From Algibacter pacificus (GTDB lineage Bacteria; Bacteroidota; Bacteroidia; Flavobacteriales; Flavobacteriaceae): DNA of 64,000 nucleotides. The position numbers and the translations under genes were made by a program. The notes under the pieces were generated by a model. That model made no database searches and was not told the origin of the DNA. It was given only the letters and a program-made list of their open reading frames with translations. Positions within the stretch are counted from its first letter, which is position 1; every line of letters starts with the position of its first letter. Location: NCBI RefSeq assembly GCF_008033385.1, contig NZ_VOGY01000003.1:1-64000 (forward strand), given 5' to 3'. Positions 1 through 64,000 of the stretch are shown here, in pieces.

Positions 1-55
1 TTTTCAGTTTAAAAGGTTCTGAATACCGTCTAATTACTTTGTCATTTCTATACAT
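1..55 (-). CDS. IS3-type transposase OrfA, N-terminal 18 residues (partial)
   Basis: An ATG at 55 (minus strand) opens a frame beginning MYRNDKVIRRYSEPFKLK that stays open to the window edge. The pattern RRYSEPFKLK is what I recognise as the start of the helix-turn-helix OrfA protein of IS3-family elements common in Flavobacteriaceae, where YSE-FK leads into the first helix. OrfA binds the IS ends and is usually joined by frameshifting to the DDE transposase OrfB; neither the rest of OrfA nor OrfB can be seen here. The ATG lies 39 bases inside the element end, a usual distance for such elements. With only 18 residues the call depends on recognition and on the fact that the sequence interrupts rimK. 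Confidence 0.6.
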   Translation of the reverse strand, partial: MYRNDKVIRRYSEPFKLK

Positions 56-94
56 AATGTTTAAAATTATGTAGCCTTATTTCAGGACGGGTCA
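1..94 (-). mobile_element. Left end of an IS3-like insertion sequence, inserted in rimK
   Basis: Read on the minus strand, rimK coding sequence stops abruptly after its codon AAA (95-97) and is followed by TGACCCGTCCTGAAATAAG, which does not fit RimK. IS3-family ends typically start with TG or TGA, and about 40 bases further in an ORF starts that resembles a flavobacterial IS3-type OrfA. The element therefore runs off the left window edge; only its first 94 bases are visible. The target duplication and the other end lie outside the window. The family is inferred from the OrfA start and the terminal TGA, so IS3 is likely but not proven. Confidence 0.72.
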
Positions 95-394
95 TTTATC
101 GCGCGAACGGATAATAGCATCTGAAGTTACGGTAGTAAAAACCCCCATCATTTCAAACTGGCGCACTACAGCACAACCAAAAAAAGTAACCGACGTTCCA
201 ATTCTAGGAATAATAGCATCCACATAGTCCAAATACCGATCCTTATAAAAAATAGTAGGTTTTTGTTTTTCAATAATAATATCGCATTTCAACGGATCGA
301 TAACCTCCATTTTATGCCCTCTTTTTTCACCTTCTTCCACCAATCTATCAGTCGAATACAATTCCGCATTACGCGATAAAATTACTATGTTCAT
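92..394 (-). pseudogene. rimK: Ribosomal S6 modification ATP-grasp ligase RimK, truncated by IS insertion
   Basis: The 100 residues match the N-terminal pre-ATP-grasp domain of RimK ([14 protein letters not shown], then [16 protein letters not shown] and RQFEMMG). In E. coli RimK the corresponding stretch ends in RARDK and continues with LRSMQ; here the frame ends right after SRDK because the next codon, TGA, belongs to the inserted element. The ATP-grasp core that binds ATP and adds glutamate to the C-terminus of ribosomal protein S6 (or a related target) is missing, so the fragment cannot be active. The remainder of the gene should lie beyond the left window edge. The start ATG overlaps the stop of the upstream protease gene in an ATGA, so the two genes formed an operon. 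Confidence 0.85.
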
Positions 395-816
395 TGTTTT
401 TTCATTTTAAAAGAAACTTGTTCCAAATCCACATCGATTAAAAATTTTTGTTTTAAAAACTGTCTTCCAATCAATACGGGAAATTTCATATCGCTTCTCG
501 TGCTTAAAGTTAAGTTAATCTTGTACGTTTTTCCAAAAATTACCACGTCCGATTTCACTTTATATCTATTTTCCTTAAAACCATTGCTACTTTTCACATT
601 CGTGCGCCAAAACTCGGTAAAAACAATCTCCGTATCCCCAAAATTTTGATGTACATCGCTATTAAAACCACATTTTAAAACGCCATTTTCTTCAATAATC
701 TCAGTGCAATGTATGGCCGAAGTATACGCCCCCGTATCCATTTTTACATCAATATTAAACAAACCTAACCCCGGAAAGTCCACAATATCAGTTCTACCTA
801 AAATTTTTTTACTCAT
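391..816 (-). CDS. RimK-associated retropepsin-like protease (Zn_protease/DUF785 family)
   Basis: 141-residue protein of the family often annotated as ATP-dependent zinc protease (PF05618), which has a retropepsin-like fold. The active-site type motif [13 protein letters not shown] lies at about residues 25-37, and the family C-terminal motif [11 protein letters not shown] at about 113-123. Members are typically encoded next to rimK, as here: the stop overlaps the rimK start (ATGA), and only 17 bases separate its ATG from the structured repeat at 833-976. Proposed roles in the family are trimming or regulating poly-glutamate tails made by RimK, but function is not settled. Because rimK is broken by an IS, this gene may now be an orphan. 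No signal peptide is visible, so it is probably cytoplasmic. Confidence 0.8.
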
Positions 817-832
817 TTTTTTACTATTATTT

Positions 833-976
833 GGGCGTTACCCCTCGCTAAATCCTCGCTAGGTTGAAAAAACCTAGCAGGAAACGCTCACGGTCGGGCT
901 TTCGGCAGTCGCTTTTTTGTGTTGCATAGGTGCAACCACACAAAAAGAGCTCCAACAATGCCTCAATCCCTAACGC
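833..976 (-). repeat. Structured intergenic repeat, copy 1 (minus orientation)
   Basis: In minus-strand reading the element starts GCGTTAGGGATTG, contains a hairpin built from CTTTTTGTG and CACAAAAAAG arms, then the conserved AAAGCCCGACC, a second hairpin (GCTAGGTT / AACCTAGC), and ends GGGGTAACGCCC. The outer ends can pair through GCGTTA / TAACGC. The conserved blocks and their order are shared with copy 2 at 5384-5492, while the hairpin arms differ in sequence but keep their pairing. It lies 17 bases upstream of the protease gene ATG, in its leader or promoter region. Confidence 0.8.
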
Positions 977-1012
977 GGTTTCATCTGCCAACGTCAATTT
1001 TCTACATTAAAC

Positions 1013-1044
1013 AAAAGGCATTCTACTAAAATGGAAGCCTTTTT
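1013..1044. terminator. Possible bidirectional terminator hairpin
   Basis: The arms AAAAGGC (1013-1019) and GCCTTTT (1037-1043), extended by a short TTC/GGA inner stem, form a hairpin followed by T residues on either strand. It lies in the 384-base space between two divergent genes, which also holds the repeat at 833-976 and the uvrC promoter. No gene obviously ends here, so its purpose is unclear. Confidence 0.35.
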
Positions 1045-1187
1045 AAACGTGGCGAAAATATACAATTAGTCCATTCAAAAAACATTTTTAAAAAATATTT
1101 TCAACCTCTTATATTTCGGCTATAAGTTATAACATCTATTCCTATAAATTCCTGAGATTCCTATCTAAAAAACATCAATAAAATAAT

Positions 1188-1195
1188 TACCTTTG
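1188..1195 (+). promoter_or_regulatory. Bacteroidota -7 box TACCTTTG of uvrC
   Basis: TACCTTTG matches TAnnTTTG and ends five bases before the uvrC ATG at 1201. A transcript starting the usual few bases downstream would begin at or next to the start codon, so the mRNA would be leaderless or nearly so. I see no clear TTG -33 element at the expected distance. Confidence 0.6.
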
Positions 1196-1200
1196 AAACA

Positions 1201-3000
1201 ATGGAGACCCCCGACTTAGAAATACAACTAAAAACCCTACCCAACCAACCCGGTGTTTATCAATATTTCGATAAAGACGATACCATAATTTATGTTGGTA
1301 AAGCCAAAAATTTAAAAAAAAGAGTAAGTTCCTATTTCACTAAAACCCACGATAATGGTAAAACCCGTGTGTTGGTAAAAAAAATAGTGAATATAAAACA
1401 CATTGTAGTCGACACAGAAACCGATGCCCTTTTATTGGAAAATAACCTGATAAAAAAATACAAACCACGGTATAACGTATTATTAAAAGACGATAAATCG
1501 TACCCATGGATTTGTATAAAAAACGAACGCTTTCCACGTGTATTTTCTACGCGTCGTGTTTTTAAAGACGGTAGCGATTATTTTGGCCCCTACACCAGCG
1601 GAAAAACCGTTTACACTCTTTTAGATTTAATAAAAGGACTTTACAGTTTACGTACTTGTAATTTTAATTTATCTCAAGAAAAGGTAAACTCCGGCAAATA
1701 CAAAGTCTGTTTAGAGTACCATTTAGGCAATTGCAAAGGCCCTTGCGAAAACCGAGAAACCGAGGCACATTACAACGAAAACATAAAGGCAATAAAAGAA
1801 ATTCTTAAAGGAAATTTTAAAGATTCCTTACAGCAATTTAAACAGCAAATGCGCGAACTCGCCGATAATATGCAGTTTGAAGAAGCGCATAAAATGAAAG
1901 AGAAAATTCAGGTTTTAGAAAATTATCAAGCCAAATCTACCATTGTAAATCCAAAAATTAGCAATGTCGATGTGTTTTCTATTATGAGCGACGAGGGTTT
2001 TGGTTACATTAATTTTTTACAACTATCTTATGGTTCTATCATCCGTTCGCACACTTTAGAAATTAAAAAGAAGCTCGATGAAACCGACCAAGAATTACTA
2101 GAACTTGCTATTACAGAAATTAGGCAACGTTTCAATTCCAATTCAAAAGAAATTTACGTGCCTTTTAAAGTCAATTTAGGAGAAAATTTAAAAGTTACCG
2201 TGCCACAATTGGGCGATAAAAAACACATTTTAGATCTATCGCTTCGGAATGCGAAATATTTCCGCATGGAACGTTTTAAACAAATAAAAATAGTAGATCC
2301 AGATAGGCATGCCAATCGTATTATGGCACAAATGAAAGCCGATTTACGCCTTTCTGAAGAGCCACGACATATTGAGTGTTTCGATAACTCCAATATACAA
2401 GGCACCAACCCAGTAGCCGCCTGCGTGGTCTTTAAAGACGGGAAACCCAGCAAAAAAGACTACCGCCATTTTAATATAAAAACCGTGGTTGGGCCAGACG
2501 ATTTTGCTTCTATGGAAGAGGTGGTGTACCGCCGATACAAACGTTTGGTTGAGGAAAACGAACCCTTGCCACAGCTTATTATTATCGATGGTGGAAAAGG
2601 GCAATTATCATCAGCATTAAAAAGTATAGATGCTTTAGGCCTACGACAAACCATTACGGTGATAGGCATTGCAAAACGTTTAGAAGAATTATTCTATCCA
2701 GAAGATCCAATTCCCTTATATTTAGATAAAAAAAGTGAAACCTTAAAAGTGATACAGTTTTTAAGAAATGAAGCCCACCGTTTTGGGATAGAACATCACA
2801 GAAATAGACGAAGCAAATCGGCATTAAATACCGAATTAGAAACCATTCCGGGTATTGGAGATAAAACTATTGTTGAATTGTTAAAGCATTTTAAATCTGC
2901 CAAACGCATAGCCAATGCCAAACTAGACGAATTGGAAGATGTAGTTGGTGTATCTCGGGCTTCTAAAATTTATAGTTATTATCATGAAAAGCAAGATTAA
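1201..3000 (+). CDS. uvrC: Excinuclease ABC subunit C
   Basis: 599 residues, the normal length for UvrC. It makes the dual incisions of nucleotide excision repair once UvrB is loaded on damaged DNA. The N-terminal GIY-YIG nuclease is clear (GVYQYF at 18-23 and IIYVGKAKNL at 29-38). Four cysteines at about 153-182 (TCNFN, VCLEY, NCKGPC) match the cluster ligands reported for UvrC. A UVR coiled-coil segment (FEEAHKMKEKI) follows at about 227-237, then the RNase H-like endonuclease domain (ECFDNSNIQG and IIIDGGKGQL). The C-terminus carries a tandem helix-hairpin-helix (IPGIGDKT and VVGVSRAS). All expected domains are present, so it should be functional. The ATG start is supported by the promoter box just upstream. 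Confidence 0.97.
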   Translation: METPDLEIQLKTLPNQPGVYQYFDKDDTIIYVGKAKNLKKRVSSYFTKTHDNGKTRVLVKKIVNIKHIVVDTETDALLLENNLIKKYKPRYNVLLKDDKSYPWICIKNERFPRVFSTRRVFKDGSDYFGPYTSGKTVYTLLDLIKGLYSLRTCNFNLSQEKVNSGKYKVCLEYHLGNCKGPCENRETEAHYNENIKAIKEILKGNFKDSLQQFKQQMRELADNMQFEEAHKMKEKIQVLENYQAKSTIVNPKISNVDVFSIMSDEGFGYINFLQLSYGSIIRSHTLEIKKKLDETDQELLELAITEIRQRFNSNSKEIYVPFKVNLGENLKVTVPQLGDKKHILDLSLRNAKYFRMERFKQIKIVDPDRHANRIMAQMKADLRLSEEPRHIECFDNSNIQGTNPVAACVVFKDGKPSKKDYRHFNIKTVVGPDDFASMEEVVYRRYKRLVEENEPLPQLIIIDGGKGQLSSALKSIDALGLRQTITVIGIAKRLEELFYPEDPIPLYLDKKSETLKVIQFLRNEAHRFGIEHHRNRRSKSALNTELETIPGIGDKTIVELLKHFKSAKRIANAKLDELEDVVGVSRASKIYSYYHEKQD

Positions 3001-3069
3001 CACGTTTTAAATACCATCTGTGGTTGACTTAACGTTATAAAATCATCATAAACCGCTAAAACAAAAGCA

Positions 3070-5298
3070 GTGATAAAAAAAACCATTATAGCACTACTCA
3101 TTCTGTTTCTTAGTTTTTCCGCGCAAGCGCAAAACAGAACAGAAAAAAACACACCCAAAGTAGGTTTAGTATTAAGTGGTGGTGGTGCAAAAGGTTTAGC
3201 ACATATTGGTGTTTTAAAAGTGATTGATAGTTTAGGCATAAAAATAGACTATGTAGCGGGAACCAGTATGGGTGCTATAATTGGCGGACTTTACGCGGCA
3301 GGTTATTCGGGAAATCAGCTTGATTCTATTTTTCATGAAGTGGATTTTGATAAACTTATAAACGATGATTTACCTAGAAGTTCTAAAGCCTTTTACGAAC
3401 GTGATAATGCTGAACGCTACGCCATAAAATTACCTTTTAAAGGTTTTAAAATAAAACTCCCCTCGGCGTTGTCACGCGGGCAAAACACCTATAATTTATT
3501 TTCAAAATTAATACTCCCTATTAACCAAGTAAATGATTTTAGTAAACTATCCATTCCGTTTTTTTGTATCGCTACCAATGTAGAAACCGGGCAAGCTATA
3601 GTTTTAGATTCGGGAGATTTAACCCAAGCTATTATGGCCAGCAGCGCGCTACCATCACTATATCAACCTGTTGTTATTAACAACCAAGTGCTTATAGATG
3701 GTGGGGTGGTAAACAATTATCCTATAGACGAATTACGTGCCAAGGGCATGGATAAAATTATTGGTGTCGATGTACAAGACGGACTTTTAAATAGAGACGA
3801 ACTGACTTCGGCTCCCGATGTTTTGCTTCAAATAAATAATTTCAGAACTATTAATGCAATGAAATTAAAAACGAAGCGTACCGATATTTATATAAAACCA
3901 GATATAAAAAAATACAATGTGGTGTCCTTTAATGAGGGACGAAAAATTATTGAAAGTGGAAAACAAGCTGCTATTAAAAGCTTAGAAATCCTTAAAACAT
4001 TACCCATACAAAACACAAGGCTCATACTACAGGAAAAAGTTCCGGATAGCATGACTATTAAAGCCATATCAGTTAAAGGAATTAAAAATTACACACGCGC
4101 ATACGTTTTAGGGAAACTAAAATTAAAAACCAATGAAAAAGTGAGCTACAACGATTTTATTAAAGGAGTAAACAATTTGGTAGCCACTAATAATTTTCGA
4201 TCATTTCGGTATAAGTTAAACCAAACCGAAAATGATACTTATGATTTGGACACGCATTTAACCGAAACCAAAAACACCACATTTTTAAAGTTAGGGATCC
4301 ATTTTGATGACTTATATAAAAGTGCCGCCCTTATAAACGTAACTAAAAAGAACTTTTTATTTAAAAATGATATTGCATCCTTCGATTTTATTTTAGGCGA
4401 TAATGTGCGTTATAATTTTGAATACTTAATAGATAAAGGGTTTTATTGGAGTATAGGATTTCACTCTAGCTATAACACCTTTAACAAAAACATAAGCGCC
4501 CAACTGTTATTGGAAGATAGCGAAATAGACGCCACCGGATTAAACAAAATAGGTACAGAACTAAAAGACCAAACCAATCAGTTTTACTTGCAAACCTTGT
4601 TTAGAAAAGATTTTGCTTTAAGTTTAGGAGCCGAACATAAACGCCTAGAATTAAGCTCGGAAACGTTTTTATCTACAACAGATACCGAAGATTTTACCTT
4701 TGAAAAAACCGATTACATTAGTGCCTTTGCAAACTTAAAACTAGATACTTACGATAACAAATACTTCCCAAAAAAAGGTGTGCTTTTTAATGGCGACATA
4801 CATACCTACCTTTTTGCTTCTCGTTTTAATGAGCGCTTTGATAATTTTTCGATAGCAAAAGCAGAAATAGGTTATGCGTTTAGTGCCTTGGATAAATTAT
4901 CGATTAACCTACAAACCAGTGGAGGGTTTAAAATGGGAAGTAAATCGACCAAAACATTAGATTTTGCACTTGGCGGTTATGGTAATAACTTTATTAACAA
5001 CTTTATCCCGTTTATTGGTCATGACTTTATATCCCTTACGGGGAATAGTTACGTAAAAGCTTATGCCGGGGCTAATTATGAAGTTGCTAAAAAACACCAC
5101 ATTCTATTAGAGGCGAATTGGGCCAACGTTGACGATGATATTTTTGAAACTGGCGAATGGTTAAGTTTACCAGAATATAATGGCTACGGATTAGGTTACG
5201 CTATTGAAACCTTGGTTGGCCCCGTGCAAGTCAAGTACAGTTATTCCCCAGATCTTAAAGAAAGTATTTGGTTTTTCAATTTAGGATTTTGGTTTTAA
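3070..5298 (+). CDS. Patatin-like phospholipase fused to POTRA and outer-membrane barrel
   Basis: 742 residues from a GTG start, with a signal peptide ending in AQAQ at about residue 21. The patatin lipase domain (about 30-230) has the oxyanion loop SGGGAKG, the nucleophile serine 66 in GTSMG and the catalytic aspartate 210 in IDGG. A POTRA-like module follows at about 330-400 (IKAISVKGIKNYTRAYVLGK), then a C-terminal beta-rich region ending in an aromatic residue (LGFWF), typical of an Omp85/BamA-like barrel. The layout matches type Vd (PlpD-like) secreted phospholipases. The protein probably sits in the outer membrane and acts on phospholipids. GTG is the only start that includes the whole signal peptide; it lies 69 bases after uvrC. 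Confidence 0.9.
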   Translation: MIKKTIIALLILFLSFSAQAQNRTEKNTPKVGLVLSGGGAKGLAHIGVLKVIDSLGIKIDYVAGTSMGAIIGGLYAAGYSGNQLDSIFHEVDFDKLINDDLPRSSKAFYERDNAERYAIKLPFKGFKIKLPSALSRGQNTYNLFSKLILPINQVNDFSKLSIPFFCIATNVETGQAIVLDSGDLTQAIMASSALPSLYQPVVINNQVLIDGGVVNNYPIDELRAKGMDKIIGVDVQDGLLNRDELTSAPDVLLQINNFRTINAMKLKTKRTDIYIKPDIKKYNVVSFNEGRKIIESGKQAAIKSLEILKTLPIQNTRLILQEKVPDSMTIKAISVKGIKNYTRAYVLGKLKLKTNEKVSYNDFIKGVNNLVATNNFRSFRYKLNQTENDTYDLDTHLTETKNTTFLKLGIHFDDLYKSAALINVTKKNFLFKNDIASFDFILGDNVRYNFEYLIDKGFYWSIGFHSSYNTFNKNISAQLLLEDSEIDATGLNKIGTELKDQTNQFYLQTLFRKDFALSLGAEHKRLELSSETFLSTTDTEDFTFEKTDYISAFANLKLDTYDNKYFPKKGVLFNGDIHTYLFASRFNERFDNFSIAKAEIGYAFSALDKLSINLQTSGGFKMGSKSTKTLDFALGGYGNNFINNFIPFIGHDFISLTGNSYVKAYAGANYEVAKKHHILLEANWANVDDDIFETGEWLSLPEYNGYGLGYAIETLVGPVQVKYSYSPDLKESIWFFNLGFWF

Positions 5299-5383
5299 TT
5301 TACTGACTAATTTACCTATTAAAAAATTACCTTTTCCAAAAAAAAACAATCCATTTGGATAAACGAAACCCTAGCAAATAGCT

Positions 5384-5492
5384 GCGTTAGGGATTGCAGC
5401 GGTAGCTTTTGGCGAGGCGCGCATCGAGCCAAAACTTTTAGCGTAAAGCCCGACCTTTATCCTGAACTCAATTCAGGATAAAGGTAACGCCC
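5384..5492 (+). repeat. Structured intergenic repeat, copy 2 (plus orientation)
   Basis: It starts GCGTTAGGGATTG, has a hairpin with TTTTGGC / GCCAAAA arms, the conserved AAAGCCCGACC, a second perfect hairpin CCTTTATCCTGAA / TTCAGGATAAAGG, and ends GGTAACGCCC. Ends and order match copy 1 at 833-976, but the hairpin arms are different sequences. It fills the gap between the convergent patatin and queD genes, and its last base is the first base of the queD stop codon region, so it may also act as a transcription end point. Confidence 0.8.
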
Positions 5493-5950
5493 TAAATATT
5501 ATCGTAAGCGTACCATTGCGCAAAAGAGCTCTCGGTTTCTTGTAATTTTAATGAATGTAGGCTGATGTGTTTTGGTAAACGATTTTTTATTTTTTTTGCA
5601 AAATCGATCACCATCATTTCACTGGTTGGTTGATAATCTACCAATAACACATTATGGTCGCGCGCTTGAAGTTCCATTGCTAGCTCAACATGTGGCGTGT
5701 TTTTATTGAACACGGTGGCATGATCGAAAACATCTACAATTTCTTCTTTTACTATTTTTTTAAGATCGCCAAAATCGATAACCATACCGTATTTTACGTT
5801 GGTACTATCTGATATTGGTCGTCCTATAACGGTTACCGATAGTTTATAACTATGCCCGTGTACGTTTTTGCATTTTCCGTCGTAACCATAAAGGGCATGA
5901 CCGGTTTCGAAAGCGAATTTTTTTGTAATACGAATGTAATTGCCAGCCAT
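5492..5950 (-). CDS. queD: 6-carboxy-tetrahydropterin synthase / 6-pyruvoyl-tetrahydropterin synthase family
   Basis: 152 residues. Zinc ligands H18, H31 and H33 are present (ETGHALYG and KNVHGHSY), as is the catalytic cysteine C27 in DGKCKNVHGH; the MVIDFGDLK motif and a C-terminal QETE stretch complete the fold. QueD converts dihydroneopterin triphosphate to 6-carboxy-tetrahydropterin in queuosine/deazaguanine synthesis, and the CxxxHGH spacing fits QueD better than mammalian PTPS. It is the last gene of a small operon: its ATG overlaps the stop of the upstream 32-residue ORF in a TAATG. The stop codon touches the structured repeat at 5384-5492. Confidence 0.9.
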   Translation of the reverse strand: MAGNYIRITKKFAFETGHALYGYDGKCKNVHGHSYKLSVTVIGRPISDSTNVKYGMVIDFGDLKKIVKEEIVDVFDHATVFNKNTPHVELAMELQARDHNVLLVDYQPTSEMMVIDFAKKIKNRLPKHISLHSLKLQETESSFAQWYAYDNI

Positions 5951-6048
5951 TATCTTCTTTTTCTACGGTTTACTACATAAACCACAATTAATACTATAGC
6001 TAGGAGTAGAAATAATCCATTGCCACTTATAAATGAGAGAATATCCAT
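5950..6048 (-). CDS. 32-residue single-span membrane protein
   Basis: ATG at 6048 encodes MDILSFISGNGLFLLLAIVL and 12 more residues: a short polar start, one hydrophobic span of about 18 residues, and a basic tail (NRRKRR) that should face the cytoplasm by the positive-inside rule. Its stop TAA overlaps the queD start, and its ATG lies one base after the stop of the upstream 59-residue ORF, so three genes appear translationally coupled. A longer open frame reading upstream from here conflicts with that ORF and is less likely. I do not recognise a family. The tight packing is the main reason to call it a gene. Confidence 0.55.
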   Translation of the reverse strand: MDILSFISGNGLFLLLAIVLIVVYVVNRRKRR

Positions 6049-6049
6049 T

Positions 6050-6229
6050 CTATGAAAATTTATCGTTTTTATTTTTATTATATCTGTAAATAAGGTAAGC
6101 CAAGAGCACAAGCAAAACAAAAGGCAACATAGAGCCAATAAAAACACCTATTTCATAAGCGCTATCGGGTGCATTTTGTATTTTTTCTTCAATGGTCTTT
6201 TCTTGAAAAAAACTTAAGAATAAGCTCAT
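6050..6229 (-). CDS. 59-residue single-span membrane protein
   Basis: ATG at 6229 opens a 59-codon frame starting MSLFLSFFQEKTIEEKIQN, with an acidic/polar N-terminal part, one hydrophobic span at about 31-48 (GSMLPFVLLVLLAYLIY) and a lysine/asparagine-rich tail (NKNKNDK). It is the first gene after a TAACTTTG promoter box at 6267-6274 and is followed directly by the 32-residue ORF and queD. I do not recognise the family. A role with queD is not implied by the sequence; the arrangement only shows co-transcription. Confidence comes from the promoter, the coding-like composition and the close junctions. Confidence 0.65.
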   Translation of the reverse strand: MSLFLSFFQEKTIEEKIQNAPDSAYEIGVFIGSMLPFVLLVLLAYLIYRYNKNKNDKFS

Positions 6230-6266
6230 GATAATTTTTAACTTATTTTGTATAATTATTAAGATA

Positions 6267-6274
6267 CAAAGTTA
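6267..6274 (-). promoter_or_regulatory. -7 box TAACTTTG of the queD operon
   Basis: On the minus strand TAACTTTG lies 37 bases before the ATG at 6229. It overlaps the stop codon of the upstream MATE gene (6272-6274), so the MATE stop TAA is also part of this promoter. Confidence 0.55.
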
Positions 6275-7606
6275 ATCTTTTTGAGACAGCGGAATAAATA
6301 TTTTCCGGAATTTTATAATTAAAGGAATGCCACGCGCCATAATCCAAAAAGTAAGCGCAATGAAAATACCGTGAAGTTGATAGCCCAAATGATCTAACCA
6401 AAATAAGATAGGTAAAAAAACGAGTCCGGTGGCACATAAAAGAACGTTTCGGAGAAATTTCATTTTACCTAAACCTTTAAATATCCCATCGAAAATAAAG
6501 GCCAACGCACAAAAGGGTTGCATAAGTAGCACTAGCCAAAAGGTGTTATTGAATAAAGCTAAAACTTCGGGATCTTTAGAAAACATTTTACCCAATGGAT
6601 AATAAAAAATAGCCCCAAAAACAGCTAGAGCAATACCCACAATAATTCCGTAACGTATAAGTTTATTGCTTAACTGCAATAATACCGCGTAAGATTTTTG
6701 CCCATACAATCTGCCCGACATAATATTGCCAGCACTGGCATAGCCATCGACAAAAAAAGCCGCAAAAAACCATAAATTGATACAAATGGTATAAGCTGCA
6801 ATTTGAGCTGCTCCATACCCCGTTGCAAAACGTGTTGCAAAATATAGCGTCACATTTAGGGCTAAGGTGCGTACAAATAAATTAAGAATCATGACCACCA
6901 ATTTGTTAATCTCTTTATTTAATGGAAAGGTTGGTTTTAAGGGAATATCTGTTTTTTTAAGCAGATAGATTGCTGCCAAAAAAGCCATTATAATTTGAGC
7001 AATTAAACTGGCATAAGCAGCACCTTTTATATCCATAGCTGGTATGTAATTTTCTATACCGAACACAAAAACATAATCTAATGCAATATTTAAAAATGCG
7101 CCTATGGCCGCAATAACCATAGGGTAAAAGGTGTTTTGCAAGCCCCGAAATACACCAAAAACAGCCATGGTAAACAAGGTGAACGGAAATCCGAAAACAC
7201 GAATTTTATAATAATCTACACTGTAATCTAAAATAATATCTGTGGCATTGTAGAGTTTAAAAATAGATGAGGCAAAGGGATATGTTCCCACGATAATAAT
7301 GACGCTTAATAAGGTGATAACAAAAATAGCTTGAGCGGGCAGATTTTTAATTTCATCCAATTTATTGGCCCCCAAATACTGAGACACTATAGATGAAATA
7401 GCACTTCGAGTTTGCCCTAAAACCCAAATAAGCATAGAAATAAACGTACCCACAATACCTACGGCAGCTAAAGATTCTGTAGCATTTCTGGCTATATTGC
7501 CAATAATAGCCGTATCGGTAATAGACAGAATAGGTTCGGCAATGCCAGCTATAAGGGCAGGCACAGCCAATTTATTTATATATTTAAAACTTATATTTGT
7601 ACTCAC
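6272..7606 (-). CDS. MATE family multidrug/cation exporter
   Basis: 444 residues with about twelve hydrophobic spans in two similar halves, the size and layout of MATE (DinF/NorM-like) transporters. The first span has the typical ALIAGIAEPILSITDTAIIG pattern, and internal loops show VFGVFRGLQNTFYP, a MATE hallmark. It probably exports organic cations or metabolites with Na+ or H+ antiport across the inner membrane. The start is GTG at 7606 (STNISFKYINKLAVPAL follows); no in-frame ATG fits better without removing the first span. It lies alone, with the queD operon promoter inside its stop codon and the tRNA gene divergently upstream. Confidence 0.92.
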   Translation of the reverse strand: MSTNISFKYINKLAVPALIAGIAEPILSITDTAIIGNIARNATESLAAVGIVGTFISMLIWVLGQTRSAISSIVSQYLGANKLDEIKNLPAQAIFVITLLSVIIIVGTYPFASSIFKLYNATDIILDYSVDYYKIRVFGFPFTLFTMAVFGVFRGLQNTFYPMVIAAIGAFLNIALDYVFVFGIENYIPAMDIKGAAYASLIAQIIMAFLAAIYLLKKTDIPLKPTFPLNKEINKLVVMILNLFVRTLALNVTLYFATRFATGYGAAQIAAYTICINLWFFAAFFVDGYASAGNIMSGRLYGQKSYAVLLQLSNKLIRYGIIVGIALAVFGAIFYYPLGKMFSKDPEVLALFNNTFWLVLLMQPFCALAFIFDGIFKGLGKMKFLRNVLLCATGLVFLPILFWLDHLGYQLHGIFIALTFWIMARGIPLIIKFRKIFIPLSQKD

Positions 7607-7807
7607 AAGGTTGAATGGATTTTGTATATTTGGGATGCAATTTTTTGTTTTCTATATACTAGAATCATTTTTAATGTTTATTTTTGATGCTTGTAAAAGA
7701 GACAAATTTAATGGATAAAATTTGTTATTGGTAAAAAACGAGGTGTAATTACACGACGGGTTTTCATCATTGAAGAACAAAATAAAGCCTTTAGATTATT
7801 AAACTTT

Positions 7808-7881
7808 GGGGATGTAGCTCAGTTGGCTAGAGCGCTTGACTGGCAGTCAAGAGGTCGTCGGTTCGAATCCGATCTTCTCCA
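7808..7881 (+). tRNA. tRNA-Ala (anticodon GGC)
   Basis: A full cloverleaf can be drawn: acceptor GGGGATG / CTTCTCC, D arm GCTC...GAGC, anticodon stem CTTGA / TCAAG around loop CTGGCAG (anticodon GGC), T arm GTCGG-TTCGAAT-CCGAT and discriminator A73. The alanine identity pair G3:U70 is present. CCA is not encoded (ACTA follows). One acceptor position, U6 against U67, does not pair. A terminator follows at 7896. Confidence 0.93.
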
Positions 7882-7895
7882 CTAGTGATAGCAAG

Positions 7896-7921
7896 GCTTC
7901 CAAGACATTGGAAGCTTTTTT
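7896..7921 (+). terminator. Rho-independent terminator after tRNA-Ala
   Basis: Perfect 8-base stem GCTTCCAA / TTGGAAGC with loop GACA, followed by six T residues, 15 bases downstream of the tRNA. Confidence 0.85.
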
Positions 7922-8045
7922 ATTTTTTGAATTACATACTTTTTGCATATAAACTCTTCTATAATAATTTGCAACTTATTTTAATCTAGCTTTTTTAAAT
8001 AACCTTAGAACTACAGTATCCACAACAATTGTTATATCATTTTAT

Positions 8046-8474
8046 TTATGGCTTCAATTTATTTTCAATTTCTGGGTTTACTTGTTGCAATGCTCGAGCA
8101 AATTCATTTTTATCTTTTGGCGAAATTACAATAACGTCAAATTTACCATAAGTTAGTTCAATTCTGTCTAATGACGGGGCTGGCGACGACATTAAATTGC
8201 CGGTTTTAGCTACCGATTTAATCTTTTTTATATCAAAACGTTTGTGATATAAAAATCCGCATATTACTTCTAAAATACCACTTTCGGTAATAGTGTATTT
8301 GGTTGAAAAATTCAGATACAAACATAATCCATAAACCAAAAGAAAAATTCCGCCAACCGAAAGAACAGCTTCCAAGGGTTCACTTTTATATATCATATAT
8401 AAAATTATACCGCCAAAAAGTAACGTAAGAAATATGATGATTTCCGAGCCGAATTTTGATTTAAAAGTTTTCAT
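8046..8474 (-). CDS. Membrane protein with bacterial PH domain
   Basis: 142 residues: two membrane spans (about 10-28, IIIFLTLLFGGIILYMIY, and 35-54) followed by a soluble C-terminal domain with the pattern YTITESGILEVICGFLY, then IKKIKSVAKT, SLDRIELTYG and ISPKDKNEFARAL. This is the usual shape of the short bacterial PH domain proteins (bPH_6, YyaB-like), of unknown function. It stands alone between a terminator at 8551 and the tRNA, reading on the minus strand. No partner gene suggests a specific role. An orphan PH protein of this type is common in Flavobacteriaceae. Confidence 0.72.
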   Translation of the reverse strand: MKTFKSKFGSEIIIFLTLLFGGIILYMIYKSEPLEAVLSVGGIFLLVYGLCLYLNFSTKYTITESGILEVICGFLYHKRFDIKKIKSVAKTGNLMSSPAPSLDRIELTYGKFDVIVISPKDKNEFARALQQVNPEIENKLKP

Positions 8475-8550
8475 TGGATTCCAGTAGAGTTATGAGTTTT
8501 AAAAGTGCTGCAATATGTTTACATCCACTAAAATAACTATATAAAACTAA

Positions 8551-8579
8551 AAAAGGCGGTGATAAAAACCACTGCCTTT
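8551..8579 (-). terminator. Rho-independent terminator of the phosphatase gene
   Basis: On the minus strand AAAGGCAGTG pairs with CACCGCCTTT (one G-U pair) around a TTTTTAT loop and is followed by T residues, about 50 bases after the stop at 8628. Confidence 0.75.
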
Positions 8580-8627
8580 AATTTATTAATTTGGTAACGC
8601 TATTTTAGGGCGTCACAGCATTTAAAT

Positions 8628-10022
8628 TTACTTCTTTTCAAAATCTTTTTTCAACCGAATTGGACTGTCCGGCACTTTATTAATTAATGTCTTTTTTCCA
8701 TCTTTTTTAATAATTTCAAAAGCGTCGTAAAGTGTTCCTATTGGCGTATAAGCACCATAGTTTATCGTATCTTTAGTTACCGTAATTATTTGAAATAGCT
8801 GTGTATATTCCCCACGTCTAACCATCCATTCTTGATCTTTAGATTCGTACATTTTCGGTCCACTTACAGAAACGGCATATATGGTACCGGCATCTTCTAC
8901 TACAGTTAACCCTCTACCTTCATTCTCAGCATACCCTCGAGCATAGGTATGGTCGTGCCCTTGTAACACCAAATCCACTCCATATTTATCAATTAAAGGT
9001 TTTAAAGCTTCTCTAAGTTCTATGTTATCGCGCCCTTTTGCCGTAGAATAAATAGGGTAATGTGTTGTAATTGCAGTCCATTTTTTGGTATTAGATTGTA
9101 ATACAGAATCCAGCCATTTTATTTGAGCCTCACGGGCTTCCATACTTTCATCGAAACCTTCGCTATCAATAGAAATCACTTTCATATCCTGATAATCGAC
9201 AGCAAAACAGGTTTCTTTTAAAGCTTCTATAGGCCCATTTTCTGGTAATGTAAATTGAGGTCGCCATAGTGACGATAACACACCATCTCTATATTCATGG
9301 TTCCCCGGTGTCATTAAACTAGGTACCGTAGCGTGAATAAAACTTCCCGCATAAAACCATTCGCCCCACTCTAAATTGGCATCTCTATCGTTAATTAAAT
9401 CTCCAGCATGTAGCATAAAATCGACTTGTGGAAATTGACGATATGAATTACGAATTACTCGGGACCATAAGGATTTCACATGGTTTTGTGCATCTCCAAA
9501 ATAGATAAAACTAAAAGACGTTTCGTTTCCTACGTTAGCGGTTTTATATTGAAACCACTCACTCCAATATCCTTCGTTTTGCTCGCCGTTACCAACCCGG
9601 TAAACATAAGTGGTATTTGGGAGTAAACCATCAACCACCGCAGAATGATAGGTTGCTTTTACAAGAGGTTCGTTTCTATTTTGATTTTCAAATTTTTGAG
9701 ATGTAGCATTAACTTGTTTAACATCACGCAATAAAAATTCTGGGCCATCGGTGGCTAAAGCTATTTCAACAACACCTTTGGGCACTTGCTGATCTGTTCG
9801 CCAGTTTACAGCCAAAGTATGTGCCGCATCATTGGTGAGATTTGCAATAATACGATCGGGTGTGCTAGATGGAAATATTAATTTATGCGCTATTATAGAA
9901 TCAAACTCCGGATAATGTGTATGGGTGTGTTCAACACCGTTAGCATGGGTATGCTGCGCTTGTGCAGCAACACTAAACACAACCATAATCACTAAAACAA
10001 TAAAATACTTTTGCCTTTTCAT
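8628..10022 (-). CDS. Purple acid phosphatase-like metallophosphoesterase
   Basis: 464 residues with a signal peptide (ending VAAQAQ at about 23), a fibronectin-like N-terminal domain typical of purple acid phosphatases (TTYVYRVGNGEQN, WSEWFQYKT), and a calcineurin-like catalytic domain. The five metal motifs are visible in order: YFGDAQNH, HAGDLIND, TPGNHEYRDG, TTHYPIYS and LQGHDHTYARGY. It should hydrolyse phosphate esters in the periplasm or outside the cell. Just after the signal peptide lies a histidine-rich stretch, HTHANGVEHTHTH, unusual for the family. It is divergent from the GDPD gene at 10523 and near the SusC/SusD locus, so it may release phosphate from products made there (inference). 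Confidence 0.92.
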   Translation of the reverse strand: MKRQKYFIVLVIMVVFSVAAQAQHTHANGVEHTHTHYPEFDSIIAHKLIFPSSTPDRIIANLTNDAAHTLAVNWRTDQQVPKGVVEIALATDGPEFLLRDVKQVNATSQKFENQNRNEPLVKATYHSAVVDGLLPNTTYVYRVGNGEQNEGYWSEWFQYKTANVGNETSFSFIYFGDAQNHVKSLWSRVIRNSYRQFPQVDFMLHAGDLINDRDANLEWGEWFYAGSFIHATVPSLMTPGNHEYRDGVLSSLWRPQFTLPENGPIEALKETCFAVDYQDMKVISIDSEGFDESMEAREAQIKWLDSVLQSNTKKWTAITTHYPIYSTAKGRDNIELREALKPLIDKYGVDLVLQGHDHTYARGYAENEGRGLTVVEDAGTIYAVSVSGPKMYESKDQEWMVRRGEYTQLFQIITVTKDTINYGAYTPIGTLYDAFEIIKKDGKKTLINKVPDSPIRLKKDFEKK

Positions 10023-10040
10023 TTTAATTTATTTTTAGCT

Positions 10041-10048
10041 CAAAACTA
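10041..10048 (-). promoter_or_regulatory. -7 box TAGTTTTG of the phosphatase gene
   Basis: On the minus strand TAGTTTTG matches TAnnTTTG and lies 18 bases before the ATG at 10022. Confidence 0.5.
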
Positions 10049-10522
10049 TTTTATTACTATTATAAAATCTATATCCCTACATCAACTAATTATTAAATAT
10101 AACCGACCCCATAAAACTTTAAAAAAACACACATGACGCCTTATTAAAAATATTACAGTCATTTAATTAATTCGTGACATAAACTTAAACTAAACATTAA
10201 AATAATTATTTAGTATTGATTTTTTGAATTAAGTCCTCAACCAATGCAATTCGTTTAAAAAAAATAATTTCAATATTTCATAAATCACACTGTCTTTAAA
10301 CAGATTTTTAAATACCATATAAATCTTGATCGCTTCATATAAAAAAACACCTAAATTCATTAAATGGGTTTAAGTATCATACAACACAAATAAGATTTAA
10401 TATTATGGTTATTCTTTATTCAACTTTATTTGTGTTTCAAGAAACAGAACAATAGTTTTTAGTATCAACAATAGATAGCATCAAAAAAAAATGCCCTATT
10501 AAAACTTTTAAAAGCACACAAC
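10049..10522. other. Intergenic region between divergent phosphatase and GDPD genes
   Basis: About 470 very AT-rich bases with no plausible ORF. The only local structure I see is the spaced palindrome TGTTTC-AA-GAAACA at 10433-10446, roughly 80 bases before the GDPD start, which could be an operator. No canonical TAnnTTTG box is visible for the plus-strand gene. Confidence 0.4.
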
Positions 10523-11341
10523 ATGAAAAAAAACAGATCCTTTATTAGAGCCATTTTATTCTTTATTTCTTTTATAATTTTTAATACTTCAGTACTTGGT
10601 CAATCAGAAATGTTACCATCAAAAGGTATTTGCGCACATCGCGGTGCCAACGCCACCCATCCAGAAAACACTATTTCAGCCTTTAAAGAAGCTGTACGCT
10701 TAGGGGCACAAATGATTGAGTTCGATGTGCAACTTACCAAAGACAACCAGCTTATCATCATGCACGATGCTACAGTAGATAGAACCACCAATGGTACAGG
10801 CAAAGTATCCGATTTAACTTTTAATGAAATTCGACAACTCGACGCCGGCGCATGGAAATCTAAAGCGTTTACTGGCGAAAAAGTACCAACGCTGCAAGAA
10901 GTCCTTCAAATCATGCCGAAAACTATATGGCTTAATGTCCATTTAAAAGGCTCTAAAAAAGCAGGACTAATAACAGCCGAAACTATCGTTACCGAAAACA
11001 GAATACTGCAGGCCGTAGTTGCTGGTGGAAAACAAGCGACTAAAATCATAAAGCGGCTATATCCAGGTATTAAAACTTGCAATATGACCCGTTTATCTTC
11101 TCGTGCCAATTACATCAACGAAACCATAAAAAGGAAGGACTATTTTATTCAAATAAAAAGTAGCAGAGATGATGAAAACATGTTAGCTGATATTAAGAAA
11201 CTCAAAGAAAATGGCATTCACATCAATTATTTTCATTCAGAAAAAGAAACTCAAGTACAAGAATTATTAGATGCAGGAGTAGATTTTATTTTAACCGATA
11301 ATTTAGCGGTTATGCTGGAGGCCTTTTCTAACACAAACTAA
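10523..11341 (+). CDS. Secreted glycerophosphodiester phosphodiesterase (GDPD)
   Basis: 272 residues: signal peptide (hydrophobic core at 9-24, about 27 residues in all) and a single GDPD TIM-barrel domain. Catalytic and metal residues are visible: H39 and R40 in AHRGAN, then HPENTISAF, E66 and D68 in IEFDVQ, and H81 in MHDATVDRTTNG. The usual later E-x-K metal ligand segment is LNVHLKG here, as in a recognisable subgroup. The enzyme cleaves glycerophosphodiesters to glycerol-3-phosphate and an alcohol, here in the periplasm. A second GDPD domain occurs at 19871, fused to GH16, which makes phosphodiester cleavage a theme of this region. It is divergent from the phosphatase at 8628. Confidence 0.92.
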   Translation: MKKNRSFIRAILFFISFIIFNTSVLGQSEMLPSKGICAHRGANATHPENTISAFKEAVRLGAQMIEFDVQLTKDNQLIIMHDATVDRTTNGTGKVSDLTFNEIRQLDAGAWKSKAFTGEKVPTLQEVLQIMPKTIWLNVHLKGSKKAGLITAETIVTENRILQAVVAGGKQATKIIKRLYPGIKTCNMTRLSSRANYINETIKRKDYFIQIKSSRDDENMLADIKKLKENGIHINYFHSEKETQVQELLDAGVDFILTDNLAVMLEAFSNTN

Positions 11342-11412
11342 CCGCTTACTAAAAATAGTTTTTAGATATATTCCGCTTATATTTACCCATAATAGAACAA
11401 AACCCCAAAAGA

Positions 11413-11868
11413 ATGAACTTCAGAAAAGCAACAGAACAAGATGTGTCATCCATTATAAAAATGATGGCCGATGATATCCTTGGAAAATCGAGAGAAAACT
11501 TTCAAACCCCTTTACCTATTGCCTATTATAATGCCTTTAAAAAAATAGACTCCGATGACAATCAAGAACTTATTGTTCTCGAAAACGAAAATCTTGAGAT
11601 TATAGGAACACTCCAATTAACCTTTATTCAATATCTTTCTTATGTTGGCAAAAGTAGAGCACAAATAGAAAATGTATTTATTAGAAAAGACAAAAGAGGA
11701 CTTGGCATAGGAAAAACCATGTTTAAATGGGCCATAAATAGAGCCAAAGAAAAAAACGCCCACTTAATACAACTCACCAGCGACAAACAACGACCAAGAG
11801 CTATTAAATTTTACGAAAACCTAGGATTTAAAGCTACGCACGAAGGCATGAAACTTCACTTTGAATAA
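11413..11868 (+). CDS. GNAT family N-acetyltransferase
   Basis: 151 residues with the GNAT fold: N-terminal FRKATEQDVSSIIKMM, beta strands 4-5 around residues 80-110 and the acetyl-CoA pyrophosphate-binding motif A (RKDKRGLGIGKTMFKWAI at about 93-110, containing R-x-x-G-x-G/A). The C-terminal AIKFYENLGFKATHEGMKL is the usual GNAT ending and resembles amino-group acetyltransferases. The substrate cannot be inferred. It lies 71 bases after the GDPD gene and just upstream of the sensor-regulator, with no sign that it works with the polysaccharide locus. Confidence 0.9.
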   Translation: MNFRKATEQDVSSIIKMMADDILGKSRENFQTPLPIAYYNAFKKIDSDDNQELIVLENENLEIIGTLQLTFIQYLSYVGKSRAQIENVFIRKDKRGLGIGKTMFKWAINRAKEKNAHLIQLTSDKQRPRAIKFYENLGFKATHEGMKLHFE

Positions 11869-11911
11869 AAAAAAGCAAACCTTTAATTATAGAATGATTA
11901 CCTTTTCATTT

Positions 11912-11919
11912 TACATTTG
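11912..11919 (+). promoter_or_regulatory. -7 box TACATTTG of the regulator gene
   Basis: TACATTTG lies 33 bases before the ATG at 11953. An alternative upstream TTG start at 11917 would fall inside this box, which supports 11953 as the real start. Confidence 0.6.
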
Positions 11920-11952
11920 TTTTTAATTATTTTTAGAATTTTTTATTTTACA

Positions 11953-14712
11953 ATGAAAATTTTTATTCATTTATTTATATTCCTTTTCACACTGTTAACT
12001 CTAGCCCAAGAGTTACCTCCCATTGTAAAATTTACAACCGACCACTATTCTGCAGGTAATCAAAACTGGATGATTTCGCAAGATGAAAACCAAAATATCT
12101 ATGTGGCCAACAACGACGGATTATTAGTATACAATGGCGCCGAATGGCAAACCTATCCATCACCAAACAAAAGTATTATAAGAGCCGTAAATGTTATTGG
12201 AAATAAAATATACACGGGCTGCTATGCCGATTTTGGGTTTTGGAAAAAAAACACATTTAACACACTAACGTACACATCGTTAACCAAAAAACTTGAATCT
12301 ACAACTTTTAAAGACGATCATGTTTGGAATATTATTGAGCACAATGAATGGGTTATTTTTCAAACTAGTAAAGCGCTCTATTTTTACAACACGGTCAAAA
12401 AAACATTTAAAACCATTTCGTCCACTAATAGTATTTATAAAATATTCAAAGTAAAAAATAAAATATACTACCATGTAGCCAATGAAGGTATCTATGCAGT
12501 TGAAAATGGAAAACCCAAACGTATTGCAACAGATCGTGTTTTACAAACAGATCGTGTTATAAGCATTTTCGATAACCAACAAAGCTTAGGGATTATTACG
12601 CGAAGTTCAGGGTTTTTCAATTTAACAAATCAAGAATTAACAGCTTGGAACATGACTACAGATTCTTTGCTAAATGAAGTTGATATTTTTAGTAGTATTC
12701 AGTTAGAAGATAAAAGCTTTATTCTAGGAACTATATCTGATGGACTCATTCATTTAAACGCAAATGGCGATTTAAACTATCAAATTACTCAAAAAAAAGG
12801 ACTTACCAACAACACGGTTTTATCACTTTTTGAAGATAAAAAGCACCATGTTTGGGCAGGCTTAGATAACGGAATTAATTGCATCAATGTAAAGTCGCCA
12901 GTAAAAACATTTATAGATTATCAAGGCGATTTAGGCACCGTTTACACCACACGCGTTTTTAAAAACAACTTATATATTGGTACAAACCAAGGATTATTTT
13001 ACCGAAAATTACAAGATGTTAATGCCTCTTTTAAATTTATTAAAGGTACGGCAGGACAAGTTTGGGAGCTTTATATTTTTAACAACCAGTATTTATTTTG
13101 TGGCCATCATTTTGGAACTTTCTTAATTGAAGATAATACGGCTAAAAAAATAAACAATACCCTTGGCGCTTGGGCGTTTAAACCCATTCCAAACCACAGT
13201 AATTTATTACTACAAGGAAATTATAGCGGACTTTTAATTCTTGAAAATACAAATGGAAATTGGACATTTAGAAATAAAATTAAAGGTTTCGAAAACTCAT
13301 CCAGATATTTTGAAATAAACCACCTAAACCAAGTTTGGCTAAACCACGAATACAAAGGTGTTTTTAAATTAAAGCTTAATGATGCTTTAACCAAAGTAAT
13401 TCAACTCGACCAGGTAGAAAGCTTGCCTTTTGGCGAAAATTCTAGCCTAATAAGCTATAAAAATAAGGTGCTTTATACTTCGAAAAAAGGCGTTTATAGT
13501 TATAATCAATCTGTTAAAAAATTTCAAAAAGACACCATATTAAGTCAAATTATTACCGAAAATCATCAGCCTGCTGGACGAGTAATAACAGATCGTGCTG
13601 GCAAATTATGGGTATTTTCTCCAAACCAAATGAGCTACATAACAAACGATGATGTTACTAACCAACCCATCATTAACAACATACCCATTCCTTTGCAACT
13701 TCGAAAAGGAATTTCAGGATTTGAAAACATGTCTTTTATCCCCCCTGCCTTGTATATGCTTGGCACCTCAAATGGCTATATTACTTTAGATTTAAATAAA
13801 GTACAAAAAAAAACAGAAAACTCCGTCTATATAAATAGTATAACCTTAAAGACTATTGAAGACAAACTAGCGCCTCAAATTTTATATTCTCATGGTGAAT
13901 TTAAGTACAAATATGGCATGATAACTTTTAACTATGCCTCCCCAGAATACGAAAAATATCTCGACGTAAAATACCAGTATATGCTCGAAGGGCAGGCTAA
14001 TAAATGGAGTAAATGGACCACACAACCACAAGTTACTTTCGAGAATTTAACCTTTGGAAACTACACCTTTAAAGTTAGAGCTAAAATTGGGAACAACTTA
14101 ACTAAAAACACAGCAACTTATAGTTTTACAGTAAATCGCCCCTGGTATTTTACTTACACTGCTTTAGCTATTTACTTTCTTTTACTTATAGTCATCGTTT
14201 TTATAACCCATAAAGCATACAAACGCCACTACAATAAAAAATTCGAAAAAGAACAGATGGAAAGCGAACAGCTTATTATGCAGATGAAAAATGAAAAACT
14301 AAACCAAGATATTGAAAGTAAAAATAGAGAACTCGCTATTTCTACCATGAGTATTATTAAAAAAAATAAAGTTTTAAACAAGATTAAAAAAGAAATTAAA
14401 AATAAAGACAACATTGCGGCCATAAAACTCATTGACAATAATATAAATAATAATAAAGATTGGTCCTTTTTTGAGAAAGCTTTTAATAATGCTGATAAAG
14501 ATTTCTTTGAAAAAATTAAAACAAAGCACCCAGATTTAACCCCAAACGATTTACGTTTTTGTGCTTATTTAAGACTTAATTTATCATCTAAAGAAATGGC
14601 GCCTCTTTTAAACATTTCAACTAAAAGTGTCGAAACAAAACGTTACCGTTTACGCAAAAAATTAGGTTTAGACCGCGATGACAGTCTAGTTAACTATATG
14701 TTAAAGTTTTAG
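11953..14712 (+). CDS. Membrane-spanning sensor with beta-propeller, Y_Y_Y and LuxR-type HTH
   Basis: 919 residues from the ATG at 11953. Order of parts: signal peptide or anchor (MKIFIHLFIFLFTLL); about 600 residues of periplasmic beta-propeller repeats of the Reg_prop type (VWNIIEHNEW, VWAGLDNGIN); a Y_Y_Y domain (YKYGMITFNYASPEY, YMLEGQANKWSKW); one membrane span (LAIYFLLLIVIVFI, about 740-755); a coiled-coil linker; and a C-terminal LuxR-like helix-turn-helix (LTPNDLRFCAYLRLNLSSKE, LLNISTKSVETKRYRLRKKL). It lacks kinase and receiver domains, so it is a one-component relative of hybrid sensors. Its place directly before susC suggests that it senses the locus substrate and activates the locus. 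Confidence 0.88.
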   Translation: MKIFIHLFIFLFTLLTLAQELPPIVKFTTDHYSAGNQNWMISQDENQNIYVANNDGLLVYNGAEWQTYPSPNKSIIRAVNVIGNKIYTGCYADFGFWKKNTFNTLTYTSLTKKLESTTFKDDHVWNIIEHNEWVIFQTSKALYFYNTVKKTFKTISSTNSIYKIFKVKNKIYYHVANEGIYAVENGKPKRIATDRVLQTDRVISIFDNQQSLGIITRSSGFFNLTNQELTAWNMTTDSLLNEVDIFSSIQLEDKSFILGTISDGLIHLNANGDLNYQITQKKGLTNNTVLSLFEDKKHHVWAGLDNGINCINVKSPVKTFIDYQGDLGTVYTTRVFKNNLYIGTNQGLFYRKLQDVNASFKFIKGTAGQVWELYIFNNQYLFCGHHFGTFLIEDNTAKKINNTLGAWAFKPIPNHSNLLLQGNYSGLLILENTNGNWTFRNKIKGFENSSRYFEINHLNQVWLNHEYKGVFKLKLNDALTKVIQLDQVESLPFGENSSLISYKNKVLYTSKKGVYSYNQSVKKFQKDTILSQIITENHQPAGRVITDRAGKLWVFSPNQMSYITNDDVTNQPIINNIPIPLQLRKGISGFENMSFIPPALYMLGTSNGYITLDLNKVQKKTENSVYINSITLKTIEDKLAPQILYSHGEFKYKYGMITFNYASPEYEKYLDVKYQYMLEGQANKWSKWTTQPQVTFENLTFGNYTFKVRAKIGNNLTKNTATYSFTVNRPWYFTYTALAIYFLLLIVIVFITHKAYKRHYNKKFEKEQMESEQLIMQMKNEKLNQDIESKNRELAISTMSIIKKNKVLNKIKKEIKNKDNIAAIKLIDNNINNNKDWSFFEKAFNNADKDFFEKIKTKHPDLTPNDLRFCAYLRLNLSSKEMAPLLNISTKSVETKRYRLRKKLGLDRDDSLVNYMLKF

Positions 14713-14977
14713 TAACATTACAACCCCCTTTTTCACCACAACATTACCACTACAACAGCTGGAACCTCCTTATTTTATTGACTTACTGTTTGTTTTTTTT
14801 TAAAACATTGTTTAACCGTTTTTACAAGTGGTTCCCGTCGAGATTAGTTGTTTTTTACATTGAATTAATACCATGTTCGTTTTTTATCGGCACTAAAAAA
14901 CTACAGCCTTATTACGCCTCCATATTAAGTTTACATAGACTTAATTTTATTTCTGAGTTAAAAATTTAATCAAGTTT
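14713..14977. other. Intergenic region upstream of susC
   Basis: About 265 bases between the regulator and the susC promoter. The only open frame here (63 codons at 14778) reads as non-coding, with no recognisable protein. No clear hairpin or repeat is visible. It is the natural place for the regulator's binding site, which I cannot define. Confidence 0.4.
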
Positions 14978-14985
14978 TAATTTTG
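14978..14985 (+). promoter_or_regulatory. -7 box TAATTTTG of susC
   Basis: TAATTTTG fits TAnnTTTG and lies 25 bases upstream of the susC ATG at 15011. No good -33 TTG is seen, in keeping with a promoter that needs an activator. Confidence 0.5.
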
Positions 14986-15010
14986 ACACCAAACTTAAAA
15001 CAATATTTTT

Positions 15011-18000
15011 ATGAAACTAAAACGATGTAATCAAAAAACAAAAACACTACTGTGTACACTGTTTTTGTTTGTGGCTACAATGTCGATGACACAAGCTCAA
15101 AATATAATAAACGGAATCGTACTAGACGAAACAGGAACACCTTTACCTGGCGCTTCAGTAATTCTAAAAGGAACTAATAATGGAACCTCCACCGATTTTG
15201 ATGGTAAGTTTTCCATAAATGTAACAAAAGATGATACTATTTTAGAAGTATCCTACGTTGGCTATATCACTAAAGATGTTGCTATTTCTAACACTCCTAT
15301 AACTATTAAACTACAACCAGATATTAAAGCTCTGGATGAAGTTGTAGTAACAGCCTTAGGAATAAAAAGGGAACAAAAAGCACTAGGCTATTCAGTACAA
15401 GAAATTAGTGGAGAAACTATTCAAAAAGTTTCTGGTGTAGATGTAGGAACCTCTCTTTCTGGTAAAGTGGCAGGGCTTTTAGTAAACAACTCTACAGATT
15501 TTAACACTGCCCCTGAAATCACTATTAGAGGAGAAGAACCGTTATTAGTTATAGATGGTATTGCATACCAAAATAGAACACTAAGCGATATTTCTTCAGA
15601 AGATATTGAATCTATGTCTGTATTAAAAGGTGCTACCGCATCGGCATTATATGGTTTTCGCGGTGCTAATGGCGCTATTTTAATTACATCAAAAAATGGA
15701 AGCACTGGTAAAAATGGTTTTAGTGTAGATTTAACAACCAACACTATGTTTTCTGCTGGGTTTTTGGCCATTCCGGAAAGACAAAATATTTATGGTCGTG
15801 GCACCAACAACACCTATAACATTAACCAAGACCAATCTTGGGGACAAGTTATGGATGGTTCTATTCAAACACAATGGGACCCAATCGCTAAAGAATTTAG
15901 AGACTTTGAATATATAGCAAGAGGAAAAAACAATTTTAAAAACTTTTTAGAACAAGGTTATATTACTAATAACAACATTAGTATAGCCTTTAAGGAAGAT
16001 AAAATAGCCTTAAGAAGTTCGCTAAATTGGATTGAACAAAAAGGACAATATCCTAATTCTAAATTAAACAAGTTCACCTATTCTTTTGGAGGTGATGTTA
16101 ATTTAGATAAATTTAAACTAAGTTCTAACCTATCATATTCTAAAAGAGAATCGCCAAATATGGGTTCTAACGGTTATACATCCTACGATCCTATGTATTC
16201 TTTATTAATTTGGAGCCCTATGGATTGGGATGTGCGTGATTATAAAGATAACTATTGGTTAATTCCTGGAGAACTACAAAATAACCATTATGGATACGAT
16301 TTTGAGAACAATAAATACAGTGGAAAAAACCAAAACACGCCGTATTTTGATAGATATCAAAAAATAAATGAAGTTTCTCGAGATATCTTTAATGCCGATT
16401 TATCAATGAATTACGATATCAGTAATTGGTTAAAAGCAACCGTACGCTCTGGTTTAGATTTTTATGTAGATCGTGGGCAACTTAGAGTATCTAAAGGATC
16501 TTACACCTCTACCGGAAACACCTCGGTACCAGGAACATCTTCCACATGGAATGGCTCTAGAACTGGAGCCTACGTAACAGGAAAAAGTCAAGGTTTCAGT
16601 ATTAATAATGATTTATTACTTTCTGGATCACAAAAACTTTTAGACAATAAACTTGAAGTAGAATACCTTACTGGTGGAACCATTTATTACCAAAGAAACG
16701 ATAATTTAAATGCAAGTACTTCTGGAGGAATTTCTATTCCAGAGTTTTTCTCACTAAACGCCTCGGTTAACCCCGCTGTGGTAAACGAAAGTATAACTCA
16801 ACAACAGGTAAACTCTGTATTTGGACGTTTAGGTATATCATGGAACAAATTAATTTATGCAGATATTACAGCACGTAACGACTGGAGTTCTACACTAACA
16901 GGTCCAGGAGTTGAGGGGTCTAAAAAATCTTATTTTTACCCATCCTTTTCTGGAAGCTTTGTCGTTTCAGAATTAATAAAAGAATCTACAAGAGACTGGC
17001 TAGATTTATTAAAGATAAGAAGTTCATGGACAAAATCTAAAAAACCAGCAGGCATCTATGATATTAATAGTGTTTTTAACACATCACCAGGTACTTGGAA
17101 TGGTTTAAATGGCGCTAGCGCTCCTAATAATTTATATAATTTGTCTAGCATTAGCCCAGAAAGTGCAAATACTTTAGAAATGGGATTACAAGCTATGTTT
17201 CTAAAAAAACGCTTAACAGTTGATGTATCTTACTACAAGAAACACATGTACGATTTTTTACAAACAGGTGCTCTATCGGCAACCTCAGGATACACAGGAG
17301 TAGTACTTAATAAAGACGATGAAATAGATCGTAAAGGTTGGGAAGTCGCTGTTAGTGGAACCCCTATAAAAACAGACAATCTACAATGGAATCTTGGCCT
17401 TAACTGGTCAACATACAAAGATGTTTATGCCAAAATAGACCAAACTTATACTCAAAACGATAGCAAACCTTGGATTAAAGTAGGCGAACGTACCGATCAT
17501 TATGTAGGTAAAGATTTCATGACCGCTCCAGGCACTAACGATTATGTTTACAGCAATGGTAGAATTGTAAAAAACCCATATAATACCGTTTTTGGTTACG
17601 CTAACCCAGATTGGATATGGGGAGCAAACTCGACATTAACTTATAAAAATTTAAGTTTATTTATATCTTTTGATGGTTTAGTTGGTGGTCTTTCTAGCTC
17701 TAGAACTGAAAGTTATATGTGGCAATCGGGTGTACATCCAGATTCTGCAACGCCAGAAAGAGCATTAGACGTAGCGACACCAGGATCTTCAAATTATATT
17801 GGTGAAGGCGTTATGGTTACTAGCGGAACGGTTGAGTTTGATACCGATGGCACTATACTTAGCGATACCCGTGTTTTTGAAACCAATACTGTAGCAACCA
17901 CTTATTTAAGAGCCGTTAAAGATTTACACGCCAGTAGCGCATGGGGTGGCACAGGAACTACAACCGATGCTTTTTCAAGAACCTATCTTAAGTTACGAGA

Positions 18001-18196
18001 ACTATCTTTAAGCTATCAAATCCCTTCAAAACTATTAACTGGTTGGGGCGCTAAAAAAGCATCTATTAGTTTAACAGGTCAAAATGTACTCTTATGGGCT
18101 AAGGATTATAAATATTCAGATCCAGATAACAGAGTAGAAGATTTTGCCGATCCATCAGTAAGATATCTTGGAGCCAATCTTAAACTTTCATTTTAA
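15011..18196 (+). CDS. SusC/RagA-type TonB-linked outer-membrane transporter
   Basis: 1061 residues, normal for SusC-like proteins. Signal peptide (ending AQAQ at about 30); a carboxypeptidase-regulatory-like beta-sandwich (GIVLDETGTPLPGASVILKG, then FDGKFSINV and VSYVGYITKDV); a TonB box region (LDEVVVTALGIKRE); a plug with GFRGANGAILITSKNG; and a long beta-barrel ending SVRYLGANLKLSF with the terminal phenylalanine. It imports oligosaccharides across the outer membrane using TonB energy, as a complex with the SusD-like lipoprotein encoded 59 bases downstream. Neighbouring genes suggest a beta-glucan ligand with phosphodiester decoration (inference). Confidence 0.96.
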   Translation: MKLKRCNQKTKTLLCTLFLFVATMSMTQAQNIINGIVLDETGTPLPGASVILKGTNNGTSTDFDGKFSINVTKDDTILEVSYVGYITKDVAISNTPITIKLQPDIKALDEVVVTALGIKREQKALGYSVQEISGETIQKVSGVDVGTSLSGKVAGLLVNNSTDFNTAPEITIRGEEPLLVIDGIAYQNRTLSDISSEDIESMSVLKGATASALYGFRGANGAILITSKNGSTGKNGFSVDLTTNTMFSAGFLAIPERQNIYGRGTNNTYNINQDQSWGQVMDGSIQTQWDPIAKEFRDFEYIARGKNNFKNFLEQGYITNNNISIAFKEDKIALRSSLNWIEQKGQYPNSKLNKFTYSFGGDVNLDKFKLSSNLSYSKRESPNMGSNGYTSYDPMYSLLIWSPMDWDVRDYKDNYWLIPGELQNNHYGYDFENNKYSGKNQNTPYFDRYQKINEVSRDIFNADLSMNYDISNWLKATVRSGLDFYVDRGQLRVSKGSYTSTGNTSVPGTSSTWNGSRTGAYVTGKSQGFSINNDLLLSGSQKLLDNKLEVEYLTGGTIYYQRNDNLNASTSGGISIPEFFSLNASVNPAVVNESITQQQVNSVFGRLGISWNKLIYADITARNDWSSTLTGPGVEGSKKSYFYPSFSGSFVVSELIKESTRDWLDLLKIRSSWTKSKKPAGIYDINSVFNTSPGTWNGLNGASAPNNLYNLSSISPESANTLEMGLQAMFLKKRLTVDVSYYKKHMYDFLQTGALSATSGYTGVVLNKDDEIDRKGWEVAVSGTPIKTDNLQWNLGLNWSTYKDVYAKIDQTYTQNDSKPWIKVGERTDHYVGKDFMTAPGTNDYVYSNGRIVKNPYNTVFGYANPDWIWGANSTLTYKNLSLFISFDGLVGGLSSSRTESYMWQSGVHPDSATPERALDVATPGSSNYIGEGVMVTSGTVEFDTDGTILSDTRVFETNTVATTYLRAVKDLHASSAWGGTGTTTDAFSRTYLKLRELSLSYQIPSKLLTGWGAKKASISLTGQNVLLWAKDYKYSDPDNRVEDFADPSVRYLGANLKLSF

Positions 18197-18255
18197 TAAA
18201 ACTAAATGAATTCAAATAGTTTTAAAGCCTACCAATAACATATAAATAAAAACAA

Positions 18256-19782
18256 ATGAAACTTTTAAAATATATATTCTTTATAATAGCCTTGCTGGCT
18301 ATAACATATTCTTGTGAGAATTTCGAAGAAATAAACACAAACCCAGATACTTCAACAGTTGTTGCCCCAGATATGCTAGCCACTCAGGTTTTAAAAAACA
18401 CATTTACAATGAATGGAAGCGGCATCTTTGATTTTGTTTCAGAAAACTTGTTTAACAAGCATGTTGCTGCATTAGATCCAAGTATACCAAGTTCCAACCA
18501 GTATTACTACGTTAATTTTGGTAGCTTTAGCAATTACAGTATGTTAACCGACTTAAACTTTATGACACAATTTGCAGAAGGAAACCAAGCAGAACCTTCT
18601 TATAAAGGTTTAGCGTTATTCTTAAAAGCATATTATGGATTCAATGCCACTTTGGCTATGGGCGATGTTCCATATTCTGAAGCAGGCATGGCTAACAAAG
18701 GCATAACTAGACCTGCTTACGACACACAATCCGAGGTAATTACTCAAATTTTAAACGATTTAGAACTAGCCGAAACTTACTTCGCTGAAGGCTTTAATTT
18801 TAGTGGTGATATTATGTTTAATGGAGATGCTAGTAAATGGCAAAAGCTATGTAATGCGATGCAATTAAAAGTGATACAAACCATAAGCAAAAAAGCTACA
18901 GCCGATCAAAAAACACGTTTTGCAGCCATTGTAAATGCTAACAATTTACTGGAAGGTAACGATGATAATTTTAAATTGGTTTACACCAAAATGGCAAATA
19001 CCAACCATCAATTCCATAATGGTGAAAACCTAAGAATTAATACAGCCATCTCTAAATTAACTGCCGATTTCTTAAAAACAAATAAAGATCGTAGACTATT
19101 TTATTTTGCTGAACCTGCTCCCAAATTATTAGCAGCCGGAAAGTCTGCTTCAGATTTTGATGCTTATCAAGGCGCTCTAACATCATTAGACCCAACAACA
19201 TTAGCTTTTAACAAAGAGAATGGCGATTACTCTTTTATTAATTCACGTTATGTTGATTTTATGGATGGTGAACCATTATTACGCTTTACCTATGCCGAAC
19301 AATGCTTTATAATTGCAGAAGCAATTGAGGAAGGCTGGGTAACCGGGAATGCACAAAACTATTACGAAAATGGTGTAAAAGCAATGCTGAAATATTATAT
19401 GGAATTACCCAACACAGCCGGTTATATTCACGGTATGGCTATCGACCAAAATTATATAGACAATTATTTTACAGGAACCGCCGCTTATGCAACCGCTGGA
19501 ACTAAAAACGATAGACTAAAACAAATTTTAACCCAAAGATGGCTAATCGATTTCTTACAAGCAAACGGCGGAAATTACCCTCAATTTTTACGCACAGGTT
19601 ACCCCGAATATCCATTAGATCCAGAAACAAGTTTAAATCCTGATGATACTTCGGTGTATCCAAAACGTTGGAAATACCCAACATCGGAACAAACAACAAA
19701 CCCTGAAAATTATCAAAAAGCCATTAACGATCAATACGACGGCTATGATGGTGTTAATAAAACACCATGGTATTTACAGTAA
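18256..19782 (+). CDS. SusD/RagB-type nutrient-binding lipoprotein
   Basis: 508 residues with a lipoprotein signal (AITYSC, lipidated C20) and the start ENFEEINTNPDTS, typical of the SusD-like_2 subfamily. TPR-like helical segments (YKGLALFLKAYYGFNATLAMGD, ASKWQKLCNAMQLKVIQTIS) and the C-terminal LTQRWLIDFLQANGGNYPQFLR and YPKRWKYPTSEQ are family features. It sits on the outside of the outer membrane as the lid of the SusC transporter and binds glycan. A strong terminator 30 bases after the stop separates susCD from the enzyme genes, so susCD may be more abundant than the enzymes. Confidence 0.95.
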   Translation: MKLLKYIFFIIALLAITYSCENFEEINTNPDTSTVVAPDMLATQVLKNTFTMNGSGIFDFVSENLFNKHVAALDPSIPSSNQYYYVNFGSFSNYSMLTDLNFMTQFAEGNQAEPSYKGLALFLKAYYGFNATLAMGDVPYSEAGMANKGITRPAYDTQSEVITQILNDLELAETYFAEGFNFSGDIMFNGDASKWQKLCNAMQLKVIQTISKKATADQKTRFAAIVNANNLLEGNDDNFKLVYTKMANTNHQFHNGENLRINTAISKLTADFLKTNKDRRLFYFAEPAPKLLAAGKSASDFDAYQGALTSLDPTTLAFNKENGDYSFINSRYVDFMDGEPLLRFTYAEQCFIIAEAIEEGWVTGNAQNYYENGVKAMLKYYMELPNTAGYIHGMAIDQNYIDNYFTGTAAYATAGTKNDRLKQILTQRWLIDFLQANGGNYPQFLRTGYPEYPLDPETSLNPDDTSVYPKRWKYPTSEQTTNPENYQKAINDQYDGYDGVNKTPWYLQ

Positions 19783-19811
19783 AAAAATATTAAAATTCAA
19801 AACATCTTAAA

Positions 19812-19847
19812 AATCTAAAGGCATCATATATTGCCTTTAGATTTTTT
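19812..19847 (+). terminator. Rho-independent terminator after susD
   Basis: Perfect 12-base stem AATCTAAAGGCA / TGCCTTTAGATT with an 8-base loop, followed by six T residues. It stands between susD and the GDPD-GH16 gene, which starts 24 bases later. I see no separate TAnnTTTG box for the latter, so read-through from susCD is likely. Confidence 0.88.
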
Positions 19848-19870
19848 ATCATTTCAAAAACAAAGAAATC

Positions 19871-21451
19871 ATGTCGAAATTTAAGAGCCTCCTATTTTTC
19901 ACACTGCTCCTTACCTGTTTATTTTCTTGCGATAAAAGCACAAATAAAAAAATAATTTTTGCCAATAATATAGTTATTGCCCATCGTGGCGCTTGGCAAA
20001 CAGATGGCCTTCCCAAAAACTCTATAGCATCCCTAAGAAAAGCTATCGATTTAGGTTGCGTAGGTTCGGAATTTGATATTCGCATGACGGCCGATAGTGT
20101 TCTAATTGTAACTCACGATGCCGATTATAACGGATTAGACATTGAAACTTCAAACTTTGAAACCTTATCTAAACACAAACTTTCAAACGGAGAACCCCTA
20201 CCAACCTTTAAACAATATTTGCAAGCAGGTATAACAAACAACACCTCAACAGGCCTTGTTTGCGAAATTAAACCTTCAAAATTTAAAGAAAGAAATAGTT
20301 TTATAGCAGCACAAGTTTTAGCAACTGTAAAAGAATTGAACGCAGAACCATACATACTATCCTACATAAGCTTTAGTTATGATGTGCTTAAACAAATAAA
20401 AACATTAGACAACACGGCTAAAACACAATATCTTGATGGCTCCAAAACGCCAGAAACCCTAAAGAAAGATGGTATTTCGGGATTAGATTATTCAGTTGGC
20501 AATCTAAAAAAACATTCCGATTGGATAGACAGCGCCAAAAACCATGCGTTAATTTTAAACGCGTGGACCGTAAATAAAACCGAAGATATCGATTGGCTTA
20601 TAGCACATAATTTTGACTATATTACTACCGATAATCCCGAATTGGTTTTCGAGCGCGTAAAAAAAAGCCCCTTAAACCAAGGATACCAATTAGTTTGGAA
20701 CGATGAATTTAATTACAACGGAAAACCAGACAACACAAAATGGGGTTACGAAACAGGGTTAATAAGAAATGTTGAAAAACAATATTATGTAGATAGCTTA
20801 AAAAATGCCCGAGTTGAAAAAGGTCTTTTAATTTTAGAAACTCACAAAGAGCAAATTAAAAATTCAGCCTTTGTTTCTAAAGAGGATAAAGATTGGAAAA
20901 AACAATGGGAATTTGCCGAGTATACCGCACCAAGCCTAACCACAAAAAACATAGCGCAATGGACGTATGGACGTATAGAAATTAGAGCACAACTACCAAA
21001 AGGCACCGGGCTTTGGCCTGCATTTTGGATGCTTGGCACCAATTACAACGAGGTAAAATGGCCAGAATGTGGCGAAATAGATATTATGGAACATGTTGGT
21101 TTTAATCCCGATTCAATTTTTGGAACCATCCACAGCAAAGCCTATAACCACATGAAAGGCACACAAAAAGGAAAAAAAATACACATTAAAAAACCGTATG
21201 ATACTTTTCACATTTTCGCCATAGAATGGACGCCTGAAAAAATAGATTTTATTTTAGACGATACCATTTATAACCATATAGAAAACGAACATAAAACAAC
21301 CGCCGAATGGCCTTTCGATCAAGATTTTTATCTTAAAATGAATATTGCTGTGGGTGGTATGCTTGGCGGAAAAAAAGGTATTGATGATAGCGTATTTCCA
21401 CAAAAAATGCTCATCGATTATGTTCGCGTTTTTCAATTAAAAAACAATTAG
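19871..21451 (+). CDS. GDPD-GH16 fusion lipoprotein (phosphodiesterase plus beta-glucanase)
   Basis: 526 residues with a lipobox (LFSC, lipidated C20). Residues about 33-265 form a glycerophosphodiester phosphodiesterase domain: H38 and R39 in AHRGAW, E67 and D69 in SEFDIRMT, H82 in THDAD, and EIKPSK as a later ligand; the common PENT motif is PKNS here. Residues 272-526 form a glycoside hydrolase family 16 domain (YQLVWNDEFNYNGKPDNTKW, WTYGRIEIRAQLPKG, GLWPAFWMLG) with the catalytic EIDIME, nucleophile E402 and acid/base E407. GH16 of this type cleaves beta-1,3 or mixed beta-glucans. The fusion suggests one surface or periplasmic enzyme that removes a phosphodiester substituent and cuts the backbone. 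No frameshift is seen, so the fusion looks real. Confidence 0.93.
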   Translation: MSKFKSLLFFTLLLTCLFSCDKSTNKKIIFANNIVIAHRGAWQTDGLPKNSIASLRKAIDLGCVGSEFDIRMTADSVLIVTHDADYNGLDIETSNFETLSKHKLSNGEPLPTFKQYLQAGITNNTSTGLVCEIKPSKFKERNSFIAAQVLATVKELNAEPYILSYISFSYDVLKQIKTLDNTAKTQYLDGSKTPETLKKDGISGLDYSVGNLKKHSDWIDSAKNHALILNAWTVNKTEDIDWLIAHNFDYITTDNPELVFERVKKSPLNQGYQLVWNDEFNYNGKPDNTKWGYETGLIRNVEKQYYVDSLKNARVEKGLLILETHKEQIKNSAFVSKEDKDWKKQWEFAEYTAPSLTTKNIAQWTYGRIEIRAQLPKGTGLWPAFWMLGTNYNEVKWPECGEIDIMEHVGFNPDSIFGTIHSKAYNHMKGTQKGKKIHIKKPYDTFHIFAIEWTPEKIDFILDDTIYNHIENEHKTTAEWPFDQDFYLKMNIAVGGMLGGKKGIDDSVFPQKMLIDYVRVFQLKNN

Positions 21452-21454
21452 AAA

Positions 21455-22300
21455 ATGAAGTATTATTCCATAATAGTATTCGTATTAATCATGAATTTAC
21501 AAAGTTGTAAAACTAAAATCATGTCTTCAAATATTAAAGTAATGACCTACAACATCCGTTTAGATGTTGCTTCCGATGGTGAAAATGCCTGGCCAAACCG
21601 AAAGGATTTTTTAAGCAGTCAGGTATTATTTAACGCTCCCGATATTATGGGTGTTCAAGAAGCAAAACCAAACCAAATGAGTGATTTAAAGGCGGCTTTA
21701 AAAAACTACAAAACCATTGGGACGGGTCGTGATGGTGAAAATAAAGGTGAATTTTCGGCTATTTTTTATAATTCAGAAACAGTAAAAGTTGAAAAAGAAA
21801 ATACCTTTTGGCTATCCGAAACTCCAAATAAAATCTCACAGGGTTGGGATGCTGCCTGTCCTAGAATTTGCACATACGGCTTATTTACTCATTTGGAAAC
21901 CCATCAAAAATTTTGGGTGTTTAACACCCATTTAGACCATAAAGGCCAACAAGCGCAACTTAAAGGTATGGCTCTAATTCAAGAGAAAATAAAAACTATA
22001 AATACAAATAATTTACCGGTGATTTTAACTGGCGATTTTAATGTGGAACCGGATAGTGAATTAATTACCAAACTAAAACAAACCATGAACGACTCTAAAG
22101 ATATCGCAAAATTATCTTTTGGATCTAACGGTACTTTTAATGGTTTTAAGTTTAACGAATTGGTTACCCGAAGAATTGATTATATTACCGTCTCAAAAAA
22201 CAATATTGAAGTAGAAAAATATGGTGTTTTATCTAGTGCCGTTAATTTAAAATATGCTTCAGATCATTTTCCTGTTTTAACCGAATTAAAAATTAAGTAA
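21455..22300 (+). CDS. Endonuclease/exonuclease/phosphatase family lipoprotein
   Basis: 281 residues, lipoprotein signal with C18 (NLQSC). Motifs of the DNase I-like phosphatase fold: MTYNIRLD, E69 in GVQEAKPNQM, NTHLDHKG, D194 and N196 in TGDFNVEPDS, RRIDYITVS, and D270 H271 in ASDHFPVL. Exported members of this family in Bacteroidota act as phosphodiesterases or phosphatases rather than nucleases. It begins four bases after the GDPD-GH16 stop and 12 bases before the GH3 gene, so the three enzymes form one operon. It may handle the phosphorylated group released from the glycan (inference). Confidence 0.9.
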   Translation: MKYYSIIVFVLIMNLQSCKTKIMSSNIKVMTYNIRLDVASDGENAWPNRKDFLSSQVLFNAPDIMGVQEAKPNQMSDLKAALKNYKTIGTGRDGENKGEFSAIFYNSETVKVEKENTFWLSETPNKISQGWDAACPRICTYGLFTHLETHQKFWVFNTHLDHKGQQAQLKGMALIQEKIKTINTNNLPVILTGDFNVEPDSELITKLKQTMNDSKDIAKLSFGSNGTFNGFKFNELVTRRIDYITVSKNNIEVEKYGVLSSAVNLKYASDHFPVLTELKIK

Positions 22301-22311
22301 CCAACTCCTTT

Positions 22312-24636
22312 ATGAAAATATCCAACACCCTTTTAAAATTTTTATGCATTTTTAGCGTCGTCTTTTTAGTGATTAGTTTTAAAAACCAAGACCCTAAAAA
22401 AAAGACTAATCCCCCAAAAAGTGATTCCATAACTCAAAAAGTGGATTCGGTTTTAGCCTTAATGCATCTAAATGAAAAAATTGGGCAATTGGTGCAATAT
22501 GCTGGAAAATGGGATGCTACTGGGCCAACATCAACACAAAACGACCAATACAAACTTAAAAAACTCAAAAACGGAGAAGTTGGTTCTATGCTCAATATTA
22601 CTTCGGTAAAAAGTATTCGAGAAACTCAGAAAATAGTCATGGAACATTCCCGACTTAAAATTCCGCTTATTTTTGCTTACGATGTTATTCACGGTTATCA
22701 AACTATTTTCCCCATTCCACTGGGAGAAACAGCCAGTTGGGATTTAGAAGCTATGGAATTATCGGCCGCTATTGCAGCCAAAGAAAGTGCGGCGGCTGGG
22801 TTAAACTGGACCTTTGCTCCAATGATTGATGTGTCTCGAGATGCACGATGGGGCAGAGTTATGGAAGGTGCTGGCGAAGATCCTTACTTAAATTCGGTAG
22901 TTGGCGTGGCTCGTATTAAAGGGTTGCAAGGTGACGATTTATCTAATAATTTCAAAATTGCAGCTTGCGCAAAACATTTTGCCGGTTACGCTTTTGCTGA
23001 AGCAGGACGTGATTACAATACGGTTAATATTGGAACAAACGAACTATACAACACCATCCTACCACCGTTTAAAGCCGCTGCAGATGCAGGCGTAGCAACC
23101 TTTATGAATGCCTTTAATGATATTGATGGTATTCCTGCTACGGGACACAAAGGCTTACAACGCGATTTATTAAAAGGCACTTGGGGTTGGGATGGTTTTG
23201 TTGTTTCAGACTGGGGTTCTATTGGTGAAATGGTTACTCACGGTTACGCAGAAAACAAAAAACACGCCGCAGAAATCGCTTTAAATGCAGGGAGTGATAT
23301 GGATATGGAATCTTATGCTTACGAAACGCATTTGGAAGAGTTGCTTTCCGAAAACAAAATAACTATAAATCAAATTGACGATGCCGTAAAACGTGTTTTA
23401 AAATTAAAATTTGAACTTGGTCTTTTTGATGACCCTTACAAATACTGTAACGAACAACGCGAAAAAGATGAGATTTACACTAAAGAAAACCTAGCAATAG
23501 CGCGAGATGTTGCAAAAAAATCTATCGTATTACTTAAAAATGAAAACAAACAATTACCCTTATCAAAATCCATTAAAAGCATTGCCGTTATTGGACCATT
23601 AGCCAACGACAAAGACACCCCCTTAGGAAATTGGCGCGCTAAAGGCAGTTATAATTCCGCAGTATCATTACTCGAAGGCGTAAAACAGGCGGTTGACAAA
23701 AATACCGTAATTCATTATGCCAAAGGTGTCGATTTAACGGTACCTACAGCAAAAGCTGGAACCAATCAATTTGCCCGTCAATTAAAATTCAACACCACCG
23801 ACACGACTGGTATTGCCGAATCTGTTGCTGCGGCAAAAAAATCGGATGTTGTGTTATTGACCATTGGTGAAAATGCCTATCAAACGGGAGAAGGTCGTAG
23901 CCAAACTCATATTGGATTTTTGGGATTACAAAACGATTTATTAGAAGCCATTTATAAAGTGAACCAAAATATTGTTGTGGTTTTAATGAACGGTCGCCCT
24001 ATGGATTTACGTCGTGTTTCCGAAATTACACCAGCCATTTTAGAGTGCTGGCATTTAGGATCGCAAGCAGGAAACGCCATTGCCGATGTGGTTTTTGGTG
24101 ATTATAATCCATCGGGGAAATTACCCATGTCTTTTCCTTATGATGTTGGACAAATGCCTTTATATTATAACCAGAAAAATACGGGACGACCATCTAGCCA
24201 AAATATGGTAACATATTCAGGATATCAAGATGCTCCAAAAACAGCTTTGTATCCTTTTGGTTTTGGTTTGAGTTACACACAATTTTCATATAAAAACCTA
24301 TTATTAAGTGCAAACGACATGCCTATACACGGCGAAATTAAAGTAAGTGTAGATATTACAAATACAGGTGATCAAGCTGGAGAAGAAGTTGTTCAACTTT
24401 ACATCCGTGATATCACAGGGAGTTTTATTAGACCCATAAAAGAATTAAAAGGCTTCGAAAAACTGATGCTAAACGCTGGCGAAACTAAAACCGTTACGTT
24501 CAATATAAATGCCGAAATGCTTCAGTTTTATACGGCCAATAAAAAATGGGAAGTAGAACCTGGGAAATTCAATGTTTGGGTTGGTGGCGATTCGACAACC
24601 ACACTAAAAGCGTCCTTTTCGGTGAAGAAAGATTAA
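22312..24636 (+). CDS. bglX: Glycoside hydrolase family 3 beta-glucosidase (BglX-like)
   Basis: 774 residues: signal peptide, the GH3 TIM barrel (GLNWTFAPMIDVSRDARWGR, AACAKHFAGYAFAEAGRDYN), the catalytic nucleophile D300 in VVSDWGS, the alpha/beta sandwich domain (LLTIGENAYQTGEGRSQ, LMNGRPMDLRRVS) and a C-terminal fibronectin-III-like domain (VSVDITNTGDQAGEEVVQLYIRD). The length and domain order match periplasmic BglX. It removes terminal beta-linked glucose from oligosaccharides, which fits downstream processing of GH16 products imported by SusCD. It is the last gene of the enzyme operon. Confidence 0.94.
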   Translation: MKISNTLLKFLCIFSVVFLVISFKNQDPKKKTNPPKSDSITQKVDSVLALMHLNEKIGQLVQYAGKWDATGPTSTQNDQYKLKKLKNGEVGSMLNITSVKSIRETQKIVMEHSRLKIPLIFAYDVIHGYQTIFPIPLGETASWDLEAMELSAAIAAKESAAAGLNWTFAPMIDVSRDARWGRVMEGAGEDPYLNSVVGVARIKGLQGDDLSNNFKIAACAKHFAGYAFAEAGRDYNTVNIGTNELYNTILPPFKAAADAGVATFMNAFNDIDGIPATGHKGLQRDLLKGTWGWDGFVVSDWGSIGEMVTHGYAENKKHAAEIALNAGSDMDMESYAYETHLEELLSENKITINQIDDAVKRVLKLKFELGLFDDPYKYCNEQREKDEIYTKENLAIARDVAKKSIVLLKNENKQLPLSKSIKSIAVIGPLANDKDTPLGNWRAKGSYNSAVSLLEGVKQAVDKNTVIHYAKGVDLTVPTAKAGTNQFARQLKFNTTDTTGIAESVAAAKKSDVVLLTIGENAYQTGEGRSQTHIGFLGLQNDLLEAIYKVNQNIVVVLMNGRPMDLRRVSEITPAILECWHLGSQAGNAIADVVFGDYNPSGKLPMSFPYDVGQMPLYYNQKNTGRPSSQNMVTYSGYQDAPKTALYPFGFGLSYTQFSYKNLLLSANDMPIHGEIKVSVDITNTGDQAGEEVVQLYIRDITGSFIRPIKELKGFEKLMLNAGETKTVTFNINAEMLQFYTANKKWEVEPGKFNVWVGGDSTTTLKASFSVKKD

Positions 24637-24714
24637 AACAGCAATCAAACTAAAAAAGTAATCTTCTAAAAATTAACTATCAACAAAATTAAACATTACA
24701 AAAATCAAAAAACT

Positions 24715-24722
24715 TATCTTTG
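24715..24722 (+). promoter_or_regulatory. -7 box TATCTTTG of the envelope cluster
   Basis: TATCTTTG lies 48 bases before the TTG start of the flippase gene at 24771 and opens a run of six plus-strand genes that reaches 31156. Confidence 0.6.
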
Positions 24723-24770
24723 CATTAGGTTAGCTAAAATCGTATTTTTTGGCCTAATAAAAATTCAAAC

Positions 24771-26231
24771 TTGAGTACATTAAAAAAGTTCTTCAAAGAC
24801 ACTATTATTTATGGCATCGCTGCTATTTTGCCGCGAGCCATTAATATCGGTTTAGTAAAACTACACACCAGTGTTTTTGGAGCAGAACGTTATGCTGTAA
24901 ACACAGACTATTATGTCTATGCCGCTTATTTAAACGCCCTACTCACCTATGGATTAGAAACTGCTTTTTTTCGTTTTTTCAGTAAAGAACAAGAAAAAGG
25001 CAAAGTCATTTCAACCTCATTTATTTCGCTTTTAATAACAACAACTTTATTTTTATTTGCGGCTTTATTTTTCGCAGAAAATATAACCACCCTATTCAAC
25101 TTCGAAAACATCCTCCATGTTAAAATTTTAATTTGGACGGTCTATCTCGATACCATCGTGGTTATTCCTTTCGCTTATTTACGCGTCACTAACAGGCCGA
25201 TAAAATTCACCGCAATTAAAGTGTTTAATATTATAATTTTAGCGGTTTTAAACATTCTATTTCTATGGGTAATCCCTAAAGGAATCCTTTCTGAATCAAC
25301 CATACCATCAACATTTCGTTTTTATATCAATGGGCAACCCCAAGTTATATATATCTTTTTGGCCAATGTAATCGCGAGTCTTTTTACCCTTATCGTATTA
25401 CTTCCAATCGTAATAAAAATTAAATTTTCATTCGATAAAACAACCTTTAAAACGCTAATAACCTATAGTATTCCTATCATGATAGGCAGTTTAGCTTATG
25501 TTACTAATGAGAATATAGACAAACTATTTTTAGGCAATTTAATAGGAGATAAAGACATGGGTATCTATGCCGGATGCTATAAATTAGGCGTTTTTATGAC
25601 GCTTTACATTATGGCATTTAGACTTGGAGCCGAACCGTTCTTTTTTAATCACGCCAAAGAAAAAAACGCCAAAAACAACTATGCCACCATTTTAAAATGG
25701 TTTACTATTTTAGGAGCTATTTTTATGCTTATTGTGGTTTGTTATATTGATTTATTTGCCAATATTTTACTCGGCCAACCAGAATATTTCGAGGCCTTAA
25801 AAATTGTTCCAATCATTCTACTAGCCAATTTATGCTTAGGCATTTATAACAACCTCTCTATTTGGTATAAACTTACAGACAAAACACTTTATGGCATGTA
25901 CATTTCCATTTTTGGAGCCTTAGTAACCATAATATTCAACCTGATTATGATACCAATAATTGGTTTTATGGCTTCGGCTTGGGCCACATTAGCTGCCTAC
26001 GGAAGCATGATGATTATTTCTTATGTAATAGGAAAAAAATATTATCCCGTTCCCTATCATGTTAAAAGTGTCATTAAGTACCTTGCTATAGTTTCATTAT
26101 TTAGTTATATTTCATTTATGGAAACTTTTAGAGGAAACTATATTGTGGCAACCGCACTAGTTTTAGTATTTTTGGGAATCATTTATTTTTCAGAAAAAAA
26201 AGACATAAAACAACTATTAAATAAGAACTAA
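24771..26231 (+). CDS. Polysaccharide flippase of the MOP superfamily (Wzx/PST-like)
   Basis: 486 residues with about 12-14 membrane spans; the N-terminus STLKKFFKDTIIYGIAAILPR is typical of the flavobacterial oligosaccharide flippase family placed before dut. It probably moves a lipid-linked glycan across the inner membrane. The start is TTG at 24771: it gives exactly the conserved N-terminus and no in-frame ATG is near. A hairpin lies between its stop and dut. Its order with dut, a nucleotidyltransferase, TPR, DUF4292 and an EnvC-like protein recurs in this bacterial family, which suggests a constitutive envelope role, distinct from the Wzx of the 43-60 kb locus. Confidence 0.88.
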   Translation: MSTLKKFFKDTIIYGIAAILPRAINIGLVKLHTSVFGAERYAVNTDYYVYAAYLNALLTYGLETAFFRFFSKEQEKGKVISTSFISLLITTTLFLFAALFFAENITTLFNFENILHVKILIWTVYLDTIVVIPFAYLRVTNRPIKFTAIKVFNIIILAVLNILFLWVIPKGILSESTIPSTFRFYINGQPQVIYIFLANVIASLFTLIVLLPIVIKIKFSFDKTTFKTLITYSIPIMIGSLAYVTNENIDKLFLGNLIGDKDMGIYAGCYKLGVFMTLYIMAFRLGAEPFFFNHAKEKNAKNNYATILKWFTILGAIFMLIVVCYIDLFANILLGQPEYFEALKIVPIILLANLCLGIYNNLSIWYKLTDKTLYGMYISIFGALVTIIFNLIMIPIIGFMASAWATLAAYGSMMIISYVIGKKYYPVPYHVKSVIKYLAIVSLFSYISFMETFRGNYIVATALVLVFLGIIYFSEKKDIKQLLNKN

Positions 26232-26234
26232 AAT

Positions 26235-26254
26235 GGTCTTCTTTTTAGAAGACC
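26235..26254 (+). promoter_or_regulatory. mRNA hairpin just upstream of dut
   Basis: Stem GGTCTTCT / AGAAGACC with a TTTT loop, ending 10 bases before the dut ATG. There is no T tract after it, so it is not a classic terminator; it may slow or tune dut translation. Confidence 0.5.
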
Positions 26255-26264
26255 AAACATCAAC

Positions 26265-26699
26265 ATGCAAATAAAAATAATAAACAAATCGAGTCACGAC
26301 TTACCGCACTATGAAACCATAGCATCGGCTGGTATGGACTTACGCGCGAATATACCAGAAGCTATCTCTTTAAAACCATTAGAAAGAACCATTGTAAAAA
26401 CAGGACTTTTTATTGAATTACCTATAGGTTTTGAAGCACAAGTTCGCCCACGAAGTGGATTGGCTGCAAAAAAAGGCGTTACCGTTTTAAACGCACCAGG
26501 AACTATTGATGCGGATTACCGTGGTGAAATAGGCGTAATTTTAGTAAATATTTCAAACGAAGATTTTATTATCGAAAACGGCGAACGTATTGCTCAATTA
26601 GTCATAGCCAAACATGAACGTGCCGAATGGATTTCAGTAAAAAATTTATCTGAAACATCTCGTGGTGAGGGTGGTTTTGGAAGTACTGGAGTAAAATAA
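26265..26699 (+). CDS. dut: dUTP diphosphatase (dUTPase)
   Basis: 144 residues, the usual length of trimeric dUTPase. All five conserved motifs are visible: AGMDLRANI (1), [11 protein letters not shown] (2), [18 protein letters not shown] (3), GERIAQLVI (4) and the C-terminal arm [10 protein letters not shown] (5). It hydrolyses dUTP to dUMP and pyrophosphate, keeping uracil out of DNA and feeding thymidylate synthesis. It is embedded in an envelope gene cluster, an arrangement seen in related genomes that probably reflects shared transcription rather than function. Confidence 0.97.
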
Positions 26700-26720
26700 G
26701 AAAAGCTTAAAAACAAATAG

Positions 26721-26740
26721 ATTTCCGCCTTCGCGGAAAT
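26721..26740 (+). repeat. Short TTTCCG palindromic hairpin, copy 1
   Basis: ATTTCCGC and GCGGAAAT pair perfectly around the loop CTTC. A related hairpin, TTTCCGT / ACGGAAA with loop TTAC, lies at 41712-41729. This copy is located between dut and the nucleotidyltransferase gene and overlaps a possible ATG at 26739. Confidence 0.65.
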
Positions 26741-26759
26741 GAAAAAAATACTTATCCCG

Positions 26760-27779
26760 ATGAAAATAATAGTGCCTATGGCCGGACGAGGATCTCGTTT
26801 ACGCCCGCATAGTTTAACCATACCAAAACCATTAATCCCTGTGGCAGGGATACCTATTGTTAACCGTTTGGTGCAAGATATAGCAAAAGTTTTAAAACAA
26901 CCTATCGAGGAAATTGCCTTTATTTTAGGAGACTCCGCTTGGTTTGGAGACGACGTTATTGACAACTTAAAAACATTAGCGGAAAGTTTAGGCGCCAAAG
27001 CCTCTATTTACCGTCAAGATAAACCACTTGGCACAGGACACGCTATTATGTGTGCCGAACCATCCCTTTCTGGCCCAGCAGTGATTGCTTATGCCGATAC
27101 TTTAATTCGTGCAAAATTTGAATTGGACCCAACAGCAGACAGCGTTATTTGGACTAAAGAAGTTAATAACCCAGAGGCTTATGGTGTTGTAAAATTAAAC
27201 ACTAATAACAACATTGTGGAGCTTGTTGAAAAACCTAACACATTTGTAAGTAACCAAGCCGTAATAGGTATTTATTACTTTAAAGATATTGGCGTTTTAA
27301 AAGAAAAACTTCAAGAAGTTTTAGCAGAAAATATTATGAACGGTGGCGAGTACCAAATCAACGATGGCATAAAACGCATGATGGCCGACGGGAAAGTTTT
27401 TAAAACCGCTACAGTTGATGAGTGGATGGATTGTGGAAATAAAGCTATTATTGTAGAAACCAACCAACGTATGCTCCGCTTTTTAAAAGAAGATGGCCAT
27501 GAGCAATTAATTGACACCTCTATCATATTGGAAAATTCCACCCTTATAGAACCTTGTTTTATTGGGGAAAACGTTGTGCTTAAAGATGCTGCTGTTGGGC
27601 CGTTTGTCTCCATAGGAAATGATACGGTAATAGAAGATTCAACGATTAAAAACAGTTTAATACAAACGCATACTCATATTAAAAACGCTAATTTAGACCA
27701 AGCAATGATTGGTAATTACGTAAAATATGACGGCGATTTTACAAGTATTAGTATTGGTGATTATTCCGTTTTAGAATAA
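26760..27779 (+). CDS. Sugar-1-phosphate nucleotidyltransferase with left-handed beta-helix tail
   Basis: 339 residues from the ATG at 26760; an in-frame ATG seven codons earlier lies in the TTTCCG hairpin and adds residues not typical of the family. The N-terminal Rossmann-type domain begins KIIVPMAGRGSRLRPHSL, with the PKPLIPVAG loop that binds the nucleotide, LGTGHAIMCA and the metal-binding AYADT. C-terminal hexapeptide-like repeats follow (IIENSTLIEPCFIGENVV type pattern at about 255-330). It should join a sugar-1-phosphate to NTP to make an NDP-sugar for envelope glycans. Sugar and nucleotide cannot be fixed from sequence alone. Confidence 0.9.
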   Translation: MKIIVPMAGRGSRLRPHSLTIPKPLIPVAGIPIVNRLVQDIAKVLKQPIEEIAFILGDSAWFGDDVIDNLKTLAESLGAKASIYRQDKPLGTGHAIMCAEPSLSGPAVIAYADTLIRAKFELDPTADSVIWTKEVNNPEAYGVVKLNTNNNIVELVEKPNTFVSNQAVIGIYYFKDIGVLKEKLQEVLAENIMNGGEYQINDGIKRMMADGKVFKTATVDEWMDCGNKAIIVETNQRMLRFLKEDGHEQLIDTSIILENSTLIEPCFIGENVVLKDAAVGPFVSIGNDTVIEDSTIKNSLIQTHTHIKNANLDQAMIGNYVKYDGDFTSISIGDYSVLE

Positions 27780-27804
27780 ATAAGAAAACATTTAGCAAAG
27801 CATC

Positions 27805-29160
27805 ATGAAACAAAATATCTACTTATTAATCGTTCTCTTCGGCTTGTTAATCTTTCCGAAAACTAACCATGCGCAAGTAGATTTTAATAAAACGCCGGAC
27901 GACGATTTAGGGTATAATGAAGATGAATTTCAAGAATTATTTTACGAAGCTTTAAAACAAAAAGCTATTGAAAATTATGATCGTGCTGCCGAAAGTTTTG
28001 AAAAATGTATTGCATTAAATAAAGACATCCCCGTTTTATATTTTGAATTGGGAAAAAGTTATTATAAGCTTAAAAATTACAACGCCACGGAAGATGCTTT
28101 TAAAAAAGCAGTGAATTTAGAACCCGATAACGAATGGTTTCTCGATGAACTTTATGGCTTTTATGCTGGTCAAAACGATTTAGATAATGCTATAAAGACC
28201 GTACAACAACTTGTTAGTCATCATCCCGATTATAAAGAAGATTTGGCGTCACTTTACGTGAAAACTAAAAAATATGATGAAGCGCTTCTACTTTTAGATG
28301 AACTGGATGCCGAGTTTGGATTTTCTATCGCTAGAGACCGTATGCGCAATGAAGCTTACGCCGCTACTGGCCGTAAAAAAGAGCAGATCGAAAATTTAGA
28401 ATCTCGTGTTGAAAACAATCCGGACAAAGAATCTAATTATTTGGCTTTAATTTTCCGCTACAGCGAAAACAACAATAAAGAAAAGGCTTTTGAAACCGCT
28501 AAAGAACTGCTAAATGCGAACCCCGATTCTCAATTGGTACATTTGGCTTTGTACAAGTTTTATTTAGATGAAAACAATACAGAACAAGCTATTGAATCCA
28601 TGAAAATCGTGATGCAAAGCACACAAATAAAACCAGAAGCTAAAACAAAAGTTTTATCGGATTTTGTGGGTTTTGTAAAGAACAATCCGCAATACGAACC
28701 CGATTTAATGGAAGCTACAGCTTTGGTGACTCAAGATGATAATGAAAAAACGTTATTAGAAATGGGGCAATATTATTTATCGAAAAAAGACAAACCCAAA
28801 GCTTTAGAATATTTTGAAAAAGCCTTAGCACAAGACAGCAATAACTTTGCGGTTTTAAATAAAATTTTATTGTTACAAATAGATTTAGAAGATTATAAAC
28901 AAGCCGAAGAAAAAAGCAGCCAAGCTTTAGAAAAATATCCATCGCAACCTTTATTATATCTAATAAATGGCGTGGCTTTAAACAACCTAAACCAGCCTCA
29001 AAAAGCTATCAATGCTTTAGAAATGGGTTTAGATTACATTATTGAAGACGTAAAAATGGAATCGGATTTTTATACGCAATTAAGCAAAGCCTACACCCTT
29101 TTAAACAATACGGCCAAAGCGAAAACGTTTAGTGATAAAGCCCAACAATTAAAAAATTAA
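27805..29160 (+). CDS. Periplasmic tetratricopeptide repeat protein
   Basis: 451 residues with a signal peptide (ending NHAQ at about 24) followed by an acidic segment and about nine to ten TPR units with the W/L-G-Y-A-F-A-P pattern, for example ALKQKAIENYDRAAESFEKC, YYKLKNYNATEDAFKKAVNL and DKPKALEYFEKALAQD. TPR arrays form superhelical scaffolds for protein binding. It is coupled to the following lipoprotein gene by TAATG and co-transcribed with the EnvC-like gene, so a scaffold role in lipoprotein or peptidoglycan handling is reasonable but not shown. Confidence 0.9.
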   Translation: MKQNIYLLIVLFGLLIFPKTNHAQVDFNKTPDDDLGYNEDEFQELFYEALKQKAIENYDRAAESFEKCIALNKDIPVLYFELGKSYYKLKNYNATEDAFKKAVNLEPDNEWFLDELYGFYAGQNDLDNAIKTVQQLVSHHPDYKEDLASLYVKTKKYDEALLLLDELDAEFGFSIARDRMRNEAYAATGRKKEQIENLESRVENNPDKESNYLALIFRYSENNNKEKAFETAKELLNANPDSQLVHLALYKFYLDENNTEQAIESMKIVMQSTQIKPEAKTKVLSDFVGFVKNNPQYEPDLMEATALVTQDDNEKTLLEMGQYYLSKKDKPKALEYFEKALAQDSNNFAVLNKILLLQIDLEDYKQAEEKSSQALEKYPSQPLLYLINGVALNNLNQPQKAINALEMGLDYIIEDVKMESDFYTQLSKAYTLLNNTAKAKTFSDKAQQLKN

Positions 29161-29930
29161 TGAACAAATTTATATATTACATTTTAAGCTTTATTTTACT
29201 CCTAAATTTTAGTTGTAAATCTGCACGCACTATGAGCAGTGAAAAAGGAAATTTAAAGCTATCCACCAAGACGGTTATAAAAGAAAACAGTAAACAAAGT
29301 CCTGATTTTAAAACCCTACAAGCCAAACTTAAAATTAACTTTATTAAGAATGGAAAATCGCAAACAAACTCGGTAAATTTTCGTGCTAAAAAAGATGAAA
29401 TCATCTGGATGAATGCACCTTTTTCTGTTATTAGAGCCATGGTAACCCCAGAAAAAGTAGGCTTTTACAATAAACTCGACAATACCTATTTTGAAGGTGA
29501 TTTTAGTTATTTAAGTGAATTATTAGGCACAGCACTCGACTTTAAAAAAGTTCAAAATTTACTTTTAGGCGATGCTATTTTCGACTTAAATAGTGGAAAT
29601 TATAAAGCTTCTGTAGATCAAAACGCCTACCTACTTCAACCAAAACAACAACAACTTTTATTCGAAATTTTCTTTTTAATAGATCCTTTACATTTTAAGG
29701 TAACATCGCAGCAAATAAGCCAACCCAAAACATTTAGACATTTACAAATTGATTATATATCGTATCAGGAAGTAGACAAACAAATACTTCCAGAAAACAT
29801 TAAAGTTATTGCTGTAGAAGGTACCGAAGAAACGATTATAAATTTAGAATTTAAAAGTGTGGCTTTAAACGATGACTTACGTTTTCCGTTTAAAATACCT
29901 TCAGGTTTTAAAAAAATTGAATTGGAATGA
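29160..29930 (+). CDS. DUF4292 outer-membrane-associated lipoprotein (LolA/LolB-like fold suspected)
   Basis: 256 residues with a lipobox (NFSC, lipidated C19). The body (QAKLKINFIKNGKSQTNSVN, WMNAPFSVIRAMVTPEKVGFYN, FSYLSELLG) fits DUF4292, a family I recognise from Bacteroidota; its antiparallel sheet pattern resembles LolA/LolB lipoprotein carriers, but this is inference. It overlaps the TPR gene stop (TAATG) and the EnvC-like gene start (ATGA), so the three are translated in tandem. Automated annotations sometimes label this family after the nearby dut gene, which is wrong. Confidence 0.82.
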   Translation: MNKFIYYILSFILLLNFSCKSARTMSSEKGNLKLSTKTVIKENSKQSPDFKTLQAKLKINFIKNGKSQTNSVNFRAKKDEIIWMNAPFSVIRAMVTPEKVGFYNKLDNTYFEGDFSYLSELLGTALDFKKVQNLLLGDAIFDLNSGNYKASVDQNAYLLQPKQQQLLFEIFFLIDPLHFKVTSQQISQPKTFRHLQIDYISYQEVDKQILPENIKVIAVEGTEETIINLEFKSVALNDDLRFPFKIPSGFKKIELE

Positions 29931-31156
29931 TTTTAAGTAAATCTTCATATAAAATAATAATTCTGCTTAGCTTTTTGTTTTGCGGGTTTCAAAGCTTTTC
30001 GCAAAATAGTAAGCAAAAAGAACTAGAAACGCGTCGCCAAGAATTACGTCGGGAAATTCAGAAAATAAACGAATTACGCAGCGAAAACAAAACAAAAGCG
30101 AAATCGAAACTGTCTTTAATTGAAGATTTTAATCACAAAATAAGTGTGTTGGACAATTTAATAAAAGTCACCAACCGCCAAGCCAACTTATTAACCCGTG
30201 AAATAAACACAAACCAAAGCAAAATAACCAGTTTAAGAGACGAACTTAAACAATTGAAGGCAGAGTATGCTGCGATGATTGTAAAGTCTTATAAAAGCAA
30301 AAATCAGCAAAGTAGGATTATGTTTTTGTTGTCTTCCAACAACTTTAAGCAAGCGTACAAACGGGTGCAATACATGCAACAATATGCCGACCACCAAAAA
30401 GAACAAGGCGAAACTATTAAAGCAAAAACCCAAGAATTACAGACCATAAACACCAATTTATTAAAGCAAAAAGCAGATAAAAACAAGCTGATTGCTGAAA
30501 ATAAAGTCACTCAAAAATCTTTAGAAAGCGAACGCAGTCAGCAACAAGCTTTAATGAAAGAAATTCAGCGTAATATTTCGCGTTATGCCGACCAAATTCA
30601 ACAAAAAGAAAAAGAAGCCAGACGCATTGATGCAGAAATCAATAAAATAATTAGAGCCGCCATTGCAAAATCAAATAAAAAAGCAGGAAAATCGTCCAGC
30701 TCAAAAACCTTTGCATTAACGCCCGAAGGCATGGCATTAGCCAAAAGTTTTGAAGCCAACCGAGGCAAATTAATTTGGCCCGTGAGTAAAGGCGTCGTCC
30801 AAATGCGCTATGGTAAACAGCCACATCCCGTAATAAAATCGCTTACTATAAATAGTAACGGCGTACGTATTGCTACGGAAAAAGGCGCTAAAGCTCGTGC
30901 TGTATTTAACGGTGAAGTTATTGGTGTTGTAGCCAATAAAAATGTAAATCCATTCGTTATTATTCAACATGGAAATTACATTACGTATTACAAAAACTTG
31001 TCTAAAATTTACGTAAAAGCAGGCGACAAAGTAACTTCAAAGCAGGAGATTGGAGAAGTATTTACCAATCCATCAACCGGAGAAACGATTTTAAGTTTTG
31101 TAATTTCTAAAGATACCAATACTCAAAATCCAGCGAGTTGGATTTATAAGATGTAA
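29927..31156 (+). CDS. EnvC-like murein hydrolase activator, degenerate LytM domain
   Basis: 409 residues: signal peptide (ending SFSQ at about 25), a long coiled coil (about 27-245, rich in K/E/Q), and a C-terminal LytM/M23 fold (about 280-409, beginning LIWPVSKGVVQMRYG). The zinc-binding motifs are lost: the usual HxxxD segment reads NGVRIATE and the HxH segment reads YKNLSK. This matches EnvC, which lacks catalysis and activates N-acetylmuramoyl-L-alanine amidases during septum splitting. It probably works in the periplasm with an amidase encoded elsewhere. It closes the envelope operon that begins at 24771. Confidence 0.9.
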   Translation: MILSKSSYKIIILLSFLFCGFQSFSQNSKQKELETRRQELRREIQKINELRSENKTKAKSKLSLIEDFNHKISVLDNLIKVTNRQANLLTREINTNQSKITSLRDELKQLKAEYAAMIVKSYKSKNQQSRIMFLLSSNNFKQAYKRVQYMQQYADHQKEQGETIKAKTQELQTINTNLLKQKADKNKLIAENKVTQKSLESERSQQQALMKEIQRNISRYADQIQQKEKEARRIDAEINKIIRAAIAKSNKKAGKSSSSKTFALTPEGMALAKSFEANRGKLIWPVSKGVVQMRYGKQPHPVIKSLTINSNGVRIATEKGAKARAVFNGEVIGVVANKNVNPFVIIQHGNYITYYKNLSKIYVKAGDKVTSKQEIGEVFTNPSTGETILSFVISKDTNTQNPASWIYKM

Positions 31157-31198
31157 GTTTTTTTAGCCTAAAAAAGACTAACCAATTAATCCATATTT

Positions 31199-31459
31199 TC
31201 ACTTTCCGTAGTGATAGCGGCAAGCTGCAATTAATAATTGGTTTCCGTCGTGCTTATACACTAAACGATGTTCGGATGTGATACGCCTAGACCAATACCC
31301 TTGTAAATCCCCTTTTAAAGCTTCTGGTTTTCCAATACCATCAAAAGGTGTTCGGATACTACTCTTAATAAGAGCATTAATGCGGTTTACTATTTTTTTA
31401 TCAACTTTTTGCCAATACAAATAATCGGCCCAAGATATTGAAGACCAAATTAATTTCAT
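31199..31459 (-). CDS. yoeB: YoeB family mRNA interferase toxin
   Basis: 86 residues that align over their whole length with E. coli YoeB (MKLIWS, DYLYWQ, RINALIK, GKPEALKG, YWSRRIT, EHRLVY, IAACRYHY). The catalytic residues E46, R65, H83 and Y84 are all present, so the toxin should be active. YoeB enters the ribosomal A site and cleaves mRNA during translation. Its start overlaps the antitoxin stop (31456-31459), and it is the second gene of the pair, as expected. It is convergent with the EnvC-like gene. Confidence 0.95.
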   Translation of the reverse strand: MKLIWSSISWADYLYWQKVDKKIVNRINALIKSSIRTPFDGIGKPEALKGDLQGYWSRRITSEHRLVYKHDGNQLLIAACRYHYGK

Positions 31460-31707
31460 TCTTCAATCAACTTATTTTCAACCCCATTTCCGGTTTCCAA
31501 TTCTTCAATAGAATTTAATAAAACATCACGATTCTTTCCTGTTAAAAGATATGTAGTTTCCTTTAATGAATTGTATTCATCCAGAGAAATCAAAACTAGA
31601 TCCTTTCCGTTTTTACGTTTAATGATAATATCGCTAACATCGTTAACAACCTTATCAAACCAATGCTTCAAATTTGAACGAAAATCTGTATAATTTACTG
31701 TTTCCAT
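31456..31707 (-). CDS. yefM: YefM/Phd family antitoxin
   Basis: 83 residues from the ATG at 31707 (METVNYTDFRSNLKHWFDKV), the usual Phd/YefM DNA-binding start, followed by DIIIKRKNGKDLVLISLDEYNSLKET and an acidic C-terminal toxin-binding segment. A start five codons further upstream would lie in the promoter box and is rejected. The antitoxin neutralises YoeB and represses the operon, helped by the toxin. The palindrome at 31723-31744 directly upstream is the likely operator. The DUF-free pairing with YoeB and order antitoxin-toxin are canonical. Confidence 0.94.
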   Translation of the reverse strand: METVNYTDFRSNLKHWFDKVVNDVSDIIIKRKNGKDLVLISLDEYNSLKETTYLLTGKNRDVLLNSIEELETGNGVENKLIEE

Positions 31708-31711
31708 AATA

Positions 31712-31719
31712 CAAAGATA
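31712..31719 (-). promoter_or_regulatory. -7 box TATCTTTG of the yefM-yoeB operon
   Basis: On the minus strand TATCTTTG ends four bases before the yefM ATG, so transcription should start at or very near the A of the start codon and give a leaderless mRNA. Confidence 0.65.
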
Positions 31720-31722
31720 CAA

Positions 31723-31744
31723 AAAGTACTTATATACGTACTTT
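31723..31744. promoter_or_regulatory. Putative YefM operator palindrome
   Basis: AAAGTAC and GTACTTT form a perfect inverted repeat with an 8-base spacer. YefM-family operators are palindromes with a GTAC core, in line with this site. It lies directly upstream of the -7 box and would cover the -33 region, so binding should block RNA polymerase. Confidence 0.75.
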
Positions 31745-31759
31745 ATTTATATCGCATTT

Positions 31760-32467
31760 CTAAACGATGCCTTCACCAGCAAAATGCGCCTCTAACTCTG
31801 TAAGCGTGGCTGCACTAGTTTCCAAATCCTTCACCACCAAGCCCTTTTCCAAAACAACAATACGCTCGCAAACATCGGTGACATGGGATAAATCGTGACT
31901 TGATACTAAAACGGTAACCTCTTGTTTTTCAGCTAAATCTTTAATAATTCCTTTTAATCTAATTTGAGTTGTGGGATCCAAATTCGCAAAAGGTTCGTCC
32001 AAAATAATAACCTCCGGATTACCAATAAGCGCAGCGACAATGCCAGCTTTCTTTTGATTTCCTTTGCTTAAATCGCGCAAATATTTTTTCTGACCTAAAA
32101 TTTCGCCATGAAAAAAATCGGAAAACTGCCCTATCAAAGCATCCACATCTGCTTTATTTTGGTTTCGTAATTCACCTATAAAATAAAAATACTCTTCCGC
32201 AGTTAAATAACCTATTAGAAAACTTTCGTCTATAAACGCCGATGTAAACGGTTTCCAATCTTCACTGGTATTAACTTGTACGCCGTTACTTTTAATACAA
32301 CCTGTTGTGGGCTGAATTAAATCTAAAAGCAAGCTAAAATACGTCGTCTTTCCCGCGCCATTATTACCAACCAAACCAAAACTTTGTCCTTTTGGAATAT
32401 CGAGAGATTCAATATTTAAAACCTGATTTCCGTTGTATGTTTTAGATAAATTTGATGTTGTTATCAT
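31760..32467 (-). CDS. ABC transporter ATP-binding protein
   Basis: 235 residues with a complete nucleotide-binding domain: Walker A GNNGAGKTTY, Q-loop region AFIDES, signature LSKGNQKKAGI (a variant of LSGGQ seen in ABC-2 exporters), Walker B VIILDEPFANLDP and the switch histidine in SSHDLSHV. It starts six bases after the stop of the DUF5687 membrane gene, its likely permease. The pair resembles ABC-2 type exporters of Bacteroidota. The cargo cannot be deduced. Confidence 0.93.
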   Translation of the reverse strand: MITTSNLSKTYNGNQVLNIESLDIPKGQSFGLVGNNGAGKTTYFSLLLDLIQPTTGCIKSNGVQVNTSEDWKPFTSAFIDESFLIGYLTAEEYFYFIGELRNQNKADVDALIGQFSDFFHGEILGQKKYLRDLSKGNQKKAGIVAALIGNPEVIILDEPFANLDPTTQIRLKGIIKDLAEKQEVTVLVSSHDLSHVTDVCERIVVLEKGLVVKDLETSAATLTELEAHFAGEGIV

Positions 32468-32473
32468 AATACT

Positions 32474-33946
32474 TTAATTATTTTGTTTGTAAGCGGCTAT
32501 GGTTTTATATTTCTCTGTTTTATACACTTTTTCAATAATAGTAAAAACCTTGTTTTTAAATAAAAATCCTATCACCCCAACGAGCGATACTAGAATAAAA
32601 CCAAATACTTCTCCTAAGGTAAAATACCCAATAGCATAAATCCCCATGGGTAAAATTAATTTAGGAATGGTTAATAATAAGGTTTTAGCGTTAAAGGATT
32701 TTTTATCCCCAAAGGCCTTTTTGTTAGACGCTAAATCAATGGGTGTTTTCACATAAGCGCCACCCCAAAGCACCATATACGAGTTTACACCAATGTTATA
32801 AATAGCCCCTACCACAACGGCGGCATAAGCCTGCCATCCAAAATACAAATAAAACGAAGCCAAAATAGTAGAGACCACAGTTGCAATAACCATTAAATAC
32901 CACTTAGACGACAGGTATTCTTTATATCTAATATTCTGACTCATAATTAGCGGATAATATGCACTATCCCAACTTGGAACAAACTGCCCAAAACTGAATA
33001 AAAAACCACCAGAAACAAAAATACCAGCAAAAATTTTCCAAAAAGGGCCTTTATAAGCATCTATTGTATTTGTAAAAAATAAGAGTCCGTAAAAAATGAA
33101 TAAACCGCTCATTAACAAAGTCGTTCTTGAACGCTTGTTTCGTTTCAATAAACGAATATCATTCTTTAAAAACGTTGATAAACTTCCAAAACGGTTTAAC
33201 CAAATAAAATCTTCAGTTTTCACCACTTTCACTTTTTTAGCCAAACCTGCATCGAGATACAAGTTTTTCAGAAAATAGCTAAACGCTGTTTTATATAAAA
33301 CAATCAAAATGACTATTGGAATTAAAGCGAAATATGGTTTGCTATAAAATGCTTGAAATATAGGCTCGGTAAAGCTCGCGATATCGAAGATATTAAAATA
33401 TTTTAGTCCGCCTAGAATAACAAAAAGACTGAGCACAGAATAAAAAACAGCATCTTTACTATTAACAAAAACATTAATAAAATTATTACAATAAATTAAG
33501 GCTAAAATGGCCACGTGCCAGCCAAAAACATGGATAAACGAATGGCCTTCTATAACCAAAATAACAGAAAATGGCACAAAAAAGAAAGCGTGCAAAATAT
33601 TAAAAAATGAGAGTATGGTTTTATTTAAAGCAAAACCAACAATTTTACTCTTTTTAATAGGCAAATAAAGTAAGGGTTTAATATTAACTATTGGCATTTT
33701 TTGAAGGAAATAACGAAACACCAAATCGAAAACTAAATAAAAAACCAGTAAATTATTAATGGTTGTTAATGGGTCTAAATGCAGTTGTTTATCAATTAAA
33801 TAATAAGCGCCAACACCTAAACCTAAAAAGCTCACTATCATCCATAATGCACTAAACCCTAATAATATTTTAAAAACCAGATTCATTTTAAATGAAGCGG
33901 ATCTAAAAAATGCTTTCCATTCTAAATTCAACAGTAATTTAAGCAT
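32474..33946 (-). CDS. DUF5687 membrane protein, probable ABC-2 permease
   Basis: 490 residues with about ten to twelve hydrophobic spans (GFSALWMIVSFLGLGVGAYY near the start, LLMSGLFIFYGLLFF, FIVSLVGVIGFLF type C-terminus). The start MLKLLLNLEWKAFFRSASFK is typical of the DUF5687 family of Flavobacteriaceae, proteins encoded with an ABC ATPase as here. It should form the membrane part of the exporter with the downstream ATPase. The upstream DUF2059 gene is eight bases away and probably in the same transcript. Confidence 0.85.
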   Translation of the reverse strand: MLKLLLNLEWKAFFRSASFKMNLVFKILLGFSALWMIVSFLGLGVGAYYLIDKQLHLDPLTTINNLLVFYLVFDLVFRYFLQKMPIVNIKPLLYLPIKKSKIVGFALNKTILSFFNILHAFFFVPFSVILVIEGHSFIHVFGWHVAILALIYCNNFINVFVNSKDAVFYSVLSLFVILGGLKYFNIFDIASFTEPIFQAFYSKPYFALIPIVILIVLYKTAFSYFLKNLYLDAGLAKKVKVVKTEDFIWLNRFGSLSTFLKNDIRLLKRNKRSRTTLLMSGLFIFYGLLFFTNTIDAYKGPFWKIFAGIFVSGGFLFSFGQFVPSWDSAYYPLIMSQNIRYKEYLSSKWYLMVIATVVSTILASFYLYFGWQAYAAVVVGAIYNIGVNSYMVLWGGAYVKTPIDLASNKKAFGDKKSFNAKTLLLTIPKLILPMGIYAIGYFTLGEVFGFILVSLVGVIGFLFKNKVFTIIEKVYKTEKYKTIAAYKQNN

Positions 33947-33954
33947 GGTAAAGA

Positions 33955-34362
33955 TTAGTTATATTTTGCAGCAATTCCTTGTACTTCGATACCCCAAGAC
34001 TGCCCCATAGCCATACCTCGTTGTGCTAGATTTAACTGCTTTGACGCTAGTTTTTTACCCAAATCTGTATGATAAAATTTAACCAATTCTTGTATTTCTG
34101 GTTGTGTAAACTCTCCCATATACAACTCGGCCATTTTATCGTACAACCCCCCTAGCGTGCTGTTTGCTTCTTCAATATAAGCTCCTTTTTTTTCGGCAGG
34201 AACCATCATACCCAATTGCGCAATGGCCGTTTCAAAAGCTGAACCCGCACCTGTAATTTTAATAAACTCGATAGTCTCTTTTTTAAAATCGCTTTGTTCC
34301 TGAGCCTGTGTTGCTAGTGTTAGCATAAATAAGCCAATGCATAGTAATAGTAGTTTTTTCAT
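33955..34362 (-). CDS. Periplasmic DUF2059 protein
   Basis: 135 residues: signal peptide (LLLLCIGLFMLTLATQAQ, cleavage near residue 20) and one DUF2059 domain (FTQPEIQELVKFYHTDLGKKLASKQ), the family's characteristic helical stretch. Function is unknown for the family. It leads the three-gene minus-strand unit with the DUF5687/ATPase exporter, eight bases before the permease. Some DUF2059 proteins occur near envelope transport genes, so an accessory role is possible but unproved. Confidence 0.85.
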   Translation of the reverse strand: MKKLLLLCIGLFMLTLATQAQEQSDFKKETIEFIKITGAGSAFETAIAQLGMMVPAEKKGAYIEEANSTLGGLYDKMAELYMGEFTQPEIQELVKFYHTDLGKKLASKQLNLAQRGMAMGQSWGIEVQGIAAKYN

Positions 34363-34475
34363 TTTAATTGAAGTTTAATAGTTAGTCTATAATTAATTGT
34401 AATTGTTAGTAAGACATTTAGCAAGCTTGTTACAAAGTAAGTTAAAAAACTTTCGGCAAAAAGTGAAAGCTTTAG

Positions 34476-34483
34476 TATTTTTG
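34476..34483 (+). promoter_or_regulatory. -7 box TATTTTTG of the ferredoxin-reductase gene
   Basis: TATTTTTG matches TAnnTTTG and lies 16 bases before the ATG at 34500. Confidence 0.55.
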
Positions 34484-34499
34484 TTAAAAATTAATATAG

Positions 34500-35558
34500 A
34501 TGTCATCATTCCATAAACTTTCCGTTAAAAATATAAATAGAGAAACAGAAAAATCTATTAGTATTGTTTTCAACGTTCCAGAAAATTTAAAAGAAACCTT
34601 TTCCTTTTCTGCCGGACAATACATTACGCTTAAAACCGAAATTAATGGTAATGAAGTACGCCGCGATTATTCATTATGTGTTTCGCCAAAAAGCGGCGCA
34701 CTTAAAATTGCAATAAAAGAGGTTCAAGACGGTACGTTTTCGGCTTATGCCAACAAAACTTTAAAAGTTGGAGATACTTTAGAGGTTGCGCCACCAAAAG
34801 GACGTTTTACCTTTACACCCAACGATAAAAAAACAAAAAACATTGCAGCTTTTGCTGCAGGTAGTGGTATTACTCCCGTTTTAAGCATTATAAAATGTGC
34901 TTTAGAAGAAGAAATTCACAGCAAAGTAATTTTAGTTTACGGAAATAAAACGACGGAAGACACGATGTTTTTCAATGAAATCCTAGAACTTCAACACAAA
35001 TACAAAGATCGTTTTTCGGTACAATTTGTATTTAGCCAACAAGATGAAGCCGATGCAATTTTTGGTAGAATTGAAAAAAGCACCGTTAATTATGTTATAA
35101 AAAACAAGCACAAACATGTTGAAGTTGACGCTTTTTACCTTTGTGGCCCAGAAGGGATGATCCATATGGTGAAAGATGTTTTAACCGGACATGATATTGA
35201 TGAAAACCGCATTCATTTCGAACTTTTTAAAGCATCGAAACCTGCGGAAATTCCAGAAGGCACTGTAACTTATAGCGGAAAAACTAAAATTACGGTTACC
35301 GTTGATGATGAAAGCACCACATTTGAAATGTCGCAAAAACAAACCATACTTGAGGCGGCTTTAGATGAAGATTTAGATGCACCATACTCTTGCCAAGGCG
35401 GTATTTGCAGCAGTTGCTTAGCCCGTATTACAGAAGGCCAAGCTACCATGCGACAAAATAATATTTTAACCGAAAGTGAAGTTGCCGAAGGTTTAATATT
35501 AACCTGCCAAGCCCACCCAACCACCAACACTATTTCTGTAGATTTTGATGATGTTTAA
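34500..35558 (+). CDS. PaaE-like ferredoxin-NAD(P)H oxidoreductase with [2Fe-2S] domain
   Basis: 352 residues in the order FAD-binding domain (RRDYSLC, the R-x-Y-S motif, at about 57-63), NAD(P)-binding domain (AAGSGITPVLSIIK and a C-terminal FYLCGPEGM), and a plant-type [2Fe-2S] ferredoxin domain with cysteines in SCQGGICSSC and LTCQAH (about 295-338). This is the layout of phenylacetyl-CoA epoxidase reductase PaaE and similar enzymes. No paa oxygenase genes are nearby, so the electron acceptor is unknown; in flavobacteria such single genes often serve lipid hydroxylases or desaturases. It has its own promoter box. Confidence 0.92.
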   Translation: MSSFHKLSVKNINRETEKSISIVFNVPENLKETFSFSAGQYITLKTEINGNEVRRDYSLCVSPKSGALKIAIKEVQDGTFSAYANKTLKVGDTLEVAPPKGRFTFTPNDKKTKNIAAFAAGSGITPVLSIIKCALEEEIHSKVILVYGNKTTEDTMFFNEILELQHKYKDRFSVQFVFSQQDEADAIFGRIEKSTVNYVIKNKHKHVEVDAFYLCGPEGMIHMVKDVLTGHDIDENRIHFELFKASKPAEIPEGTVTYSGKTKITVTVDDESTTFEMSQKQTILEAALDEDLDAPYSCQGGICSSCLARITEGQATMRQNNILTESEVAEGLILTCQAHPTTNTISVDFDDV

Positions 35559-35647
35559 AATTAAACTACAAACATTTCTATTTTAATTACTTATAGCACA
35601 TCCAAAAAAACATCTGCTACAACCATAATTTCAAAATTTGAAGTTCC

Positions 35648-36136
35648 ATGATTCACTTAATTGTTGGAAATACAGGGTCTGGCAAAACAACCTATGCCCA
35701 TAGTTTAAAAGAAAAATCTGCATCCGTTATTTTTTCGATTGACCAATGGAATAAAACCTTGTTTCTTCCGGACAAAAAAGCAACAGATGGATTGGATTGG
35801 TTTTTAGAACGCATTGAACGTACGGAAACTATGATTATGGATTTAATCCACCAATTAGAAAAAGCAGGGACCGATTCCATATTAGATTTAGGACTTTCCA
35901 AATTTGAACATCGCGAAAAATTTAGAAGATTTTCAAAAGAGAACGGATATCAATTAACGACACACTTTTTAGACATCCCAAAAGACATACGCTACCAAAG
36001 GGTGTTAAAAAGAAATAATGAAAAAGGTGATACGTTTCAGTTTGAAGTCAGCAAAGCAGATTTCGATTTTATGGAAACTTGGTTTGAAAAACCCACAGCA
36101 ACCGAACTTAAAAACAGCCTTATAATTAGTAAATAA
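35648..36136 (+). CDS. P-loop ATPase/kinase (AAA_33, zeta-toxin-like fold)
   Basis: 162 residues. Walker A is GNTGSGKTTYA at residues 7-17, followed by FSIDQWNKTLF, where D acts as in small P-loop kinases, and LDLGLSKFEHREKFRRF with a lid-like RYQRVLKRNNEK arginine segment. The pattern matches small AAA_33/zeta-type phosphotransferases seen scattered in Gram-negative bacteria. The substrate is unknown. No antitoxin-like partner is adjacent, so it is probably a metabolic kinase, not a toxin. Confidence 0.8.
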   Translation: MIHLIVGNTGSGKTTYAHSLKEKSASVIFSIDQWNKTLFLPDKKATDGLDWFLERIERTETMIMDLIHQLEKAGTDSILDLGLSKFEHREKFRRFSKENGYQLTTHFLDIPKDIRYQRVLKRNNEKGDTFQFEVSKADFDFMETWFEKPTATELKNSLIISK

Positions 36137-36169
36137 AATCACCTGTTTGATATCTTACATTAAGCAAAT

Positions 36170-36766
36170 ATGAGTAAAAGTAAACGCATTGGTCAGAAAA
36201 TAAAACGTCAGGCCAGAATTTCTAGATATGTAATCTACAAAGAAACTCTAGTAGATTACCGAGAAAAATTTTGGTCTTTTCTCGGCGCTTTTGTTGGGAT
36301 TGGAGTTTTAGCATTTATTCAATCTACCTACTTAGTAAAATCGGAAAACATACTACTCATTGGGTCTTTTGGAGCATCGAGCGTATTAGTTTATGGTAAC
36401 ATACAAAGTCCGTTAGCGCAACCAAGAAATTTATTAGGTGGACATGTAATTTCGGCCATCATTGGAGTTACCATTTTTAAATGTATTCCAGATATTATTT
36501 GGCTCACTGCACCGTTAGCCGTAGCAACCTCTATAATCGCGATGCAGTTTACAAAAACACTACACCCACCTGGTGGCGCAACCGCACTTATTGCCATTTT
36601 AGGAACAGAAAACATTAAAAACTTAGGCTATTTTTACGTGTTGTCTCCGGTATTATCAGGCTCATTAACATTATTAATTGTAGGGCTAATTTTTAATAAT
36701 ATGACAAAACACAGATCTTACCCAACAAATAGCAGACTATCCAAAATATTAAAAAACAAATGCTGA
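36170..36766 (+). CDS. HPP family integral membrane protein
   Basis: 198 residues with about five membrane spans and the family signature HPPGGATALIAILG at about 127-140, preceded by GSFGASSVLVYG and LAQPRNLLGGH. HPP proteins are thought to move nitrite or other small solutes across membranes; some are plastid nitrite transporters. No nitrogen genes are adjacent. It starts 33 bases after the kinase gene and is convergent with the GT9 gene. Confidence 0.92.
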   Translation: MSKSKRIGQKIKRQARISRYVIYKETLVDYREKFWSFLGAFVGIGVLAFIQSTYLVKSENILLIGSFGASSVLVYGNIQSPLAQPRNLLGGHVISAIIGVTIFKCIPDIIWLTAPLAVATSIIAMQFTKTLHPPGGATALIAILGTENIKNLGYFYVLSPVLSGSLTLLIVGLIFNNMTKHRSYPTNSRLSKILKNKC

Positions 36767-36786
36767 AATAAAAGTTACAAAAGAAA

Positions 36787-37806
36787 TTAAATACTACTTT
36801 TTACTTTTGAAATAATAGTTTCTGGACTAATACTTCCAGCGGCATCTTTATAATTTTCGGGATATTTATTACCAAAAATGGAGGTTGGTATCTTAGGAAA
36901 TAAATCTTTATTAGCAACCAAAGCATAATCTTTAGGCTGATTAAATGGTGCAAATCCAGCATACGGATGTGTTACGCCCCAAATAGTAATAGTTTTAACA
37001 CCTAGCATAGCCGCCATGTGTGCGTTTCCAGAATCCATGGCCAACATACCATCCAGGTTAGAAATAAGATCTAATTCCTCATTTAAACAAAGTTTTCCAG
37101 CCGCATTAACAACATTTTCAAAAGCGTTTTCAATGTCATTTAAAACTTCAACTTCCTTTTTTCCGCCTCCAAACAATACAATTTGATACTCTTTTGAAAG
37201 CGCCTCAATAACCCGTTTCATTAAAGTTAAAGGATACATTTTACCCTCGTGTGCTGCAAAGGGAGCTATGCCAATAATTTTTTTAAAATTATGACCTAAA
37301 AGCGCCTGTAGTTTAGAACTCAAAACCACGCGTTCTGGAAAGGTAGGATTGGTAAGATCTACGGAAAACCCTAATGTTTCAAATACATCAGCATAACGTT
37401 GATGCGTTGTTTTTAATGGCGCAAAATTTTTACCAGTAACCAGTGCATTCTTTTCTGCTCTCCCCTTATCAATTTGAACGATATGTTTTCCGAAGAAAAG
37501 TAATTTCAAAATATGACTTCGTAATATATTATGTAAATCGGCTATAACATCGATTTTAAAAACTTTTAATTCTTTGGAAAGTTTCCAAAGTCCCAAAACA
37601 CCTTTATGACGGTCTATAAAATCGGCAGGAAAAACAGTAACTTGCGGAATATCTCTAAAAAACGGTGTAAAAAACGCTCTTGTTAAAACTGTAATTTTCA
37701 CATCTGGATTTTTATGAACTAAACCACGCAAAACAGGCACTGTCATAGCGACATCACCCATGGCAGATAAACGAATTACCAAAATATGATTTTTTGGTTG
37801 AGACAT
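36787..37806 (-). CDS. Glycosyltransferase family 9 (heptosyltransferase-like)
   Basis: 339 residues with the GT9 GT-B fold: N-terminal ILVIRLSAMGDVAMTVPVLRG, the acceptor-side motif, and the C-terminal donor site GMLAMDSGNAHMAAMLGVKTITIWG, which carries the D-S-G-x-x-H pattern of heptosyltransferases. It probably adds a sugar to the lipopolysaccharide core from the cytoplasmic side. A terminator separates it from the upstream DUF4254 gene; that pair is a common neighbourhood in Flavobacteriaceae. Confidence 0.92.
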   Translation of the reverse strand: MSQPKNHILVIRLSAMGDVAMTVPVLRGLVHKNPDVKITVLTRAFFTPFFRDIPQVTVFPADFIDRHKGVLGLWKLSKELKVFKIDVIADLHNILRSHILKLLFFGKHIVQIDKGRAEKNALVTGKNFAPLKTTHQRYADVFETLGFSVDLTNPTFPERVVLSSKLQALLGHNFKKIIGIAPFAAHEGKMYPLTLMKRVIEALSKEYQIVLFGGGKKEVEVLNDIENAFENVVNAAGKLCLNEELDLISNLDGMLAMDSGNAHMAAMLGVKTITIWGVTHPYAGFAPFNQPKDYALVANKDLFPKIPTSIFGNKYPENYKDAAGSISPETIISKVKSSI

Positions 37807-37820
37807 ATAATTTTGACCTT

Positions 37821-37859
37821 AAAAAAATGGACGTTGCCAAAACAAAGACATCGTCCATT
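37821..37859 (-). terminator. Terminator after the DUF4254 gene
   Basis: On the minus strand AATGGACG pairs with CGTCCATT across an 18-base loop and a run of T residues follows. It lies between the DUF4254 stop (37875) and the GT9 start. Confidence 0.6.
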
Positions 37860-37874
37860 ATATAATTATATAAA

Positions 37875-38480
37875 TTATTTTTGCCCTCTTAAAACAGGAT
37901 TTAATTCATCATCGTTATACATTTTCATCTGCTTGTATACTTTCATGTATTTGTTTCCATGTTCAATATCGGCTAGCAGTGTATCAATTGCAGTAGATAA
38001 ATCCACACGTTGCTCTAACAGAATATCCAGCTTAGTTTGGCAAGCAGCCCTATGTTCATCGGAAGCATCTGTACGTGTAGCTTCTTCATTCATATGATAT
38101 ATTTTTAAAGCCAAAATAGACAAGCGATCTACGCCCCAAGCAGGACTTTCGGTATTAATTGTAGCGCCTTCTTTTACTTCAACATCACTATATTTATCAA
38201 GAAAATAACTATCGATATATTCTACCATATCCGTTCTATCTTGGTTAGAAGCATCAATCTTACGCTTTAAAGTTAAGGCTGCCACCGGATCTATTTGTGG
38301 ATCACGAATAATATCTTCATAATGCCATTGTACGGTATCAATCCAACATTTTCGGTATAACAAATGCTCGAGTAAATCACTTTCCGCGTAAGCGTTTGTA
38401 AAAGGTTGATCGACTGTGTTAATAATGTGGTATTTTGCAATAACGTCTTGAAAAATTTTATTAGCTTTAGTTGTAAACAT
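37875..38480 (-). CDS. DUF4254 protein
   Basis: 201 residues, mainly helical and soluble, with no signal peptide. The segments QPFTNAYAESDLLEHLLYRKCWIDTVQWHYEDIIRDP and SPAWGVDRLSILALKIYHM mark DUF4254, a family of unknown function often encoded next to GT9 lipopolysaccharide genes, as it is here. The promoter box at 38501-38508 supports the ATG at 38480. A role in envelope biogenesis is suggested only by the neighbourhood. Confidence 0.85.
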   Translation of the reverse strand: MFTTKANKIFQDVIAKYHIINTVDQPFTNAYAESDLLEHLLYRKCWIDTVQWHYEDIIRDPQIDPVAALTLKRKIDASNQDRTDMVEYIDSYFLDKYSDVEVKEGATINTESPAWGVDRLSILALKIYHMNEEATRTDASDEHRAACQTKLDILLEQRVDLSTAIDTLLADIEHGNKYMKVYKQMKMYNDDELNPVLRGQK

Positions 38481-38500
38481 ATTGTGTAAATTTTAAAGTA

Positions 38501-38508
38501 CAAATATA
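38501..38508 (-). promoter_or_regulatory. -7 box TATATTTG of the DUF4254 gene
   Basis: TATATTTG on the minus strand lies 20 bases before the ATG at 38480, in the 72-base space shared with the divergent upp gene (whose weaker candidate box is TAACTTTA at 38522). Confidence 0.55.
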
Positions 38509-38552
38509 CTTGATATTTACTTAACTTTACTGATAGAAACCGTATCAACATT

Positions 38553-39212
38553 ATGCATATTCATCATTTATCTGAACGAAATTCAGTTTTAAACACATTT
38601 ATTTCTGAAATTAGAAATATTGACATTCAAAAAGACAGCATGCGTTTTCGAAGAAACATTGAACGTATTGGGGAAATTTTGGGGTATGAAATGAGTAAGT
38701 GTTTTAACTTTAAAACAACCTCAATTAAAACACCTTTAGGAGATTGTGTTGTTAATGAATTAGAAAACAATATGGTGCTATGCTCAATTTTACGCGCTGG
38801 AGTACCTTTACACAATGGCTTATTAAATTATTTTGATACGGCAGAAAACGCTTTTATTTCGGCGTACCGACACCATAAACACGAGCCTGAAAGTTTTGAA
38901 ATTATAGTAGAATATTTAGCATGCCCAGATTTAGAAGGTAAAACTTTAATTCTAGCCGACCCCATGTTGGCAACAGGACAATCTATACTGGCTACTTTTG
39001 AAGCTTTAAAACCATTTGGAACACCCAAAGAAGTTCATTTAGCTTGTGTAATTGGCGCCCAAGACGGTATTAATTTTATTGAAAACCACTTTGACAAAAA
39101 CTGCCATTTATGGATTGCTGCTATAGATAAAAAGCTAAATAACAAAGGCTATATTGTGCCGGGCCTTGGCGATGCTGGCGACTTAGCTTTTGGCAAAAAA
39201 CTACAACAATAG
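38553..39212 (+). CDS. upp: Uracil phosphoribosyltransferase
   Basis: 219 residues of the type I phosphoribosyltransferase fold. The PRPP-binding loop is LILADPMLATGQS at about 131-143, with VLCSILRAGVPLHNGLL upstream and a C-terminal IVPGLGDAGDLAFG uracil-binding loop that is diagnostic of Upp. It makes UMP from uracil and PRPP in pyrimidine salvage. Its end overlaps the end of the convergent DUF6427 gene by 12 bases. The upp-DUF6427-DUF6341-purD order is one I recognise from flavobacterial genomes. Confidence 0.95.
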   Translation: MHIHHLSERNSVLNTFISEIRNIDIQKDSMRFRRNIERIGEILGYEMSKCFNFKTTSIKTPLGDCVVNELENNMVLCSILRAGVPLHNGLLNYFDTAENAFISAYRHHKHEPESFEIIVEYLACPDLEGKTLILADPMLATGQSILATFEALKPFGTPKEVHLACVIGAQDGINFIENHFDKNCHLWIAAIDKKLNNKGYIVPGLGDAGDLAFGKKLQQ

Positions 39213-40124
39213 CAGTACAAAAGGCAACAGTATTAAAACAGAAAGAAAAATTTCTTTAAACCATTTTTCTTGAATAATCTCGATATAATTAGCAATAATT
39301 ATTGCCAATGGTGCAAACAGAAATAAAAACTCACTACCATCTTTTATTGGTGCAAAAACCACAATACTAAAACCTATAAAAGCTGAAATCAAAACGGATT
39401 TAAACGGCACTCTAAACGATTTTTTCTTCTCTTTAATACTATTTACGTAAAATATAGAGGCCCAAACCCCAAAAGACAAAAGAATGGTTATAGCAATAAT
39501 AGATGAAGCCAAATTGTAACTATTAAAGTTAAAACTTACTTCTGGCAGACTATTAAAGGTATCAAAAAAACTATCGTAACAAATAATAGATATAGCCGAA
39601 GTAATAATAAAAACTGTGACTACGCCAATAAAAGGAATAAGCCAATGATTGACTTTAAAATCATGATAAAGTATTAAAGACAAAAGAATTAATACAAAAA
39701 ATAGAATTGCCCAAAAATAAAAAAGAGCCGCAATAGCAAACCAAAATGCGGCATCAAATAATTTCTTATTTACTTGAATTTGAGAACGTAAACTTATAAC
39801 ACGACGCAAACCCAGCAACACAAAAAAGTTAGAAAATAAAATATTACTATTAATTGTAGTTTGTGTTAGGGTAAATAAAAACAAGCTAAACAACAGAATA
39901 TTATAATTGTTTTTCTGGGTTAAATTATTCTTGTTTACAATAAAATTAACCATTAAAATAGAGGCATAACCCAAAAAAAACAACCCTAATTCTTCTATGA
40001 CAAAACGCACCGAAATATCCTCTGTAGAAACTCCTAAGCGCCCCATAACAAAAGCCAATAGCGTAATAAAAAATATAACAATAAAATTTATTGGCTTAGA
40101 TTTACTAAAAATACTTGTAATCAT
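39201..40124 (-). CDS. DUF6427 polytopic membrane protein
   Basis: 307 residues from the ATG at 40124; an upstream in-frame start would run through the divergent promoter region and adds 13 residues without family resemblance. About nine to ten hydrophobic spans are visible (FIVIFFITLLAFVMG, AAFWFAIAALFYFWAILFFVLILLSLI, ISVLILLPFVLLLL at the end). Function is unknown. It lies next to upp and is divergent from the small DUF6341 protein gene, a conserved flavobacterial neighbourhood. Confidence 0.8.
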   Translation of the reverse strand: MITSIFSKSKPINFIVIFFITLLAFVMGRLGVSTEDISVRFVIEELGLFFLGYASILMVNFIVNKNNLTQKNNYNILLFSLFLFTLTQTTINSNILFSNFFVLLGLRRVISLRSQIQVNKKLFDAAFWFAIAALFYFWAILFFVLILLSLILYHDFKVNHWLIPFIGVVTVFIITSAISIICYDSFFDTFNSLPEVSFNFNSYNLASSIIAITILLSFGVWASIFYVNSIKEKKKSFRVPFKSVLISAFIGFSIVVFAPIKDGSEFLFLFAPLAIIIANYIEIIQEKWFKEIFLSVLILLPFVLLLL

Positions 40125-40136
40125 TAACTGTTTTTG

Positions 40137-40144
40137 TATTTTTG
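40137..40144 (+). promoter_or_regulatory. -7 box TATTTTTG of the DUF6341 gene
   Basis: TATTTTTG lies 54 bases before the ATG at 40199. A second candidate, TAACTTTG at 40168-40175, is closer and is part of a perfect hairpin (see 40164-40182), so either box may be used. Confidence 0.5.
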
Positions 40145-40163
40145 CGACTAAATATAATAACAA

Positions 40164-40182
40164 TTTCTAACTTTGTTAGAAA
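40164..40182 (+). promoter_or_regulatory. Hairpin containing a second -7 box
   Basis: TTTCTAAC and GTTAGAAA pair perfectly around TTT. The arms plus loop include TAACTTTG, a match to the Bacteroidota -7 consensus. The palindrome could be a regulator site or an mRNA leader structure, 17 bases before the DUF6341 ATG. Confidence 0.4.
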
Positions 40183-40198
40183 ATAACATATAACACAG

Positions 40199-40426
40199 AT
40201 GAAAGATTTCTTTTACGCCATACAAGATTTATTTGTTGATGTTCTATTAGCTCCTATGGATGCTTTAAGAGCTTTAGAACTTGAGAACTGGTTTGCAGCA
40301 AGTGCTATTTCTTGGATTTTTGTAATCATTGGCTTTGTTGCTATGGTTTACTGGATGCTACAATTAAAAAAATTCAACGACAATGATGAGGAAGATAAAA
40401 GCATTTCTGCTCATTCTTACCTATAA
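40199..40426 (+). CDS. DUF6341 small single-span membrane protein
   Basis: 75 residues: an amphipathic start (MKDFFYAIQDLFVDVLLAPM), one strong membrane span at about 36-54 (ISWIFVIIGFVAMVYWMLQL), and an acidic tail (NDNDEEDKSIS). The family is known from flavobacterial genomes in this position; function is unknown. Its last six bases overlap the end of the convergent purD gene. Conservation of the location next to DUF6427 suggests that the two may work together in the membrane (inference). Confidence 0.8.
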   Translation: MKDFFYAIQDLFVDVLLAPMDALRALELENWFAASAISWIFVIIGFVAMVYWMLQLKKFNDNDEEDKSISAHSYL

Positions 40427-41692
40427 ATCGAATCCAATATCTTTACGATAATTCATCTTATCAAAGTGTAGTTTATCTATATTTTGGTAAGATTTTTTTA
40501 TGGCCGTTTGATAGGTATCACCATACGATGTAATCGCCATAACTCGCCCCCCAGAGGTTACAATTTTACCATCTTGCAATTGTGCTCCTGCATGAAAAGC
40601 AATAGAATCTTCAATAGTATCTACTCCTGTAATTTCTTTACCTTTGTCATAAGCTTCTGGATATCCACCAGATACTAACATAATAGTTGTTGCAGCCCGC
40701 TCATCGATTTCAATAGTAATGGTATCTAAAGTTCCATTTGCCATAGCTTGTAGAATTTCAACAAAATCGTTTTTCAATCTTGGTAAAACTACTTCGGTTT
40801 CCGGATCACCCATACGCACATTATACTCAATCACTTTAGGATCGTTTCCAACTTTAATTAAGCCAATAAACACAAAACCTACGTAGGGTAAATTATCTTT
40901 TTTAAATCCGCTAATTGTTGGTTTAACAATTCGTTCTTCTATTTTGCTTAAAAATTCATCAGTTGCAAAAGGTACTGGAGACACCGCTCCCATTCCACCT
41001 GTATTTAATCCAGTATCACCTTCACCAATACGTTTATAATCTTTGGCTGTAGGTAAAATTTTATAGTTTTCCCCATCGGTTAAAACAAAACAACTTAATT
41101 CTATACCGTCTAAAAACTCTTCAATAACCACTTTGTTACTGGCTGCACCAAATTTAGCATCCACTAACATACTTTTTAGTTCTGCTTTAGCTTCATCTAA
41201 ATCATTAAGAATAACCACACCTTTTCCTGCTGCTAATCCATCGGCTTTTAATACATACGGCGGGTTTAAGGTTTCAAGAAAAGCATGACCTTTTTCAACC
41301 GTTTCTTTAGTAAAACTCTCGTAAGCTGCCGTTGGAATGTTATGGCGGTATAAAAATTCTTTTGCAAATTCTTTACTACCTTCCAATTCTGCTGCTACTT
41401 TTTGCGGTCCAATAACAGACACATGTTTTATAGCATCGTCATTCAAGAAAAAATCGTGAACACCTTGTACCAAAGGATCTTCTGGACCAACAACCACCAT
41501 ATCGATTTGCTTGTCTAATACCAATTCTTTAATGGCTTCAAAATCGGTAACTCCAATATTTACATTAGTTGCTACATTTGCAGTTCCGGAATTTCCAGGT
41601 GCTACAAAAAGCTGATTACATAAAGGACTTTGAGCAATTTTCCAAGCAAATGTATGTTCTCTTCCGCCTGAACCAAGAATTAAAATATTCAT
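40421..41692 (-). CDS. purD: Phosphoribosylamine-glycine ligase
   Basis: 423 residues with the PurD layout: N domain start MNILILGSGGREHTFAWKI, ATP-grasp region (YVLKADGLAAGKGVVI, EEFLDGIELSCFVLTDGENY), the signature NVRMGDPETEVVLPRLKND and the C-terminal SGGYPEAYDKGKEI. It catalyses the ATP-dependent joining of glycine to phosphoribosylamine, the second step of purine synthesis. The 5' leader probably begins near 41767 and includes the TTTCCG hairpin at 41712-41729. No PurD partner genes are adjacent. Confidence 0.97.
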   Translation of the reverse strand: MNILILGSGGREHTFAWKIAQSPLCNQLFVAPGNSGTANVATNVNIGVTDFEAIKELVLDKQIDMVVVGPEDPLVQGVHDFFLNDDAIKHVSVIGPQKVAAELEGSKEFAKEFLYRHNIPTAAYESFTKETVEKGHAFLETLNPPYVLKADGLAAGKGVVILNDLDEAKAELKSMLVDAKFGAASNKVVIEEFLDGIELSCFVLTDGENYKILPTAKDYKRIGEGDTGLNTGGMGAVSPVPFATDEFLSKIEERIVKPTISGFKKDNLPYVGFVFIGLIKVGNDPKVIEYNVRMGDPETEVVLPRLKNDFVEILQAMANGTLDTITIEIDERAATTIMLVSGGYPEAYDKGKEITGVDTIEDSIAFHAGAQLQDGKIVTSGGRVMAITSYGDTYQTAIKKSYQNIDKLHFDKMNYRKDIGFDL

Positions 41693-41711
41693 TATTTTCG
41701 ATGTTTTTATG

Positions 41712-41729
41712 TTTCCGTTTACACGGAAA
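41712..41729. repeat. Short TTTCCG palindromic hairpin, copy 2
   Basis: TTTCCGT and ACGGAAA form a perfect 7-base stem with loop TTAC. It differs from copy 1 (26721-26740) by a paired change (C-G to T-A) and in the loop, so the stem is kept. It sits in the presumed purD leader. Confidence 0.6.
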
Positions 41730-41771
41730 TAACAAATTATTGATTATTATTTTTTCGCAATTACGAACGAC

Positions 41772-41779
41772 AAAAATAA
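41772..41779 (-). promoter_or_regulatory. -7 box TATTTTTG of purD
   Basis: On the minus strand TATTTTTG lies about 80 bases before the purD ATG, giving a leader that contains the hairpin at 41712-41729. Confidence 0.4.
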
Positions 41780-41846
41780 AACTAATGGCACGAAAACACG
41801 AATATTTTTTATTTACTTTACAAAAACTATTTTAGCCCATTTTATT

Positions 41847-43157
41847 TTGAAATTATTCAACTTGTCTTTAAAACTAAAAGGCTTCCCGATAACGGAAGCT
41901 CAAGCTTTTTTAAAAGCTATTCAAAATAAACAAAAATTAAATTTGGATGATTATATTAAATCATCCAAGGAAGCCATTGTAACTCATCATTTAAAACATA
42001 ATCCATTTTATAAAAACTTCGCAAAACACGCAAACCCGAAAGACTGGAATGCTTTACCTATAATGACAAAAACAGATTTACAGCAACCCTTAAACCAACG
42101 ACTTTCGGAGGGCTTTTCATCTAAAAACATTTTTGTTAATAAAACCTCCGGCTCGTCGGGTACACCTTTTATTTTCGCCAAAGACAAATTTTGCCATGCC
42201 TTAATTTGGGCTAATTTTATGGATAGATATAATTGGTTTAACTTAGATCTAAACCACGCTAAACAAGCGAGATTTTACGGTATTCCTTTAGACAAAAAAG
42301 GCTATTACAAAGAGCGTCTTAAAGATACTTTAAGTAATAGATTTCGATTTTCTGTGTTCGATTTAAGTGATTTAGCCTTTGAAAAAAATCTTAAAAAATT
42401 TGAACATACCGCCTTCGATTATTTATATGGATACACTAGTGCTATAGTTCAATTTGCAAAATATTTAGAACAAAATAATATGGTTTTAAAAACAGTTTGC
42501 CCAACATTACAAGCCTGCATAGTAACCTCTGAAATGCTTTTTCCTGAAGATAAAACACTTTTAGAAGTACAATTTGGCATTCCTGTAATTAATGAATATG
42601 GCGCTGCCGAATTAGGCTTAATTGCTTTTCAAAACCAAAACAACCAATGGATGGTGAATACCGAAGATCTATTTGTTGAAATTTTAGACGAAAACAATAA
42701 CGTATTGCCTTACGGCGAAGCGGGCCGTATTGTAATAACATCGCTTTATAACAAAGCGCATCCTTTTATCCGATACGATTTGGGGGATCTAGGCACCTTA
42801 TCCAAAACGAGCACAGCACGACAACCCATTTTAGAAAAATTAACCGGACGAACAAGTGACGTAGTAAAACTACCTAGCGGAAAAAAAGCGGCAGGATTAA
42901 CCTTTTACTACGTAACAAAAACCATTATTGAAAACGATGGACAGGTTAAAGAATTTATTATTGAACAATTAAAATTAGACACTTTTAAGATTAGCTATAC
43001 CAGTACAAATGCATTAACTGAAAAGCATTTGAATGACATAAAAAAAGCCATTTCAAAATATTTAGAACCTAATTTAATTGTAACTTTTGAACGTAAACCT
43101 ATTTTAAAACGCTCTAAAAGCGGTAAGCTAAAACAATTTAAATCTTATTTATCTTAA
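41847..43157 (+). CDS. CapK/PaaK-like adenylate-forming enzyme
   Basis: 436 residues of the ANL superfamily. The phosphate loop is KTSGSSGTPFIF (about 98-109), then INEYGAAELGLI, where Y-G-x-x-E is the A5 motif, FIRYDLGDLG with the key aspartate, and GRTSDVVKLPSGKKA. This pattern belongs to the CapK branch found near capsule genes, related to phenylacetate-CoA ligase. It could activate an acyl or amino acid group for glycan decoration (inference). The start is TTG at 41847. Its last 20 bases overlap the convergent glycosyltransferase at the end of the polysaccharide operon. Confidence 0.86.
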   Translation: MKLFNLSLKLKGFPITEAQAFLKAIQNKQKLNLDDYIKSSKEAIVTHHLKHNPFYKNFAKHANPKDWNALPIMTKTDLQQPLNQRLSEGFSSKNIFVNKTSGSSGTPFIFAKDKFCHALIWANFMDRYNWFNLDLNHAKQARFYGIPLDKKGYYKERLKDTLSNRFRFSVFDLSDLAFEKNLKKFEHTAFDYLYGYTSAIVQFAKYLEQNNMVLKTVCPTLQACIVTSEMLFPEDKTLLEVQFGIPVINEYGAAELGLIAFQNQNNQWMVNTEDLFVEILDENNNVLPYGEAGRIVITSLYNKAHPFIRYDLGDLGTLSKTSTARQPILEKLTGRTSDVVKLPSGKKAAGLTFYYVTKTIIENDGQVKEFIIEQLKLDTFKISYTSTNALTEKHLNDIKKAISKYLEPNLIVTFERKPILKRSKSGKLKQFKSYLS

Positions 43158-43959
43158 TTTTTTGTTTCGTTTTTACAAGAAAATGTTCCTTAAAAAACAC
43201 GAGCATACTCCCTATGGATTTTATAGTAGAAAACCCCAAACCTTTTTTGTACACCCAATAATTATGCTTAACCAACCCTAATTTATTGGCAGACATAGAA
43301 TTTTCGTGAATACGATAATACGCAAGCGACTCCTGAATGCCTTTGGCTGGTTTTCCCGACTTTTTAATAGCAGCTAACCATAATAACCAATCCTGTCTTT
43401 TACGTGTATTAACGGTTGTTATTTTACCTAAATTCGTTACATTATAGATTCCTGTTAAATTACCAATATAATTACTTTTTAAAAGTTTTGAATAGGTTAA
43501 TGTTTTTAGCGCTATAATCCTTTTATTTATAGAATTTCCTTCTTTATTTATTAAATCGTAACTAGAAAAGCAAACATCGCATTCTTGGTTTTGCATAAAA
43601 GAAATTTGTTTTTCTAGCTTGTTTGGCTTCCATAAATCATCAGAATCTAAAAAAGCTATATAATCACCTTTTGAGACTTGAATACCGTTATTTCTAGAAA
43701 CGGCAGCACCATAATTATCACTGTTTTTAAGAAGTTTTATATTAGGGTGAAGTTTTAAAAAAGGATTAATAATGTGCCATGTATTATCACTTGAACAATC
43801 GTCAACGAGTATTAACTCCCAGTTTTTGTAAGTTTGATTTATAACACTATTTATGGCATCTAAAATATAGGCCTCAGAATTAAACATAGGTATTATTACT
43901 GAAACCAAAGGATTCAAACTATTATCATTAATACGCTTTTTCTTCTCCTTTAATGGCAT
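43138..43959 (-). CDS. Family 2 glycosyltransferase
   Basis: 273 residues of GT-A type with the nucleotide-binding start VSVIIPMFNSEAYILDAINS, DDCSSDNTW, and the metal-binding DSDDLW (D-x-D type) at about 102-107. It belongs to the short GT2 proteins that add one sugar to a polyprenyl-linked repeat unit in the cytoplasm. Its start overlaps the end of the glycosylphosphotransferase gene by 32 bases, so they are coupled. The final gene of the operon, it meets the CapK gene tail to tail. Confidence 0.92.
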   Translation of the reverse strand: MPLKEKKKRINDNSLNPLVSVIIPMFNSEAYILDAINSVINQTYKNWELILVDDCSSDNTWHIINPFLKLHPNIKLLKNSDNYGAAVSRNNGIQVSKGDYIAFLDSDDLWKPNKLEKQISFMQNQECDVCFSSYDLINKEGNSINKRIIALKTLTYSKLLKSNYIGNLTGIYNVTNLGKITTVNTRKRQDWLLWLAAIKKSGKPAKGIQESLAYYRIHENSMSANKLGLVKHNYWVYKKGLGFSTIKSIGSMLVFFKEHFLVKTKQKIKINKI

Positions 43960-45283
43960 TTAAAAATGTTTGGATTACAATTTTTAAATCGAGTAATATC
44001 GACCAATTCTCTATATAAAAAATATCGTATTTTACCCGATTAATAATGTCTTTGTCTTCTTCTATTTCTCCTCGCATTCCGCTAACTTGGGCCAACCCTG
44101 TAATTCCTGGTTTAACAAAATGCCTTACCATAAATTTATCTACTTTGCGTGCATAAAAATTGGTATGACTTACCATATGAGGTCTTGGTCCTACAACCGA
44201 CATATCTCCAAAAAGCACATTAAAAAATTGAGGAAGCTCATCGATGCTTGTTTTTCGTATAAACGCACCTATTTTAGTTATACGCATATCTCCTTTTGTC
44301 GCTTGCTGAGAGTGCGCATCGTCATTAGGTGTCATAGATCTAAATTTATAACAATCGAATTCCTTATAGTTAAACCCATTTCGAGATTGTTTAAAAAATA
44401 CAGGGCCTTTAGATTCTAATTTTATTAAAAGAGCAATTATAGGCGTAAGCCAGGATAAAATAAATACGATTATAGCTGATGCAAATAATATATCGAAAAC
44501 ACGTTTAACCACTTGGTTAATTGGTTTTTGCATTGGTATATTTCTGAATGATAAAATTGGAATATAATCGTAATATTCATAATTCAATTTTTTTGTATAT
44601 ATATCCTTATTATCTGGAATAAACTTTAACTCTCTAAGGTTATTATCAGCGAAGCCAACAAGTTTATTTATCTGTTTATTTGATAATTCTGCAACAGACG
44701 AATATATTTCGTCTATATTATTTTCAATAATATAGTTAAAACACTTAAGCAGAGAAAAATCGTCATCTTTAACTGTAAATTGTTTTCGAAACTTATATCC
44801 AAAATCTTGGCGATCATTAAATATTTTAATTAACTGCCGTGTTTTTTCGTTATCACCAATAACGATAACATTTCTATTATTACCACCAAAAGTAGCTCGG
44901 TATTTATTTAGTAAAACATAAATTAAAACTTTAAAAAATGTTACTAAACCAAATATTGTAAGAGCATAGTTACCTAGTTCTACCCGACTAATATCTGGTT
45001 GTTTAAAAAACCCTATAAAAGCATAGAGTATTATTAAAAAAAAGAATACTTGCTTTATAATTAAAGCTGTAATCTTAATTAGTTTAGTATATCTATGAAT
45101 ATCGTAAAAACGATTCATAAATGAAACAACAACCCAACTAAAACTAACATATATAATAAAAGCATATAAATTAGTGATGTTTATATTAAATAAAAAAATA
45201 CACCCAATTATGATACCTAAATCAATGATATATGCCATAGGAGTTATAAACCCCGAATACCGTCTTTGCTTAAACTTACTCAA
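43928..45283 (-). CDS. Polyprenyl-phosphate glycosylphosphotransferase (WcaJ-like)
   Basis: 451 residues: four or five N-terminal membrane spans, a CoA-binding-like middle domain (NRNVIVIGDNEKTRQLIKIF), another span (IIVFILSWLTPIIALLIK) and the bacterial sugar transferase domain with FKQSRNGFNYKEFDCYKFRSM, IRKTSIDELPQFFNVLFGDMSVVGPRP and KPGITGLAQVSG. It starts the repeat unit by moving a sugar phosphate from a UDP-sugar to undecaprenyl phosphate at the inner membrane. The first sugar cannot be read from sequence. Position late in the operon is common for flavobacterial loci. Confidence 0.94.
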   Translation of the reverse strand: MSKFKQRRYSGFITPMAYIIDLGIIIGCIFLFNINITNLYAFIIYVSFSWVVVSFMNRFYDIHRYTKLIKITALIIKQVFFFLIILYAFIGFFKQPDISRVELGNYALTIFGLVTFFKVLIYVLLNKYRATFGGNNRNVIVIGDNEKTRQLIKIFNDRQDFGYKFRKQFTVKDDDFSLLKCFNYIIENNIDEIYSSVAELSNKQINKLVGFADNNLRELKFIPDNKDIYTKKLNYEYYDYIPILSFRNIPMQKPINQVVKRVFDILFASAIIVFILSWLTPIIALLIKLESKGPVFFKQSRNGFNYKEFDCYKFRSMTPNDDAHSQQATKGDMRITKIGAFIRKTSIDELPQFFNVLFGDMSVVGPRPHMVSHTNFYARKVDKFMVRHFVKPGITGLAQVSGMRGEIEEDKDIINRVKYDIFYIENWSILLDLKIVIQTFLNAIKGEEKAY

Positions 45284-45337
45284 ATCTGATTATTTTATAT
45301 AATTATTAATATTTTAACTATTCTATTATATACCTTA

Positions 45338-46504
45338 CTATATGGAATTAATATGGTTGGTTTCATAGCTTACTGCTCTAATATTAGTGGTAGCAGCTTT
45401 AAAATTACCATATTTAGTTTCAACATAATCTTTCATTTCTTGTTCAAAACGCTCCTTAGAAAATCTTAACGCATTTTGTCTAATAACTTCTGGTGAGAAG
45501 TTAGTTGTTTCAAATTTATCTACAGCATTACAAATGGAATCAACATTTTGCTCGTTAAATAGATATCCCGTTTTTCCATGTAGAATAGTCTCTGTTGTAC
45601 CTCCTTTATTAAATGCAATTACAGGGGTTCCACAGGCTTGAGCCTCCACGGGAATTATACCAAAGTCTTCTTCTGCAGCAAAAACAAAGCACTTCGCCTT
45701 TTGCATGTACAATTTTAAATCTGCAGAAGAGATAAAGCCTACAAATTCAATATTGGGACCTGCTAGTTTTTTAATTTTATCAAACTCTGGTCCATCGCCG
45801 GCAACAATTAATTTTTTTTTTGGCATTTTACTAAACGCTTCAACAATAAGATCTATTTTTTTATAGCTAACCATTCTTGATGCCGTAAAATAATAATTTT
45901 CTTTCTCTGTTTCTAAGGTGAAATTTAAAACATTTACAGGAGGATATATTACAGTAGATTCTCTATTGTAGACTTTCTTTATTCTTCTTGCAATATACTT
46001 GGAATTCGCTATAAAATGATCTACTCTATTAGAAGCAATAAGATCCCAGTTTCTCATTTTATGCAAAACATACTTAGCATATATTCCTTTTAACCCCGTT
46101 AAATTAGCTTCTTTTAAATATTGATGATACAAATCCCAAGCGTAACGCATAGGAGAGTGACAATAACATATGTGAAGTTGATTTTGGTTGGTTAAAACTC
46201 CTTTTGCTATAGAAGCCGATGAGCTTAAAACCAGATCATAATTCCTTAAATCAAACTGTTCTATTGCATATGGAAATAATTGTAAAAACTTTCTGTGATT
46301 AGATTTAGCAGTTGGTAATTTTTGAATAAAACTTGTGTTTACGACTTTAGAATCACCGTTTAGAACATACGCTCTATCTTTATCGGATAAAAAATCAATT
46401 AAAGCATAATGTTCAAAATCGCTCCAAATATTATTAAATGAGTGGATTACTTTTTCAGCTCCACCGCTTATATAGTACCAATCGTGTATGAGTGCTTTAT
46501 TCAT
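45338..46504 (-). CDS. Family 4 glycosyltransferase
   Basis: 388 residues with the GT-B fold. The acceptor half starts KALIHDWYYISGGAEKVIHSF, and the donor site is FGIIPVEAQACGTPVIAFNKGG with the E-x7-E pattern. VIYPPVNVLNF and YFTASRMVSYKKIDLIVEAF are GT4 core segments. It resembles mannosyltransferase-like members of GT4, but donor and acceptor are not certain. It overlaps the upstream Wzy-like gene by eight bases. Confidence 0.92.
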   Translation of the reverse strand: MNKALIHDWYYISGGAEKVIHSFNNIWSDFEHYALIDFLSDKDRAYVLNGDSKVVNTSFIQKLPTAKSNHRKFLQLFPYAIEQFDLRNYDLVLSSSASIAKGVLTNQNQLHICYCHSPMRYAWDLYHQYLKEANLTGLKGIYAKYVLHKMRNWDLIASNRVDHFIANSKYIARRIKKVYNRESTVIYPPVNVLNFTLETEKENYYFTASRMVSYKKIDLIVEAFSKMPKKKLIVAGDGPEFDKIKKLAGPNIEFVGFISSADLKLYMQKAKCFVFAAEEDFGIIPVEAQACGTPVIAFNKGGTTETILHGKTGYLFNEQNVDSICNAVDKFETTNFSPEVIRQNALRFSKERFEQEMKDYVETKYGNFKAATTNIRAVSYETNHINSI

Positions 46505-47663
46505 TAATTAATTTTTTACGAAAATACATATAAAAAAGGATGAAACTAAAAAAAATATTACCAACATGTCTTGACAAAAAAACATTTTCAGTTATATTTA
46601 TCAAAAGTAAAAATGTAACCATAACCATGAGGAAGTAATCTTTACGCCTAAATGAATACCATATATTGGATAGAAAAAGCGTAATAAAAGTAAAAAAACC
46701 TATAATTCCATACTTAGTCGCAATTTCAATAAATTGATTATGGCTATGATATTGATTATTTACACCATCTGCATATCCTACTTGTTTATAACAAGCATGG
46801 ACCGTCTCTAGTGTATTTACATGTCCAGATCCAAATATAGGGTGAGTGAGAAAGGTATCTATATAACATTTCCATTGTATCATTCTTAAAAACAAAGGGT
46901 TATATCCGTTCCATTTAAACAAACCTTCTACCCTTAAATAAATAGATTTATTAAAAAAGAAGACTAAACAGGAAACAATACTTAGACCTAATAAAAGGTA
47001 TAAAAACTTTATAAACCCTAAAAAGATTAATGCATAGAGTAGCAAGCACAACACGACTGCAAATATGCTCATCCGGCCACCAATACTCAACATAACTATA
47101 AATGAAACTAAAATAGAGAAAAGCAGCAACGCTTTTATAAGCATGTTGTTGGTTCCTACTTTTAAAACATAAATAAAAGAAAGTAACATATTCCCCCCTA
47201 ACAACATACTATTAAAAACATGTCCTTGAAAAATGGTTACAATATCTTGCCCTAAGGATTTAATATAAAGTATATATACACCTATTAAAATTGAAAATAA
47301 CGAGTTTACTAAAACTAAAACTTGAAAATTAGCAAGTTTATACTTAAAGAAAACATAGTTTAATGCATATAAACCTAACGATGCAAATATGAATCTTATT
47401 TCGGCATTATTCCACGAACCATCTAAAAGTGTATGTACTAAAATTACAACAGTTAATATTGACAAAATAATAACATTATATAACTTCAAAAAAGATTTTA
47501 CTTTTGGAATCTTAAAAGAAAAAGTTTTATTTTTATTGTATAAAAAAACTAAAAAAAGAAAAACATTTAGCAAAAGTACTTTAGAGCTAATATCCTCTTT
47601 AAAGTATAAAGAAGGAAGTATTAGTGCAAAGCTGTAATTTAAAAGTTGTTTAACTCTATCCAT
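46497..47663 (-). CDS. O-antigen ligase/polymerase family membrane protein (second copy)
   Basis: 388 residues, about ten membrane spans and one large periplasmic loop with the Wzy_C pattern (NNQYHSHNQFIEIATKYGIIGFF, and FGSGHVNT in the preceding loop). The family includes the Wzy polymerase and the WaaL ligase, which cannot be told apart here. It starts eight bases before the end of the neighbouring paralogue (47656-48900), and the two proteins differ widely in sequence. One may polymerise and the other ligate the glycan to a carrier (inference). Confidence 0.85.
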   Translation of the reverse strand: MDRVKQLLNYSFALILPSLYFKEDISSKVLLLNVFLFLVFLYNKNKTFSFKIPKVKSFLKLYNVIILSILTVVILVHTLLDGSWNNAEIRFIFASLGLYALNYVFFKYKLANFQVLVLVNSLFSILIGVYILYIKSLGQDIVTIFQGHVFNSMLLGGNMLLSFIYVLKVGTNNMLIKALLLFSILVSFIVMLSIGGRMSIFAVVLCLLLYALIFLGFIKFLYLLLGLSIVSCLVFFFNKSIYLRVEGLFKWNGYNPLFLRMIQWKCYIDTFLTHPIFGSGHVNTLETVHACYKQVGYADGVNNQYHSHNQFIEIATKYGIIGFFTFITLFLSNIWYSFRRKDYFLMVMVTFLLLINITENVFLSRHVGNIFFSFILFYMYFRKKLINE

Positions 47664-48900
47664 TTAATGCTAATTCTTTTTTAGAACCATTGACATAAAT
47701 TATATACAAACACAGTAAAATAACAAAGGGTAGCGCATTAGATGGTGAAGTAAACCTGTTTTCTGTAAACGACATAATTACTAAATTGAAAAAGGATATA
47801 AACAAAATAGACTGAACAACTTGGTTTTGTTTATTATTAACTATAAAATTATACATGCATACCATTATTGCTAAAAGGGCAAAAAAACCTAAAAGCCCTT
47901 GCTCTCCTAAAACATGTATATAACTATGGTGAGCATGAGCTGAATCGAATACCTTACCTTGTTTAGCATTATAACTAAATAGCCCTGGCACCCCTTTAAG
48001 ATCGTATGGCGTATCATTTAAAGATCCAAAACCGGTTCCCAGTATCGGTGAGTTGAAAAATAATTCAAGCCCTTTAGGCCAGTTATCAAAAGCTCTAATA
48101 TAAATATTTGCAGTCTTCCCATCGACAGATTTATCAATGGTGTAAATATATTCATATATGCTAGTCCCCTGCCCTATATTGTATTTTTTATATATAGGAT
48201 AACTATATATTAAAATTGAGACTTGTACTGCAATAATTGAAAAAATTATAATTTTGGTAAACAACATTAATCTTTGACGCCAAAAATAGAAAAAAACTAT
48301 TCCTAGTATTAGCCCTAATAAAGAGCCTCTAGACTGAGTTTGTAGTAGCATAAAAACACAAAGCAAAAATGCAAAAAAATACTTATAGCTTTTATTTTTT
48401 CGCCAAAAAACAAAACAAATACCCGTTAAAAAACTTAAAAACCCACCTGCGGCGTTATGAGCATCAAATAATCCTCTAAAAGAGCTTAACACAGATACTT
48501 TATTCATACTAAAATACAAAAAAAGCAAAGTATAAACACTAACAGCAAAAATTAAAAACGCTTTAAGTAATTTTTCTATATTGAATTTTAAATAGAGAAA
48601 AGGGAAAATTAATAGCGGAGCAAATGAAATTATAAAACTGCCATCTTTTTTGTAAAATTTAAAATTAAACAATGATTCTACATCATAAATCATGACACTC
48701 ACAATTGATATAAAATAAAACAAGAAGGTGTAAAAAACTATTTTCGGGATTTTTTTTGATTTTAAACCAAAAAATATTGGAGCTAAGACTATAGCAATTA
48801 AACTAGGTAATGGACTAAAAAATATAGACCCAGAAATAGTTCCAAAAAAACCAATTTTTAAAATTGTTGCAAATATATTAGTAGATGTGAATTTTTGCAT
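47656..48900 (-). CDS. O-antigen ligase/polymerase family membrane protein (first copy)
   Basis: 414 residues with about ten spans. The periplasmic loop has FNSPILGTGFGSLND and HAHHSYIHVLGEQGLLGFFALL, the conserved Wzy_C features including H-x-H-x-x-Y. It is one base from the GT2 gene that precedes it and overlaps the next gene by eight bases. As with its neighbour, it is a Wzy- or WaaL-type glycan polymerase or ligase acting on the periplasmic face of the inner membrane. Confidence 0.85.
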   Translation of the reverse strand: MQKFTSTNIFATILKIGFFGTISGSIFFSPLPSLIAIVLAPIFFGLKSKKIPKIVFYTFLFYFISIVSVMIYDVESLFNFKFYKKDGSFIISFAPLLIFPFLYLKFNIEKLLKAFLIFAVSVYTLLFLYFSMNKVSVLSSFRGLFDAHNAAGGFLSFLTGICFVFWRKNKSYKYFFAFLLCVFMLLQTQSRGSLLGLILGIVFFYFWRQRLMLFTKIIIFSIIAVQVSILIYSYPIYKKYNIGQGTSIYEYIYTIDKSVDGKTANIYIRAFDNWPKGLELFFNSPILGTGFGSLNDTPYDLKGVPGLFSYNAKQGKVFDSAHAHHSYIHVLGEQGLLGFFALLAIMVCMYNFIVNNKQNQVVQSILFISFFNLVIMSFTENRFTSPSNALPFVILLCLYIIYVNGSKKELALNG

Positions 48901-49919
48901 TACGCTTTAGCTCTAAAAATTATTTTCATGGCTTTAATTTTAGTTTTTACTCCACCATATAGAATGGCTTTAACTAAAAAAACAACTATCCAAAAACACT
49001 TTACACTTAAAATATAATTTTTATAAAACTTCCTTGTAATTTTAAGTCTGTTTTTTATTAATAACAACTCAATAAATTCGGTTTTATCATATTTTCTACT
49101 TTTAGCCAAAGTACTTCCTCCTTGCTTATGGTAAACACCATAAACATTAAGCATTTCTACTTTACCTTCTATTTTTTTTAATCTTTGAGCCCAATCCAAC
49201 TCTTCGAAATACAAAAAATAATCTTCACACATTAACCCTACACTTTCTAAAAAGCCTTTTGATACTATCATTGAAGCACCTATTGGGTAATCTATTTTAA
49301 ATTGCTTTGCATCTATATTTTGATTTTTATCTAAACCACCTCCTACATCTGAAGTTACACCTAACAGCTTATTATATTTACCTCCAATAACTTGGATTTT
49401 ATTAGGTAAGTAATATTCAATTAAAGGGGTGCCAAACAATAAGTTATCCACCGTAACACCATAAGTATCTATTTTATTTACAATTAATTCTGCAGCATTT
49501 TTTTTTATAACAGTATCGTTATTAAGAACCCAAACTAAATCAGATTTTTCTCCAAATTTCTGGATGTATTTTAAACCAACGTTGTTAGCTCCTGCAAATC
49601 CATTATTTTTATCTGCTTTTACTAAAACAACACGTTGATTATAAGCTTCTTTATATAAAGCAGACTCCGATACACGATGGTAGTCTACTTTTTTAGCATG
49701 AATAGGATGTACAATATCTGGCAGTTCGGTAGTGATTGCTTCTCCATAAACCCCTTGACACCAAAGTTCTATTTGATCTAAATAACTATTAGTATTACTA
49801 TTATCAATAATTATTACTTGATAATTAGTATAGGTTTGTTTTATAATAGACTCTAAACATTCTAAAGTATCTAGGTGTGAATTATAATTGATTAATAATA
49901 TGTATAATTTAGTGTTCAA
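48900..49919 (-). CDS. Family 2 glycosyltransferase (rhamnosyltransferase-like)
   Basis: 339 residues, GT-A fold. It begins KLYILLINYNSHLDTLECL, includes ADKNNGFAGANNVGLKY and WVLNNDTVIKKNA, typical of the GT2 group that includes rhamnosyltransferases, and DYFLYFEELDWAQRLKK, the E-x-x-D-x-x-x-R acceptor motif of that group. Because the operon makes dTDP-L-rhamnose, transfer of rhamnose is a fair guess but not proven. Its stop overlaps the start of the downstream Wzy-like gene by one base. Confidence 0.9.
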   Translation of the reverse strand: MNTKLYILLINYNSHLDTLECLESIIKQTYTNYQVIIIDNSNTNSYLDQIELWCQGVYGEAITTELPDIVHPIHAKKVDYHRVSESALYKEAYNQRVVLVKADKNNGFAGANNVGLKYIQKFGEKSDLVWVLNNDTVIKKNAAELIVNKIDTYGVTVDNLLFGTPLIEYYLPNKIQVIGGKYNKLLGVTSDVGGGLDKNQNIDAKQFKIDYPIGASMIVSKGFLESVGLMCEDYFLYFEELDWAQRLKKIEGKVEMLNVYGVYHKQGGSTLAKSRKYDKTEFIELLLIKNRLKITRKFYKNYILSVKCFWIVVFLVKAILYGGVKTKIKAMKIIFRAKA

Positions 49920-49984
49920 TACTCAAAATGAATTTAAAATATATAAATTTGTTATACAGTGCTTTATTTTTTAAACAACACAAT

Positions 49985-51175
49985 TTAAAGCCGTTTAATC
50001 ATGCCTAAAAAGTTTTTAACTAATATAAAAGGGCTTTGACGCAAAGATGTTTTAAACAATAAAGACGTGTTGTATTTAGGAACACCTCTACCCACAAGTT
50101 TTAATGCTAACATCCTAACGATAATATTTTGTTTTCTTTGTTTTTGGTAGGGCTGCATTTTACCAATATCTTGACTTGAAAAATTTTCACCAGTCATGGT
50201 TAAATAACCATGTTTCTCGACTTGAGATAGTAAATCCTTTCCGTTTTCGGTTCTTGTTATTATTAAACTTACACCTTTCTTTTCTTCAAAAGAAGGGTAG
50301 CCATTTTCAGAGGATTCCCAAGCATCTGCACATGTAATATCAGCAAATTCACCTGTACCATCTGCACATACTTTACACCTAAATTGTAAATACCTATTAA
50401 GTACCGTTCCCCAGGATTCGTTATAAGTTATTTTGTGCACTTTTTGTTTATCGTCTACAACTTTAAAATAACCAGGCCAACCCTCTCCTCTATATCGTAA
50501 GGATACGACGTTTTCTTCTTTTATTTTAAATTGTTCTATGAGTTGTTTTGTTCCTTTTTGACTTGGAACACCGGCACACATAAAAGTTAATAAATGCTTT
50601 ATTTTAGTATTCGCAACTTCATCCTTTTTCATGTAGTTTCGAACACCAATAATATCACATGGCTTACCTACAACTGCTATTGATGAATACTTTTTTAAAA
50701 TTTCAACAATATTTATTAACGTAGCTGATGGTGCGTACCTAGAACCAGCATGCTTAATTAGATCCTCCTTGGTTTGACTAACCTTGTATTGATTACGATA
50801 TGGGTGTGTTTCTGATGCTCCCATATGCACAATACATTCAACCTTTCCTTCTTCTAATAAATATGTCGATATTGCTGTTAACGCACCTCCTGATGACCCA
50901 GAATACCTTGTTTCTTCATTATTAGCATATCCTGATGAAATTGCTAGCGTTGGTCCCCATAAATGGTCGTAATTTTTTATTTCATCATGCTTAGCGTTAA
51001 TTCCTGGGCATAATTCATTAAAATATTTAACCTCTTTTTCGGTTAAAGGCTTTTTAAAATTAGGTCTTAAATACCCTTCTTTATTATACTCTACTGAAAT
51101 TTTATCTTTTCCAAAGACAGATTCACAAAGCCCGCAACCTGCACATAAATTATTTTTTAAAACACTTATACTCAT
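49985..51175 (-). CDS. FrhB-like iron-sulfur protein of a polysaccharide pyruvylation pair
   Basis: 396 residues of the coenzyme F420 hydrogenase/dehydrogenase beta-subunit family. An N-terminal ferredoxin-like segment has NNLCAGCGLCES plus ELCPGI, followed by HAGSRYAPSATLINIVEILKK, GKPCDIIGVRNYM and the cysteine pair FRCKVCADGTGE with ITCADAWES. In capsule loci such proteins are regularly next to a polysaccharide pyruvyl transferase, as here (one-base junction with 51175-52374). Their exact part is unsettled; a redox step in modification is plausible. The cysteines needed for an iron-sulfur cluster are all present. Confidence 0.85.
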   Translation of the reverse strand: MSISVLKNNLCAGCGLCESVFGKDKISVEYNKEGYLRPNFKKPLTEKEVKYFNELCPGINAKHDEIKNYDHLWGPTLAISSGYANNEETRYSGSSGGALTAISTYLLEEGKVECIVHMGASETHPYRNQYKVSQTKEDLIKHAGSRYAPSATLINIVEILKKYSSIAVVGKPCDIIGVRNYMKKDEVANTKIKHLLTFMCAGVPSQKGTKQLIEQFKIKEENVVSLRYRGEGWPGYFKVVDDKQKVHKITYNESWGTVLNRYLQFRCKVCADGTGEFADITCADAWESSENGYPSFEEKKGVSLIITRTENGKDLLSQVEKHGYLTMTGENFSSQDIGKMQPYQKQRKQNIIVRMLALKLVGRGVPKYNTSLLFKTSLRQSPFILVKNFLGMIKRL

Positions 51176-52374
51176 TATGAATAGATGTTTTTTAATTGCA
51201 ATTGTGTTCTATTGTTCTCTTTTATTAAGACGTCTTTAATTTCATTCCTCTTTTCAATAAACTCAACTATTTCGTTTATTAATTGATCTACGTTTTCTTT
51301 CTTTAAGTAGTTTACATCTTTTACACATTCTATTTGCTTAAACATATTGAATGTACCTTCAAATTTATAACTGTATGCTAATCCTACAGTTGGAATAGAT
51401 CGAGACAGGGCACCAATACATGAATGCATTCTTGAGCCCATAAAAAATTCTAGTTTAGCGAATATGGATTTTAATTGTTGAGCCGAATAATCTTTATTCA
51501 CGAAAGAAACTTTATTTGCCAAATCTTTGTTATCGGACATAAATTTTTTAATCCCAACTAGGTCATCTTCATCATTAGGTTTACCTGCATTGTAAGTATG
51601 TGGTATTAATAATACTTCAAACTTTAAATCGAGTAACCTGTTAACCAGTTTTGTTAAAAAATAAGGATAATTATCGTACTTTCCTTCTAAACTTTTATAC
51701 CTATTTAAGTACATTAAACCATTAACATTTACGCCTATTGTATTTGGTTTAACTTTTACTTCTTCTACTTCTTGAGGCTGCATGTACACTGCCATATCGA
51801 TAGTTAACTCTTTGTCTATTCCTAAGTTTTCAATAAACTCATAAGCTTTTACATCTCTTACGTATAGTTTGGTTAACCTTTTTAGTATATGCCCACCAAG
51901 TTTTTTTCCTATAAAAGTATCAAAAGGACCAATAGTTTGTGGTAAGAATATCAAATCCTTTTTCCAAAGCAATATTAGCTTTGAATCGAACATATGTCTT
52001 ACAACTCGTTTAAAACCATAAATATCACTAAAACTATCGCCTTCATTAATATCAAAAACAATATCGCTCTCGTTTATAAGCTTAGATATGGCTAGTTTAG
52101 GCTTAGATTTAAATATTCTATTAAAAAAAACGTCAATAAATCCTTTAAACATAACATCATATTTAGAAAAGTAATGTGTTTTAACCTTTACAAGTTCTCC
52201 ATTAATGTTAATTTCTTTTTCTACTATCGATGGTGTTCCAACGCATAACAGATTAATTTCGGCGTCCTTATAGTTATTTTTAAGCAAAGTTATTGCTCCA
52301 ATACCTAAGGCATTTACTCCTTTATTATCACTTTCCAACGATGCTCCTAAAAGAAGTATTTTCTTTAAATTCAT
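51175..52374 (-). CDS. Polysaccharide pyruvyl transferase (CsaB-like)
   Basis: 399 residues of the pyruvyl transferase family: KKILLLGASLESDNKGVNALG at the start, then DLIFLPQTIGPFDTFIGK, KLYVRDVKAYEFIENLG, and the C-terminal FMGSRMHSCIGALSRSIPTVGLAYSYK with the conserved S-R-x-H segment. It adds a pyruvate ketal from phosphoenolpyruvate to a sugar of the repeat unit, making the polymer acidic. It is followed directly by its FrhB-like partner. The assignment to a specific sugar cannot be made. Confidence 0.9.
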   Translation of the reverse strand: MNLKKILLLGASLESDNKGVNALGIGAITLLKNNYKDAEINLLCVGTPSIVEKEININGELVKVKTHYFSKYDVMFKGFIDVFFNRIFKSKPKLAISKLINESDIVFDINEGDSFSDIYGFKRVVRHMFDSKLILLWKKDLIFLPQTIGPFDTFIGKKLGGHILKRLTKLYVRDVKAYEFIENLGIDKELTIDMAVYMQPQEVEEVKVKPNTIGVNVNGLMYLNRYKSLEGKYDNYPYFLTKLVNRLLDLKFEVLLIPHTYNAGKPNDEDDLVGIKKFMSDNKDLANKVSFVNKDYSAQQLKSIFAKLEFFMGSRMHSCIGALSRSIPTVGLAYSYKFEGTFNMFKQIECVKDVNYLKKENVDQLINEIVEFIEKRNEIKDVLIKENNRTQLQLKNIYS

Positions 52375-52378
52375 ATTT

Positions 52379-53002
52379 TTAATTATTTATTTTGTGAAAT
52401 AAATTTATATCGTACATTTTATCCATATTTTTAATAAACTCCGCTTTGGTTAGATTATAGACTTTTTTCTCTTCTAAAATGTCTATATATTCTCTTTCAA
52501 ATCGAAAACGTTTATGTGTTGCTGGGTTACCAGCAACTATAGAATATGGTTCTACATTTTTAGTAACTACGCTCCCTGCTCCAATTATTGCTCCGTTACC
52601 TATTTTTGTAACTGAAGGCAAAATGATTACATTTCCACCAATCCAAACATCATGACCTACCACTAACTTATATCTATTAATAGTTTCCTTTTCAACAAGT
52701 CCAAGTGTTGTATTGTACAAAAAAGGATGCGTAGTGGCCCAATCTATACCATGATTTCCGTTAAAAATTTTAATTCCGTCTGCAAAAGAACAGTAATTCC
52801 CTATAATAGTTCCGTTGGGTATATCTTTTGTAAAACAACCATAAGAAAAAGTGCCAACTTCAATGTTTCTAACTTTCTTAAAATAAGCCCTTAATGTTTT
52901 TGAATATATTTGATTACGCCGTAAAATAAAGAGTATAATTTTCTCTAGAAAGATAATTTTAGATAAAAAGATAATTACTTTTAATTTCATATTTAACATC
53001 AT
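52379..53002 (-). CDS. Hexapeptide-repeat O-acetyltransferase (CatB/XAT-like)
   Basis: 207 residues. Left-handed beta-helix turns are visible (IGNYCSFADGIKIFNGNHGI, VVGHDVWIGGNVIILPSV, IGNGAIIGAGSVVTKNVEPY), with the catalytic-type histidine in NGNHGIDWATTHPF and the ending IVAGNPATHKRF. Such enzymes transfer acetyl from acetyl-CoA to sugars or polysaccharides. The start may be 53002 or the methionine five codons later. It sits between Wzx and the pyruvyl transferase, consistent with decoration of the glycan by acetyl groups. Confidence 0.9.
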   Translation of the reverse strand: MMLNMKLKVIIFLSKIIFLEKIILFILRRNQIYSKTLRAYFKKVRNIEVGTFSYGCFTKDIPNGTIIGNYCSFADGIKIFNGNHGIDWATTHPFLYNTTLGLVEKETINRYKLVVGHDVWIGGNVIILPSVTKIGNGAIIGAGSVVTKNVEPYSIVAGNPATHKRFRFEREYIDILEEKKVYNLTKAEFIKNMDKMYDINLFHKINN

Positions 53003-53035
53003 TGAAAATTATTTCTTTCACTTTAAAAAACAAAC

Positions 53036-54214
53036 TTAATTTATTGATTTATTTATCTTTAAATATCTCAAAGCATAACGGATAGTTGAATATGAGTATA
53101 AAATTAAATATGAAGTTATCAATCCATATACACCAAAACTATATGTTAATAAAAACCCAAAAAACATAGAGATTATTACAAATTCCAAATGATATCTTGA
53201 CTTTTCTTTTTGTTCTTTACGTACTACCATTATAACGGCTATTATAGCTGCGAACATAAAAATCATATTACAAATTAATAAAAACAATAACGGGTAATAT
53301 GCTTCTACATAAGCACTCTTACTATAAACAATTTCTAAAAACTTCTTTCCAAATATCAGTAAAATTACGAATACTGCAAAATTAATAATAAATATCTCTA
53401 ATGCCGTCTTCTTTAAAGCTTTTATTAATTCCTTAAAATCGTCTTTTAATTCTAGAAATCTTACATACCTAACCTGAAGCAGAGATATTGAAATAAGCAA
53501 TAATATATTAGAAATAGAGAATGCTACTTGATATAAAGCTAACGTTGCTGGTTTAAGCACAAAAGAAGCAATTACCGTGGGCGCCATCATATATAGAGGT
53601 GTGGTTATATATGTTATTCCATAATATTTTAGTTTAGAAAACCGTTCTTGAATAAATTCTTTAATTTTACCAATAGAAATAAGCTTAAAATTAATTTTGT
53701 TTAAAAGTATACCTAATATTATTAAGTACAATAAGTCTATCATTATTAAATAAATATAGAAGCTTTCCTTAAAAAAATAATACAGTACGACTATTGCTAA
53801 AACGAATGAACCTGAAATGGTGTTTACAATCGTCATGACATTAATTTTTTTCACCACTTGATGGTAAGCTAAAAACATATCATTTATACTTTTTTCAACA
53901 AAAACCTTAATTAAAATTAAAAAAAACAGATAATTACTTTCAAGAGGTATTAAGAAAGACAGTATTATTAATACTAATAATAATATTGACGATACATGGA
54001 TAAAATTTGTAATATTATTTTTTAATGCTGTTTTAGTATCAGAGTTTACTAATATAAATTCACTAAAACCAAAATTGGTAATAAGTAAAACAACGCCTAC
54101 TACATTTATGTAGGCCGAGAACACCCCCATATCATAGATAGATATATTTCTGGCTAAAACAACTAGAAATAAGTAATTAGCTCCACGCTTTATTAGGTTT
54201 GATAATGTAAACAC
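53036..54214 (-). CDS. wzx: Wzx-type oligosaccharide flippase
   Basis: 392 residues with eleven to twelve membrane spans (YLFLVVLARNISIYDMGVFS at the first loop, FIINFAVFVILLIFGKKFLEIVYS later). The pattern fits the MOP flippase family of Wzx proteins, though it is shorter than the usual 410-480 residues. It transfers the undecaprenyl-linked repeat unit to the periplasmic face. Its start overlaps the rfbD stop by one base. This stretch (52-54 kb) is strikingly AT-rich, a common mark of variable capsule genes. Confidence 0.88.
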   Translation of the reverse strand: MFTLSNLIKRGANYLFLVVLARNISIYDMGVFSAYINVVGVVLLITNFGFSEFILVNSDTKTALKNNITNFIHVSSILLLVLIILSFLIPLESNYLFFLILIKVFVEKSINDMFLAYHQVVKKINVMTIVNTISGSFVLAIVVLYYFFKESFYIYLIMIDLLYLIILGILLNKINFKLISIGKIKEFIQERFSKLKYYGITYITTPLYMMAPTVIASFVLKPATLALYQVAFSISNILLLISISLLQVRYVRFLELKDDFKELIKALKKTALEIFIINFAVFVILLIFGKKFLEIVYSKSAYVEAYYPLLFLLICNMIFMFAAIIAVIMVVRKEQKEKSRYHLEFVIISMFFGFLLTYSFGVYGLITSYLILYSYSTIRYALRYLKINKSIN

Positions 54215-55074
54215 TAATTAACTTTTTTTAAAAGTACATTCTTCAAGCTATCTTTCCAATTCGGTATTTCTAATTTGAATGCATTTTTTATTTTATTTTT
54301 ATTAAGCACACTATATTTTGGTCTGGCTGCCAAAGTAGGGTATTCTTCTGTAGATATAGATGTTAAATTAATTGAAACCTTACTTAATTGAAATATGGCT
54401 TGTGCAAAATCAAACCAACTTATAGCGCCTTCGTTACTATAATGGTACAAACCATAGTTGTTATTTTTAGTTGTAATTACACTTACAATTACCTTAGCTA
54501 AATCTCCTGCATAAGTTGGCGTACCTATTTGATCTCCTACAATACTTAAATCTTTTTTTGTTTCAGCTAAACGCAACATGGTTTTCATAAAATTATTACC
54601 ATGTTCAGAATATAGCCAAGAGGTTCTAAAAATAAAATAGTTCTCTAAAACATGTATTATTTCCTGTTCACCCTTCAATTTAGAATCGCCATAAACGCTT
54701 ATTGGCTTGGTAACATCTGTTTCAATATATGGCGTATTTTTAAAACCTTCAAACACAAAATCTGTAGAAATATGAATTAAAACCGAATTATTATTTTTAC
54801 ATACTATTGCTAAATTTTTAGCGCCGTCTGCATTTATCTGATAAGCTTTTTGCTGGTCTTCCTCTGCTTTATCTACGGCTGTATATGCCGCACAATTTAT
54901 ACAGTATGAAATATCGCCTATTTGCTTAAAATAAGCTTCTAATTTATTTAAATCACAAATGTCTAACTCACTATAATCGGTATAAATAAAGGTGAGGTTT
55001 GAATGGCCAGAAACAACATCTTTAATGCATGTAGCTAACTGTCCATTTGCTCCTGTTACTAAAACTTTTGTCAT
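54214..55074 (-). CDS. rfbD: dTDP-4-dehydrorhamnose reductase
   Basis: 286 residues of the extended SDR fold. The NAD(P)-binding GANGQLATC motif lies near residue 8, then CINCAAYTAVDKAEED, HISTDFVFEG, the catalytic Y-x-x-x-K within SVYGDSKLKGE, and FRTSWLYSEHGNNF. It makes dTDP-L-rhamnose by reducing dTDP-4-keto-L-rhamnose with NADPH, the last step of the pathway whose other genes lie directly upstream. One base separates it from rfbC. Confidence 0.96.
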   Translation of the reverse strand: MTKVLVTGANGQLATCIKDVVSGHSNLTFIYTDYSELDICDLNKLEAYFKQIGDISYCINCAAYTAVDKAEEDQQKAYQINADGAKNLAIVCKNNNSVLIHISTDFVFEGFKNTPYIETDVTKPISVYGDSKLKGEQEIIHVLENYFIFRTSWLYSEHGNNFMKTMLRLAETKKDLSIVGDQIGTPTYAGDLAKVIVSVITTKNNNYGLYHYSNEGAISWFDFAQAIFQLSKVSINLTSISTEEYPTLAARPKYSVLNKNKIKNAFKLEIPNWKDSLKNVLLKKVN

Positions 55075-55075
55075 A

Positions 55076-55621
55076 TTATATTATGGCGTTTTTAAGTTCA
55101 GGCAATTCTAAATCTTTATCAGATACTAAAAATTGATTTTTTGGCAATATCCAATCTATATTTAGTTTGGGGTCTGAGAATATGATACCGCCCTCTGAAG
55201 CTTTATTATAAAAATTATCGCATTTATATGAAAACAATGCTACATCACTCAATACAATAAATCCATGAGCAAAACCTCTAGGTACAAACAATTGTTTTTT
55301 ATTTTCTTCAGATAGCTCAACTGAAATATGTTCTCCAAATGTTAGAGAATCTTTCCTTATGTCTACTGCAACGTCTAATACTTTACCTTTAATTACTCTA
55401 ACTAACTTAGCTTGAGCAAAATCTCCTGTTTGATAATGAAGCCCTCTTAAAACACCTTTGGAAGAAAAAGATTCATTATCTTGAACAAAGTTAACAGACA
55501 TTCCTGTTAATTCATTAAACGTATTTTTGTTATAACTTTCTAAAAAATAGCCTCTATTATCTTTAAAAACATTAGGCTCTAAAATAAGGCAATCTTGTAA
55601 TTTTGTTTTTACTAATTTCAT
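55076..55621 (-). CDS. rfbC: dTDP-4-dehydrorhamnose 3,5-epimerase
   Basis: 181 residues of the RmlC cupin. The catalytic histidine lies in RGLHYQTGDFAQAKLVRVIKG, the DVAVDIRKDSLTFG segment is typical, and the PRGFAHGFIVLSD motif and tyrosine of FSYKCDNFYNKASEG complete the active site. It inverts carbons 3 and 5 of dTDP-4-keto-6-deoxyglucose. Its ATG overlaps the rfbA stop by one base, which couples translation in the rfbB-A-C-D block. Confidence 0.97.
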   Translation of the reverse strand: MKLVKTKLQDCLILEPNVFKDNRGYFLESYNKNTFNELTGMSVNFVQDNESFSSKGVLRGLHYQTGDFAQAKLVRVIKGKVLDVAVDIRKDSLTFGEHISVELSEENKKQLFVPRGFAHGFIVLSDVALFSYKCDNFYNKASEGGIIFSDPKLNIDWILPKNQFLVSDKDLELPELKNAII

Positions 55622-56487
55622 TATTTTTTATTCAAAAGTCCTAATAGATTTTTACCGTAACCACTTTTTAACAAAGGTTGAGCTAAAGCAATAAACTCTT
55701 TTTCACTAATATATCCCATTTCAAAAGCAGCACCTTCAATAGCTCCTATTTTTAAACCTTGACGTTCTTCTATCACTTCTACAAACTGAGAAGCTTGCAT
55801 TAAGGATTGAAAGGTACCTGTATCTAACCATGCTGTACCACGATCTAAAATACTAACATTTAAGTTTCTTTTTTCTAAATAAACTTTATTAATGTCTGTA
55901 ATTTCTAATTCTCCTCTATGACTAGGTTTTATATTTTTAGCTATATCAACAACAGAATTGTCGTAAAAATAAATACCAGGAACGGCGTAATTTGATTTAG
56001 GAGTTTCTGGTTTTTCTTCAATAGAAATAGCTTGCCCGTTCTCATTAAATTCTACAACACCATATCTTTCTGGGTCATGGACTCTATATGCATAAATAAT
56101 ACCTCCATCTGGATCGTTATTTGCTTGCAATAGTTTTGATAATCCTGTTCCGTAAAAAATATTATCACCAAGTATTAAAGCTACTTTATCGTTTCCTATA
56201 AATTCTTCTCCTATTATAAATGCTTCAGCCAATCCATTTGGAGCTTCTTGAACCGCATATTCGAAAGAACAACCATATTTTTTACCATCGCCTAATAAAT
56301 CTTTAAACAAAGGCAAATCTTTAGGGGTAGAAATAATCAAAATTTCTCTAATTCCCGAATACATTAAAGTTGAAAGCGGATAATAAATCATAGGTTTATC
56401 ATAAATAGGCATTAGTTGCTTACTTACAGATAATGTTAAAGGGTGTAACCTAGTCCCCGATCCTCCGGCTAAAATAATTCCTTTCAT
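55621..56487 (-). CDS. rfbA: Glucose-1-phosphate thymidylyltransferase
   Basis: 288 residues, the usual RmlA length. The nucleotide-binding [28 protein letters not shown], the substrate loop [13 protein letters not shown], and [10 protein letters not shown] are all typical. It joins dTTP and glucose-1-phosphate, the entry step to dTDP-rhamnose. It is located three bases after rfbB, in the order rfbB, A, C, D. It differs from the nucleotidyltransferase at 26760, which has a hexapeptide tail. Confidence 0.97.
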
Positions 56488-56490
56488 ATC

Positions 56491-57543
56491 TTAATTATAT
56501 TGTTTTTCGTAATAAGATTTATATTGACCACTGGTTACATTATTTAACCAATTTTCATTATTTAAAAACCATTTAATTGTTTTTTCTAAACCTTGCTCAA
56601 AAGTAACAGAAGGTTCCCAACCTAACTCATTTTTTATTTTGGAAGCATCAATTGCATATCGTAAATCATGACCTGGACGGTCTTTTACATAGGTAATTAG
56701 TTTCTCCGAAGTGCCTTCTTCTCTATTCAATTCAATATCCATTTGTTTACAAAGAAGCTTAACTAAATCAATGTTTTTCCATTCATTAAATCCACCAATA
56801 TTATAAGTATCATGGTTTTTTCCTTTATGAAAAACCAAATCTATCGCTATGGCATGATCAATAACATACAACCAATCTCTGGTATAATTACCATCGCCAT
56901 ATACAGGCAATGGTTTATTGTTAATTATGTTATTAATAAATAAAGGAATTAATTTTTCGGGGAATTGATTTTGTCCATAATTATTTGAGCAATTCGTTAT
57001 AACGTAAGGCATATTATAGGTTTCGCCATAGGCTCTAACAAAATGATCTGAACTGGCTTTAGATGCCGAATATGGAGAGTTTGGATCATATGATGTAGTT
57101 TCTGTAAACAAACCTGTTTCTCCTAATGTACCATATACCTCATCGGTACTTACATGGTAAAAAAGTTTATTACTAAAATCATTGTTCCAACAATTTTTAA
57201 AAGCATTTAAAAGATTCATCGTCCCTATAACATTTGTCTTAACAAATGCTAAAGGATCTTTTATAGATCGATCCACATGAGATTCCGCTGCCAAATGGAT
57301 AACACTATCAAATTTATACTTGATAAAAAGGTCGTTTATTACATCTTCATGAGTAATATCTGCTTTTATAAAAGTATAATTTTTATGGTTTTCAATATCC
57401 TTAAGGTTTTCTAAGTTTCCTGCGTATGTTAAGGCGTCTAAATTAAAAATATGATATTCCGGATATTTTTCTACAAATAACCTTACCACATGGGACCCAA
57501 TAAAACCAGCACCTCCAGTAATTAAAATATTCTTATTTCTCAT
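56491..57543 (-). CDS. rfbB: dTDP-glucose 4,6-dehydratase
   Basis: 350 residues from the ATG at 57543; an upstream TTG would add only four residues. SDR fold with NAD-binding TGGAGFIGSHV, HLAAESHVDRSI, the catalytic T-D-E triad in YHVSTDEVYGTLG, Y-x-x-x-K within PYSASKASSDHFV, and NCSNNYGQNQFPEKLIP. It converts dTDP-glucose to dTDP-4-keto-6-deoxyglucose. Its first codons overlap the end of the Wzz gene by 11 bases. All residues expected for activity are visible. Confidence 0.97.
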   Translation of the reverse strand: MRNKNILITGGAGFIGSHVVRLFVEKYPEYHIFNLDALTYAGNLENLKDIENHKNYTFIKADITHEDVINDLFIKYKFDSVIHLAAESHVDRSIKDPLAFVKTNVIGTMNLLNAFKNCWNNDFSNKLFYHVSTDEVYGTLGETGLFTETTSYDPNSPYSASKASSDHFVRAYGETYNMPYVITNCSNNYGQNQFPEKLIPLFINNIINNKPLPVYGDGNYTRDWLYVIDHAIAIDLVFHKGKNHDTYNIGGFNEWKNIDLVKLLCKQMDIELNREEGTSEKLITYVKDRPGHDLRYAIDASKIKNELGWEPSVTFEQGLEKTIKWFLNNENWLNNVTSGQYKSYYEKQYN

Positions 57544-58588
57544 ATGTAATAACAAATTTTACTAATTTCATTCCTAAGTATAACAAACATAATAAAATAA
57601 AAACTATGATAGGAAATATGAACGAGTATTTATCTAAAAAGGTTTTATGCACAGATCCTACTTCCTGAAAACTAGAAATAATATCAAAATAAACATCTTC
57701 TTCTACCTGTTGTGCATCTAGTTGTGTTAATTCATTTCTAAGTTCTAATTCCTTATCTAATAATTCATATTCTTTAGTTTTAACACGTTCTTGCACCAAA
57801 GCCATGCTTCCTTCTTTATAACTTAAAGGAGAATCGGCTGTTGATTCTTTTTGAACTAAAGAAATATACATCCTCTTTAAAGAATCTACTTCTACTAAAT
57901 CTCTTTGAATACGAGCTCTGCTTAAACTTATTAAAGAATCTCGTTTTTTCATTTTCTTTACAGAATAATTATTAGAAAATGTAGAATTTATACCTTCCTC
58001 TAATGCTCTAAAAATATCTTTATTATGTGCCTTTACACCAATTTCAAAAAATTCCCCAGAATACACACTTCTATTTGCTAAGAAATCTTCATAAGATATT
58101 TCTTGTGCTCTCACACTATCTACGGCTCTAATAAATCTATCATACTGTAATATACGCTCGTTTTCTGTTTCTGGCCCTGGCTGAACGGTAAACTCAACTA
58201 AGCTATTAGCAGCTTCATTATCAATCTGAAATAGATTACTTAATTCTTGATAATCATTATCTTCAATTAATGCATTATAATAATTAATATTAGTAACCAA
58301 TTGAAACTTACTTTCAAAATATGGTCTCACTAACATATGAGATTTATAAACAGGCGATTGTGTTTTTTCTAAACCATACCCTATTGCTGCCGCAACTAAA
58401 ACAGATATTAAAATAATTTTAAAATTTAAGATTATAGCCTTTAATGCATAAATAAAAATTGAAAACAAAAAGCTAACTATAGATCCTATAAACTTAAATA
58501 ATCTTTCAAACAAATTACCTATAAGGTTAAACAACTTTACCAAATCTATTTCTTCAGATTGTTGTAATTGTGGTGATTCTTTACTCAT
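57533..58588 (-). CDS. Wzz-like polysaccharide chain-length regulator
   Basis: 351 residues with two membrane spans, at about 55-75 (IILISVLVAAAIGYGLE) and at about 325-345 (FPIIVFILLCLLYLGMKLV), enclosing a periplasmic helical domain with coiled-coil stretches (ELLDKELELRNELTQLDAQQ). This is the polysaccharide co-polymerase layout. No kinase domain is attached, so it is Wzz-like rather than Wzc-like. It probably sets the length of the polymer made by Wzy. It begins four bases after the DUF6909 gene. Confidence 0.85.
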   Translation of the reverse strand: MSKESPQLQQSEEIDLVKLFNLIGNLFERLFKFIGSIVSFLFSIFIYALKAIILNFKIILISVLVAAAIGYGLEKTQSPVYKSHMLVRPYFESKFQLVTNINYYNALIEDNDYQELSNLFQIDNEAANSLVEFTVQPGPETENERILQYDRFIRAVDSVRAQEISYEDFLANRSVYSGEFFEIGVKAHNKDIFRALEEGINSTFSNNYSVKKMKKRDSLISLSRARIQRDLVEVDSLKRMYISLVQKESTADSPLSYKEGSMALVQERVKTKEYELLDKELELRNELTQLDAQQVEEDVYFDIISSFQEVGSVHKTFLDKYSFIFPIIVFILLCLLYLGMKLVKFVITYEK

Positions 58589-58592
58589 AATT

Positions 58593-60278
58593 TTAATTTA
58601 ATATTTGTTCTAAAATAGTTCTTGTAATTATATATGTTGGCCTTACGCCTGAAGTCCCTAATCCTCCCGATGCTAATGTAGCACCTGTTTCTAATGGGTT
58701 ATCACTAGCATAATAAGCATATCTCACTTTTACGTTTTCCCTTATACTACCCCTAACTTTAGATGCCGCTTGTATGGCTTTTTGATAATGTGCTCCCTCC
58801 ATTTCTAAGCCTATGACATTCCATGTGGAATTATAAAAAAACTTCAATATATCTTTATTTTGAAGCGATGTTCCTAAAACAGTTATCATGGAACCGTTAT
58901 AAACATTAACGCCTTTACCTTCTAAATCTTCTCGTTTTAATTCGTTTTCAAAAGGATAATTATCGGCTGTACCTTCAAAAATATGTGCCGATGGTATCAT
59001 AATATCACCCTTACCGCCTTCTAGAATTCCAGCTTTACCCATTATAGATAACGATTCTACATTTAAATGTAGTTTTTTATTTCCTTTTAAAATATATGGT
59101 TTCAATAGCTCGTCTATAGTTTCATAAGCTTGCTCTCCAAAAGCATAGTCCATAACTATAATGACTGGTTTTTTGTCTTTTAAACCCGCCTCAGTTACCT
59201 GAATATCTAATTTTGAAAGATCTATTTTATCGGTATCAAATATTTGTACATCTATATTGGCTCCCGAAGTATCTTTAATATAAAACATCCCTTTCTGCAG
59301 GGCCTCTTTAGTTACTTTATGACGCAAATTTTCGTTATGACTTAACGACTCATAAACTTGAAATATGTCTTTTTTTCCTATAATAGATTTTAATGCTGTT
59401 GGTGCAAAAAGTGTATTCATAACACTATGCATATTTGCACTAATAACATGTATTGGTCTTTCTAACAAGCCGTTTTTATGCAAAGTTTCTTTTATAGTAT
59501 CTGCCCATATTTCACCGTGAATATGATGCCCTATACGCTCCCTTAAAACAGGACTAAAAGTAATGGTGCGTTTATCTTTACCTACCAACTCCTCTATAGC
59601 TAACTTCCCTAACCAATACACAATATGTAATAAACGTTCCGGCTGTAAAGGCGTAGAAAAGGCATTATAAACGGTAGTAATTTCCTTAAATGTTCGTCCT
59701 AAAATATTTGCTGTATGTGATATTGCAACTTCTCGTTCTTCCTGTGTAAGTTTCTTTTTAGATAAAACGGTATTTTCTAGTTTTATCCAATCACGTGTGG
59801 TATCTCCATCTTCATTAATAAGTACCCGTGTACTTATTTTATGCGATTCGACAAAAAGAAAAGTAAGGTGGGTTAAAATATCATAAATTTCCGAACGTCC
59901 GCGCGTAATTTCAATATTCATTTGCTCATCATCAATACGATAACAATTACGACGCCTTTTTGGTGGAATAATAGGTTCAAAATGCGAATCGCCATAACCT
60001 TCATCACTCGTTAAATTGATAAACGTACACTCTTCAATACCAATTGGCAGTCTATCAATAACATAAAGTAAACCTTCAAGCTCGGCCTTTTCATCTCCAA
60101 TAGAACCATAAATTTCTGGTCTTAGTAACAATAATGAACTTCTAAGCGTTTCGCCAGAAATCCCCATAGGCTTATAAAAACCGCGATTAAACAGGTGCCG
60201 CATAGTAATATACAGCCGTTCAATGGCATTCGAGCTTTCTTGTGCTCTAGTTCTTTCATGTCGCTTTTTACTGTTCAT
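58593..60278 (-). CDS. DUF6909 protein with phosphorylase-like C-terminal motifs
   Basis: 561 residues, soluble, no signal peptide. I recognise the family from flavobacterial genomes; its function is unknown. The N-terminal half is helical (AIERLYITMRHLFNRGFYKP, IYDILTHLTFLFVESHK). In the C-terminal third the segments GDIMIPSAHIFEGTADNYPF, GLEMEGAHYQ (E492-x-E494) and YYASDNPLE (D526) resemble the nucleobase and ribose sites of the PNP/MTAN/AMP-nucleosidase fold. That link is inference. It is the first gene of the polysaccharide operon by position, with a promoter box at 60296, and lies four bases before Wzz. Confidence 0.75.
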   Translation of the reverse strand: MNSKKRHERTRAQESSNAIERLYITMRHLFNRGFYKPMGISGETLRSSLLLLRPEIYGSIGDEKAELEGLLYVIDRLPIGIEECTFINLTSDEGYGDSHFEPIIPPKRRRNCYRIDDEQMNIEITRGRSEIYDILTHLTFLFVESHKISTRVLINEDGDTTRDWIKLENTVLSKKKLTQEEREVAISHTANILGRTFKEITTVYNAFSTPLQPERLLHIVYWLGKLAIEELVGKDKRTITFSPVLRERIGHHIHGEIWADTIKETLHKNGLLERPIHVISANMHSVMNTLFAPTALKSIIGKKDIFQVYESLSHNENLRHKVTKEALQKGMFYIKDTSGANIDVQIFDTDKIDLSKLDIQVTEAGLKDKKPVIIVMDYAFGEQAYETIDELLKPYILKGNKKLHLNVESLSIMGKAGILEGGKGDIMIPSAHIFEGTADNYPFENELKREDLEGKGVNVYNGSMITVLGTSLQNKDILKFFYNSTWNVIGLEMEGAHYQKAIQAASKVRGSIRENVKVRYAYYASDNPLETGATLASGGLGTSGVRPTYIITRTILEQILN

Positions 60279-60295
60279 AGTTTATTTTGGAGCGG

Positions 60296-60303
60296 CAAAG
60301 GTA
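60296..60303 (-). promoter_or_regulatory. -7 box TACCTTTG at the head of the polysaccharide operon
   Basis: On the minus strand TACCTTTG lies 17 bases before the DUF6909 ATG. Gaps between the next 15 genes are small or absent, so this may drive transcription down to 43138; the largest internal gaps (about 55-65 bases at 45284 and 49920) show no consensus box. Confidence 0.55.
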
Positions 60304-60324
60304 ATACTATTTTAATTAATTTTC

Positions 60325-61809
60325 TTACTCAAGTAGATCAACAATTTTTCTATCGTTAGAAAGTCTTGGTATTTTATTTTGTCCGCCAAGCTTTCCAACC
60401 GATTTCATATAGTGTTGAAAACCACCTTTTTCAACCTTTTTAATTTTTAAGGGTTGCAACACTTTACCTTCAATTAAATCGAAATAATAACTGTTTTGCC
60501 TTTGAAGTGATTGATCTAATTTTTGCGCTAAAGCGGAAAGGTTTTGGGGTTCATTTTCAAACTCTACAAACCATTCATGATATGGTAATTCTTCCGATGG
60601 ATTAATTTGAGGTGCTACTGTAAATTCTGAAACGCGAATATCGGTATTGGCTGTTGCTTCTTGCATAGCTTGCTCTACTTCTTTCCCAATAACGTGCTCA
60701 CCAAAAGCAGAAATAAAATGTTTTATACGTCCCGAAACGATAACCCTATAGGGTTTTGTCGATGTAAACTCAACCGTATCCCCAATATTATAAGCCCAAA
60801 GTCCAGCATTTGAGGAAATAATCATCACATAGTTTACACCAACTTCAACATCCTTTATGGTGATTCGTTTTGGGTTGTCCTCAAAAAATTCATCAGCCTT
60901 TATAAACTCATAAAAAATTCCTGAATTTAATTGAAGTAACATCCCTTTTTCGTTCTGCTTATCTTGAAAGGCGAAAAACCCCTCGCTTGCCGGATAGAGT
61001 TCTATACTATCTACTTTTCTTCCGATAAGGTTCTCAAATTTTGCACGATAAGGCTCATAATTAACGCCACCAAATATAAAGAGGTTGAAATTTTTAAAAA
61101 TGTCACCAACCTTTTTTCCTGTTCTTTGCTGAAGTTTTTCAAAATACATTTGCACCCAAGATGGAATTCCCGAAATAATGGTCATATCCTGCGGTAACGT
61201 TTCTTCAACTATAGCATCAACTTTGGTTTCCCAATCCTCAATACAATTAGTTTCCCAAGACGGTAACCTATTTTTTTGCAAATATTTAGGCACATAATGC
61301 GCAACAATTCCCGACAACCTCCCTAATTGCACGCCATTTTGCTCTTTTAAAATAGGACTTCCTTGTAAAAAAATCATTTTTCCATTTACAAATTTAGCAT
61401 TACCTGTTTCATGAATGTACATTAAAATGGCATTCCGTGCCGCATTAACATGGCTTGGCATACTTTCTTTTGTAATAGGAATATATTTAGAACCCGAAGT
61501 AGTTCCGGAAGTTTTAGCAAAATAAATGGGTTTCCCTTTCCACAGGATATCCAGCTCGCCAGCAACTACTTTTTCAACGTAGGGTTTTAAAGCTTCGTAA
61601 TCTCGAACAGGTACACGTTTTACAAAATCTTCAAATGAATGGATACTACTAAAATCGTGATCTTGTCCAAATTTAGTGCCCGCAGCCTTTGCTATTAAAT
61701 CTTTAAATACCTTTTCCTGTGTTTCTACAGGATGATTTGCCCATTTTTGAATGGATTTAAAAACCCGTTTTGCGAAGGGTTTTGCTAATGCAGATTTTAA
61801 TGAAAGCAT
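60325..61809 (-). CDS. GH3 auxin-responsive family acyl-amido synthetase
   Basis: 494 residues of the GH3 branch of adenylate-forming enzymes. The ATP loop is YFAKTSGTTSGSKYIPIT (about 88-105), then LYPASEGFFAFQ, YNIGDTVEFTSTKPYRVIVSGR, and the hinge IKHFISAFGEHVIGKEVE. Plant relatives join amino acids to hormones; bacterial ones probably couple amino acids or amines to acyl groups, but substrates are unknown. It is 47 bases upstream of the DUF6909 gene in the same direction. The 252 bases upstream of it (to 62062) hold no gene and no clear hairpin. Confidence 0.9.
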   Translation of the reverse strand: MLSLKSALAKPFAKRVFKSIQKWANHPVETQEKVFKDLIAKAAGTKFGQDHDFSSIHSFEDFVKRVPVRDYEALKPYVEKVVAGELDILWKGKPIYFAKTSGTTSGSKYIPITKESMPSHVNAARNAILMYIHETGNAKFVNGKMIFLQGSPILKEQNGVQLGRLSGIVAHYVPKYLQKNRLPSWETNCIEDWETKVDAIVEETLPQDMTIISGIPSWVQMYFEKLQQRTGKKVGDIFKNFNLFIFGGVNYEPYRAKFENLIGRKVDSIELYPASEGFFAFQDKQNEKGMLLQLNSGIFYEFIKADEFFEDNPKRITIKDVEVGVNYVMIISSNAGLWAYNIGDTVEFTSTKPYRVIVSGRIKHFISAFGEHVIGKEVEQAMQEATANTDIRVSEFTVAPQINPSEELPYHEWFVEFENEPQNLSALAQKLDQSLQRQNSYYFDLIEGKVLQPLKIKKVEKGGFQHYMKSVGKLGGQNKIPRLSNDRKIVDLLE

Positions 61810-62062
61810 ATTATTTTGAATGCATTTTAAACCAGTTAATAATTAAACAATCTTCTTCAATATTAAAATTTAATAAGCTCATATTTCTTTTATGAAGTGA
61901 TTGATACTTAAAACTTGTAATTCCTTATATATTGGCATAACAAATAAATACTGATTTGTATATTTCCGTATGACAATATACGCAGAACGGTTAAAATATT
62001 TTAAATTAGTTTAGAATTGTATTTTAAATTTTCTCCTTTAAAATATTATTCTTTCAAATAGC

Positions 62063-62932
62063 TTATTTGAAATCTATAAAGTTTGTTGGGTTTATAGGGT
62101 AACCATCGTTCCAAAGTTCGAAATGTAAATGAGGACCTGTAGATAACTCACCCGTATTTCCGGCAGTTGCAATAACTTCTCCTGCTTTTACTAAATCGCC
62201 TTGTTCTTTAGTTATACTAGCATTGTGTTTATATACCGAAATTAAACCATAACTATGTTCTAGAATAATAACATACCCCGTGCTAGCTGTCCATTCTGCA
62301 AAAATAACAATACCGTCGGCTGTTGCTTTTATAGGGGTATCTTTTGATAATACAATATCTACGGCATAATGTTTTTCTTTTACATTATACGGAGCACTAA
62401 TAGAACCACTTGCTGGAGGAAATAATATAAAATTACTAACCGATGTTGCCGACTCGAATAAATTATACTTATCTTCTTTATCAACCTTGTCCCGAAGTAA
62501 AGAATCGGCTGGCGACGGATTTAAATCGACCTCACTGGCTTCTAATTTAACGGCTTCAATTATAGAATCTTTATTAAAATCGGACGGACTTAAATCGCCT
62601 TTTAAAACCTTTTTAATGGAGGCATAATACTTTTCGTTAACAGAAATAACGTTTTGTAATGAATCGGTTTTATAATTTAAGGCTATGGCTTTCTTTTTTA
62701 AAGCCGTAGAAGAATAGCCAGGAATATATTCTCTTAAAGGTGTAAATGCAATTAAGGCATAAGTTGCTGCAACTAAAAAAATGGACGATAAGGTAACTAA
62801 AACAAATACGTTTAAACGTGTTAATTTAAGTGACAACCGTTCCTCAAACGTGTTTTCATTTAGAATAACAAGTTTATATTTATCGAGTAATTTTCGTTTT
62901 ATTTTTTTAGCTTTTTTCTTTTTTTCTTCCAT
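62063..62932 (-). CDS. M23 family cell-wall metallopeptidase
   Basis: 289 residues from the ATG at 62932; a start 18 codons further up would overlap the promoter box. A basic cytoplasmic start (EEKKKKAKKIKRKLLDKYK) precedes one membrane span (VFVLVTLSSIFLVAATYALI) and a coiled-coil segment. The LytM domain (about 180-289) has zinc ligands H and D in HYAVDIVL and the H-x-H in TGPHLHFELW, so it should be an active endopeptidase on peptidoglycan cross-links. It is anchored in the inner membrane, facing the periplasm, in contrast to the inactive EnvC-like protein at 29927. Confidence 0.93.
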   Translation of the reverse strand: MEEKKKKAKKIKRKLLDKYKLVILNENTFEERLSLKLTRLNVFVLVTLSSIFLVAATYALIAFTPLREYIPGYSSTALKKKAIALNYKTDSLQNVISVNEKYYASIKKVLKGDLSPSDFNKDSIIEAVKLEASEVDLNPSPADSLLRDKVDKEDKYNLFESATSVSNFILFPPASGSISAPYNVKEKHYAVDIVLSKDTPIKATADGIVIFAEWTASTGYVIILEHSYGLISVYKHNASITKEQGDLVKAGEVIATAGNTGELSTGPHLHFELWNDGYPINPTNFIDFK

Positions 62933-62940
62933 CGTAAAAA

Positions 62941-62948
62941 CAAAAATA
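62941..62948 (-). promoter_or_regulatory. -7 box TATTTTTG of the M23 peptidase gene
   Basis: TATTTTTG on the minus strand ends eight bases before the ATG at 62932, supporting that start and implying a leader of only a few bases. Confidence 0.55.
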
Positions 62949-63047
62949 AATAGAATTATTAAGTAATTATCAATACAACGATACAAATTAAGCTTTGCTC
63001 AATATGCTAAAGTTATGTTTAAAACGATGTTATTTAAGTTTAATTAT

Positions 63048-63055
63048 TAACTTTG
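63048..63055 (+). promoter_or_regulatory. -7 box TAACTTTG of tatA
   Basis: TAACTTTG lies 19 bases before the tatA ATG at 63075, between the divergent peptidase gene and tatA. Confidence 0.55.
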
Positions 63056-63074
63056 CATAACAAAATTAAAAGTT

Positions 63075-63260
63075 ATGATATTATCAAACATATTTTTAGG
63101 CATGATTGGGCCAATGCAAATAGCGCTAATTGTAGTGATTGTTTTGCTTTTATTTGGCGGTAAAAAAATACCCGAATTAATGCGTGGCCTTGGTAGCGGT
63201 ATCAAAGAATTTAAAGATGCTAGCAAAGAAGAAGATCCTGCAGGTGAAAAAAAAGAATAA
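63075..63260 (+). CDS. tatA: Twin-arginine translocase subunit TatA/E
   Basis: 61 residues: one N-terminal span (MQIALIVVIVLLLFGGKKIPEL) with the hallmark F-G-x-K-x-P-E-L hinge, an amphipathic helix (GLGSGIKEFKDASKEED) and a charged tail. It is the pore-forming part of the Tat system for folded proteins. TatC is not seen nearby. The preceding short stretch (ILSNIFLGMIGP) is common in flavobacterial TatA. It ends at a bidirectional terminator shared with the convergent DUF4837 gene. Confidence 0.94.
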   Translation: MILSNIFLGMIGPMQIALIVVIVLLLFGGKKIPELMRGLGSGIKEFKDASKEEDPAGEKKE

Positions 63261-63283
63261 AACTCATTATAGTTTAAAAAAAA

Positions 63284-63311
63284 AGACCAATATTTTAATA
63301 AATATTGGTCT
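63284..63311. terminator. Bidirectional terminator between tatA and the DUF4837 gene
   Basis: Perfect 12-base stem AGACCAATATTT / AAATATTGGTCT with loop TAAT; T runs follow on both strands. It sits between two convergent genes. Confidence 0.88.
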
Positions 63312-63334
63312 TTTTTTATGTTCATATTTTATAC

Positions 63335-64000
63335 CTATTCTATTTTAATCGATTTAATTATAGCTTCAAGTTCTAGCATATAATTACGTTTATCGACAGA
63401 TGGTGCAAAAGCAAAACCTTCAACAACGACCCAACGTTTATTAATTTTATCTTCAATCACATAATTAATAAATGGTCCACCCATAAAATCGCCTTTTAAA
63501 TCCCATAATCCTTTAGTTTCAAAAGCGGGTTTATTATCTACTATCGTTTCACCATAAAAAGGCGTATAAGCATTCTCTGTAACCATATACGACTCTATTT
63601 TTTCACCATTAGCTTTTAATTCACCATCTTGTCTTCCACGAATGTATAACTCACCAACAGAATCTCTTACTTTTATTATTTGATTCACCACACTATCGTT
63701 TCTTTTTATGGCACTATATGGTAAAGTGTAAAGCATTAAATTATTGGTTCCTGTTGTAATTTCTTTTCTTATCCAGAAAAAATTATCACTCTCTTTTGCT
63801 ATTCTATAAATTGAAGGAAACTGGATAGTAAATCCTAACTTTTCTTGAATTGCAGTATAGTTATGCTTCGATTTACTCATTTGATTCATACGCTCATTAA
63901 GCTCTGTATTCCTAAAAACTTCTATAATTTTGGCTGAATTTTCATTAAGCGTACTTATAATCTCTTGTTTTGTTTTCCCCGAAATAGTAATCACCTTTTG
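63335..64000 (-). CDS. DUF4837 family lipoprotein, C-terminal part (runs off the window)
   Basis: 221 residues of a frame that stays open to the right window edge; the gene continues beyond 64000. Segments such as YTAIQEKLGFTIQFPSIYRI, DNFFWIRKEI, YIRGRQDGELK, ENAYTPFYGETIVDNKPAFE and GLWDLKGDFMGGPFINYVIED match DUF4837, a Bacteroidota family of about 330 residues with a lipoprotein signal, of unknown function. The apparent GTG at 63994 is not the real start, since the family's N-terminal third is missing. It converges on tatA, with a shared terminator at 63284. Confidence 0.82.
   Translation of the reverse strand, partial: QKVITISGKTKQEIISTLNENSAKIIEVFRNTELNERMNQMSKSKHNYTAIQEKLGFTIQFPSIYRIAKESDNFFWIRKEITTGTNNLMLYTLPYSAIKRNDSVVNQIIKVRDSVGELYIRGRQDGELKANGEKIESYMVTENAYTPFYGETIVDNKPAFETKGLWDLKGDFMGGPFINYVIEDKINKRWVVVEGFAFAPSVDKRNYMLELEAIIKSIKIE

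Follow-up and report, generated by a model that had tools for sequence, protein, structure and literature searches.

Polysaccharide utilization loci (PULs) for two kinds of β-glucan are the closest described relatives of the locus reported here. Among the laminarin PULs of Flavobacteriia from the North Sea, variant A (GH16-GH3-GH16 plus SusCD) combines a SusC/SusD pair with GH16 of the β-1,3(4)-glucanase type and with GH3, as our locus does; in the sections of the survey available to us (PMC6298971), however, GDPD, EEP (endonuclease/exonuclease/phosphatase family) and glycerol genes go unnamed, whereas our locus has a GDPD fused to GH16. For β-1,2-glucan, utilisation with a GH144 enzyme is known (CpSGL, Chitinophaga, 5GZH), and the available sections of a review on this glucan (PMC11842490) do not mention a phosphodiesterase. 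The GDPD-GH16 fusion is itself already known as a solved structure (7WW4/7WWC): this multidomain β-1,3(4)-glucanase has its two domains in the same order as our fusion, matches it over its full length with 46% identity and, according to the entry title, holds laminaritriose. Our search of the open-access literature found no paper on this protein, and the titles and abstracts that it returned describe no GDPD-GH16 or GDPD-GH144 PUL, an absence that weighs little because the search was open-access only.

We propose that a locus of Algibacter pacificus, found in a stretch of 64,000 nucleotides (contig NZ_VOGY01000003.1, positions 1 to 64,000; hereafter the window), is a PUL for a β-1,3-(1,6)-glucan bearing glycerol phosphodiesters, a sequence-based reading to which we give a probability of roughly 0.58. 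It is founded on gene content, active-site residues, synteny and the associations with glp and GH144 genes, and it is from these that we infer the substrate, the order of the steps and the activities.

Organization of the locus

Nine genes between positions 8628 and 24636 are all open reading frames, and the sensor, SusC, SusD, the GDPD-GH16 fusion lipoprotein, the EEP lipoprotein and GH3 all lie within 11917-24636. As in other PULs, SusC and SusD are in tandem, and glycan-active enzymes (GH16 and GH3) are accompanied by a linked sensor-regulator. The SusC-type TonB-dependent transporter (15011..18196, plus strand) scores 506 bits against TIGR04056, over the cut-off, and the following gene (18256..19782, plus strand; PF12771, 5e-59) encodes a predicted SusD-like_2 surface glycan-binding lipoprotein with a lipobox-like motif. 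From SusC to GH3 the successive intergenic gaps are 59, 88, 3 and 11 bases, so these genes probably form one operon. Upstream, domain search identified a Reg_prop/Y_Y_Y sensor-regulator (11917..14712, plus strand) with a sub-threshold LuxR-type HTH at its C terminus; its open reading frame opens with TTG, and an internal ATG 36 bases further is the likelier start.

The fusion lipoprotein (19871..21451, plus strand) is encoded by a single open reading frame with a GDPD domain at residues ~33-262 (2e-21) and a GH16 domain at ~267-523 (1e-23), and its predicted structure has a pLDDT of 87.9. The GDPD domain carries the His/Arg pair, the Glu-x-Asp, the second His and the Glu-x-Lys of its family, of which we take the first to be catalytic and the Glu-x-Asp to bind metal, and its seven active-site residues are intact in all 118 relatives (118/118). 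The GH16 domain has the ExDxxE motif and the laminarinase-like fold of the β-1,3(4)-glucanases: E402, D404 and E407 are invariant in the 13 fusions aligned (13/13), and the nearest structures are 7WW4, SCLam and the R. marinus laminarinase. In a GDPD tree of 119 rows, obtained by a short search and having 45 of 116 inner branches open and a very long outgroup branch, the window fusion belongs to two starred sets, one with 27 rows and one with 34, the deep order being unsure.

The EEP lipoprotein (21455..22300, plus strand; PF03372, Exo_endo_phos, 2e-16) has the catalytic motifs of its family and is likely a sugar- or glycerol-phosphate phosphatase, as predicted from its sequence. Its nearest solved structures are 3MPR and the mannosyl-6-phosphatase 4C1R (E 8e-51), the latter an EEP-family phosphatase like the window protein that is named, unlike the role proposed here, after a mannan substrate. 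The last gene (22312..24636, plus strand; PF00933/PF01915, 4e-65) encodes a predicted BglX-like GH3 β-glucosidase, with 780 bits against NF011678 (cut-off 666).

Conservation among relatives

The original prediction, a SusCD locus for a phosphodiester-decorated β-glucan, had made synteny its test, and the core of it stood: GDPD-GH16, as a fusion or as neighbouring genes, is found repeatedly with SusCD and EEP among relatives, which add glycerol catabolism genes, and sister loci carry an endo-β-1,2-glucanase. The part that fell concerns the purple-acid-phosphatase-like enzyme and the first GDPD of the region as members (see below). EEP is present in 25 and GH3 in 18 of the 33 non-redundant loci that combine the fusion with SusCD, and the sensor adjoins SusC in 17 of the loci compared by cluster analysis, the window included. 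The association is not universal: 25 non-redundant loci, mostly from Pedobacter, have the fusion with no SusCD nearby, 29 more have a gene of the GDPD clade with neither fusion nor SusCD, and some GDPD-SusCD loci contain a metallophosphoesterase and no recognised glucanase. Sulfatases, present in some relatives, point to a further substituent besides the glycerol phosphodiester.

An ordinary laminarin PUL contains β-glucan enzymes and no phosphodiesterase, a description that the window locus, with its GDPD fused to GH16, does not fit. The GDPD clade of the fusion is absent from all 20 control loci (0/20), but these were chosen from GH16-only matches. EEP occurs in 5 of these 20 loci devoid of GDPD; we therefore rejected it as a marker of phosphodiester loci, contrary to the specificity first supposed.

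Glucanases that act on different backbones, GH16 and GH144, are physically linked to the clade of the fusion GDPD. Across 165 Flavobacterium genomes, a GH144 endo-β-1,2-glucanase lies at most 4.7 kb from 28 of the 31 strong matches to the clade. These sister loci pair the GDPD with GH144, GH3 and SusCD, so that GH144 is the backbone enzyme where the window locus has GH16; glp genes were within reach of none of the 13 GH144 loci searched (0/13).

Glycerol genes

Our glp survey covered 22 hand-picked genomes, namely 21 of the 36 genomes with a match in the fusion search and one genome of the same genus without the fusion. In 10 of the 17 GlpK-bearing relatives examined, glpK lies at most 12.3 kb from a gene of the GDPD clade, a biased rate since the genomes were picked after the GlpF family had been seen in some loci; the neighbourhoods have at least four gene orders. 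SusC and SusD are found within 9.2 kb of glpK in 7 of these 17 relatives (for the 7 whose glpK lies farther from the GDPD, the count leaves out any additional SusCD pair beside glpK) versus 1 of 40 control glpK loci (Fisher 5e-4, ancestry being ignored by the test). The controls were the 40 best-scoring glpK loci of genomes with no fusion-search match rather than a random draw, and some of their neighbourhoods end early at contig ends. GlpF occurs in 14 of the 33 loci with fusion and SusCD versus none of 12 GH16-only SusCD loci.

The window organism differs from these relatives. Its genome has no match for GlpK, GlpF or dihydroxyacetone kinase (Dak1), one divergent GlpD on another contig, and a GlpT-like match that reaches 45 bits where the cut-off is 632. 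We thus rejected glycerol recovery through GlpF/GlpK or Dak1 in this organism; the original prediction had included the recovery of glycerol.

Proposed substrate and alternatives

If the locus is a PUL for a glucan with glycerol phosphodiesters, glucan pieces would be bound and imported by SusC and SusD, and the fusion lipoprotein would bring two activities together in one molecule, its GDPD domain removing glycerol-phosphate (or glycerol) from the glucan and its GH16 domain cleaving the backbone. The EEP phosphatase would strip phosphate, whether remaining on the glucan or on the freed glycerol, and GH3 would convert the oligosaccharides to glucose. Many relatives could then take up and oxidize the glycerol with glpF, glpK and glpD, and the window organism, lacking GlpF and GlpK, would mainly gain glucose and phosphate. 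Several observations given above count against this scheme: the missing GlpK and GlpF of the window genome, the EEP genes of loci devoid of GDPD, the loci of the clade that lack SusCD or a recognised glucanase, the sulfatases, and the GH144 loci with no glp genes in reach. In addition, the GDPD GlpQ acts strictly on sn-3 glycerophosphate, and the groups derived from phosphatidylglycerol are sn-1 (PMC7086022, sections available to us).

The locus could instead be an ordinary laminarin PUL, with GDPD and EEP salvaging the phosphorus and the glycerol of phospholipid head groups set free along with the glucan when algae lyse, and with the fusion just holding together enzymes needed at the same time; we regard this as rather unlikely. 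GDPDs are classically glycerophosphodiester enzymes, laminarinases are the best matches of the GH16 domain, and the EEP genes of control loci devoid of GDPD, like the GDPD-SusCD loci devoid of a recognised glucanase, are in keeping with scavenging. The pairing of the same GDPD clade with an endo-β-1,2-glucanase in Flavobacterium argues against it, and β-1,2-glucan is not known to be an algal storage glucan. Moreover, the main text, as available, of the North Sea survey (PMC6298971) contains none of the words ‘phosphodiesterase’, ‘phosphatase’ and ‘glycerol’.

The substrate could also be another glycan with glycerol phosphate, either a lipoteichoic acid (LTA) with a Glc-β-1,6-Glc anchor or a glycerol-phosphate capsule, which we consider improbable. 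The LTA of B. subtilis is indeed built from glycerol phosphate and has Glc-β-1,6-Glc as its linker (PMC7086022, sections available to us), and GH30 kin of endo-β-1,6-glucanases are present in some relatives, though by HMM in 2 of the 33 fusion and SusCD loci. However, a laminarinase-type GH16 fused to GDPD implies a β-1,3-glucan backbone, and such an enzyme would be superfluous for a teichoic acid. Less probable still is a β-1,3/1,6-glucan substituted with phosphocholine or phosphoethanolamine, the diester being cut by the GDPD. The cyclic β-1,3/1,6-glucan of Bradyrhizobium does bear phosphocholine; the catabolic genes that accompany the loci are nevertheless glycerol genes, the only ones for which the loci were searched, and we found nothing favouring phosphocholine, an early candidate, over phosphoglycerol.

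Returning to the glycerol-phosphodiester glucan, it is tempting to go further and to view the Bacteroidota-wide GDPD clade as a glycan-deglycerophosphorylating enzyme that moves between PULs, each time paired with a backbone-matched glucanase (GH16 for β-1,3, GH144 for β-1,2). The phosphoglycerol-substituted periplasmic and cyclic glucans of other bacteria would thereby serve Bacteroidota as a source of glucose, phosphate and, in those that possess glpFKD, glycerol. We hold this broader view tentatively, at somewhat less than even odds. If true, it would suggest what is degraded by a group of PULs that recur and have no substrate assigned, provide a candidate enzyme for the removal of phosphoglycerol from glucans, and mean that Bacteroidota feed on the envelope glucans of other bacteria.

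Genes flanking the locus

Four phosphorus-ester enzymes had originally been counted in this region. The fusion GDPD and the EEP belong to the conserved block and the two others do not. The purple-acid-phosphatase-like enzyme (8628..10022, minus strand; purple-acid-phosphatase N domain and metallophosphatase) has a match in none of 36 relative loci (0/36) and was rejected as a member. The standalone secreted GDPD (10523..11341, plus strand; 3e-41) was rejected too: matches exist in 3 of the 36 loci (L048, L051 and L068; 28-38% identity), and the protein has His where the fusion's clade has Glu132, a residue by which it belongs to a different subfamily. L068 calls for caution, since there the weak relative of the standalone GDPD adjoins a SusC-SusD-GH16 set. 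Between this gene and the sensor, domain search also identified a GNAT (11413-11868) that the earlier gene list had lacked.

Conservation of the locus

The central proposal of the original prediction, that the window holds a SusCD locus for a phosphodiester-decorated beta-glucan, gains two associations that were invisible to it, with glycerol catabolism and with GH144, the endo-beta-1,2-glucanase family. The locus is a PUL of a known kind; the putative novelty, judged from sequence, lies in its substrate logic. All the genes named at the outset were found in place in the window sequence and by domain checks. SusC, SusD, the GDPD-GH16 lipoprotein (the fusion, 19871-21451), the Exo_endo_phos-type lipoprotein (EEP, 21455-22300) and GH3 are separated by 59, 88, 3 and 11 bases, short gaps which make it likely that this block (15011-24636) is one operon. 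A Reg_prop/Y_Y_Y sensor, in which the domain search matched no histidine-kinase domain, lies 298 bases upstream, and lipobox-like motifs are carried by SusD, the fusion and EEP.

When the fusion was searched against 397 family genomes, 36 matched at E<=1e-60 and their 36 loci were retrieved; 13 genomes, including that of the window, encode a full-length fusion. The recurring order is sensor-SusC-SusD-GDPD-GH16-EEP-(sulfatase)-GH3, with GDPD and GH16 sometimes encoded as neighbouring separate genes, and GDPD-GH16-EEP remain while the SusD family varies (PF12771 or PF07980). Four phosphorus enzymes had been assigned to the system: the fusion and EEP do recur with SusCD, but the purple-acid-phosphatase-like enzyme (8628-10022, minus strand) is absent from all 36 retrieved loci, and the standalone GDPD (10523-11341, plus strand) has kin in only three, one of which (L068) adjoins SusC-SusD-GH16. 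This standalone GDPD has a His at the position of Glu132 in the Glu-x-Lys motif of the PUL clade, and its nearest relatives of solved structure are ordinary GDPDs. Scanning named genomes gave at least 79 loci among the best 80 matches listed; they range from Flavobacteriaceae to Saprospiraceae, Runella, Pedobacter and Chitinophagaceae. In Pedobacter (L090-L110 and others) the fusion mostly lies without SusCD nearby.

The catalytic residues and the GDPD clade

H38, R39, E67, D69, H82, E132 and K134 of the GDPD half and E402, D404 and E407 of the GH16 half are kept in all 13 aligned full-length fusions, and the AlphaFold model has a mean pLDDT of 87.9 (pTM 0.85). The fusion architecture is not new, since the top sequence and structure match (7WW4/7WWC, 46% identity) is a solved protein of identical architecture, entitled a multidomain beta-1,3(4)-glucanase and the same protein with laminaritriose.

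Across the phylum, 395 genomes were searched with the GDPD domain and 43 matched at E<=1e-65; pooled with all earlier loci, these gave 128 GDPD-clade loci, or 118 once 10 near-identical ones were dropped. Counting genes within 9.5 kb, a distance at which windows ending at contig ends lower the counts, the fusion occurs with SusCD in 33 loci and without in 25, a split GH16 with SusCD in 5, GH144 with SusCD in 13 (11 of them with GH3), and other arrangements with SusCD in 13 and without in 29. The GH144 proteins examined are closely related to the endo-beta-1,2-glucanase 5GZH. Among 165 genomes of one genus, taken as Flavobacterium because a same-genus locus (in G568) is near-identical to L148 of Flavobacterium sp. 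ALJ2, 67 had a GH144 match and 36 a GDPD profile match, and GH144 lay 3.2-4.6 kb from 28 of 37 GDPD matches (28 of the 31 strong ones). No glp gene was within reach of the 13 GH144 loci. The GDPD tree requires a minimum of 12 changes for the glp neighbourhood and of 4 for GH144, the starred branches alone forcing just one GH144 change. In five loci from another family of the order (L275, L277, L278, L279 and L281) the neighbours of the GDPD are SusC, SusD and a metallophosphoesterase, and no glucanase was recognised; these loci perhaps serve glycerophosphodiester uptake.

Glycerol genes and the proposed mechanism

The clusters of relatives contain an MIP channel over the TIGR00861 cut-off, a glycerol kinase over its cut-off and a GlpD-like dehydrogenase below its own. 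GlpK was present in 17 of 22 hand-picked genomes; in 10 of these 17 (G125, G209, G134, G119, G314, G244, G157, G070, G225 and G133) glpK is no more than 12.3 kb from the GDPD, and in seven of the 17 both SusC and SusD are found at most 9.2 kb from glpK. The gene occurs in at least four placements: it precedes the sensor, precedes SusC where there is no sensor, follows the PUL, or adjoins GDPD-GH16 where SusCD is absent. Of 40 glpK loci used as controls, all from genomes that the 397-genome search did not match, L182 alone had SusC and SusD, and L220 SusC only. GlpF is nearby in 14 of 33 non-redundant fusion loci with SusCD versus 0 of 12 GH16-only SusCD loci. In loci of a third kind (G094, G336, G373), where the GDPD is accompanied by GH97, a glpK lies 10-12 kb off.

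Glycerol recovery, as predicted for A. pacificus itself, is not borne out: its genome (99.9% complete) has no match to GlpK, GlpF or Dak1, a single divergent GlpD on a different contig, and a GlpT-like match far below cut-off.

PMC10514313 and PMC11842490 describe phosphoglycerol substituents on osmoregulated periplasmic glucans (OPGs), and PMC10434233 derives these groups from phosphatidylglycerol head groups; PMC7086022 gives phosphatidylglycerol-derived glycerophosphate as sn-1 and GlpQ as strict for sn-3. Should the substrate of the PUL bear sn-1 groups, a GDPD accepting them would release glycerol-1-phosphate, which could not enter GlpD directly; a phosphatase, putatively EEP, would be needed, followed by GlpF, GlpK and GlpD, a gene set seen in many relatives. 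EEP might instead remove phosphate left on glucose, since its family contains a solved mannosyl-6-phosphatase. It may also have a role in beta-glucan use independent of phosphodiesters: among 20 GH16-only loci, none had glp genes or the PUL GDPD clade, 12 had SusC and five EEP, which is therefore not special to GDPD loci. One of them, L295, encodes sensor, SusC, SusD, GH2, GH16, EEP and GH3 without a GDPD; GH30 occurs in four of the five (L291, L295, L300, L301, L302). For the window, candidates for the proposed phosphodiester-decorated substrate are OPGs, cyclic glucans and algal glucans, and sulfatases that bear a CxPSR motif, present in some relatives, suggest, from sequence, that some of their targets are also sulfated.

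A low-GC polysaccharide biosynthesis cluster (43928-56487, minus strand) encodes a Bac_transf sugar transferase, a group 1 glycosyltransferase, a Wzy_C O-antigen ligase, an FrhB/FdhB-type protein and an RmlA-like nucleotidyl transferase. At a recurring chromosomal spot, glpF-glpK lie near a different GDPD (L186, L191, L207, L208, L211, L212, L217, L219 and L220), and L048, L057, L058 and L084 carry PUL-type GDPD or GH16 genes at a similar-looking spot.
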